From a virus, in IMG/VR virus record IMGVR_UViG_3300025418_001157, positions 1 to 29,499 of that record: 29,499 nucleotides of DNA; one strand, 5' to 3'. Of this stretch, positions 1 through 29,499 are shown piece by piece. The notes beneath the pieces are model-generated. The model worked only from the letters and a program-made list of their open reading frames with translations. It made no database searches and was not told the DNA's origin. Positions within the stretch are counted from its first letter, which is position 1. Each line of letters opens with the position of its first letter. The translations under genes were made by a program, and so were the position numbers.

Positions 1-144
1 GTAGAATACCTTAGAAAAGTGGCTGAGGCCACTGGTGCCTATGATAAATTTGACTTTGCAGAAGAAGACATCTGGGAATGCCAAGATTACCTGGATGAAA
101 TTTTTCATGATCCTACCATTACCAGTTGGACCCAGGTGATCTAA
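1..144 (+). CDS. 3' end of an unrecognised CDS
   Basis: The reading frame is open from the first base to a TAA at 142-144 and gives 47 residues. The fragment is acidic, rich in Asp and Glu, and contains aromatic residues in a helical-looking pattern. The start lies outside the window. I do not recognise the family from this fragment. It runs in the same direction as the next gene, and the 51-nt gap between them shows no clear promoter or terminator. It is called coding because the frame is open, composition resembles the neighbours, and packing of this genome is tight. Confidence 0.55.
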   Translation, partial: VEYLRKVAEATGAYDKFDFAEEDIWECQDYLDEIFHDPTITSWTQVI

Positions 145-195
145 TCAAAAATTGATTAAAGTTAACACAGTGGTCACTTTGTATCAACACAATAA

Positions 196-999
196 ATGTT
201 AAATTTAAATAAAATTTTTGATTACCGTACTGGTACCACCAAACCATTTTTAAAACATAATACATTCGATAGTGTGTACAGAGATAAATCATCGCTGGTA
301 GTCACTATTGGAGATAGTTGGTCGTTTGGGGGTTCTTTATGGCATCTATTGCCAGAAAATTCAAACTCAGATCAAATCAACAAATTCAGAGTAGACAGCG
401 TGTTTGGTAATCAACTGAGTCAAATGTTGCAGGCAGACTGGATCAACATTTCTTTACCAGCTATGAGTAATTTATGGATGGCAGAGCAAGCCGTGAGATT
501 GAATGATGTTTTAAAAACATTACCTTACAATAAAATTTACATTGTTATTGTACTAACAGAAGTAGGAAGAGAGTTGGTATTTTATAAAGGAACCAAATTT
601 AAAAATATTAATAATTTAGTCAGTGAACTCAGCAAACAAGTTGAAAATTATATTTTATCCTGTGCCTGGGACAAACGATGCAAATTGATAACAGCCCGTA
701 CATATGTCAACGACACATATTACAATTTAAAATCATCTATGTTGTGCCATAGTTGGCTAGAAGTTTTGATTGATAACCCATTTAGCAATAACTGTGTTTT
801 TTTATCAATGGTATTAGAGCATCTTGAAAATTTCATTGACAGTTCTAACAAAAAAGAATTATTACAAGTACTTGAATTAGCTGAAAAAAGAATGGAATTG
901 CTTGAAAGTAGCAAATATAACATACAGATTCCTGGGTATAAACATCCAACTCCAGAAGGACACAAACTTTTTGCAAATTATATTTTGAATTACTGTTAA
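196..999 (+). CDS. SGNH/GDSL hydrolase-like protein
   Basis: This 267-residue protein carries a G-D-S-W block at residues 39-42, right after a hydrophobic beta strand, as in block I of SGNH/GDSL hydrolases. Near the C-terminus, residues 250-256 read H-P-T-P-E-G-H, which fits block V, where the catalytic His precedes Pro. The usual Asp three residues before that His is Gly247 here, so the catalytic dyad may be altered. SGNH enzymes remove acyl groups from sugars, lipids or other esters; the substrate here is unknown. There is no signal peptide or membrane segment. The ATG at 196 is AT-rich upstream with no strong Shine-Dalgarno. A second protein with a GDS block lies at 10476-11093. The fold is fairly likely; activity is uncertain. 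Confidence 0.55.
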   Translation: MLNLNKIFDYRTGTTKPFLKHNTFDSVYRDKSSLVVTIGDSWSFGGSLWHLLPENSNSDQINKFRVDSVFGNQLSQMLQADWINISLPAMSNLWMAEQAVRLNDVLKTLPYNKIYIVIVLTEVGRELVFYKGTKFKNINNLVSELSKQVENYILSCAWDKRCKLITARTYVNDTYYNLKSSMLCHSWLEVLIDNPFSNNCVFLSMVLEHLENFIDSSNKKELLQVLELAEKRMELLESSKYNIQIPGYKHPTPEGHKLFANYILNYC

Positions 1000-1020
1000 A
1001 AATATCAAATAAATAATATT

Positions 1021-1671
1021 ATGAAAGCCTCAGATTTTGAAATTCGTAACCATGACAAACTAGACAAAATTTTAGTTGAGTTATGCGAACTTGTGATTGC
1101 AGGACAACAACGTGATACTGATTACTATGGTATGGTTGCAGCTGCCGTACTGGATCCCAACAACAATCTGGTCAAAGCAGTGAATTATTTCAGAGGCAGC
1201 AATAGAGTACATGGTGAAATGGCAGCCATGGAAAAATATGAACGTGAGCACGGTAGCATACCCCCGGGTAGTATTATCATTACAACTTGCAGTCCCTGCA
1301 GTGAACCCATGCCTCAAAGAGACGGTCCCAGTTGTACTGAACTCATTGACAACAGTCCTGTACGCAAAGTGTATTGTGGCTTTGAAGATCCCACACAGGT
1401 GCACAGTGACAGCTACAAGCACAAAAAGTTTCATATTGAATGTACCAAGAATCCCAAGATACATGAACTGTGCCACATGTTTGCCAATACATTTTTAGAC
1501 TTTGAAACTGAACAATTGCATGAGCTGAGTTTTTTAGGATCTCCGTGTACCAAAGACTGCTCAGGACATCGTGCAGGATATCGTTGGTCAAAAGATCGCG
1601 GCAATATTCAGGCCGCATCATGGAGTAGAAGTTTCAATAACGGAGCCGCATTAGCTGCGGCCGGAAGATAA
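1021..1671 (+). CDS. Cytidine/deoxycytidylate deaminase-like protein with extra C-terminal motif
   Basis: This 216-residue protein has the zinc site of the deaminase superfamily: H64-G-E66 (the H-x-E motif, Glu being the proton shuttle), then a T-C-S-P-C block at residues 89-93 and a further Cys105. A Pro-Cys followed about 12 residues later by Cys recalls RibD-type deaminases more than compact cytidine deaminases. The last 45 residues form a separate block with C-x3-D-C-S-G-H, an aromatic Trp, and an S-F-N-N-G motif. I recall similar tails on other phage proteins, from memory only. The substrate could be a free nucleotide, a pterin or riboflavin precursor, or a base. The gene begins 21 nt after the previous stop, without a clear ribosome binding site. 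Confidence 0.6.
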   Translation: MKASDFEIRNHDKLDKILVELCELVIAGQQRDTDYYGMVAAAVLDPNNNLVKAVNYFRGSNRVHGEMAAMEKYEREHGSIPPGSIIITTCSPCSEPMPQRDGPSCTELIDNSPVRKVYCGFEDPTQVHSDSYKHKKFHIECTKNPKIHELCHMFANTFLDFETEQLHELSFLGSPCTKDCSGHRAGYRWSKDRGNIQAASWSRSFNNGAALAAAGR

Positions 1672-1674
1672 AGA

Positions 1675-1750
1675 ACACCCTTAGGACCGCACTAGTTGCG
1701 AGGTGTGCCCGGCTGCTGGGCGTAGAAAGCGATTCGCTACCGTGGACTAC
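1675..1750 (+). other. Intergenic stretch with three consecutive potential hairpins
   Basis: This lies in the 147-nt gap between the deaminase-like gene and the DsbA-like gene. Stem 1 pairs ACACC (1675-1679) with GGTGT (1702-1706) and encloses CGCA/TGCG (1688-1691 with 1697-1700, 5-nt loop). Stem 2 pairs GCCC (1707-1710) with GGGC (1718-1721). Stem 3 pairs GTAG (1722-1725) with CTAC (1747-1750) and encloses AGCG/CGCT (1728-1731 with 1735-1738, 3-nt loop). The three abut one another with almost no linker. It does not fit a tRNA cloverleaf, and no T-run follows directly, so it is not a standard terminator. It could be a small structured RNA or an RNA-processing site. Confidence 0.35.
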
Positions 1751-1769
1751 AAAGTGAGCATTTTTGTTA

Positions 1770-1798
1770 TTGACTTTGCTCTATTTTTGCTGTATAAT
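1770..1798 (+). promoter_or_regulatory. Strong sigma70-type promoter for the DsbA-like gene
   Basis: TTGACT at 1770-1775 is followed, after exactly 17 nt, by a perfect TATAAT at 1793-1798. An AGGAGA ribosome binding site begins at 1809, only 10 nt after the -10 box, so the transcript would start almost at the ribosome binding site and have a very short leader. It drives the gene at 1819 and perhaps the DNA polymerase behind it. Confidence 0.75.
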
Positions 1799-1818
1799 AA
1801 AAACTAACAGGAGAACCT

Positions 1819-2079
1819 ATGTCAGACAAAACTTTTAACGGCGATCAAAAACTCAAACTTATCCAAATTATCAATGAAGGTATGCAGGTAACGCACGAAA
1901 TTGAAACACTACAAGGCGGGCTTAATGACACAATCAAAGCCATAGCTGAAGAACTCGAAATTAAACCGTCTATTCTTAAAAAAGCTATCAAATTGGCGCA
2001 TAAAGCAGAATTTGGTCGAGAAAAACAGGATCATGAGTTGTTGGAAACAATCTTAGAAACAGTAGGAAAAACTCTGTAA
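1819..2079 (+). CDS. DsbA-like dsDNA-binding protein (T4 late transcription accessory type)
   Basis: This small, helical, charged protein has 86 residues. Its size and layout match T4 DsbA, a dsDNA-binding protein that helps late transcription and is about 90 residues long: an amphipathic N-terminal helix, a central segment with K-A-I-A-E-E-L-E-I, and a C-terminal acidic helix. The match is by pattern, not by search. The start ATG has an AGGAGA site at 1809-1814 and a strong promoter just upstream. It precedes the DNA polymerase gene by about 50 nt. The name DsbA here means the T4 protein and has nothing to do with the bacterial disulfide oxidoreductase. Another small nucleoid-like protein remains possible. 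Confidence 0.6.
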   Translation: MSDKTFNGDQKLKLIQIINEGMQVTHEIETLQGGLNDTIKAIAEELEIKPSILKKAIKLAHKAEFGREKQDHELLETILETVGKTL

Positions 2080-2085
2080 TTATTA

Positions 2086-2091
2086 TATAAT
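2086..2091 (+). promoter_or_regulatory. Possible -10 element ahead of the DNA polymerase gene
   Basis: A perfect TATAAT lies just after the DsbA-like gene and 10 nt before a TGGAGA ribosome binding site (2102-2107), the same spacing as at 1793. The hexamer at the 17-nt position (TAGGAA, 2063-2068) is a poor -35. It may be a weak or phage-specific promoter. Confidence 0.35.
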
Positions 2092-2131
2092 GTAAGTAAC
2101 ATGGAGAATTATTATAAGTTACATTGATGCA

Positions 2132-4774
2132 TTGTATGACCGAGAACATGATCGTATACATGTAGTTGAGAGACGAAATGGTGTACGAGAATATCGTGAA
2201 TTTCCAGCCAACTACATATTCTACTACGACGATCCTCGAGGTAAATTTACCAGTATCTATGGCACCCCGGTGTCAAGATTTAGCACACGCAACAATAAAG
2301 AATTTCGCAAAGAAGTTCGTGCTCAGTCACACAAAAATCTATACGAAAGTGATATAAATCCTGTATTTAGGTGCCTGAGTGAAAATTATATTGGACAGGA
2401 TGCTCCGGAACTTAATGTGGCATTTTTTGACATTGAAGTAGCATTTGATCCCGAGCGTGGATTTTCACCTGTGTCTGACCCATTTAATCCCATCACTGCC
2501 ATATCATTGTATCTGACCTGGCTGGATCAATTGGTCACATTGGCTGTGCCTCCCAAACACATGAGCTGGGCCACTGCAGAGGAAATTGCGGCTACTTTTG
2601 AAAACTGCATGTTGTTTGAGCGTGAAGAGGAAATGTTAAAAACATTCTTGGATTTAATCGAAGATGCAGATGCACTATCAGGGTGGAACTCAGAAGGCTA
2701 TGATATTCCTTACACAGTGAATCGTGTGACTCGTGTGTTAAACAAAGATGACACCCGTAGATTTTGTCTGTGGAATCAATATCCCAAACCACGTATGTTT
2801 GAGCGTTTTGGTGCAGAGAATCAAACATATGATTTGATTGGCCGCGTACACATGGATTACATGCAACTGTATCGCAAATATACCTATGAAGAACGCCACA
2901 GTTACAGTCTAGATGCCATTGGCGAATATGAACTGGATGAACGCAAAACACAGTTTGAAGGTACCCTGGATCAGTTGTACAATCAAAACTTTAAAACATT
3001 TTTAGAGTACAATCGCCAAGATACATTGTTATTGCACAAACTGGATCAAAAATTGCGATTCTTAGATCTAGCCAATGAACTTGCACATGCCAATACTGTG
3101 TTATTACAAACCACCATGGGTGCAGTGGCAGTAACCGAACAGGCCATTATCAATGAAGCACACGAACGTGGTATGGTTGTGCCCAACCGTCAACAACGGC
3201 TAACAGATGACGACACACAGGCCGCAGGTGCCTATGTGGCGTATCCAAAAAAAGGCATACACGAGTGGATAGGATCAGTTGACATCAACTCACTGTATCC
3301 ATCGGCTATTCGTGCACTGAACATGGGGCCAGAAACCATTGTGGGACAACTGCGTCCAATCATGACCGACAGATACATCAAAGAAAAGATCGACAACAAA
3401 AGTAGTTTTGCCATGGCCTGGGAAGGCTTATTTGGCAGTCTGGAATACACTGCGGTCATGGAACAACAACGTGGTACAGAAATTACCATTGATTGGCAAG
3501 ATGGCAATGAAACTGTGCACAGTGCTGCAGAAATCTGGTCAATGATATTTGATTCAAATCAGCCTTGGATGCTGACCGCCAATGGCACCATCGTGACCTA
3601 CGAACGCAAGGGTATTATACCTGGCTTGCTGGAACGATGGTATGCTGAACGCAAAGAAATGCAGGCCAAGAAAAAAGAAGCCCGAGATAAAAAAGAAGAA
3701 GCATTTTGGGACAAGCGTCAGTTGGTTAAAAAGATTAACTTAAATTCATTATATGGTGCTATTTTAAATCCTGGATGCAGATTCTTTGATCATAGAATTG
3801 GTCAATCTACCACACTAACAGGACGAGCTATTGCCAGACACATGGATGCACACATCAATGAATGCATAACTGGCAAGTACGACCATGTAGGTGAAGCTAT
3901 CATATACGGTGATACAGACTCATGTTACTTTAGTGCGTGGCCTGTGCTGAAATCCGAAGTTGAAGCTGGCCGTATGGAATGGTCCAAAGAAACTTGCATT
4001 GCGTTGTACGATAGTATTGCTGAACAGGTCAATCAAAGTTTTCCTGCTTTTATGGAACAGGCATTTCATTGTCCTAGAGGAGCCGGAGAACTTATCCGGG
4101 CCGGCAGAGAACTTGTGGCAGATCGCAGTTTGTTTATCACAAAAAAACGATATGCAGTTAATATCATTGATTTAGAAGGCCGACGTTTAGATATCGACGG
4201 CAAACCTGGCAAAACAAAAGCCATGGGCTTGGACTTGAAGCGTAGCGATACCCCCAAAGTCATCCAGGATTTCTTGTTGGAAATTTTAAACAGTGTGTTG
4301 AGTGGAGCACAACGTGATGCCATTATTGACCGTATCCGAGAATTCAAATATGAATTTGCTGAACGTCCCGGGTGGGAAAAGGGATCGCCCAAGCGTGTCA
4401 ATAACTTGACCAAGTACGCCAAAGAAGAAGAACGTCTAGGTCGTGCAAACATGCCTGGGCATGTTAGAGCTGCCATTAACTGGAATGCCATGCGAAAGAT
4501 GAACGGTGACAACTATAGCATGCAGGTAGTAGATGGTATGAAAACTATTGTGTGCAAACTAAAATCCAATGCACTGGGCTGGACCAGTATAGGATATCCC
4601 ACAGACGAAATGCACTTGCCGCAATGGTTCAAAGACTTGCCGTTTGACGATTCAGAAATGGAAGCCACCGTTGTTGATCAAAAAATTGACAATCTACTAG
4701 GAGTTCTCAATTGGGATCTTGCCAGTTCTACCAACACAGAAAACACATTTCAAACACTATTTGATTGGTCTTAA
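2132..4774 (+). CDS. Family B DNA polymerase, T4 gp43-like
   Basis: This is the replicative phage DNA polymerase with a 3'-5' exonuclease. Counting from the TTG at 2132 (880 residues), Exo I is D100-I-E102, Exo II is the N-S-E-G-Y-D block near residue 190, and Exo III is Y-x3-D near residue 290. Polymerase motif A (D-I-N-S-L-Y-P-S) lies near 383, motif B (K-x3-N-S-L-Y-G) near 536, and motif C (Y-G-D-T-D-S) near 592. Length fits gp43 (about 900). The start is doubtful. The frame is open upstream to a stop at 2093-2095, those codons read I-I-I-S-Y-I-D-A-L-Y-D-R, and a GGAG lies at 2103-2106. No ATG, GTG or TTG is in frame before 2132, so translation may begin at an ATT or ATA at 2108-2114. The stop overlaps the next ATG by one base. 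Confidence 0.97.
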   Translation: MYDREHDRIHVVERRNGVREYREFPANYIFYYDDPRGKFTSIYGTPVSRFSTRNNKEFRKEVRAQSHKNLYESDINPVFRCLSENYIGQDAPELNVAFFDIEVAFDPERGFSPVSDPFNPITAISLYLTWLDQLVTLAVPPKHMSWATAEEIAATFENCMLFEREEEMLKTFLDLIEDADALSGWNSEGYDIPYTVNRVTRVLNKDDTRRFCLWNQYPKPRMFERFGAENQTYDLIGRVHMDYMQLYRKYTYEERHSYSLDAIGEYELDERKTQFEGTLDQLYNQNFKTFLEYNRQDTLLLHKLDQKLRFLDLANELAHANTVLLQTTMGAVAVTEQAIINEAHERGMVVPNRQQRLTDDDTQAAGAYVAYPKKGIHEWIGSVDINSLYPSAIRALNMGPETIVGQLRPIMTDRYIKEKIDNKSSFAMAWEGLFGSLEYTAVMEQQRGTEITIDWQDGNETVHSAAEIWSMIFDSNQPWMLTANGTIVTYERKGIIPGLLERWYAERKEMQAKKKEARDKKEEAFWDKRQLVKKINLNSLYGAILNPGCRFFDHRIGQSTTLTGRAIARHMDAHINECITGKYDHVGEAIIYGDTDSCYFSAWPVLKSEVEAGRMEWSKETCIALYDSIAEQVNQSFPAFMEQAFHCPRGAGELIRAGRELVADRSLFITKKRYAVNIIDLEGRRLDIDGKPGKTKAMGLDLKRSDTPKVIQDFLLEILNSVLSGAQRDAIIDRIREFKYEFAERPGWEKGSPKRVNNLTKYAKEEERLGRANMPGHVRAAINWNAMRKMNGDNYSMQVVDGMKTIVCKLKSNALGWTSIGYPTDEMHLPQWFKDLPFDDSEMEATVVDQKIDNLLGVLNWDLASSTNTENTFQTLFDWS

Positions 4775-5811
4775 TGAAACTAAGCGAAATTGTTGCATTT
4801 AAAAATCTGCTAGACAACATAGCATCTATAGCACTGATCAGAGTATCAACCAATGCTGATTTGCAAAAAATTATACGTTTAACCGAAGTACAACAGTTTT
4901 TGCCCAATGAGTACAAAAACAAAATACAAGAAGAATATAATCAACTGCAATGTGCGTTTGACTCGATAAACGAATCAGTGACAGAATTTCAAGAACAACT
5001 GCAAAAATATATTGCTCAACGCGAATTATACTACTATCAAACCAGTATTGAAAATTACTATACCAAAATAAATTTATATCAAGAATCCGGGTTTTATACT
5101 GCTCCGTATGTGACTCCGTGGGGAGTTTTAAAAACACTACCTGCAACTGAATGGAATCACAGTTATATTGCAGACACTGTAAAATCAATAACAAATCAAA
5201 AATCTTTAGCATCAGAAGATTTTATAAAAGCCATTAATGATCGTACTCTAAGTTACACTGATTGGCAATATCCGGCTGCAGTACTACGCCCTGCACATAT
5301 ACCTTTTATTAATACCATGGTAGCCAATGATCCATTATATCTAATAGATGAGCATCCAGACTTGCTGACCCCGACTGTGCAACAATTCAACACACAATAT
5401 CAAAACAGATTGAGAACTTATGTGATCAACGAAGTTCCAAAAAGACCCATATTAGATAAACTACCTAGCAAGCAATTTGTTTTTTTCTTGGCGTTTAATT
5501 ATTTTAATTATAGACCGTTTGAAGTAATCAAACAATACCTTGAAGAAATTTTTCAACTGTTACGACCAGGCGGAGTAGTAGGTATGACTTTTAACGATTG
5601 TGATCGATATTTTGCTGTGGGTCTAGTAGAAAATCACAGTGCCTGTTACACTCCTGGACATATACTATTAAATATGGCAAAAAATATTGGATATAAATGT
5701 ATTTTTCGACTTGATGAAGAAGACAACACCTGGATAGAATTACAAAAACCTGGAGGATTGGCCAGTATCAAAGGCGGCCAAACGTTGGCCAAGATTACCT
5801 ATAAACAATAA
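4774..5811 (+). CDS. SAM-dependent methyltransferase-like protein with N-terminal coiled coil
   Basis: This 345-residue protein starts at the ATG that shares one base with the polymerase stop codon, so the two are probably translationally coupled. A TTG nine bases earlier is also in frame, but the ATG fits better. Residues 1-95 are helical and rich in Glu and Gln, which suggests a coiled coil. The C-terminal half has a helix followed by L-R-P-G-G-V-V-G and F-N-D-C-D, the pattern around strands 4-5 of class I methyltransferases. The glycine-rich SAM-binding motif I is not obvious, so the match covers only part of the fold. The substrate is unknown. Its position next to the polymerase and clamp does not by itself imply a replication role. 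Confidence 0.45.
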   Translation: MKLSEIVAFKNLLDNIASIALIRVSTNADLQKIIRLTEVQQFLPNEYKNKIQEEYNQLQCAFDSINESVTEFQEQLQKYIAQRELYYYQTSIENYYTKINLYQESGFYTAPYVTPWGVLKTLPATEWNHSYIADTVKSITNQKSLASEDFIKAINDRTLSYTDWQYPAAVLRPAHIPFINTMVANDPLYLIDEHPDLLTPTVQQFNTQYQNRLRTYVINEVPKRPILDKLPSKQFVFFLAFNYFNYRPFEVIKQYLEEIFQLLRPGGVVGMTFNDCDRYFAVGLVENHSACYTPGHILLNMAKNIGYKCIFRLDEEDNTWIELQKPGGLASIKGGQTLAKITYKQ

Positions 5812-5812
5812 C

Positions 5813-6499
5813 ATGTCAAACAAATTTGTTTTTATTCATTTTATACCAGGTGCTGCCGGAAATTTTATCAGTCGATGTTTGAATTTACTCACAGGAGTAG
5901 TGGCATGGTCAGACCGAAAACAAGGCATCCCTACAACTTTGGATGAAAAATTTAAATTACTATCTTATCAGTCTGTGTTGAATTTTGATCACTATGCAGG
6001 GCAATCTTGGATTGACTTTGAACATCGACCTCTTGAATACTATGTCAAAGTCAAACACAACGACATACCATCTGGTGCAGTTGGTGTGTTTTTGTCGCAT
6101 CCTAAAGATCCTGTATGGTGCAATAGCATACTAGGCAATGACGATCAGCGATTTGTGTTTTATATAGATCCCACTGACTGTTATGAATGGTGCATTATGA
6201 ATGCTTATTGGAAAAATAGTTTTCACAGTGAATTATGGTTCAAGGAAGGCAAATTGATGTTGCAACATCCAGAAGTTTACAAAATCAATTTGCAAAAAAT
6301 CATCAGTGACTATGATAGTTTTTGTGAAGAATTTTATAAAATATGTGCTATTATTGATCATAAAATCAATTCAGACGAAATGGATGCTATTGAAATTTTA
6401 TATTCTCAATGGAAAACCACGCATTTAAACTATCCAGAATTGATAAAATTTAAACAACATATCACTAGGCAATTAATTAAAAAATATTTTGATGAGTAA
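5813..6499 (+). CDS. Unknown protein with P-loop-like N-terminus (possible sulfotransferase fold)
   Basis: This 228-residue protein begins with a hydrophobic strand leading into P-G-A-A-G-N-F-I-S-R (residues 12-21). That resembles the phosphosulfate-binding loop of sulfotransferases more than a classic Walker A motif. The rest is rich in aromatic residues and Lys, with no membrane segment or signal peptide. A T-T-H-L-N-Y-P-E block lies near the C-terminus. It starts two bases after the preceding stop, so it is in the same transcript as the polymerase and methyltransferase-like gene. The sulfotransferase idea is inference from one motif. Other P-loop or nucleotide-binding families fit as well. 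Confidence 0.4.
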   Translation: MSNKFVFIHFIPGAAGNFISRCLNLLTGVVAWSDRKQGIPTTLDEKFKLLSYQSVLNFDHYAGQSWIDFEHRPLEYYVKVKHNDIPSGAVGVFLSHPKDPVWCNSILGNDDQRFVFYIDPTDCYEWCIMNAYWKNSFHSELWFKEGKLMLQHPEVYKINLQKIISDYDSFCEEFYKICAIIDHKINSDEMDAIEILYSQWKTTHLNYPELIKFKQHITRQLIKKYFDE

Positions 6500-6519
6500 G
6501 AATATTTTATTCTATTGGC

Positions 6520-6548
6520 TTGCAAAATCTAAATACAACCGTTATAAT
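6520..6548 (+). promoter_or_regulatory. Sigma70-type promoter for the sliding clamp gene
   Basis: TTGCAA at 6520-6525 and a perfect TATAAT at 6543-6548 are separated by 17 nt. The -10 box is followed after 7 nt by AGGAG (6556-6560), so the leader would again be very short. The block from TATAATAA through the ribosome binding site resembles the one before the gene at 1819. Confidence 0.65.
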
Positions 6549-6571
6549 AAACAACAGGAGAACATATACAC

Positions 6572-7294
6572 ATGAAAGATAATCTATTAGATTTGGTAGA
6601 ACACACGCACGATTTGGGCTGTATTGAGCTGATCAAAGTCACTGGGGATGCCAATGGCACAGAAGTGGTAGGGGTTGGTACTGATCAATCAGTGGTACTT
6701 GATGCAAAGTTTGCAGTGCCGGAACCAAAGTTTGTAGGCACGTTTGGTATGCCCAATTTGGGAAAGCTGAAAATTTTGCTAAACTTGGATGCCTACAAAG
6801 AAAACAGCACACTTACAGTTACGCACAAAGCCACAGGAGAGCCCGACGGAATTGATTTTGCCAACAACTCTGGGGACTTTAAAAACAACTACAGATTTAT
6901 GACATCTGGCGTAGTTGACCAACAGGTAAAAACACCAAAATTCAGAGGTGCTACCTGGCATGTGTCGTTTGTGCCCACAGTGGTTGCAGTTCAACGATTC
7001 AGAATGCAGGCTCAAGCACACAGTGAGGAAACCAGTTTTCAAGTCAAAACTGACAACGGAAATCTAGTGTTTTCGTTTGGTGATCACAGCACACACTCTG
7101 GCAACTTTGTTTTCCACACAGGAGTCTCTGGTCAACTCAAACGATCATGGAGTTACTCTATCAAAACTGTGATGAATATTTTGAGTTTGACTGGCGACAA
7201 AACATTCAGTATCAGTGATGACGGGTGCGCTCAGATCACCGTGGATAGTGGGCTGGCAACGTACAACTACATTTTACTAGCATTGACCAAGTGA
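6572..7294 (+). CDS. Sliding clamp, T4 gp45-like DNA polymerase processivity factor
   Basis: This 240-residue protein is rich in beta strands, with alternating hydrophobic residues and few Cys, close to the roughly 228-residue gp45 clamp. The C-terminal strand ends in a Y-N-Y-I-L-L-A-L pattern like the last strand of clamps. The N-terminal part has a Gly/Val/Asp repeat pattern, and a middle section is consistent with the interdomain linker. Gp45 forms a ring that tethers the polymerase, and in T4 it also activates late transcription. That links it to the DsbA-like gene upstream. It has its own promoter and a good AGGAG site. Its end overlaps the DpdA-like gene by 4 nt, so clamp and DNA-modification genes are co-transcribed. 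The call is by pattern and context. Confidence 0.7.
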   Translation: MKDNLLDLVEHTHDLGCIELIKVTGDANGTEVVGVGTDQSVVLDAKFAVPEPKFVGTFGMPNLGKLKILLNLDAYKENSTLTVTHKATGEPDGIDFANNSGDFKNNYRFMTSGVVDQQVKTPKFRGATWHVSFVPTVVAVQRFRMQAQAHSEETSFQVKTDNGNLVFSFGDHSTHSGNFVFHTGVSGQLKRSWSYSIKTVMNILSLTGDKTFSISDDGCAQITVDSGLATYNYILLALTK

Positions 7295-8844
7295 CGCAAG
7301 ACAATCTAACTGCCAAGCAAAGCGACTACGCTGTATTCTTGCCAGCCATCAGCGGTTTTTATGCTACTTTTGTGGGCAAACAACGTGCAGGAGCCTATGT
7401 AGACCCTGCTCGAATGCCAGCAGGAATACAAGACATGGAACAGATGAATTGGCTCAACAGCCAACAAGCATTGTTTCCCTATCGTTGGAGCCTGTATTCT
7501 GGTGGTCATGCCAACCTAGATCTTACCAAGTCAGATCCTTCAGAAGACATGGTGCGAGCCAGAGAGCCTGGCACACTCATGCTGGGAGATTCAGGTGGAT
7601 TCCAGATTGCCAAAGGCCTTTGGGAAGGCGACTGGAAAGCCAACTCGGGCTGTCCCAAAGCACAAAAGCGCAGAGAAGCAGTGTTAAAGTGGCTGGATGG
7701 TATTTGTGACTATGGCATGACACTAGATATTCCGACCTGGGTCATACATGATAAAAAAGCCGGCGAAGCCTGCGGAATCCGAACATTAAAACAAGCAGTA
7801 GAAGCTACCAAGTTCAACAACGAATACTGGATGAAACATCGTCGAGGTGTTGCTAATGGCGGCATGAAGATTCTCAATGTGTTGCAAGGTGCCAATCATG
7901 CCGATGCCGAACGTTGGTATCAAGACATGAAACAGTACTGCGATCCCTCAATCTATCCAGACACACATTTTAACGGTTGGTCAATGGGTGGTCAAAACAT
8001 GTGCGATGTGCATCTTGTGCTCAAACGACTGGTAGCATTGCGTCATGACAATTTGCTACAAACAGGCATACACGATTGGATGCACTTCTTGGGCACATCA
8101 AAGTTGGAATGGGCTGTGTTACTCACCGTGATTCAAAGAGCAGTTAGAAAGTATGTTAATCCAAACTTTACTATAAGCTTTGATTGTGCCAGCCCATTCC
8201 TTGCCACTGCCAATGGACAGGTGTATCATCATATTGATCTACCGCACAATGGCAAATGGAGTTATAGAATGAGCCCTATTGTAGATGATAAGAAGTATTC
8301 CACAGACACAAGAACATATCGTGATGCGGTGCTCCAAGATGGCTTGGTGAAACATTTTGATGAGTCGCCGATCAGTGCACAATTGCAAGTCAAAGATGTT
8401 TGTGTATACAAGCCCGGCGATCTAAACAAAAACGGCAAAGAAGGTAAAACAAGCTGGGACAGTTTTAGTTACATGCTGCTTATGGGGCACAATGTTTGGA
8501 CACATATAGAATCAGTTCAACGTGCCAACAGAGAGTTCGACACAGGAAACTATCCCAACATGTTGTGGTATGAAAATGGCGATCACTCGAAATTCCAAGA
8601 GATTGTGGATGCTATATTTGCCACACCCGATCGTACAGAATCAGAGTCTATCATTGAATACTACAGTAGATACTGGATGGACATCATTGGCACTCGCGGA
8701 TTCAAGGGCAAAAAAGCACTCAGCGGGCGTCCCATGTTTGATCAATTCTTTGAAATTGAAGAAACCAGTGTTGACTCAGAATCGGATGATAGTGTACAAT
8801 TAGACGAGTCAGCATTAGATCAACTGGAACAGGAACAAGAATGA
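7291..8844 (+). CDS. dpdA: DpdA/TGT-like DNA 7-deazaguanine transglycosylase
   Basis: This 517-residue protein belongs to the tRNA-guanine transglycosylase superfamily, as a divergent DNA-acting type. Visible motifs are D100-S-G-G-F-Q (substrate recognition in TGT), L-Q-G near 198-200, a G-W-S-M-G-G block near 229-234 (the G-L-S-V-G-E position), a F-L-G block near 266 (M-G-V-G position) and F-D298-C-A-S-P (the nucleophile Asp of the D-C-x-x-P-T block). The C-terminal zinc-binding Cys cluster of tRNA enzymes is not seen; the tail is acidic. DpdA proteins exchange guanine in DNA for preQ0 or related bases. The gene starts at a GTG in a GTGA overlap with the clamp gene. FolE, QueD and QueE are encoded 12-19 kb downstream. 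A tRNA or other target is less likely but not excluded. Confidence 0.8.
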   Translation: MTQDNLTAKQSDYAVFLPAISGFYATFVGKQRAGAYVDPARMPAGIQDMEQMNWLNSQQALFPYRWSLYSGGHANLDLTKSDPSEDMVRAREPGTLMLGDSGGFQIAKGLWEGDWKANSGCPKAQKRREAVLKWLDGICDYGMTLDIPTWVIHDKKAGEACGIRTLKQAVEATKFNNEYWMKHRRGVANGGMKILNVLQGANHADAERWYQDMKQYCDPSIYPDTHFNGWSMGGQNMCDVHLVLKRLVALRHDNLLQTGIHDWMHFLGTSKLEWAVLLTVIQRAVRKYVNPNFTISFDCASPFLATANGQVYHHIDLPHNGKWSYRMSPIVDDKKYSTDTRTYRDAVLQDGLVKHFDESPISAQLQVKDVCVYKPGDLNKNGKEGKTSWDSFSYMLLMGHNVWTHIESVQRANREFDTGNYPNMLWYENGDHSKFQEIVDAIFATPDRTESESIIEYYSRYWMDIIGTRGFKGKKALSGRPMFDQFFEIEETSVDSESDDSVQLDESALDQLEQEQE

Positions 8845-9359
8845 ATAGAGAAGGCCACGAAAATACACGATTCTTCTACGGCAACGAAGTAGAACATACT
8901 CCTGCTTACGGCCGATACACACTGTTTGTAGTTGGTGTTCAGGATATCGAACACATTAGATTGCGTTTAACCGTTGGCAGTGCACCAGTTGAACATATCT
9001 ATTTTGGTGCAAACCAGAGCTTTCCAAGGTGCGATGTCAATGATGTTGATGCATGGCGTCCTTGGGAAACCATGATCAAGTTTTTTCTAGAGCATGATTA
9101 CTTGTGCACATTAGACATCGATGTGACTTGTGCCGAAGGATTGTTGGAATCTGGACTAACGGAATATCATAACTTTATTCCCATGATATCAGTCAAACTG
9201 CCGTACATCAATCAGTTTGGTTACAATGCTACAATCAAAATAGACGACCGAGACTTCAACGCAACCAATCCTGGTGTATGGTGCCATAGTTTGCATGAAC
9301 TACAAGATCGTAGACGATTTACCAATTGGTCACAATATAGCAAAGATGAAACTGTATGA
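8841..9359 (+). CDS. Unknown protein, second gene of the DpdA chain
   Basis: This 172-residue protein starts in an ATGA overlap with the DpdA-like gene, so translation is very probably coupled. I do not recognise the family. It is soluble, with a central beta-rich section, and no signal peptide or membrane helix. Several Cys and His are spread through it (a C-D-V block near residue 64, a W-C-H block near 147), and the C-terminus is charged. The D-x-D-V-T-C segment near residue 93 could be a metal or active site, but I see no known motif. Its placement suggests a role with DpdA, for example target recognition or an editing step. That is inference from operon structure only. Confidence 0.75.
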   Translation: MNREGHENTRFFYGNEVEHTPAYGRYTLFVVGVQDIEHIRLRLTVGSAPVEHIYFGANQSFPRCDVNDVDAWRPWETMIKFFLEHDYLCTLDIDVTCAEGLLESGLTEYHNFIPMISVKLPYINQFGYNATIKIDDRDFNATNPGVWCHSLHELQDRRRFTNWSQYSKDETV

Positions 9360-9772
9360 AAATTGGATTGAGTTATAGTCGATGTGTTAGAGACATTGTT
9401 GACGGAGTTGTGGACATTGCAGATGTGCTGGTTGTCATCGCTAGAACAGATTTTGATCCGCATGATGACGCACAATGGAATAGTATTTGGGTTGGTTATC
9501 ATGATAGCTTTGGATTGAGTAATCCAGAATGGCGTAACTATCCGCCCGAAGACGAAGACCGTTTTCGTAGTGTCAGTATCGAACTTTGGGAATCAGGCCG
9601 ACTACACCAACCACGAAAGTTTGGAGTCAACCCCAAACGCTTGCCCTACTATTGGCTGGAAACTGGATTGCCCAGTGATGAATTAGACAGATTTCCTGCA
9701 GTTAAAATGGCCTGGGACCAATTTCAAACAGTGGCCGGACTTGCCGGTGTTAAATTAAACAAGGATGCATGA
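9356..9772 (+). CDS. Unknown protein, third gene of the DpdA chain
   Basis: This 138-residue protein overlaps the genes on both sides by 4 nt (ATGA each time). Family not recognised. The N-terminus, M-K-I-G-L-S-Y-S-R, looks like a first beta strand and is followed by I-V-D-G-V-V-D-I-A-D. The middle is unusually rich in Asp, Glu, Trp, Tyr and Pro, with P-P-E-D-E-D-R-F-R-S near residue 63. A P-K-R-L-P-Y-Y-W-L-E block follows near residue 93. No membrane segment, signal peptide or coiled coil is visible. It is tied to DpdA only by the overlapping gene order, and a function cannot be assigned from sequence. Confidence 0.75.
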   Translation: MKIGLSYSRCVRDIVDGVVDIADVLVVIARTDFDPHDDAQWNSIWVGYHDSFGLSNPEWRNYPPEDEDRFRSVSIELWESGRLHQPRKFGVNPKRLPYYWLETGLPSDELDRFPAVKMAWDQFQTVAGLAGVKLNKDA

Positions 9773-10035
9773 TGAGATGGATTAAAAGAAAACTAAGAAA
9801 CTGGGTCAACGACGATCAAGACATACTTGCTGTCAGTGAAACTGCTTCTCACAGTTTGGACAGTCGCGGGTTTAGACTGCAGGTCTGGAAAGCATCTGGT
9901 GGCATTGTAATTGAAACCAGTGCCTACGATGAACGCAAGGACCGTCACATGCAGGGCTTGCATGTGATCACCGAAGACAAAGATCTTGGCACAGAAATTA
10001 GCAAAATTATAACTTATGAGAGCTTGAAACTATGA
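9769..10035 (+). CDS. Small basic unknown protein, fourth gene of the DpdA chain
   Basis: This 88-residue protein starts at 9769, where ATGATG gives a second possible start three bases later; either keeps a close overlap with the previous gene. The first 14 residues are strongly basic and aromatic (M-M-R-W-I-K-R-K-L-R-N-W), which would suit nucleic acid binding. The rest has alternating strands with G-F-R-L-Q-V-W and G-I-V-I-E-T. No known family is recognised. The 3' end overlaps the T-fold-like gene by 4 nt. A DNA-binding accessory role in the modification is an inference from the basic N-terminus and the position. Confidence 0.7.
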   Translation: MMRWIKRKLRNWVNDDQDILAVSETASHSLDSRGFRLQVWKASGGIVIETSAYDERKDRHMQGLHVITEDKDLGTEISKIITYESLKL

Positions 10036-10475
10036 ACTTAGAACAAAGAGAGACCATTGACAGAATCAGTTCTGTGGCCGAAAGAAAAATTTGGGTCACA
10101 TTCCAAAAAGAAGGTGTGCATTGCTATCCAGCAGCCGCCACAGATCCACAACTGGCAACCGGAGATGAATATGATGTTTCGTTCCTTGGTACTCCTCACC
10201 GTCATATTTTTCATTTCAAGTTGCACATCGATGTATTCCACAACGACCGAGACATCGAGTTTATTCAGTTCAAACGCTGGTTGGAAAATCTCTACAAAGA
10301 TAGTATACTAGCACTAGACTACAAAAGTTGTGAGATGATTGCAGATGACCTATATATACAAATAGCCAGCAGATATCCCAATCGTGCTGTGTGGATCGAA
10401 GTCGCCGAAGATGGTGAGAATGGATGCTTGATCAAGTATGAAATTTCTCGTCCTAACTTATCTATTGCAATATAA
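10032..10475 (+). CDS. T-fold-like protein resembling QueD/QueF, last gene of the DpdA chain
   Basis: This 147-residue protein has features of the tunnelling fold shared by PTPS/QueD, FolE and QueF. An H56-R-H58 pair starts a strand, where QueD has HGH. It is followed by I-E-F-I-Q-F-K-R near residues 75-82, which sits where QueF and PTPS have E-x-K/F-x-x-L-K. Then comes S-C-E-M-I-A-D-D-L (99-107), like the T-A-E-N-L-A block with its substrate Glu, and finally W-I-E-V-A-E-D. A Cys31 lies in the N-terminal part. QueF reduces preQ0 and QueF-like enzymes add ammonia to it, so this gene could alter the deazaguanine further. It begins in an ATGA overlap. The fold is likely; the reaction is unknown. 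Confidence 0.55.
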   Translation: MNLEQRETIDRISSVAERKIWVTFQKEGVHCYPAAATDPQLATGDEYDVSFLGTPHRHIFHFKLHIDVFHNDRDIEFIQFKRWLENLYKDSILALDYKSCEMIADDLYIQIASRYPNRAVWIEVAEDGENGCLIKYEISRPNLSIAI

Positions 10476-11093
10476 ATGAATTTATTAATTTGTGGAGACA
10501 GTTTTGCTGCCGATTGGACAGTAAAATACTCTGGCAAAGGTTGGCCAAACATGTTGGCCGAGCAATATAATGTGACAAATTTGGCCCAGGCCGGATGTAG
10601 CGAATACAAGATACTCAAGCAATTAAAATCAGCTGACCTTGAGCAGTATGATCAAATTATTATAGCACATACCAGTCCATATAGAGTATATGTGCGACAT
10701 CATCCAGTACACCAACATGACCCTTTGCACAATAACTGTGATTTTATCTATGCAGATCTGGTTGAGCATGTGACTAATAATAAAGAACTCGGATCTATTG
10801 TTCACTATTTTGAAAACTATTTTGACACAGACTACGCAAAAGATATACATACTCTGCTATGCCAAGAAATTGAAAGATTTATTACCCCAGTGCAGGACCG
10901 AGTTATTTCTATTACCAATTTAGATTATAAAGGTTTGTATCAGTTCAAAAACATGATCAAATTTGATAATCTTTTTGCATCTAATAGAGGGCTGATGAAT
11001 CATTATGACGAAGCTGGCAATCTGAAAATATTTGAAATTTTATCAACTACCCTAAAAAGGAAACAAAATGGGTCAAAAACATCATACCCCTAA
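10476..11093 (+). CDS. Second SGNH-hydrolase-like protein
   Basis: This 205-residue protein opens with a strand into C-G-D-S-F (residues 6-10), the block I motif of SGNH/GDSL hydrolases. A second strand, Q-I-I-I-A-H-T-S-P (near residue 60), fits block III, where Asn or Gly is usual; I see no clear C-terminal D-x-x-H. It lacks a signal peptide. The ATG follows the preceding TAA directly. The last 26 nt overlap the next small gene. Phage SGNH proteins often act in carbohydrate deacylation. Here the downstream glycosyltransferase and epimerase make a sugar substrate plausible, but that is inference. It is shorter than and distinct from the SGNH-like gene at 196. Confidence 0.5.
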   Translation: MNLLICGDSFAADWTVKYSGKGWPNMLAEQYNVTNLAQAGCSEYKILKQLKSADLEQYDQIIIAHTSPYRVYVRHHPVHQHDPLHNNCDFIYADLVEHVTNNKELGSIVHYFENYFDTDYAKDIHTLLCQEIERFITPVQDRVISITNLDYKGLYQFKNMIKFDNLFASNRGLMNHYDEAGNLKIFEILSTTLKRKQNGSKTSYP

Positions 11094-11292
11094 TCCCCGA
11101 GTGCAAGCAATTTTTGAAGACCTCGAACAGTTTTTAGAATTCTGTCAAGACTACGGATATCGCTACAACGAGGGAGATCTTTATAACTTTAAAAGTTATG
11201 CTTGGCAACAGTTCAATAAATGGCACCAAGGCAAAAATGCCAAAAACATGTGGGCCGAAGATGGTCGTAGATTTGCAGGATATCGCACATGA
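11068..11292 (+). CDS. Small phage protein of unknown function
   Basis: This 74-residue protein has AAGGAAA at a good distance before the ATG at 11068, and its end overlaps the glycosyltransferase gene in an ATGA. Its start lies inside the SGNH-like gene (26-nt overlap, another frame). It is rich in aromatic and charged residues, with G-Y-R-Y-N-E-G-D-L-Y near the middle and a W-A-E-D-G-R-R-F-A-G end. No known domain is recognised. The overlaps and ribosome binding site support a real gene; the function is unknown. Confidence 0.65.
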   Translation: MGQKHHTPNPRVQAIFEDLEQFLEFCQDYGYRYNEGDLYNFKSYAWQQFNKWHQGKNAKNMWAEDGRRFAGYRT

Positions 11293-12491
11293 GAAAACTC
11301 TATTACATGGGGCTCGAAAGTTACGAGGCCCGTTATACATTACAACTGACAGAATGGAACCGTCGAGTGTTCAATCAGCGAGGACTAGATGTTGTATATG
11401 TTTCAGGTACCACCATTGACAACACACAGGCTATTTCTGTGGGTCAGGTGCTAGACGCACACGGTCGCAGTTATTTTAGCATGAGCCAGATGATGAACCT
11501 GGTTCAGCTAATGAAGAACGGAGAAGTCACCCATGAAGATGTTATCTACTTTGAAGACATGTTTCAACCTGGTATGGAATCGTTGCCTTATATTCTTGAT
11601 CAGGTACCAGCTGACCAACGCCCTCGTGTGTATGTGCGCTGTCTTGCTCAATCCATTGATCCTGACGATTTTGTACATGTTTGGAGTATGGCGCGATGGA
11701 TGGGCCTGTACGAACAAATGGTTAACGAATTTGTTACAGGAGTTCTCGCCACAAACGAAGAAATGGTTGCTCACATGCGCATTGCTGGATGGCGTGCTCC
11801 TATATACAATATTTCGGGCCTAGCATTTGGTAAATCTGAAGTGTTAGAGCGTATCGGAGGTGCAAATAATATTCAACCATTTGAAAATCGTGCCATGCGT
11901 GTGGGCTTTGCTGCAAGATTTGATCAAGAAAAGCAACCTGGATTCTTTATGGATCTCATTGAAATGTGGCATCAACAAGGTCCGTACCCAGTGGAGTTTG
12001 CTATCTATTCCGGTGGTCCGTTGCGTAGTAACAATCCTGAATACATTAATCGGGCTGACTCGTTGGCACATGAAGGTAAACTAAAAATCTATGATAATTT
12101 AAATAAAAATGATTACTATTCTTTGCTCAATGATACTAGGGTGCTCTTTAATTGCGCTCTTCAAGATTGGGTTTCCAACACAGTCAGTGAAGCAGATAGT
12201 CTTGGGTGTAACGTACTATACCCTGCTTATAGGTCTTTCCCTGAAACTTTTGCTAATGACCCTAACAGACTTTATGTTCCTTGGTCTATAGATGATGCGT
12301 ATATTAAATTAAATAATCTGTTACAACATCCACATCACAACATGGGCCTGATTTCAGACTGGAACAACGGTACCATTGACCGTGTGATTGATATCATGCA
12401 AGGCAAAGGCGAACAATGGAATCGCAGTGGCAATAGATACAGAGACCATGTGCCAGGAGACAAATATACTGTGGTAAAGATTGAATCATGA
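11289..12491 (+). CDS. GT-B type glycosyltransferase (GT4-like)
   Basis: This 400-residue protein looks like a two-domain GT-B glycosyltransferase. The C-terminal domain opens with a strand G-F-A-A-R-F-D near residue 209, the position of the nucleotide-sugar binding domain. Later a helix-rich part holds N-D-T-R-V-L-F-N-C-A (near 284) and S-N-T-V-S-E-A-D-S-L-G (near 301), like the E-x7-E region that binds the donor. The N-terminal half has several Tyr-rich strands. It moves a sugar from a nucleotide donor to an unknown acceptor, in the cytoplasm. Both ends overlap neighbours in ATGA. The next gene, a GalE-like epimerase, could make its donor. Phages use such enzymes on DNA or on surface glycans; which one is not visible. 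Confidence 0.65.
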   Translation: MRKLYYMGLESYEARYTLQLTEWNRRVFNQRGLDVVYVSGTTIDNTQAISVGQVLDAHGRSYFSMSQMMNLVQLMKNGEVTHEDVIYFEDMFQPGMESLPYILDQVPADQRPRVYVRCLAQSIDPDDFVHVWSMARWMGLYEQMVNEFVTGVLATNEEMVAHMRIAGWRAPIYNISGLAFGKSEVLERIGGANNIQPFENRAMRVGFAARFDQEKQPGFFMDLIEMWHQQGPYPVEFAIYSGGPLRSNNPEYINRADSLAHEGKLKIYDNLNKNDYYSLLNDTRVLFNCALQDWVSNTVSEADSLGCNVLYPAYRSFPETFANDPNRLYVPWSIDDAYIKLNNLLQHPHHNMGLISDWNNGTIDRVIDIMQGKGEQWNRSGNRYRDHVPGDKYTVVKIES

Positions 12492-13432
12492 TAGTAGCAG
12501 TTACAGGAGCTTCTGGTTATATTGGCGGACATGTAGCACTTAAATTAGCCGATGCCGGGCATTCGGTAGTAGGTATTGACCTTAGACCTTGCCCGTCTCA
12601 TCTGACCTGCTTTGAAAATTTTATCCAAGAAGATTTTGCCAGCGACACAGTGCTGAAATTTATCAGTAGTGGTAATATTGATGCCATTGTGCACTGTGCT
12701 GGTACCAGTCTTGTGGGTCCTAGTATGATAAATCCGCAAGAATACTATCATAACAACACAGTGAAGACCTTGACATTGCTGGATACTGTTGTAAAAAATT
12801 CTATTAGAACTAGAATTATTTTTAGTTCAAGTGCGGCGGTGTATGGAGTTCCTATCATGGTACCTTGTAGTGAAGTTGACCCTTGTGAACCTATTAGCCC
12901 TTATGGCGAAAGCAAATTGGCCATAGAATGGATTTTGCGTGGGTATCATCGAGCATATGGTCTTGACTACGTGGCATTTAGATATTTCAATGCAGCAGGA
13001 GCAGACTGTCAAGGACGACATGGCCAAGAACCCGGTGCTACACACATCATTGCTAGAGCATTAGAAAGCGTTAAAAATCAGATTGGGTTTGCATTGTATG
13101 GTAACAATTATGAAACTGCTGATGGTACCTGCATTCGTGACTATGTCCATGTGGAAGACATTGCTGATGCCCATGTTACAGCACTAGATCAGTCTGTACT
13201 TGTTGGAGTATATAATCTTGGAACCAATCAAGGTACCAGCAATTTAGAAGTTATACATCGTATTGCACAAGTAGTTGGAGTAAATATGGCAGTAGAATTA
13301 AAAGGCCGGCGAGAGGGAGATCCCTCTCAGCTCACTGCTGATTCAACAAAATTCCAGACCATGACCAACTGGAAACCGCAATTTGATCTGTCAGACATAA
13401 TAAAACATGCTTGGAACTGGTACTCCCGATAA
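12488..13432 (+). CDS. galE: UDP-glucose 4-epimerase-like SDR (GalE family)
   Basis: This 314-residue extended short-chain dehydrogenase has the NAD-binding G-A-S-G-Y-I-G at residues 7-13, an acidic D31 ending the second strand, S-S-S-A-A-V-Y-G at 113-120 with the catalytic Ser, and Y139-x3-K143. The F-R-Y-F-N-A-A-G-A block and the C-I-R-D-Y-V-H-V segment are typical of GalE. It interconverts UDP-glucose and UDP-galactose or their N-acetyl forms. The length (about 330 usual) is complete. It overlaps the glycosyltransferase gene by ATGA. With the UDP-glucose dehydrogenase-like gene at 27954 it suggests a nucleotide-sugar pool under phage control. Related decarboxylases or dehydratases are less likely. 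Confidence 0.85.
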   Translation: MIVAVTGASGYIGGHVALKLADAGHSVVGIDLRPCPSHLTCFENFIQEDFASDTVLKFISSGNIDAIVHCAGTSLVGPSMINPQEYYHNNTVKTLTLLDTVVKNSIRTRIIFSSSAAVYGVPIMVPCSEVDPCEPISPYGESKLAIEWILRGYHRAYGLDYVAFRYFNAAGADCQGRHGQEPGATHIIARALESVKNQIGFALYGNNYETADGTCIRDYVHVEDIADAHVTALDQSVLVGVYNLGTNQGTSNLEVIHRIAQVVGVNMAVELKGRREGDPSQLTADSTKFQTMTNWKPQFDLSDIIKHAWNWYSR

Positions 13433-13440
13433 GTAGTTTA

Positions 13441-15258
13441 ATGCTCAATGTTTATCTATTTCAGCCACAGTTCACTATGGATTTTAATTCAAAAATTCAA
13501 TATTGGATTCCGTACAGTGTAGGATGTATATGGAGTTACGCAGCACAATATGACTGGATATCCAACAATTTTGAATTAAAAGATTTAATTTTTTCTCGAG
13601 AAAAAATCTCCAAGCTAATTGATCGGTTGGACAATCCAGCAGTTTGCGGATTCAGTTGCTATTTGTGGAATGAAAAATATTGTTTAGCAGCTGCCCAAGC
13701 AATCAAATCTCGTTGGCCCAACTGCTTAATAATCTTTGGCGGCCCGCAAATTAATACTGATACGTTGAGCAACACATTTATAGATTGTATAATTATGGGC
13801 GAAGGAGAAAAAGCCTTTGTTGATATATGCAAAACCTTAATTGACGGTAGGGCAGTTGAACCCATGTATCTAGGACAACGCATGGAGTATCTAGAAATTC
13901 CTAGCCCATACACCACTGGAGTATTTGATAAAATAATAAAGCAAAATCCCACGGCAGTATGGCAAATGACCATGGAAACCAATCGAGGATGTCCTTATTC
14001 GTGTACATTTTGCGATTGGGGCAGTCTGACCTATAGCAAAGTCAAACAATTTACATTGGAAAAAGTAACTGCAGAAATTGAATGGGCGGCAAATAATCCT
14101 GTGACTTATTTTTATTGTGCTGATGCTAATTTTGGTATCTTTAAAGAGCGGGATACTGCCATTGCCAAAATCATGCGCGATAAACTGTATAATACCCAAG
14201 TGGAAACTATCAGTATACAATTTGCCAAGAACAGTAACGAAACAGTGATAGACATAGCCAAAATTATTGGTCCGTTAAACAAAGGACTTACTCTAAGCGT
14301 GCAAAGTCTGAATGATAAAACTTTGACCACTATTAAGCGTAAAAATTTAGCAAGCAATAATATAAAAGAAGTTTTAGCAATCAGTGCACAGAGTGATATT
14401 AAAACTTACAGCGAACTGATTCTTGGCATGCCCGACGAAACGCTGGAGTCTTGGCGTAATGGAATAACTGAACTGTTAGAAATAGGTCAACATCAAAGTA
14501 TCGAAGTATGGTTTTGTCAGTTGTTGAAAAATTCGGAGTTGGCTAGCCAGGACAGTCGAAAAACACACAAACTTGGCACAATATTGGTCAAAGATTACAT
14601 GGCCATGTACAACGATTGTGACGAAGAAATAACAGAATATGTTGAATTGGTCAATCAGACCGCAACCATGTCTACGCAGGAATTGATAGACTGTTATATG
14701 TACGCTTGGATGATCATACACTTCCACATATCAGGATATACCGAACTCACTGCTAAATCTGCTAGAGCAACTGGTATCAGTTATAGAAAATTTTACGATG
14801 CGTTGTATGATAAAATACCGCTTGATTCTGTGGTTGCGGAGCATTATCAACAATTAAAAAACTATGTGTCAGAATACTTGACCAGTGGAAAGACTTTTTA
14901 TAAAAATGGTCATGCTATACATTCTTACAGTTATAATTTCATGTATGACAATAAACAACAATTGTTTGAGCTGGGCAATCAAACCTATCTGGATCTAGTA
15001 GATTCGGCCACATCTGAATTGCTTATTTTGCAAAAGTCTTTTATATATGATCATACTGTAGATTATCCCCATATTATTTCTATCAATCTAGACTCCCAGA
15101 GTCTATTGCCCAGTGACACTGTGCATAGTTATAAAATTGATTCGCAATTTGATAGTTCTAAAGATCTGTATGCAGCTCGACGAAAAGGTCTGCTAAAAAA
15201 TTCTATTACACAATTGGGTGATATAAATATTTTTACCAATGCCACAATCCATGAATGA
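13441..15258 (+). CDS. B12-binding-type radical SAM enzyme
   Basis: With the ATG at 13441 this protein has 605 residues; a TTG at 13411 inside the epimerase gene is also in frame but less plausible. Residues 1-150 look like a cobalamin-binding Rossmann domain, with I-I-F-G-G-P-Q near 97 and M-G-E-G-E near 119. The B12 His motif is not clear. The radical SAM centre is C184-P-Y-S-C188-T-F-C191, the canonical C-x3-C-x2-C. The C-terminal 200 residues are specific to this protein. Such enzymes methylate, cyclise or rearrange unreactive carbons. The substrate is unknown, but oxygenase, aminotransferase and acyltransferase genes follow directly. It overlaps the next gene by 20 nt. Confidence 0.85.
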   Translation: MLNVYLFQPQFTMDFNSKIQYWIPYSVGCIWSYAAQYDWISNNFELKDLIFSREKISKLIDRLDNPAVCGFSCYLWNEKYCLAAAQAIKSRWPNCLIIFGGPQINTDTLSNTFIDCIIMGEGEKAFVDICKTLIDGRAVEPMYLGQRMEYLEIPSPYTTGVFDKIIKQNPTAVWQMTMETNRGCPYSCTFCDWGSLTYSKVKQFTLEKVTAEIEWAANNPVTYFYCADANFGIFKERDTAIAKIMRDKLYNTQVETISIQFAKNSNETVIDIAKIIGPLNKGLTLSVQSLNDKTLTTIKRKNLASNNIKEVLAISAQSDIKTYSELILGMPDETLESWRNGITELLEIGQHQSIEVWFCQLLKNSELASQDSRKTHKLGTILVKDYMAMYNDCDEEITEYVELVNQTATMSTQELIDCYMYAWMIIHFHISGYTELTAKSARATGISYRKFYDALYDKIPLDSVVAEHYQQLKNYVSEYLTSGKTFYKNGHAIHSYSYNFMYDNKQQLFELGNQTYLDLVDSATSELLILQKSFIYDHTVDYPHIISINLDSQSLLPSDTVHSYKIDSQFDSSKDLYAARRKGLLKNSITQLGDINIFTNATIHE

Positions 15259-16015
15259 TACACAAGATGTACACGAAAAACTTTATGTTTTTTTCAACAA
15301 TCTAATGCGAAAAATCAATCCCAGAGACTATTTTTGGGACTACAAGTCAGGAAATCCTGTGCCGCATATTGTACTGGATAATTTTTTGCCAGATGATATA
15401 TTTAAAATAGTGTCTCAAGAACCAAACAATATCCCGGAATATCTTTGGAATGACTTTACCAGAAATGGTAGTCACATGAAAGAATACAAGTCCATGATCA
15501 ATACACCTGTGTTGCACACATTGACCAATTGTTTTAATTCTGGAGTATTTGTTGACTGGTTAGAAAGACTAACTGATCATAAAAAACTAGTGCCAGACCC
15601 GCACTTGATTGGAGCAGGACTTTGTAAAACCTATAAAAATGCCAGTTTAAAACTGCACACCGATTTTAATTGGAACGACGAGCTGGCACTTAATCGACAA
15701 CTAAGTTTGATATTGTATATCAATCCTGTTTGGGAAGAGTCATGGAAAGGCAGTTTGGAATTCTGGGATTTTGACAAAAAACAAATCCTTCAATCTATAA
15801 TGCCACGACCCAATAGATTGTTGATATGGAATTACGATCCAAGATTGCTACATGGGTATCCGGCTCCATTGGAGTGCCCAGAAGATCAAGTGCGCATGAA
15901 TCTGCGTGTGTTTTATTTTCAAAGCGACGGGCAACCCAGAACAACGCCACATCGTAGCTTGTACTGGTGGGACGACAAACAAAAACAACCATTCGACGAC
16001 CGAACACATAAATGA
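15239..16015 (+). CDS. 2-oxoglutarate/Fe(II)-dependent oxygenase-like protein
   Basis: This 258-residue protein has the metal triad H140-x-D142 followed by H205, and an Arg (219 or 223) that would hold 2-oxoglutarate. The strand pattern around L-S-L-I-L-Y-I-N and L-L-I-W-N fits the double-stranded beta-helix. This is the prolyl-4-hydroxylase-like group, which hydroxylates proteins or small molecules. The start is the ATG at 15239 or one at 15251. It overlaps the radical SAM gene by 20 nt and the next by 4 nt (ATGA). A substrate is not visible. Many phages carry 2OG oxygenases that act on nucleotides, so a nucleotide-modifying role is possible. Confidence 0.75.
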   Translation: MPQSMNDTQDVHEKLYVFFNNLMRKINPRDYFWDYKSGNPVPHIVLDNFLPDDIFKIVSQEPNNIPEYLWNDFTRNGSHMKEYKSMINTPVLHTLTNCFNSGVFVDWLERLTDHKKLVPDPHLIGAGLCKTYKNASLKLHTDFNWNDELALNRQLSLILYINPVWEESWKGSLEFWDFDKKQILQSIMPRPNRLLIWNYDPRLLHGYPAPLECPEDQVRMNLRVFYFQSDGQPRTTPHRSLYWWDDKQKQPFDDRTHK

Positions 16016-16920
16016 ACAAAAATATTTTAGTAATGCCAGATAGAAAAAAACTGCCTTATGGTGGTGCTGAAGCAGTGGTCAATCCTGAATTTACCACCAT
16101 TGTTGACCAGATGGTCAACACTGCAATCAAAAACAACTGTTTGCAAAATTTATCAATTCAAGATAATTTTACCAGTCTCTACAAACAATGGATATTGTCA
16201 AGTAAACTTAACCAAATAATTGGCCTGGATCAGTTTGCCATTGGAGCTTACAGCAATGGCACATCTGAAAGTTTTGATAAATTTTATCTCAAACATCATA
16301 CACGTCGTTTTAGATGCCTGCGCGGTGAGTACATGTATCACATGGCGGCTTGGAAAAATTATTTCCCAGACTGGCAATACATCGACGACAAACCATTAGA
16401 ATCTAATGATGCAGTGGTAATAAGTTTTCCGTTTGCTAACACAGGCCAAGAGCACAATCGCACACAAGAAATTTTAAACACTTGTGCTCAATTAAACATT
16501 CCTGTATTAGTAGACTGTGCATACTTTGGCATATGTGGGGATATGACATTTGATTTTTCACATCCTGCCGTCACAGATGTTGTTTTTAGTATGAGTAAAT
16601 TTTTACCCGTACCGCATCTACGCATAGGGGTTCGTTATACCAAAACAGATGATGATGATAGTTTACTGGTCAATAACAAGACACTGTACACAAATAGATT
16701 GGGTGCAGCTGTAGGTGTAGAAATAATGAACTCATTCCACCCGGATCACATATATAACACATACAGATCTGCACAATTAAAACTGTGTAAAGAGTTGAGT
16801 ATCACTCCAAGTAAAAGTGTAATTTTTGGTCTGGACCATAATAATTTATATCCAGATTACAATCGCAACAGTACCTCAAACAACAGACTGTGTCTTGCCA
16901 AGTATCTGAACAATGATTAA
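16012..16920 (+). CDS. PLP-dependent aminotransferase-like protein (fold type I)
   Basis: This 302-residue protein has the key signature of class I/II aminotransferases: D168-C-A-Y171 in a strand (Asp binds the pyridine nitrogen, Tyr the phenol oxygen) and S-M-S-K196-F-L-P-V-P-H-L-R204-I-G (Schiff-base Lys and the phosphate-contacting Arg). A N-G-T-S-E-S block at residues 82-87 is the phosphate-binding loop. Length is below the family's usual 380-400, so the small domain is reduced or replaced. It starts in an ATGA overlap with the oxygenase gene. It may amino-transfer a keto intermediate made by the neighbouring enzymes. The substrate is unknown. Confidence 0.7.
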   Translation: MNKNILVMPDRKKLPYGGAEAVVNPEFTTIVDQMVNTAIKNNCLQNLSIQDNFTSLYKQWILSSKLNQIIGLDQFAIGAYSNGTSESFDKFYLKHHTRRFRCLRGEYMYHMAAWKNYFPDWQYIDDKPLESNDAVVISFPFANTGQEHNRTQEILNTCAQLNIPVLVDCAYFGICGDMTFDFSHPAVTDVVFSMSKFLPVPHLRIGVRYTKTDDDDSLLVNNKTLYTNRLGAAVGVEIMNSFHPDHIYNTYRSAQLKLCKELSITPSKSVIFGLDHNNLYPDYNRNSTSNNRLCLAKYLNND

Positions 16921-17434
16921 ACAACTAAAACTAAACTACGACATGTCTGTGTTTTTAAATGCAGATTATACTCAACACGAAGGTAGTTGTATCAAACATC
17001 AAGTTCACGAACTCACTGATATACATGAAAAATTTGGTGGATTTCCGGCCACATATACCTATCACAACACCTTGATACATCAACTATGGTGGGACAACAC
17101 ACAAATTGATTTTGATGAAATAGGTCGCCAGATGTGTATGGAGATTGTGACCGTGAGTAGTATTAAACAACCACCTGGATGCGTGATACCATGGCACAGA
17201 GACACCTTCTTCAAGATCAACTCAATGTATCCCACACGAACTGAAACCAAAGTTCGTGCCAACGTGCATTTGGAAGACTGGAAGCTGGGTCATTTTATAC
17301 AGTACGAAGACAATGTGTTTACCCATTGGTGCGCTGGAGACACACTGTTGTGGGACAGTGAAATTTTACATCTGGGCGCCAATGCAGGCATGCAAGACAA
17401 ATACACGCTGCAGGTATCTGGATTTTTGCTATGA
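16913..17434 (+). CDS. Second 2OG-Fe(II) oxygenase-like / cupin-fold protein
   Basis: This 173-residue protein has an H95-x-D97 motif (P-W-H-R-D-T) and a distal H153 (I-L-H-L-G-A), the 2-His-1-Asp iron site of 2OG oxygenases or Asp/Asn hydroxylase-like proteins. An N-V-H-L-E-D-W block lies between. It overlaps the aminotransferase gene by 8 nt and the next gene by 4 nt. The start is the ATG at 16913, with another ATG at 16943. It is small and lacks a clear 2OG-binding Arg, so a cupin-type enzyme is an alternative. Together with the first oxygenase it would make two oxidation steps in one pathway. Confidence 0.6.
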   Translation: MIKQLKLNYDMSVFLNADYTQHEGSCIKHQVHELTDIHEKFGGFPATYTYHNTLIHQLWWDNTQIDFDEIGRQMCMEIVTVSSIKQPPGCVIPWHRDTFFKINSMYPTRTETKVRANVHLEDWKLGHFIQYEDNVFTHWCAGDTLLWDSEILHLGANAGMQDKYTLQVSGFLL

Positions 17435-18075
17435 ATGTCAAATTAACATATCAATTGTTACACGATAACAATATGACTTTGTGTTTTATTGGTAAATCAT
17501 TTACAAATTCGCTGTTGCTGAATTATTTTGCCAATCACAGATCAGTTGTGCAATACAGTTTTGAAGAACTGTTGACAAAAGATCAAACTTGGTTTGATTC
17601 ACACCAATTTATTGTTACTGCAGCCAATATACCATTTAAGAAAATGGTAATAGAAGGACTAGCATCGTTCAGCCCCAGTTATTTTAGTGTGATAGCTGAT
17701 CATAATCATATTGGCTTTGATGTCACCATTGGACGCGGTGTGGTTGTTGATGATTTCAATGTGTTGTGTGACGGCACAATAATTGGTAATTATACCACAA
17801 TCTCTCATCATTGTGCATTGACTCATGGAGTTGTAGTTGGTGATTTTTGTCATGTGGGGCCATTCGCACAGTTTTTGTATGCCACGATAGGCAACGGATC
17901 CTATATGGCAGCACGAACCAGTGTGGTTGGCTCGCGAGATGCCCCCACTAAAACTGTAGATTATTGTAATTTTATTATAGGATCAACTGTGACTAAAAAT
18001 ATAGTCAGCACTGGCACTTACTATGGTAACAGATGCATTGACCAGGCTGGCAGTCTGACCAAGAAGATCGACTGA
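17431..18075 (+). CDS. Left-handed beta-helix acyltransferase (NeuD/PglD-like)
   Basis: This 214-residue protein has an N-terminal nucleotide-binding-like domain (residues 1-85), followed by hexapeptide repeats of the [LIV]-G-x4 type. Visible repeats include I-G-F-D-V-T-I-G-R-G, T-I-I-G-N-Y-T-T-I, V-V-G-D-F-C-H-V-G and T-I-G-N-G-S-Y. This layout matches sugar O- or N-acetyltransferases such as NeuD and PglD, which use acetyl-CoA. A His in the helix (S-H-H-C) could be catalytic. It starts in an ATGA overlap. Its 3' end overlaps the convergent acyl-CoA ligase by 93 nt. It closes the plus-strand biosynthetic run and probably caps or protects an amino group made by the aminotransferase, by inference. 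Confidence 0.75.
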   Translation: MNVKLTYQLLHDNNMTLCFIGKSFTNSLLLNYFANHRSVVQYSFEELLTKDQTWFDSHQFIVTAANIPFKKMVIEGLASFSPSYFSVIADHNHIGFDVTIGRGVVVDDFNVLCDGTIIGNYTTISHHCALTHGVVVGDFCHVGPFAQFLYATIGNGSYMAARTSVVGSRDAPTKTVDYCNFIIGSTVTKNIVSTGTYYGNRCIDQAGSLTKKID

Positions 18076-19506
18076 TTTTCTATTTTTTTTGTTAGTCACT
18101 GTTTCTGGCAGTACCGACGCAATAGTAATTTTTTTTGGTATTTGATGCGTCATTAACCTGGATACTAGCCAACTATTGAATTCGTTTAGATCAAATTGAT
18201 CAGTGGGTACAATACAAGCACACACTTCAGCAACACCTTTCAAGTTGATGCCACGATATATCATGACTTGATCCACTGTAAAATTCTGCAAGATCACTGC
18301 TTCTATCTCAATTGGATTGACCACCAGGTCGTTGACTTTAAACACATCGTCCACTCGCCCGTCGAACACAAGATTTCCTTGTTCGTTCCAGTGTGCACGG
18401 TCTCCTGTGCGTACCCAGCCATTGACAAATGTTTGACTGGTTTTTTCTGGATCTCTGTAGTATCCAACTGCTGCAGCTGGACTGCAAACATAAATTTCAT
18501 GATCGCGAATTTGTATTTTGCAACCTGGCAACGGTTTACCAATTGTTCCAGGTTGATGTTCCCAGTCCGGGTTGGCTGCATAATTGGAAGCAGTCTCCAT
18601 CATACCAATGCAACAGTTCAGCTTGAGTCCAAAACGCGATAGAAATTTATCATATAGTGCACGAGGAAGATCCTCGCCACTGCTGTGAAAATGCTGGATA
18701 CTGTCAGGCAAGGAGAATTTGTCTGCTGGCTTGCCTACTAGTTTTCTAATTATGCTAGGAGATGTTACCACAATAGTGGGTCTGTACTGATTTATATACT
18801 GGAATATCACAGACACAATCGGAGCTTCTGGCATTAGTATGGCAGTAGCACCTAACCCTGTGACATAGGTAATACTGTTGTGCAGGCCAAAATTCCAGGA
18901 CAGTTTAGGTATGCTTAGAATCACACTGTGCTCTGTCATTCCGTAACTGGTTTTTGGACTTATTGACAACATAGCAAATAGCGTTTGATGTCTATGCATA
19001 GCTACCTTGGGCAAGCCGGTTGACCCGCTGCTGACATGCATAAATGCCACAAAGTCACTGTCAGGCAAGTAACAGTCCACCGTGCCATCAAACTCTGTGT
19101 AGAAATTTACCAAATTGTCACGAGTGATCACAGGCACAAGATTATTAGATGGGTTTTTAAAATTGTTACCAGCTAGTATAGTTTTACACCCAACAAAATC
19201 AGCTAATTGATAAAATAAATGCGATCCAAGCGCATGGCTCAATGGTGTGGGTACTATGCCTGCATAAAGACAACCCAAAAACACGCACGGCCAGTCCACA
19301 CAATCCTCCATGCAGATAATCACATGGTCCCCTGGAGCCAGTCCACTGGCCAACAGTCCTTGCGCAATTCTTGGAATTCTATCTATTAGATCTCTATAGC
19401 TTAAATCTTGTGTGCCATCTCGAAAGGCCAATTTATCAGGATGTCGTTTATTGTGTTGTATTACATAATGAGCAAAATTGAGATCAGTTTTGAATTTCTT
19501 TGGCAT
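17983..19506 (-). CDS. AMP-forming acyl-CoA ligase (benzoate-CoA-ligase-like)
   Basis: This 507-residue protein is on the minus strand. The ANL adenylation signature S-S-G-S-T-G-L-P-K is at residues 159-167. A G-M-M-E-T block is near 301, and R-T-G-D-R followed by G-R-V-D-D is in the A7-A8 region. A Lys-rich V-T-N-K-K-N-R-K close to the C-terminus supplies the catalytic Lys. It adenylates a carboxylic acid and passes it to CoA or another thiol; the general pattern is that of benzoate/4-hydroxybenzoate ligases. Its ATG overlaps the end of the upstream binding-protein gene by 23 nt, without its own ribosome binding site, so it is coupled to it. The 3' end overlaps the convergent acyltransferase by 93 nt. 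The acid is unknown. Confidence 0.85.
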   Translation of the reverse strand: MPKKFKTDLNFAHYVIQHNKRHPDKLAFRDGTQDLSYRDLIDRIPRIAQGLLASGLAPGDHVIICMEDCVDWPCVFLGCLYAGIVPTPLSHALGSHLFYQLADFVGCKTILAGNNFKNPSNNLVPVITRDNLVNFYTEFDGTVDCYLPDSDFVAFMHVSSGSTGLPKVAMHRHQTLFAMLSISPKTSYGMTEHSVILSIPKLSWNFGLHNSITYVTGLGATAILMPEAPIVSVIFQYINQYRPTIVVTSPSIIRKLVGKPADKFSLPDSIQHFHSSGEDLPRALYDKFLSRFGLKLNCCIGMMETASNYAANPDWEHQPGTIGKPLPGCKIQIRDHEIYVCSPAAAVGYYRDPEKTSQTFVNGWVRTGDRAHWNEQGNLVFDGRVDDVFKVNDLVVNPIEIEAVILQNFTVDQVMIYRGINLKGVAEVCACIVPTDQFDLNEFNSWLVSRLMTHQIPKKITIASVLPETVTNKKNRKSVDLLGQTASLVNASVTIVSASADYIFSHS

Positions 19507-20413
19507 AGATTTTGCGATAGTTTAATAAAGTACCAATGCTTTTATCATAATGTGATCTGACTGCTTGAGCGGAAAATGGTTGACTCACAAAATCGCCAGA
19601 TTTAAAAAGATCTTCTTGACCTATAGTCTTGGTCGATAGTGCAAATATTTGTGCAATTTCGTTGCGTTTTTCTTCGGGCATTTTGACAGACGCCACTGTG
19701 AATTGCCAAATATAGGGCCCATTTAATTTTTGTTCTTTCAAAGTTTTGACCATGGGAAAATCACCATGTCGCGTGGCACAGTTTATTCCTAGTGCCTGCA
19801 GATGTGAATTATTTTTATTGGCTAAATTTTGATAATTTACCAATCGATCCATCACAAAGTTTATGCCGTCACCAGCTGCCATGCCCACCATAGCGTCATA
19901 ATTGGATTTGTACACAATGTATCTTACGGGAATCTGATACTGACGTCCTACTTCTAGTGCAACAAGATGTGCAGCACCTCCAATTGCAGGGCCGCCAACA
20001 ACCAATTCTTTGATATTTTCTTTTCTAATACTTTCTAATCCAGAATCACTGTTTCCAAAATTAGTTACCACTGCCCAGCAGGCATCACCGTGACTGAACA
20101 CTGGCACAATATCATTTAAATTTACAAAACCACGGTCCACACTCTCAATCACACTGTTGGTAATGGTAGCAATACGTTCGGCGGGATTTTCCAACATATA
20201 CCTAATACCAATGCTTTCAAAGCCTCCAGTTTTGAACTCTAGTACAAATTTATATTTTGATTGAACAGAATTGGCTGTATCCACAATTTTAAAAATTTGA
20301 GGCGTCATGCTTTGGCTAGGGCCTTGTGCATTCACCACAGTGATTATTTCTTGTGCATAGCCTGTTGTTGCAGCTAACCATAACACCACTGCGTATAATA
20401 AACGTTTTATCAT
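19484..20413 (-). CDS. Periplasmic substrate-binding protein of the TctC/Bug type
   Basis: This 309-residue protein is on the minus strand. Residues 1-20 are a signal peptide (basic start, hydrophobic core, G-Y-A before Q21), so it is exported to the periplasm. The mature part has a two-lobe pattern with V-V-G-G-P-A-I-G-G-A-A-H-L (near residue 140) and Y-K-S-N-Y-D (near 169), which match the G-x-G-G-x-x-H-L and Y-K-G regions of tripartite tricarboxylate transporter TctC/Bug proteins that bind organic acids. Membrane partners TctA and TctB are absent here. An AGGAG site sits just before its ATG; I found no clear promoter upstream. It is unusual in a phage and may alter host uptake. The family match is by pattern. 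Confidence 0.65.
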   Translation of the reverse strand: MIKRLLYAVVLWLAATTGYAQEIITVVNAQGPSQSMTPQIFKIVDTANSVQSKYKFVLEFKTGGFESIGIRYMLENPAERIATITNSVIESVDRGFVNLNDIVPVFSHGDACWAVVTNFGNSDSGLESIRKENIKELVVGGPAIGGAAHLVALEVGRQYQIPVRYIVYKSNYDAMVGMAAGDGINFVMDRLVNYQNLANKNNSHLQALGINCATRHGDFPMVKTLKEQKLNGPYIWQFTVASVKMPEEKRNEIAQIFALSTKTIGQEDLFKSGDFVSQPFSAQAVRSHYDKSIGTLLNYRKIYAKEIQN

Positions 20414-20449
20414 TGTTTCTCCTTTTGATGATTAGATATTTAATTGGTG

Positions 20450-20478
20450 TTGACATCATGGTCTAAATATCATACAAT
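20450..20478 (+). promoter_or_regulatory. Sigma70-type promoter for folE
   Basis: A perfect TTGACA at 20450-20455 and TACAAT at 20473-20478 are 17 nt apart. The predicted transcript would start near 20485 and run into the folE gene, which has GGAGA at 20508-20512. The promoter lies in the 105-nt divergent gap between folE and the minus-strand binding-protein gene. Confidence 0.7.
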
Positions 20479-20518
20479 TAATACATGACATCCACGTCTT
20501 ATAACTCGGAGAACAAAA

Positions 20519-21265
20519 TTGACAAACAAACAAGAAACAGCATTAGATGCAATGGCCGGAGACGGTGGCTATCAAGAATCTACATTGGCAGATACTATTC
20601 GTTTTAGAATGAAGCGAGATGGCAAGAGATTCTGGGCTAACGATAATATTAGCGAATACTTGTCTGATATCTATCGCAAAAAACTAATAGACGAAGCAAC
20701 TGAGGCATTTGAACAAGTGCTGAAGACCTTGCTGATTGACACAGAAACAGATCCTAGTAGTAAAGGTACTGCCCGGCGATTGGCAAAAATGTATATTAAT
20801 GAGGTAATGAGTGGAAGATATGAACCAGCCCCGGACGCAACAGCGTTTCCAAATGACTCGGAGGACCGTTACGAAGGTATGTTGGTTGTCCGTAGTGAGC
20901 TTCGTAGCATGTGTAGCCATCATCACCAACCTGTGGCTGGTGTGGCTTATATTGGTATTATTGCTGCCAGTAAACTTATTGGTTTATCCAAGTATTCCAG
21001 AATCGCCCAGTGGTGCGCCAGACGAGGTACTCTCCAGGAGGAACTTTGTAATGACATTGCTAAAGAAATAGGCAAGGCCACAGGCGCAGATGACATCGGT
21101 GTATACATGCAGATGACACACGGATGTTGTGAAAATCGAGGTATTATGGCACATTCAAGTTTGACTCAGACCACGGTGCTAAAAGGGTCATTTAAATCAG
21201 ACCTAGGCACCAAAAAAGAGTTCTTTGATAACATCAAACTACAACAAGAATTTGCGCCCAGATAA
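20519..21265 (+). CDS. folE: GTP cyclohydrolase I (FolE)
   Basis: FolE makes 7,8-dihydroneopterin triphosphate from GTP, the first step to both folate and preQ0. This 248-residue protein has the zinc and active-site block M-C132-S-H-H-H near 131-136, and a second Cys pair in H201-G-C-C-E-N-R-G, where the usual motif has one Cys with H-x-C-M-x-x-R-G. The K-L-I-G-L-S-K block before Y159 also fits FolE. The start is a TTG with GGAGA 6 nt upstream. With QueD and QueE it forms most of a preQ0 pathway. The N-terminal 75 residues are phage-like. I saw no sign of truncation. Confidence 0.95.
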   Translation: MTNKQETALDAMAGDGGYQESTLADTIRFRMKRDGKRFWANDNISEYLSDIYRKKLIDEATEAFEQVLKTLLIDTETDPSSKGTARRLAKMYINEVMSGRYEPAPDATAFPNDSEDRYEGMLVVRSELRSMCSHHHQPVAGVAYIGIIAASKLIGLSKYSRIAQWCARRGTLQEELCNDIAKEIGKATGADDIGVYMQMTHGCCENRGIMAHSSLTQTTVLKGSFKSDLGTKKEFFDNIKLQQEFAPR

Positions 21266-21270
21266 CTAGG

Positions 21271-21299
21271 TTGACGCAAAAAGAATTCTATTGTATAAT
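21271..21299 (+). promoter_or_regulatory. Sigma70-type promoter for the secreted protease gene
   Basis: TTGACG at 21271-21276 and a perfect TATAAT at 21294-21299 are separated by 17 nt. A TTG inside this promoter opens an in-frame extension of the protease frame, but the promoter and the GGAG at 21322 show that the true start is the GTG at 21331. Confidence 0.75.
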
Positions 21300-21330
21300 A
21301 GAATTATCACAATTTTATTTTGGAGATTCT

Positions 21331-23364
21331 GTGAAAAAACTTATATTAGCAGTACTTGTCTTGTATTCTGGACTGAGTGCATCTCAAACAAACACCGCAT
21401 ACAATAGTCCGTACGTGGGCACTCCCAGCCTGGTATTCAGTACCAATCCTGCTGTCTGGGCCGCGTTGCCGCAGGCACAAAACAACAGTGACCTGATCAT
21501 TGGTGCCAATTATGCCTGGAGTCGAGGCTGGACTGGCCGAGGTAGTACTATCCTAATCATGGACACCGGTATTGATCTTGCAAATCCTGCGTTTTCGGCT
21601 CCGGGAAAAATCATAGCCTCAAAAGATTTCTCTGGCACAACCATGCAAGACAACAACGGACACGGATCCAATGTGGCTGGGATTGCGGCAGGTGCTTATA
21701 ACAGTACTGGTGTCATGGGTGTGGCCTTTGATGCCAACTTGGCCATTGCCAAACTTTCAAACACAGGCAGTGTGACTAGTGGTACTGCGCTGACAGCACT
21801 AAAGTGGGCCAATACATTACCAGTCAGCGACAACATTGTGGTGGCCAACTTCAGTGCCAACACTGGATATAGCACAGCTTATACTGCAGGAGTTTTTAAA
21901 TTGTCCACGCCTGGCATGTACGCCAGCAACGACAAAATTTATGGCGGCGCAAACTACTACAATGGTGAAACGCCACAGAGCTGGGCCGCGGCGCTGAATC
22001 CCCGAATGGTACTGACCATCAGTGCTGGTAATTCTGGACTGCCTTATGTACAAAACCCAGCCACTTTTGCCAATGCCACTGATGCCAAGGGCAATCTTGT
22101 GCTAAATGGACAGATGCTGGTCGTAGGCGACTGGAATGCAGGCCTTCAACGAGTGGAAGGCAACACCGCCGGTACAGTGTGTAAAACGGTAGTGAATGGT
22201 GTGTGTCAAGATCTTTACCGAACGTCTGATTTTTATATCTTGGCACCAGGGGCCGCAGTGAATGGACCAGTGCCTACATCGGTCAACAAATCTGGTTATC
22301 AAAGTATGTCAGGTACCAGTCAGGCCGCTCCAGCAGTGGCAGGAGCAGTGGCCATTATTAGCCAGCTATGGCCCTACATGACAGCAGCCAACGAAGTGCA
22401 GTTGTTGTTAAAAACTGCCAACAAAAATATTCCCAACTATGATGTCAACATAGACGGACAGGGTCTGCTGGATCTCAACCGAGCCACACAACCCCTGGGC
22501 AATCTTGCAATCAGTCTCACAGGTCGCACGGGAACAGTGATGCCAGTGAGTGGTGTTTTGGCCGTGAGTAAAGAATCAGCCAACACAGTCATGCGTTTGA
22601 GTTCAGTCAGCGTGGTGGACAGTACTAAAAGAGACTTTACTGTGAACTTGAATCCAGCGGTGGCCTCTAATACCATGCTACAAAGTTCTGTGATGTTGGA
22701 TGCAGATCCAGGCTCAAACTGGAGCGGTCGTTGGACAGGATTGATGGCCGGTCAAAACTTACAAATGCCTATATCTGGTGGTCAAACTGAAAAAGAAAAT
22801 ACTCTTACCATTGACAGTAGATTGCTCGACCCTGATGCTAAACTGTCACATCAATGGACTATGACCAACAGTCAATACAATCCGTTTGTGTATTTTAATG
22901 GCATGTTTGGTCAAAGTAAAAATTCAACCACTGTGGAATACAGCCAACTATATAGGCCTGGAGAACGAGAAGGTCGTTACGGATTGCCACAAGGTTTTTG
23001 GGCACAAGGTGGGGTTATGACCACGGTGATGAATTATGATACCAGCATGGTCACTCATGTAACGCCAGTGGTGGCAGTGCATGCCATGGCCGGTTATCAG
23101 CTGCATGACTGGAACTTTTTTGCAGGAATCAAGCCTGTGGTGGCCTGGGGCCAAATGAGCATCACTGCTCCTAGCAATGTAGACGCTGCTGGAAACATGA
23201 GTTATGCATCTGTTCGTAACAATCTAGCAGGTGGAGATGTAATTACCTATGCAGGTGTGAAATATCAACACAACATCGGCAAAGAACAAATTGTGGGATT
23301 CAGAAGCATGTTTGGCAGTGATGGCAGCCACGGTGCAAGAGTTTATTATTCAGTGTTCTTTTAA
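21331..23364 (+). CDS. Secreted subtilisin-like (S8) serine protease, autotransporter-like
   Basis: With the GTG start at 21331 and GGAG at 21322, this protein has 677 residues. Residues 1-17 are a signal peptide (K-K, hydrophobic core, then S-A-S). The S8 triad is D78 (M-D-T-G), H111 (N-G-H-G-S) and S330 (M-S-G-T-S-Q-A-A-P). The last 250 residues alternate polar and hydrophobic with many Gly and Tyr and end in V-Y-Y-S-V-F-F, with a terminal aromatic residue, as in outer-membrane beta-barrel autotransporters. That would place the protease on the cell surface or release it. It is rare for a phage genome. The barrel is inferred from composition and the C-terminus. Confidence 0.8.
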   Translation: MKKLILAVLVLYSGLSASQTNTAYNSPYVGTPSLVFSTNPAVWAALPQAQNNSDLIIGANYAWSRGWTGRGSTILIMDTGIDLANPAFSAPGKIIASKDFSGTTMQDNNGHGSNVAGIAAGAYNSTGVMGVAFDANLAIAKLSNTGSVTSGTALTALKWANTLPVSDNIVVANFSANTGYSTAYTAGVFKLSTPGMYASNDKIYGGANYYNGETPQSWAAALNPRMVLTISAGNSGLPYVQNPATFANATDAKGNLVLNGQMLVVGDWNAGLQRVEGNTAGTVCKTVVNGVCQDLYRTSDFYILAPGAAVNGPVPTSVNKSGYQSMSGTSQAAPAVAGAVAIISQLWPYMTAANEVQLLLKTANKNIPNYDVNIDGQGLLDLNRATQPLGNLAISLTGRTGTVMPVSGVLAVSKESANTVMRLSSVSVVDSTKRDFTVNLNPAVASNTMLQSSVMLDADPGSNWSGRWTGLMAGQNLQMPISGGQTEKENTLTIDSRLLDPDAKLSHQWTMTNSQYNPFVYFNGMFGQSKNSTTVEYSQLYRPGEREGRYGLPQGFWAQGGVMTTVMNYDTSMVTHVTPVVAVHAMAGYQLHDWNFFAGIKPVVAWGQMSITAPSNVDAAGNMSYASVRNNLAGGDVITYAGVKYQHNIGKEQIVGFRSMFGSDGSHGARVYYSVFF

Positions 23365-23365
23365 T

Positions 23366-23764
23366 ATGAAATACGAAAAATTAGATGATGCACAAGCTGC
23401 AGGAGTGGCGCCCTGGGATGACTTTGTTCGGGAAGATTTTCATGTCGTGGTATTCAGAGATCGATACCCAGTGACGACTGGGCACTTGTTGTTTGTTCCT
23501 GTGTACAACACAGAAGGATTGATCAAAGACGCATTTGGTGATGCAGTTCAAGAAGGCGAACGCATGATCGCCCAAGGCGAGTGTGATGGTTACAATGTAG
23601 GGCTGAACATGGGCACTGCAGCAGGACAAACTGTGATGTATCCACATGTGCATCTTATTCCTAGGCGCCAAGGTGATTGTGCAGATCCTGTGGGTGGAGT
23701 TCGTGGTGTTGTTCCTGGACAAGCAAACTATAAATCTGACGTCTATATCAATCCCAATAAATAA
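23366..23764 (+). CDS. HIT-family nucleotide hydrolase/transferase
   Basis: This 132-residue protein starts at the ATG at 23366, two bases after the protease stop; upstream in-frame codons belong to the protease gene. It has H94-V-H96-L-I-P-R-R, the histidine triad with the last position changed, and an N-terminal T-T-G-H-L-L-F-V-P strand typical of the family. HIT proteins hydrolyse or transfer nucleotidyl groups, for example on ApnA or AMP-lysine. The third His of H-x-H-x-H is replaced by Pro here, as in Hint-like variants where R follows, so activity may differ. Next come the ribosome binding site and promoter of QueD. Confidence 0.8.
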   Translation: MKYEKLDDAQAAGVAPWDDFVREDFHVVVFRDRYPVTTGHLLFVPVYNTEGLIKDAFGDAVQEGERMIAQGECDGYNVGLNMGTAAGQTVMYPHVHLIPRRQGDCADPVGGVRGVVPGQANYKSDVYINPNK

Positions 23765-23795
23765 TGTCTCAGCGGCCTTTCGGCGTTCATCCCGC

Positions 23796-23824
23796 TATAC
23801 AAACTCTGCCGCCTATGCTATACT
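23796..23824 (+). promoter_or_regulatory. Possible promoter for the QueD gene
   Basis: TATACA at 23796-23801 and TATACT at 23819-23824 are 17 nt apart, each an imperfect match to the sigma70 boxes. The -10 box ends 6 nt before AGGAGA (23831-23836), like the short-leader arrangement at 1793 and 6543. Confidence 0.45.
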
Positions 23825-23843
23825 TAACATAGGAGAAAACAGC

Positions 23844-24341
23844 ATGATACCAGTAAGTTACAAATATCAAAGCACCAAAGAATACGTGGATGCGTTTCCG
23901 TGCGCTTATAGACAGTGGAGGGCAGACAGTCATTGTAATCTAATACATGGCTATAGTTTTAGTATGAAATTTTATTTTGGTACTAACGATTTAGATGTTA
24001 GAAATTGGGCAGCCGATTATGGCGGTCTAAAAGAACTAAAGAAAGTATTAGAAGATCAGTTTGATCATACCTTGCTAGTCGCCGAAGACGATCCTACATT
24101 AGAAACATACAAATTATTACAACAAAAGAACATGGCCAAACTGACTATTCTGCCACGTTTGGGGTGTGAAGGTCTGGCAGATATGCTTTACAAATATATC
24201 AATGGTGTGTACATTCCAGACATGTGGGGACCTGGCGAAGCAGAGCGACTTTGGTGCTATCGTGTAGAAGTTCGTGAAACACAAGCCAACATGGCTTTTA
24301 GGGAAGGCCATAGAGAATGGAACGAGGATTTATTTGCATAA
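23844..24341 (+). CDS. queD: 6-carboxytetrahydropterin synthase-like protein (QueD/PTPS family)
   Basis: QueD makes 6-carboxytetrahydropterin from FolE's product. This 165-residue protein starts at the ATG behind AGGAGA (23831). The nucleophile is likely C31 in H30-C-N-L-I-H35-G-Y, where canonical enzymes have C-x3-H-G-H. D59 and H75 in D-Y-G-G-L-K and F-D-H-T-L-L match the catalytic Asp/His pair, and E109 in G-C-E-G-L-A-D binds the pterin. The first zinc His after F-x-A-A is Tyr here and the second HGH His is Tyr, so the zinc site is rearranged. From memory, cyanophages carry similar proteins. A conserved W-R-A-D block lies near 25. Confidence 0.8.
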   Translation: MIPVSYKYQSTKEYVDAFPCAYRQWRADSHCNLIHGYSFSMKFYFGTNDLDVRNWAADYGGLKELKKVLEDQFDHTLLVAEDDPTLETYKLLQQKNMAKLTILPRLGCEGLADMLYKYINGVYIPDMWGPGEAERLWCYRVEVRETQANMAFREGHREWNEDLFA

Positions 24342-24498
24342 ATTTTGGCGACTTTGGGCAAAATCAATTGGCGAGAAAGCAGGCGATACCGATCAAGAAG
24401 CAGATTGCGTTGCTTTTATTCGCACTATCATTATATTATCATATATAATCACAAACTGTTTTATAATAGCAGGTGTAATAAAGCACTGGAATCAATAG
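24334..24498 (+). CDS. Small membrane protein
   Basis: This 54-residue protein starts at a TTG (24334) with GAGGA 5 nt upstream; its start overlaps the end of QueD by 8 nt in another frame. Residues 1-25 are basic and aromatic (F-W-R-L-W-A-K, then G-E-K-A-G-D-T-D). A single hydrophobic helix of about 20 residues follows (near 30-50), ending in K-H-W-N-Q. I recall similar short proteins in other phages, from memory. The role is unknown; a membrane-anchored accessory is all that can be said. Confidence 0.6.
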   Translation: MHKFWRLWAKSIGEKAGDTDQEADCVAFIRTIIILSYIITNCFIIAGVIKHWNQ

Positions 24499-24505
24499 GA
24501 AACAC

Positions 24506-25339
24506 ATGAACAATCACGAATACAAAATAGCAATTTTATTGCCCACTCGGGGAAGAGACGATGCACTAGAGCGCAGTGTAAAAAGTTTGTTTGATCTGGC
24601 TGATAATCCTGGCCAAATTCAGCTTATGTTGGGATTTGACACTGACGATGATGAAGGTATTGGGGCATTTCAAGATTCCGTTCAACCATGGTTAGATGCA
24701 CAAGATATCAATTACACTGCAATGACATTTGAACCACTGGGATACACTAGACTCAATGAGTACGTGAATACCTTGGCGTTGAATTCTGATGCTGATTGGT
24801 TGGTTTTTTGGAATGACGATGCTTACATGGAAACACAAGGTTGGGACACAGTGATTGCTGGTCACACAGGTGAATTCAAACTGTTGGCGTTTCACACACA
24901 CAACGATCATCCCTACAGTATATTTCCTATTGTACCCAGAACTTGGTTGGATCACATGGGCTACCTAAGCCCTCATCAGATCTCAGATGCTTGGTTAAGC
25001 CAGCAAGCATTTATGTTGGACATATGGGAACGTATTCCAGTGGATGTGGTTCATGACCGTCATGATCTCACTGGCAACAACGGAGATACAACTTTTAAAA
25101 ATAGAGTCATGTTTGAAGGTAATCCTCATGACACTAGAGATTTTCATCATCCCAGTTGGACCGCTAAACGCATCGACGATTGTGAGAAATTGTCTCAATA
25201 CATGCAAAGTCAAGGCATAGATACCACATGGTGGCGCAATGTCTCAGCAGGCACACAAGATCCTTGGGACAAGCTGAGATTCAATGATCCTAACAAACAA
25301 ATGGTACAGTTTAAAATTAAACATGGATTTACACTATGA
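24506..25339 (+). CDS. GT-A type glycosyltransferase (GT2-like)
   Basis: This 277-residue protein opens with I-A-I-L-L-P-T-R-G-R (near residue 8), the first strand of a GT2 fold. An F-W-N-D104-D105-A-Y block gives the D-x-D-like metal and donor site. The region 40-80 shows the usual nucleotide-binding strands, and later Trp/Arg-rich blocks may bind the acceptor. It starts after AGGAAA at a good distance and overlaps the methyltransferase gene by ATGA. It is the second glycosyltransferase in the window, next to deazaguanine genes, so glycosylation of a modified base is one possibility and of a cell-surface glycan another. Confidence 0.75.
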   Translation: MNNHEYKIAILLPTRGRDDALERSVKSLFDLADNPGQIQLMLGFDTDDDEGIGAFQDSVQPWLDAQDINYTAMTFEPLGYTRLNEYVNTLALNSDADWLVFWNDDAYMETQGWDTVIAGHTGEFKLLAFHTHNDHPYSIFPIVPRTWLDHMGYLSPHQISDAWLSQQAFMLDIWERIPVDVVHDRHDLTGNNGDTTFKNRVMFEGNPHDTRDFHHPSWTAKRIDDCEKLSQYMQSQGIDTTWWRNVSAGTQDPWDKLRFNDPNKQMVQFKIKHGFTL

Positions 25340-26115
25340 CAGAAACACTCGAAGAAAAAATACAAAGATACTGGAACAATCAACCATGCAATATCAAACA
25401 CGGTGACAGCGAGCCCGGAAGTTTAGAATTTTTCAAACAGGTTTCAGCACGTAGATATCGTGTAGAACCGCACATTGCAGAATTTGCTGGGTTTCATTTA
25501 TGGGCTGGCAAACGTGTATTGGAAATCGGGCCTGGCATTGGCTCCGATGCAGCTGAATTTGCTAGAAATGGTGCTGAATACTATGCTATCGACTATTCAG
25601 CAGAAAGTGTAAAACTAGCCCAACAACGGTTTGTGGTCGAAGAGCTGGAAGGTGAGTTTAGATGTGGAGATGCCAGTAACTCCACATCTTACATAGGGCT
25701 ACCCCCTATGGACTTGGTATATAGTTATGGAGTGATCCACCACTTTCCAGCTCTGGACCGCATTCTGGATAATGTGTTCAATATTCTGGCGCCAGGTGGC
25801 GAGTTCCGTTTCATGGTCTACGCCAAGAACTCCTGGAAGCAGACCATGATCTACAAAGGTCTTGATCAATACGAGGCACAAGCAGGCTGCCCGTATGTTA
25901 AAAGTTTTACCAAAGAAGAAATTCCAGCTTTATTAGGTGAAAGATTTCACATTGAAAGGTTGCGCCAGGACCATTGTTTTATGTATAATGTAGAAGCATA
26001 CAAGGCAGGTAGGTACGAATTAGAACCTTGGTTTGAAACCATGCCTGACAGCATGCGAGAAGCAGTGAGAGAATATTTGGGTTGGCATTTACTAGTTAAA
26101 GCGAGAAAAATTTGA
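25336..26115 (+). CDS. SAM-dependent methyltransferase (class I)
   Basis: This 259-residue protein has a clear SAM motif I at residues 61-70 (V-L-E-I-G-P-G-I-G-S), an acidic end to strand 2 (Y-A-I-D-Y-S), and L-V-Y-S-Y-G-V-I-H-H-F-P as the motif IV region. It is ubiE/COQ5-like in pattern, but the substrate is unclear. It sits between the glycosyltransferase (ATGA overlap) and QueE (TTGA overlap), so it is in the same transcript as QueE. Methylation of a sugar, a base or a quinone-like compound is possible. Confidence 0.85.
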   Translation: MTETLEEKIQRYWNNQPCNIKHGDSEPGSLEFFKQVSARRYRVEPHIAEFAGFHLWAGKRVLEIGPGIGSDAAEFARNGAEYYAIDYSAESVKLAQQRFVVEELEGEFRCGDASNSTSYIGLPPMDLVYSYGVIHHFPALDRILDNVFNILAPGGEFRFMVYAKNSWKQTMIYKGLDQYEAQAGCPYVKSFTKEEIPALLGERFHIERLRQDHCFMYNVEAYKAGRYELEPWFETMPDSMREAVREYLGWHLLVKARKI

Positions 26116-26981
26116 AGATCAAAGTCAGTGAAATATTTTATAGTCTGCAAGGCGAAGGTCGTTTTGTAGGTGTTCCTAGTGTGTTTTTGAGAACATTTGG
26201 TTGTAACTTTACTTGTGCAGGATTTGGGTGTGCACCCAGCGAACGTTCCAAGGATGCAGATGAAATTGCCGACGTAGTTCATTTGTTTAATAAATTTGAA
26301 GAACTTCCATTGGCTGCCACTGGATGTGATAGCTACGCAAGTTGGCATCCTGCATTTAAAGAACTCAGTCCTAATTATTCCGTCGAGCAAATAGTAGATA
26401 AAATGTCTGCACTTACTCCCAATGGTCAGTGGATTCAAAAAAATGGCAATGATGTACATTTGGTCATCACAGGCGGCGAACCATTGCTAGGTTGGCAACG
26501 TGCCTACGAAGATTTGTTAACCAATCCCAAAATCTCTGACTTAAAAAATCTCACATTTGAAACCAATGGTACTCAGGCACTAAAGCCTAACTTTGAAGAG
26601 TTTTTGTGTAATTGGCGAGACAACTGGGATCAAGGTCCCAAACGAGAAATAACATTTAGTGTTAGTGCCAAACTCAGTGCCAGTGGCGAATCATGGGCAG
26701 ATGCTATCAAGCCAGATATTGTAGATAGCTATCAACGAGTTGGAACAGTGTATTTAAAATTTGTTGTAGAGACAGACGCACATATTGAAGAAGCAATACG
26801 TGCTACAGCAGAGTTTAGAGCTGGAGGGTTCAATGGTGTGGTTTATCTAATGCCTCAAGGTGGCATTGTTGAACCATATGATCGGAACAAACAACGAATA
26901 GCCGATATTTGTTGTGAGCAGGGCTGGAACTACAGTCCTAGATTACATGTAGATTTATGGGGCAATGGGTGGGGTAAGTGA
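26112..26981 (+). CDS. queE: 7-carboxy-7-deazaguanine synthase-like radical SAM enzyme (QueE)
   Basis: QueE rearranges 6-carboxytetrahydropterin to 7-carboxy-7-deazaguanine, with SAM and an iron-sulfur cluster. This 289-residue protein has the family's opening S-E-I-F-Y-S-L-Q-G-E-G. The cluster region reads C31-N-F-T-C35-A-G-F-G-C40, so the third Cys is at +5 rather than the usual +3, and a further C72 lies in G-C-D-S-Y-A-S-W. V-I-T-G-G-E-P at 118-124 is the G-G-E-P motif. The start is a TTG in a TTGA overlap with the methyltransferase gene. It is a diverged QueE; an alternative is another radical SAM rearrangement enzyme. Confidence 0.85.
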   Translation: MKIKVSEIFYSLQGEGRFVGVPSVFLRTFGCNFTCAGFGCAPSERSKDADEIADVVHLFNKFEELPLAATGCDSYASWHPAFKELSPNYSVEQIVDKMSALTPNGQWIQKNGNDVHLVITGGEPLLGWQRAYEDLLTNPKISDLKNLTFETNGTQALKPNFEEFLCNWRDNWDQGPKREITFSVSAKLSASGESWADAIKPDIVDSYQRVGTVYLKFVVETDAHIEEAIRATAEFRAGGFNGVVYLMPQGGIVEPYDRNKQRIADICCEQGWNYSPRLHVDLWGNGWGK

Positions 26982-27154
26982 TAGAAACACATAAACGAAC
27001 TATTGTTCGAACACTTTCTTATAGAATTACTGCAATGGTTATCACTGCTTTGTGGACTGGATTAGGAGAAGCAGTTACTATTCATATTGTGCTGGCCATT
27101 GTTCAATATCTAATAGAAAGATTATGGCTTAAAATAAATTGGGGTAAAAATTGA
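26978..27154 (+). CDS. Small DUF2061-like membrane protein
   Basis: This 58-residue protein is too short for many gene finders. It starts at a GTG in a GTGA overlap with QueE and ends in a TTGA overlap with NadE, so the frame fits exactly between them. It begins E-T-H-K-R-T-I-V-R-T-L-S-Y-R, the pattern that opens DUF2061 proteins, then has a hydrophobic helix (A-M-V-I-T-A-L-W) and a second one (I-V-L-A-I-V-Q-Y) ending in E-R-L-W. DUF2061 proteins are small inner-membrane proteins of unknown role; I know of them in phages and bacteria, from memory. Confidence 0.7.
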   Translation: MIETHKRTIVRTLSYRITAMVITALWTGLGEAVTIHIVLAIVQYLIERLWLKINWGKN

Positions 27155-27906
27155 ATCAATTAAAAAATCAAATAGTTGCGTGGTTAAAAAACTACGCTGA
27201 ATCAGCTGGTATGACCAGTTTGGTTGTGGGCATTTCTGGAGGCATTGATTCTTCAGTGGTCAGTACATTATGTGCCATGACTGGACTACACACAGTTGTT
27301 GTAAGTATGCCAATTCGACAACGCCCTGAACTTCATGATCTCAGCATGAGGCATGGTGTGTGGCTTACACAAAAATTTGACAATGTTCGACATGAAATTA
27401 TTAATCTGACTCCTGTGTTTGACGAGTTTGAAAATCGCATGAATACCTATAACAATATTTTAGGCATGGCCAATAGCCGTGCAAGATTACGCATGACAAC
27501 ATTGTATCAAATTGCACAGAGTGTGCAAGGATTGGTTGTGGGCACTGGTAACAAGGTTGAAGATTTTGGTGTGGGATTTTACACCAAGTATGGCGATGGT
27601 GGTGTGGATGTTAGCCCCATTGGTGACTTGTACAAAACTGAAGTATGGGCACTGGGCAAAGAGTTAGGTATCATACAAGATATTATAGATGCACCACCCA
27701 CTGACGGACTTTGGGACGATGGACGTACTGATGAAGATCAACTAGCTGGACTAACCTATGCTGATCTAGAACTGGCCATGCAACAAGATCTTGGCGAAGT
27801 CATGGTCAACAGTGACACTGAGCAACACAATTTAGACAGTTATCGTTCAATTCGATCCAAGAGTTTACACAAGATGATGCCTATTCCTGTGTTTAAAAAA
27901 TCTTGA
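27151..27906 (+). CDS. nadE: NH3-dependent NAD+ synthetase (NadE)
   Basis: NadE amidates deamido-NAD with ammonia and ATP to make NAD. This 251-residue protein has the ATP-PPase loop S-G-G-I-D-S-S at 29-35, the A-N-S-R-A-R-L-R-M block near 106 and a V-G-T-G-N-K-V-E-D-F-G-V-G-F-Y-T-K block that marks NadE and separates it from QueC, which has the same loop. The start is a TTG with a GGGG site 6 nt upstream and a TTGA overlap with the DUF2061-like gene. Length fits the short, ammonia-using form. It would raise NAD supply during infection. Confidence 0.95.
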   Translation: MNQLKNQIVAWLKNYAESAGMTSLVVGISGGIDSSVVSTLCAMTGLHTVVVSMPIRQRPELHDLSMRHGVWLTQKFDNVRHEIINLTPVFDEFENRMNTYNNILGMANSRARLRMTTLYQIAQSVQGLVVGTGNKVEDFGVGFYTKYGDGGVDVSPIGDLYKTEVWALGKELGIIQDIIDAPPTDGLWDDGRTDEDQLAGLTYADLELAMQQDLGEVMVNSDTEQHNLDSYRSIRSKSLHKMMPIPVFKKS

Positions 27907-27928
27907 CTGTGGCAAGCAGTGCTATAAT
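27903..27928 (+). promoter_or_regulatory. Extended -10 promoter for the UDP-glucose dehydrogenase-like gene
   Basis: A perfect TATAAT at 27923-27928 is preceded by TGC, giving an extended -10 element. A TTGACT at 27903-27908 is only 14 nt upstream, too close for a standard -35, so the extended -10 is probably decisive. It lies between NadE and the ATG at 27954. Confidence 0.6.
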
Positions 27929-27953
27929 TATATACAACTATTAAGGAAAACAA

Positions 27954-29195
27954 ATGGCAAAAATTGGATTTATTGGGATTGGTAAACTAGGACTAGACTG
28001 TGCAGAAGTATTTGCAGAAAAACACGAAGTTCGTGGTTATGACATTTACCCAAGAAGCAGTGACAGTGTTCGAGTTTGCGATATTGCAGAACTTGTAAAC
28101 GAAAGCGAATGGATCTTTATTGCAGTTCCTACACCACACACAGAAGGCTACGATGGGTCAGTTCCTAGTTCGCACATGGAACCTAGAGATTTTGGACACG
28201 ATGCAGTAATCGATGCCATCAACAAAGTCAATGCAAATGCTACCACACCTAAAAAAGTTGTGTTGATCAGTACTGTACTACCTGGAACTACTCGTCGTAA
28301 ATTTATCACATTATTAGATCCCCAACATGAATTCTGTTACAATCCTTATTTGATTGCCATGGGTTCGGTTAAGTGGGACATGGCCAATCCAGAAATGGTT
28401 ATCATCGGCACAGAAGACGGTAGCCTAACGGGCGTAGCTGGCGAATTAATTGACCTGTACAAAACTATCATGCAGAACGATCCGCGCTACGAAGTTGGCA
28501 CCTGGGACGAATGCGAATCAATCAAAATTTTCTACAACACATTTATTTCAGCCAAAGTCGGCCTGGTCAACATGATCCAAGACTTTGCATTGAAAATTGG
28601 CAATATCAATGTTGATGTTGTGACCAATGCACTAGCAAGATCAACCATGCGTATCATGGGACCCAAGTACATGACTGCGGGCATGGGAGATGCAGGTGCA
28701 TGCCATCCTAGAGACAACATTGCACTTCGGTGGCTGGCACAAGAATACGACATTGGCTATGATTTGTTTGACACAGTGATGCATGCCAGAGAAATTCAGG
28801 CCAAGAATCTGGCAAAGTTCTTGGTAGAACAAGCTGACCAAACAGGCTTGCCTATTGTAATTCATGGCAAAGCCTATAAGCCAGATGTTCCTTACTGTAT
28901 TGGCAGTTATTCGACCTTGGTTGGCCACTACGTCAAAGAAGCTGGTCGTACAGTAACATATGTAGATCCACTGGCTGACGATGCAACAGATGTTGTGGCA
29001 GAAGTCAATGCACCAGCAGTGTTTTTATGGGCACATAATCGTAAAATCACCTACGAATACACAGGTGATCAAAAGGACACACAACCTTACTGTAGCATCA
29101 TGGCTGGATCGGTCATTGTTGACCCATGGCGCAAGATTGCCAATGGTCCCGAAGATGGTATCACAGTGATTCATTACGGGAACACTAGAATTTGA
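27954..29195 (+). CDS. UDP-glucose/GDP-mannose dehydrogenase-like enzyme
   Basis: This 413-residue protein has an N-terminal NAD-binding G-I-G-K-L-G motif at 8-13, then V-P-T-P (58-61), the C-E-S-I-K191-I-F-Y-N195 block in the central domain, and catalytic C250 in G-A-C-H-P-R-D-N-I-A-L, where the usual motif is G-S-C-F-P-K-D. It oxidises a UDP-hexose twice to the uronic acid. The Phe/Pro to His change by the Cys may alter substrate preference. With the GalE-like gene it suggests nucleotide-sugar making. It starts at ATG behind AAGGAA; the stop shares one base with the next gene. Confidence 0.8.
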   Translation: MAKIGFIGIGKLGLDCAEVFAEKHEVRGYDIYPRSSDSVRVCDIAELVNESEWIFIAVPTPHTEGYDGSVPSSHMEPRDFGHDAVIDAINKVNANATTPKKVVLISTVLPGTTRRKFITLLDPQHEFCYNPYLIAMGSVKWDMANPEMVIIGTEDGSLTGVAGELIDLYKTIMQNDPRYEVGTWDECESIKIFYNTFISAKVGLVNMIQDFALKIGNINVDVVTNALARSTMRIMGPKYMTAGMGDAGACHPRDNIALRWLAQEYDIGYDLFDTVMHAREIQAKNLAKFLVEQADQTGLPIVIHGKAYKPDVPYCIGSYSTLVGHYVKEAGRTVTYVDPLADDATDVVAEVNAPAVFLWAHNRKITYEYTGDQKDTQPYCSIMAGSVIVDPWRKIANGPEDGITVIHYGNTRI

Positions 29196-29452
29196 TGGGT
29201 GCAGGGTATCTTGGTAAAAAGGCCATGTCCATGAAATGGGACAATGATGAAAGTTTTTACCGTCGAGCAATATGGAAAAAACAATTTGCTTGGTGGCCAC
29301 GTCGTTGCAATCTTACTGGGCGTAGACTTTGGCTGACCCAGACCATGATGGGTGTGGCCATGTGGACTGGTCCCGGCGATCCTGTATTTGAATTTAAATG
29401 GCACAATGCCAAAGAACATGTATTTTGGAGACTGAAACATGGGACTGTTTGA
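29195..29452 (+). CDS. Small aromatic-rich phage protein of unknown function
   Basis: This 85-residue protein starts at the ATG that overlaps the stop of the dehydrogenase-like gene by one base. It is very rich in Trp and Arg, with W-P-R-R-C-N-L-T-G-R-R-L-W and W-T-G-P-G-D-P-V-F-E-F. The layout suggests a folded basic protein that may bind nucleic acid or virion parts, but no family is recognised. I recall similar short proteins in T4-type phages, from memory. It ends at TGA 29450-29452 and overlaps the next start by 14 nt. Confidence 0.6.
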   Translation: MGAGYLGKKAMSMKWDNDESFYRRAIWKKQFAWWPRRCNLTGRRLWLTQTMMGVAMWTGPGDPVFEFKWHNAKEHVFWRLKHGTV

Positions 29453-29499
29453 TAAGTTATTTAAAAAACCCGAGCCGCCAAAGCTACAAGCCAAGCCCA
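29439..29499 (+). CDS. 5' end of a CDS cut by the window edge
   Basis: An ATG at 29439 opens a frame to the last base. The fragment begins M-G-L-F-D-K-L-F-K-K-P-E-P-P and is basic and Pro-rich, without a recognisable domain. It overlaps the end of the previous gene by 14 nt. Twenty complete residues are visible, so the call rests on the start codon and the close packing of the genome. Confidence 0.5.
   Translation, partial: MGLFDKLFKKPEPPKLQAKP

Follow-up and report, generated by a model that had tools for sequence, protein, structure and literature searches.

What is made by a chain of overlapping genes that begins with a divergent dpdA in a viral DNA of 29,499 nucleotides (IMG/VR record IMGVR_UViG_3300025418_001157, analyzed over its whole length and referred to here as the window)? 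A preliminary description, made from the sequence alone, regarded dpdA and the four genes behind it as possible parts of a DNA 7-deazaguanine system into which a sliding clamp gene leads. The 7-deazaguanine context is well supported at the level of sequence, and the genes, all on the + strand, are present as described: successive genes, from the clamp gene through dpdA to the last of the four small ones, share exactly 4 nt, with GTGA at 7291–7294 between clamp gene and dpdA, and ATGA at 8841–8844, 9356–9359, 9769–9772, and 10032–10035 from dpdA through to a T-fold gene. The actual module is wider, because a glycosyltransferase, a GalE-like epimerase, folE, queD, and queE lie downstream. The overlaps also go on past the range considered earlier, with ATGA at 11289–11292, where a small conserved gene between the T-fold and glycosyltransferase genes (ORF 11068, 11068–11292) meets the latter, and again at 12488–12491, between the glycosyltransferase and the epimerase; both of these genes, which lie just beyond that range and after the T-fold gene are the steadiest companions, and the lack of QueC had been overlooked. 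We consider it an even call whether a QueC-free module for 7-deazaguanine modification of DNA has this chain at its core; in such a module, a T-fold enzyme would act on 7-carboxy-7-deazaguanine (CDG), DpdA would insert the product, and glycosylation would follow.

The first gene of the chain proper (7291–8844, GTG start) encodes a divergent DpdA, resembling DNA guanine transglycosylases and carrying DSGGFQ and FDC motifs. The window protein gave no hit in Pfam or PHROG, and its alignment retrieved nothing meaningful in a PDB sequence profile search. The relationship to DpdA and TGT proposed earlier is borne out by profile comparison, as hhalign aligned the DpdA profile with a DpdA2-like profile at 95.5% (E 1.4e-8) and with the member from Acidovorax phage ACP17 at 92.1%. 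The ACP17 member in turn aligns at E 1e-50 with nt-1 YP_008125322, which has been named DpdA2 (PMC6884629). Direct hhalign comparisons with the single sequences of CAjan DpdA or nt-1 DpdA2 stayed below 5%. DSGGFQ (D100–Q105) and D298 are invariant in 14 of 14 DpdA sequences, and we take a DSGG motif and a catalytic Asp to be TGT-type features. Judged by sequence, the window DpdA is thus kin to the known DpdA and DpdA2 proteins.

The last gene of the described chain (10032–10475, PHROG 17812) was said to look like a T-fold enzyme, and AlphaFold2, Foldseek, and VIA agree on a QueD fold: the model has a pLDDT of 87, its best Foldseek match is E. coli QueD (4ntk, E 4.8e-5), and VIA gives Z 11.8–12.0. 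The protein shares with QueD and 6-pyruvoyl-tetrahydropterin synthase the fold, the pattern of the His triad, and an invariant C-terminal glutamate (H30, H56, H58, and E126 are kept in 31/31 T-fold proteins). It differs from them at the position of the catalytic Cys, which in QueD sits four residues before the His motif; this is Leu in all 31 T-fold proteins and Cys in 5/5 QueD sequences. It also has no match to Pfam PTPS, and a true QueD is encoded separately in the same genome. The T-fold alignment found nothing meaningful in the PDB sequence profile search, nor did a scan of viral contigs with the phiST T-fold protein find anything. The product is probably a CDG-processing enzyme, with decarboxylation of CDG to 7-deazaguanine as its probable reaction. 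Cui et al. 2023 (NAR, doi 10.1093/nar/gkad657) reportedly describe dDG/dCDG phages and DpdL, a predicted CDG decarboxylase; by this description, the T-fold enzyme would occupy the same step, after QueE and without QueC, and its family may be DpdL.

The genes expected to supply CDG are FolE, a GTP cyclohydrolase I (20519–21265; PF01227, 127.7 bits), QueD of the PTPS family (23646–24341; PF01242, 54.4 bits; the real start is probably at about 23844), and QueE, a 7-carboxy-7-deazaguanine synthase-like radical SAM protein (26112–26981). Of 24 T-fold records, 23 have FolE and 22 have PTPS. A further gene, at 27151–27906, encodes an NAD synthase rather than QueC, since it scores 166.9 bits against NAD_synthase and 20.1 against QueC. 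Full-length QueC was found in none of 44 T-fold records (24 + 20), although the window and many of these records are fragments; the controls CAjan and nt-1 scored 251 and 180 bits. Three records (D479, G021, and G031) hold a distant QueC-superfamily protein that matches the QueC C-terminus only, so their QueC-free status is unproved. QueF gave nothing above the cut-off in 23 records. The CDG-nucleotide decarboxylase proposed for tubercidin is of the UbiD type (PMC6112128); we set this route aside because UbiD is missing from all 23 records searched.

Phages CAjan, nt-1, and Rosebush modify their DNA with 7-deazaguanines by means of DpdA or DpdA2 (PMC6884629). The window has in common with them FolE, QueD, QueE, a TGT-like DpdA, and the expected base exchange in DNA, but it lacks a full-length QueC, its DpdA has diverged beyond what Pfam or PHROG picks up, and it adds the QueD-fold enzyme, ORF 8841, the glycosyltransferase, and the GalE-like gene. 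In the pathway that we infer, FolE, QueD, and QueE would yield CDG, the T-fold enzyme would act on CDG or a close relative, most likely by removing the carboxylate, and DpdA would exchange guanine in the viral DNA for the resulting base, perhaps with the product of ORF 8841 as a helper subunit. The epimerase would feed the glycosyltransferase, which would attach a sugar to the base once it is in the DNA, or else while it is still free. The purpose would be escape from restriction enzymes, since 7-deazaguanine DNA is known to shield phages from restriction (PMC6884629).

The sugar step depends on a gene pair whose linkage to the T-fold gene is tight. The putative GT-B (GT4-like) glycosyltransferase (11289–12491) and the GalE-like NAD-dependent sugar epimerase (12488–13432) overlap by 4 nt, as they do in 31/43 related loci. 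The glycosyltransferase scores 18.8 bits in Pfam, under the cut-off of 27, and matches glycosyltransferases in the PDB profile search at E 0.001–0.4. Its D/E-x7-E motif recurs throughout the family, with D or E at position 293 and E at position 301 in 18/18 sequences, and we take E-x7-E to be the motif of GT4-like GT-B enzymes. The gene comes after the T-fold gene in all 36 loci with more than 3.5 kb of sequence beyond the latter. It is present in 13 of the 23 whole T-fold records, once in each and never more than 2.1 kb from the T-fold gene, and this adjacency spans several gene orders and two DpdA subfamilies; in three of the 13 (G017, G019, and G020), DpdA was not found. Among 12 cultured T-fold phages, five have both the glycosyltransferase and a detectable DpdA and seven have neither (Fisher p 0.0013, relatedness ignored), so the T-fold enzyme must be able to work without either. 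We tentatively propose, somewhat short of even confidence, that these phages carry glycosylated 7-deazaguanine, made by way of QueC-free CDG, QueD-fold processing, a divergent DpdA, and a dedicated GT4-like glycosyltransferase.

The seven phages without a glycosyltransferase speak for a rival reading, in which the T-fold enzyme and DpdA would insert unsubstituted 7-deazaguanine (or CDG) and the glycosyltransferase and epimerase would act on something else, be it another base, a virion protein, or a host surface sugar. This reading is possible, if rather doubtful. Nucleotide-sugar genes are frequent in large phages, and 7-deazaguanine has no known attachment point for a sugar; indeed, if the T-fold enzyme decarboxylates CDG, its product would have no obvious handle at C7. 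A glycosyltransferase with an unrelated target would, however, hardly be expected to occur singly, to adjoin the T-fold gene in 13/13 records despite the various gene orders and the two DpdA subfamilies, and to accompany DpdA among the cultured phages.

Glycosylation of the modified base would have parallels. The alpha- and beta-glucosyltransferases of T4 glycosylate DNA bases, and in the window, too, a putative glycosyltransferase is paired with a gene for the supply of sugar nucleotides, by hypothesis for a modified DNA base; the window enzyme differs in its GT4-like sequence and in its presumed target, another base. Sugars on a 7-deazapurine base or derivative are described for huimycin (HuiG; PMC7439116) and reportedly for mannosyl- and galactosyl-queuosine in tRNA (PMC12518689), where the targets are a small molecule and tRNA rather than DNA. 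Our literature search, which had Cui 2023 outside its scope, found no report of glycosylated 7-deazaguanine in phage DNA, a result that is not a claim of absence from print; the part of the phage Paride paper available to us does not mention "deaza", "queuosine", or "base modif". If the proposal is right, a QueC-free branch with a linked glycosyltransferase would add to phage DNA chemistry a guanine hypermodification comparable to the glucosylated cytosine of T4, and with it a new kind of DNA armor. It would also assign a role to the T-fold family PHROG 17812, so far without a known function, and widen DpdA to include sequences missed by Pfam and PHROGs. The sugar step is open to testing in laboratory phages, namely Synechococcus phage BUCT-ZZ01, with S. 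elongatus PCC 7942 as its host and a glycosyltransferase 66.7% identical to that of the window, and the Pseudomonas phages of the PA5oct/Paride group (host PAO1).

An improbable alternative is that the module supplies 7-deazaguanine for host tRNA, by the queuosine route, or for a small molecule, and leaves DNA untouched. DpdA is a member of the tRNA-guanine transglycosylase superfamily, and in a Streptomyces locus a T-fold gene adjoins queD and folE in the absence of dpdA. Against this, no preQ0 or queuosine precursor would form where QueC is lacking, the transglycosylase resembles DpdA2, and replication genes adjoin the module in related loci. That the genes are a chance cluster from an early replication region, with overlaps reflecting only a compact genome and shared transcription, is strongly disfavored and very improbable: 4-nt overlaps are frequent in phages, and ORF 9356, ORF 9769, and the insertions between clamp gene and dpdA vary freely, but DpdA, the T-fold protein, and the glycosyltransferase remain linked despite changes of order in distant phages and in bacterial contigs (Magnetospirillum, Methylobacterium, and Verrucomicrobia).

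Returning to the proposed modification module, the search for related loci, which comprised 84 loci including a near-identical copy of the window (L001) and four from cultured phages, delimits its core. ORF 8841 (8841–9359) comes after dpdA in 50/50 related loci whose sequence reaches far enough, and ORF 8841 is followed by the T-fold gene in 40/40; both genes co-occur with dpdA and with folE, queD, and queE in many phages. The 4-nt overlap of dpdA and ORF 8841 recurs in 52/75 scorable pairs, which exceeds chance, that of ORF 9769 and the T-fold gene in 16/31, and that of ORF 9356 and ORF 9769 in 4/10. The five-gene unit is conserved only in part. Co-occurrence with dpdA, whose absence was to refute the earlier proposal, is seen for ORF 8841 and the T-fold gene, and the proposal was not refuted on this count; a fixed partnership finds no support for the variable ORF 9356 (9356–9772; 13/84 loci) or, less clearly, for the small and diverged ORF 9769 (9769–10035; 35/84). 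As these two are patchy in relatives and unmatched among 50,697 phage records, we left them out of the core.

The clamp gene (6572–7294, PHROG 12062, unknown function) has a relative in Sinorhizobium phage Phosso (106 bits) with a sliding-clamp annotation. Its overlap with dpdA is the weakest link of the chain, being found in just 19/77 related loci, with a gap of more than 60 nt in 45/77. The special tie to the replisome suggested earlier finds no support in these counts, and no evidence emerged for a role in protecting the replication fork.

ORF 8841 is a conserved DpdA companion, and structure comparisons gave no confident match for its fold; its alignment found nothing meaningful in the PDB sequence profile search. 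Its homologue adjoins a DpdA2-type gene in ACP17 and lies about 28 kb from dpdA in Paride, and the ACP17 homologue is its sole match in BFVD with E < 0.001. An identity as a QueE paralogue was rejected (hhalign 0.2–0.8%, not above column-shuffled controls), a VIA Z of 5.9 over 127 residues with B. subtilis QueE and weak NrdG/QueE rows in BFVD amounting to a hint only. The strongly basic N-terminus noted earlier belongs to ORF 9769, which starts with MMRWIKRKLRNW.

In the 29,499-base IMG/VR virus record, the chain of five overlapping genes that the preliminary description had traced from dpdA is present exactly as claimed, with the clamp gene (6572) running into dpdA through a GTGA at 7291–7294 and ATGA overlaps at 8841, 9356, 9769 and 10032 leading to the T-fold gene (10032–10475). 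Overlaps of the same type are found between ORF 11068 and a glycosyltransferase gene (11289–12491) and between the latter and a GalE-like epimerase gene (12488–13432). Downstream of the chain lie folE (20519), queD (about 23844–24341) and queE (26112). The queD ORF (ORF 23646) opens with a start codon that falls within a HIT-domain gene (23291–23764), and alignment with other QueD sequences suggests a true start at about 23844. ORF 27151 was rejected as a queC candidate, its product being an NAD synthase. The island between epimerase and folE (13411–20413) encodes a B12-binding radical SAM protein, a 2OG-Fe(II) oxygenase, other ORFs and two minus-strand genes; among 84 loci, its radical SAM gene was seen only in L001, a near-identical copy of the window.

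Judged from its predicted structure and sequence, the T-fold protein is a QueD-fold enzyme with an altered active site, because it matches QueD in structure and profile and lacks a cysteine present in QueD. The best Foldseek match of its AlphaFold2 model (pLDDT 87) is E. coli QueD (E 4.8e-5, TM 0.72 by target), VIA places E. coli QueD and P. horikoshii PTPS on top (Z 11.8–12.0), and comparison of its profile with that of QueD gave 89.3%. Residues H30, H56, H58 and E126 are invariant in 31/31 sequences. However, whereas phage QueD proteins (5/5) carry a cysteine four residues before the His motif, all 31 T-fold proteins have leucine there. The zinc and cysteine roles presumed for these positions are those of QueD.

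The 517-residue DpdA-like protein has no Pfam or PHROG family match, and the known nt-1 DpdA2 and CAjan DpdA are likewise without a Pfam match. The profile of its family aligns with one of DpdA2-like proteins (95.5%, E 1.4e-8), the ACP17 member of which aligns with nt-1 DpdA2 (YP_008125322; E 1e-50), the protein so named by Hutinet et al. (PMC6884629). All 14 DpdA sequences compared have an unchanged DSGGFQ motif and D298.

A search of viral contigs with DpdA matched 554 stretches, the best 80 of which were kept. By profile search, ORF 8841 was detected in 75 of 79 loci (L001 left out), against 60 for the T-fold gene, 53 for the glycosyltransferase and 47 for the epimerase, although many of these loci end too early to show the later genes; where enough sequence follows, the first three are present in 50/50, 40/40 and 36/36, respectively. 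Since these loci are the query's nearest relatives, the counts reflect conservation within one group rather than independent events. Of 77 related loci, 19 retain the clamp–dpdA overlap. ORF 9356 and ORF 9769 occur in 13 and 35 of 84 loci, and neither matches any of the 50,697 phage records searched. In ACP17, an ORF 8841 homologue (L083 7330–7728) lies upstream of the DpdA2-type gene with a 4-nt overlap, and in Paride about 28 kb from dpdA. For the ORF 8841 model (pLDDT 80), comparison with the PDB gave no confident relative; we infer that the protein may be a helper subunit of DpdA.

The T-fold gene occurs in 27 of the 50,697 phage records. Its surroundings were examined in 12, and in ten of these a gene annotated as GTP cyclohydrolase is no more than about 10 kb distant; in Paride folE is 57 kb away, and near the gene in Roos none is annotated. 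Searches of 24 whole T-fold-bearing records found FolE in 23, a PTPS protein in 22 and full-length QueC in none (controls: CAjan 251 bits, nt-1 180 bits); a second batch likewise gave 0/20. Partial QueC matches in several records reflect an NAD-synthase-type P-loop, and C-terminal-only matches in the T-fold records D479, G021 and G031 belong to distant QueC-superfamily members. UbiD was absent from 23/23 records searched, and no QueF scored above cut-off in 23 records, two weak matches falling inside folE. Because full-length QueC, UbiD and above-cut-off QueF were not found, the pathway seems to stop at 7-carboxy-7-deazaguanine (CDG), with the T-fold enzyme occupying the place of QueC. The diverged QueC-superfamily ATP pyrophosphatases that match the QueC C-terminus only, in three T-fold-bearing records, are encoded at L257 195–884, L258 161–814 and L259 311–1114.

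The glycosyltransferase is closely linked to the T-fold gene. Its profile matches 13/23 whole records of 104 to 469 kb, once per record and never more than 2.1 kb from the T-fold gene, and gene order varies: DpdA–ORF 8841–T-fold–glycosyltransferase in the window type, DpdA–glycosyltransferase–T-fold in Paride and ACP17, glycosyltransferase–DpdA2–T-fold in X1, DpdA2–T-fold–glycosyltransferase in BUCT-ZZ01, T-fold–glycosyltransferase with dpdA about 172 kb off in Phosso, and glycosyltransferase–T-fold–DpdA in Magnetospirillum and a Verrucomicrobia contig. Among 12 cultured T-fold phages, the five with the glycosyltransferase are the same five with detectable DpdA (Fisher p 0.0013), and among 21 T-fold records DpdA is found in 10/13 with the glycosyltransferase versus 0/8 without (Fisher p 0.0008); these numbers are only a guide, because the profiles were built partly from these phages and relatedness is uncorrected. 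Of 22 T-fold-bearing contigs from bacterial or archaeal genomes, 17 carry the glycosyltransferase and 16 encode a DpdA from one or the other family; some of these contigs probably belong to phages and were binned together with the genomes. The glycosyltransferase scores below the Pfam cut-offs; its R210, E214, K215 and E301 (18/18 sequences), with D or E at 293, fit a GT4-like enzyme. BUCT-ZZ01 (L092) has a second glycosyltransferase-like gene (6376–7719), in the same cluster as a xanthine-guanine phosphoribosyltransferase gene (4459–4920) that adjoins queE. In Magnetospirillum contigs of up to 1.4 Mb (L270, L272, L273, L275), the genes for the glycosyltransferase, the T-fold protein and a diverged DpdA are grouped among ORFs with mixed PHROG matches, in either a prophage or a host gene cluster.

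In the mechanism that we propose, FolE, QueD and QueE would make CDG, the T-fold enzyme would alter it, most likely by decarboxylation, and DpdA would swap the altered base into DNA; the glycosyltransferase would decorate the base with a sugar supplied by the epimerase, either before or after insertion. DNA containing 7-deazaguanine and the role of DpdA are already known. The QueC-free step may also have been predicted, reportedly as DpdL by Cui et al. in 2023. The linked glycosyltransferase and epimerase and the divergent DpdA appear to be the new part, no report of them having been found in the literature searched, which did not extend to Cui et al. A small-molecule precedent is huimycin, in which a dedicated enzyme glycosylates the 7-deazapurine base (PMC7439116).

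Cellulophaga phage phiST (L093 8415–9002) and Vibrio phage D479 (L090 10543–11088) are T-fold phages without detectable DpdA. Near their T-fold genes lies a MazG-like pyrophosphatase or deoxynucleoside monophosphate kinase gene, and incorporation could take place at the nucleotide level. In Streptomyces sp. NEAU-Y11 (L281 7905–10110), a distant T-fold gene has queD, folE and a deaminase-like ORF as its neighbours, with no dpdA; these genes possibly form a 7-deazapurine natural-product cluster.

Follow-up and report, generated by a model that had tools for sequence, protein, structure and literature searches.

Phages 9g, CAjan and Rosebush and Vibrio phage nt-1 modify their DNA with 7-deazaguanines through DpdA-type systems (PMC6884629). 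The DNA of nt-1 contains dPreQ0, and glycosyltransferases are not mentioned in this 2019 paper (PMC6884629). T4-like phages have glycosylated hydroxymethylcytosine DNA, which is glucosylated in T4 and arabinosylated in RB69 (PMC6024577). No report of glycosylated 7-deazaguanine DNA was found in the open-access literature, subscription papers and preprints being outside the scope of the search. In animal tRNA, a sugar is found on a 7-deazaguanine base as galactosyl- and mannosyl-queuosine.

We analyzed a viral stretch of 29,499 nt (IMGVR_UViG_3300025418_001157, positions 1-29,499; hereafter the window, to which all coordinates refer) and compared it with related loci, designated by labels such as L002, L102 and L444. 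The first-pass annotation had described a run of seven enzymes at 11289-18075 as a coordinated phage pathway. We found that this run is part of a larger locus and no free-standing pathway. Its seven enzymes form an exchangeable cassette inside a 7-deazaguanine locus that is very common in freshwater and marine phages, and the cassette apparently builds an unusual sugar. The run and the small gene that precedes it are as follows.

11068-11292, plus strand: g74, small conserved gene, overlapping the glycosyltransferase gene by 4 nt (67% identity in L002)
11289-12491, plus strand: glycosyltransferase (GT), predicted GT-B fold, GT4-like retaining, 400 aa, core gene of the locus
12488-13432, plus strand: UDP-glucose 4-epimerase GalE, 314 aa
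13441-15258, plus strand: B12-dependent radical SAM C-methylase, TokK/CysS-like, 605 aa
15239-16015, plus strand: first 2OG-Fe(II) oxygenase (OG1), 258 aa
16012-16920, plus strand: short class-I/II PLP aminotransferase (AT), 302 aa
16913-17434, plus strand: second 2OG oxygenase-like gene (OG2), 173 aa
17431-18075, plus strand: hexapeptide-repeat acyltransferase, NeuD/VioB-like, 214 aa

All seven ORFs of the run are intact and lie on one strand, joined in order by a 4-nt overlap, an 8-nt gap and overlaps of 20, 4, 8 and 4 nt, so the compact layout reported earlier, with a single gap, holds throughout. Chance can be excluded, as relatives of the run occur in the same locus at 31-81% identity; the stretch is also found, about 100% identical, on another IMG/VR contig. 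No near-identical isolate was found by megablast against phage records.

The enzyme families proposed earlier are borne out by curated profiles for five of the genes and by predicted fold for the glycosyltransferase. GalE scores 318.9 bits against TIGR01179 (cut-off 262.3), and it matches a UDP-glucose 4-epimerase in the PDB (5.6e-69). The radical SAM protein exceeds the Pfam cut-offs for both B12-binding and Radical_SAM, and its N-terminal B12-binding domain together with a radical SAM domain bearing CxxxCxxC (present in 119 of 119 relatives) gives the class B layout. Its PDB matches include TokK (2.1e-68) and CysS (5.5e-34), and it misses the curated cut-off of the KedN5 family (NF033712, 167.5 bits against 700). 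The ORF can be extended to a TTG at 13411, but the alignment with every relative starts at residue 11, making the ATG at 13441 the likely start. A match in MT835514 (24.6%) was set aside, as its neighborhood reads as bacterial genes. The AT matches PF00155 (Aminotran_1_2, 26.7 bits, cut-off 19.7) and conserves D168 and S-x-S-K196 ... R204 in 15 relatives; its profile found no match in the PDB. The acyltransferase (Hexapep 41.2 bits, NeuD_NnaD 2e-13, PDB VioB 1.1e-5) falls below the cut-off of TIGR03570 (NeuD/PglD/VioB, 50.4 against 160.8) and is thus related to that family, not a member by this model. The two genes called 2OG oxygenases differ in standing: OG1 matches PF13640 (2OG-FeII_Oxy_3, E 1.1e-12), with H140-x-D142, H205 and R219/R223 conserved in L102 and L132, while OG2 has no family match above cut-off and is assigned by its motif (P93-x-H95-x-D97 ... 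H153, the HxD...H pattern), conserved in 77 relatives. A 67% identical homologue of OG2 adjoins the radical SAM gene in L003/L004. This set of families supports the earlier proposal of a single phage pathway that combines oxidation, amination and acyl capping with methylation by a B12 radical enzyme.

Two genes on the opposite strand follow the run.

17983-19506, minus strand: AMP-forming acyl-CoA ligase, benzoate-CoA-ligase-like (benz_CoA_lig 2.8e-72; PDB benzoate-CoA ligase 1.4e-62), overlapping the 3' end of the acyltransferase gene by 93 nt
19484-20413, minus strand: TctC-type periplasmic solute-binding protein (PF03401 5.6e-5, 23.2 bits, under the gathering score of 27)

In the related phage locus L444, this pair recurs in inverted orientation at the corresponding position (binding protein 30% identical), so both genes are assigned to the cassette, which, judged from gene order, extends past 18075.

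The run is flanked by genes for a 7-deazaguanine pathway: upstream, at a distance of 2.4 kb, is a DpdA-type gene, and downstream are folE, queD and queE.

7291-8844, plus strand: DpdA-type (DNA) guanine transglycosylase, predicted TGT fold, 517 aa
10032-10475, plus strand: g147, small protein that travels with DpdA and the GT
20519-21265, plus strand: folE, GTP cyclohydrolase I (PF01227 4.2e-37)
23844-24341, plus strand: queD, 6-carboxytetrahydropterin synthase (PF01242 1.5e-14)
26112-26981, plus strand: queE, 7-carboxy-7-deazaguanine synthase-like (46% identity to the annotated QueE of cyanophage BUCT-ZZ01)

DpdA has no Pfam match, and its profile found no significant sequence match in the PDB, so its fold was settled by predicted structure. 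In the AlphaFold2 model (pLDDT 87.4), Foldseek matches 1-27 are all tRNA-guanine transglycosylases (best E 1.5e-7) and 50 of 50 VIA-align rows are TGT (Z 20.2). The profile matches DpdA2 of the phage nt-1 type (E 6e-8, prob 94.7), and both catalytic aspartates, D100 (DSGGFQ) and D298 (FDCASP), are invariant in 25 relatives. The modeled protein is a divergent TGT-fold enzyme of the DpdA type. The longest queD ORF reaches back to 23646; in relatives the start lies near 23844, and identity is 87-90% from about residue 69. The Radical_SAM match of QueE is weak (E 0.0068). A faint QueD/PTPS resemblance of g147 (hhalign prob only 20%, E 0.001) was not accepted as evidence of a QueD paralogue and is kept as a lead. 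QueC was found neither in the window, which is a fragment (the host may supply QueC), nor convincingly in long relatives, where 3 of 13 records showed partial PF06508 matches, only one over the cut-off and possibly NadE-like; the identity of the base is therefore uncertain. The seven genes first delimited at 11289-18075 thus stand, although DpdA, the folE/queD/queE context and the ligase and binding protein of the cassette had been overlooked.

The linkage of the GT to this 7-deazaguanine locus is well supported. IMG/VR holds more than 590 relatives of the GT, and DpdA lies upstream in all 136 loci with enough sequence (64/64 and 72/72 in two sets), which come mostly from related phages and hence are not 136 independent events. 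folE lies downstream in 50 of 51 and 42 of 45 loci in two sets with enough contig. The isolated cyanophage BUCT-ZZ01 encodes a 67% identical GT in the order queE-PRT-queD-folE-GTb-DpdA2-g147-GT, g147 again lying between DpdA and the GT. This phage belongs to a different lineage; its locus lacks the other backbone genes of the window, and its DpdA differs from that of the window.

We consider it fairly probable that the run serves as the variable cassette for sugar tailoring within a phage locus for 7-deazaguanine DNA modification, in which the GT attaches an acylated (amino)sugar to 7-deazaguanine in phage DNA; elaborate sugars thus probably cover the DNA of these viruses. The analysis itself shows the gene families, their linkage, the repeated occurrence of the cassette and the predicted TGT and GT-B folds; we infer DNA as the acceptor, together with the order of steps and the product. 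FolE, QueD and QueE would make the 7-deazaguanine base, either 7-carboxy-7-deazaguanine or, with host QueC, preQ0, and the DpdA-type enzyme would swap it for guanine in phage DNA. GalE may supply a UDP-galactose-type sugar, which the AT, OG1/OG2 and the radical SAM enzyme could aminate, oxidize and C-methylate before or after attachment. The binding protein may help to import a carboxylic acid, the ligase may activate it, and the hexapeptide acyltransferase would then use it to cap the amino group. The GT-B enzyme would couple the sugar to the deazaguanine. The likely gain is DNA shielded from host nucleases, and a change of cassette would change the sugar. Amino sugar and modified nucleotide, two of the products suggested earlier, are both supported and joined in this reading.

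The interval between the GT and folE is variable. Its commonest content is GalE with a short DegT AT (GalE-type SDR in 68 of 70 intervals, DegT AT in 64), and the window holds a rarer version. The order GT-galE-AT-OG1-hexapep-folE recurs in L419, L420 and L423, and L102/L432, L443 and L444 have the same cassette together with a transporter and a ligase, which in L444 are inverted like those of the window. L102 has a PF08421/PF08484-type C-methyltransferase, an enzyme type of NDP-sugar pathways, in place of the radical SAM C-methylase. The radical SAM family has come into que loci at least twice, in separate clades. It lacks nearby que genes in 46 of 81 loci, as does the class-I AT family in 29 of 79; three of the larger contigs among these carry DpdA elsewhere. 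The cassette and GT could instead make a surface glycan for the host envelope or a virion protein, with the que locus merely an adjacent insertion hotspot. Of 80 bacterial loci with the radical SAM family, 41 do have NDP-sugar epimerase-like genes close by; the family is also found in phage clusters without que genes, and the AT/OG2/radical SAM set likewise occurs away from them. We nevertheless regard this as unlikely, since the GT and DegT AT are near-exclusive to the que locus, including rearranged loci (L049/L063, L272, L312) and a different lineage, and no polymerase, flippase or tail gene was seen in the window. When the DegT AT was used as an independent seed, 78 of 79 loci had a que gene and all 43 eligible loci had both DpdA and the GT. 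Scattered, unlinked genes in relatives would have spoken against a pathway; content varies, but linkage to the same locus is kept.

TokK-like radical SAM enzymes, 2OG oxygenases, CoA ligases and acyltransferases are typical natural-product tailoring enzymes, and a small antibiotic-like molecule had been among the products first proposed. A free molecule of this or a signaling kind, released during infection, is improbable: no scaffold-forming, carrier, assembly-line, export or self-resistance gene was seen in the window, and cassette content shifts from phage to phage while DpdA, the GT and folE stay.

The acceptor of the GT was also considered from its fold. Sequence matches are weak (Pfam E 0.002, generic Glyco_trans_1_4 and Glyco_trans_1_2 only; none in PHROGs), and the profile found no significant match in the PDB, so the fold was settled by predicted structure. 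The AlphaFold2 model (pLDDT 83.3; best Foldseek match BshA, 6.3e-12; VIA-align Z 24.8) is an unambiguous GT-B fold. Among the nearest solved structures in Foldseek and VIA-align, the substrates are small molecules, lipids, proteins and glycans, and no match to a DNA glucosyltransferase family was seen in Pfam, PHROGs or the structure searches. UDP-glucose:tetrahydrobiopterin glucosyltransferases are among the neighbors of the model (VIA-align Z about 22.6-22.9), and FolE and QueD are encoded in the locus, which raises the possibility that the GT acts on a pterin or deazaguanine intermediate and not on DNA, like the cyanobacterial tetrahydrobiopterin glucosyltransferase. These matches do not stand out from those of dozens of further GT4 enzymes, however, and DpdA, an indication of a DNA base, is never missing from contigs of sufficient length, making this quite improbable. 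It is highly improbable that the sugar genes serve another modification of the same DNA, for example of a pyrimidine, while DpdA works separately. A cytidine/deoxycytidylate deaminase-like gene is present at 1021-1671, and T4-like phages are known to have sugars on their hydroxymethylcytosine (PMC6024577), but no pyrimidine hydroxymethylase or thymidylate synthase was seen in the window and the linkage is to que genes.

A glycosylated deazaguanine would mean that a single modular system, present in hundreds of environmental phage contigs, combines base replacement with glycosylation, each already known as a way to disguise DNA. It would predict a family of as yet undescribed DNA bases differing from phage to phage, would explain the presence in phages of oxygenases, a B12 methylase of the TokK kind and even StrB1-like amidinotransferases, and would offer a source of enzymes for DNA glycosylation. 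More broadly, and with somewhat less than even confidence, we suggest that a very common aquatic phage group (some contigs 330-350 kb) replaces guanine with glycosylated 7-deazaguanine and diversifies the sugar by exchangeable amination, radical C-methylation, amidination and acylation cassettes, the acid here being imported and activated by a benzoate-type CoA ligase. Phage BUCT-ZZ01, cultured on Synechococcus elongatus PCC 7942, carries the GT-DpdA locus and is open to direct test.

The earlier statement that no described phage pathway has this set agrees with the literature searched (open-access PMC only). In the window, as in DpdA systems, a single locus encodes FolE, QueD, QueE and a DpdA of TGT fold; the window differs in its divergent DpdA, in the lack of a detected QueC in the window and in having a GT and sugar cassette built in. 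With T4-like phages it would share the strategy of using a GT-B enzyme to decorate the phage's own DNA, although the base would be a deazaguanine and not a pyrimidine, the GT is GT4-retaining-like and the sugar would be tailored by a changing cassette. Unlike in galactosyl- and mannosyl-queuosine, the proposed target is DNA and not tRNA, and no cyclopentenediol is expected in the phage. The radical SAM enzyme has the domain layout and CxxxCxxC of the B12 C-methylases TokK, KedN5 and CysS, but its phage clade is separate from bacterial relatives. As in the VioA/VioB and PglE/PglD type pairs, an SDR, an AT and a NeuD/VioB-like hexapeptide acyltransferase lie in one run; here, however, the SDR is a GalE 4-epimerase and not a 4,6-dehydratase, the AT is class I, and the benzoate-type CoA ligase points to a cap that is not acetyl.

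All seven genes that the first-pass annotation had described as one biosynthetic run are present in the window as open reading frames, downstream of a gene for a DpdA-type protein, a DNA guanine transglycosylase of TGT fold:

7291-8844, upstream of the run: DpdA-type protein, 517 aa, with the signatures GDSGGFQI and FDCASP
11289-18075, plus strand: glycosyltransferase (GT), GalE epimerase, B12-binding radical SAM enzyme, 2OG oxygenase (OG1), class-I aminotransferase, second oxygenase (OG2) and hexapeptide acyltransferase

Within the run, genes overlap by 4, 20, 4, 8 and 4 nt, apart from a single gap of 8 nt; GT overlaps the gene before it by 4 nt. GalE scores above its curated cut-off, and searches of Pfam and NCBIfam also confirm the B12-binding/radical SAM, 2OG-Fe(II) oxygenase, class I/II PLP enzyme and hexapeptide acyltransferase families. 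The sole support for OG2 is an HxD...H motif kept in 77 relatives. The sequence match of GT is weak, but its predicted model is that of a GT4-like GT-B enzyme. A second IMG/VR contig shares much of the 29.5-kb window at ~100% identity.

The 7291-8844 protein has no Pfam match, but its model (pLDDT 87.4) has tRNA-guanine transglycosylases as its first 27 Foldseek matches and as 50 of 50 rows in VIA-align (Z up to 20.2), and its profile matches DpdA2-type phage enzymes. The residues that we take, from general knowledge of TGT, to be equivalent to its two catalytic aspartates are invariant in 25 relatives. Relatives occur close to QueE in PA5oct; in Vibrio phage 2.275.O they neighbor FolE and queuosine-pathway genes. 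With folE, queD and queE downstream of the run, this is a 7-deazaguanine DNA-modification locus. No QueC was found in the window and no convincing one in relatives of 331-353 kb; the base could therefore be 7-carboxy-7-deazaguanine, or else preQ0 if host QueC takes part.

Several neighboring genes deserve mention. The g147 gene (10032-10475) accompanies DpdA and GT even in the cyanophage BUCT-ZZ01, and its HRH...H pattern is faintly like QueD/PTPS (weak profile match). Phage QueE (26112-26981 and relatives) carries CNFxC and, ~40 residues later, TGCDSYxSW, instead of a compact CxxxCxxC. Between queD and queE the window has a second glycosyltransferase-like gene (24506-25339, PHROG match) and a SAM methyltransferase (25336-26115); both are kept in many loci and could join the same modification. 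An S8 subtilase lies at 21271-23364; S8-labelled proteins, often matching only the subtilase C-terminal part, hold the same folE-HIT position in many related loci. Two GDSL/SGNH-like hydrolase genes (196-999 and 10476-11093) have weak Pfam matches below cut-offs. In Stenotrophomonas phage Moby (locus L329), an annotated inositol-3-phosphate synthase (5505-6755 of that locus) lies between folE and queC/dpdA2.

More than 590 GT relatives were detected among the IMG/VR matches listed. Two sets of loci were compared, each made of the 80 best from one search and drawn mostly from related phages, with mechanical ORFs labelled by profiles built in this analysis. DpdA was found on the upstream side of GT in 64/64 and 72/72 loci whose contig extends far enough, and folE on its downstream side in 50/51 and 42/45. 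To allow for the relatedness of these phages, linkage was tested in two more ways. Synechococcus phage BUCT-ZZ01 has the order queE-PRT-queD-folE-GTb-DpdA2-g147-GT; its GT is 67% identical to that of the window, and its DpdA is of another subfamily. The window's other backbone genes have no match in this 41-kb stretch. With the short DegT aminotransferase as sole seed, 78 of 79 loci contained a que gene, and all 43 eligible loci contained DpdA as well as GT. The genes also stay together in rearranged loci (L049/L063, L272, L312). The cassette, the variable interval from GT to folE, is very probably a functional part of the DpdA locus.

Across 70 loci, this interval holds a GalE-type SDR in 68 and a short DegT aminotransferase in 64, counted with family-wide labels (for example 'galE' and 'AT200'). 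In other phages it can also include 2OG oxygenases, radical SAM/SPASM enzymes, UDP-sugar dehydrogenase-like genes or StrB1-type amidinotransferases. The window carries a less common form, marked by a class-I aminotransferase, and the nearest relatives of this form have GT-galE-AT-OG1-hexapep-folE (L419, L420, L423) or a transporter and AMP-forming ligase adjoining the acyltransferase (L102/L432, L443, L444). L102/L432 have an MFS protein as the transporter, and L443 has one that resembles MFS proteins in sequence; L444 has a TctC-type binding protein, inverted just as it is in the window. Since this pair recurs, the ligase and binding protein of the window (17983-20413) belong to the finding. 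StrB1-type inosamine-phosphate amidinotransferases (L490:14799-15860 and c21 genes; phmmer 1.1e-94 against PDB 1bwd) often adjoin a class-I aminotransferase in these phages, and could place a guanidino group on sugar or base.

In the interval that holds the radical SAM C-methylase in the window, L102 has a PF08421/PF08484-type C-methyltransferase, a type familiar from NDP-sugar pathways; this supports a C-methylated sugar. The best solved relatives of the radical SAM enzyme are TokK (2.1e-68) and CysS (5.5e-34), which methylate unactivated carbon (PMC9692996, PMC12846815). CxxxCxxC is kept in 119/119 phage relatives. In a quick tree most phage members group apart from bacterial ones; a second, separate clade was recruited to the que locus at another position, from GT2 to queE. 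A second subtype of ~660 aa, between GT2 and queE or queD and GT2 (L099, L113, L120, L127, L128, L134, L148, L149, L151, L156, L165 and others), often occupies a place that in other loci holds a class-I methyltransferase. One or two tandem radical SAM genes of their own clade also occur among head genes, adjoining capsid and portal-type genes in a T4-like arrangement (L029-L036, L042, L047, L050, L055, L062).

Of 81 radical SAM loci, 35 have que or DpdA genes within reach. Several larger contigs whose radical SAM or aminotransferase genes are apart from que genes (L045, L490, L488) carry DpdA elsewhere; further such contigs are fragments with no match. The main rival is a surface glycan pathway sitting in an insertion hotspot, because related bacterial radical SAM genes lie close to sugar epimerases (41 of 80 loci, as a raw count). 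Glycosylation of a pterin by GT is a reading whose sole basis is a generic fold match of the GT model. The free antibiotic-like product, offered by the first-pass annotation beside an amino sugar or modified nucleotide, is disfavoured.

We consider it probable that a sugar is placed on deazaguanine in DNA. GalE would most likely supply a UDP-galactose-type donor, which the oxygenases may oxidise, the aminotransferase aminate and the radical SAM enzyme methylate. The ligase would activate an imported carboxylic acid (the resemblance of the ligase to benzoate-CoA ligase hints at an aromatic one), with which the VioB/NeuD-like enzyme could acylate the amine. GT would move the sugar onto 7-deazaguanine in DNA, the sugar being completed either before or after attachment to the base. 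The product in this full detail is a tentative proposal. Modification by the same kind of locus has been chemically demonstrated in other phages (PMC6884629).
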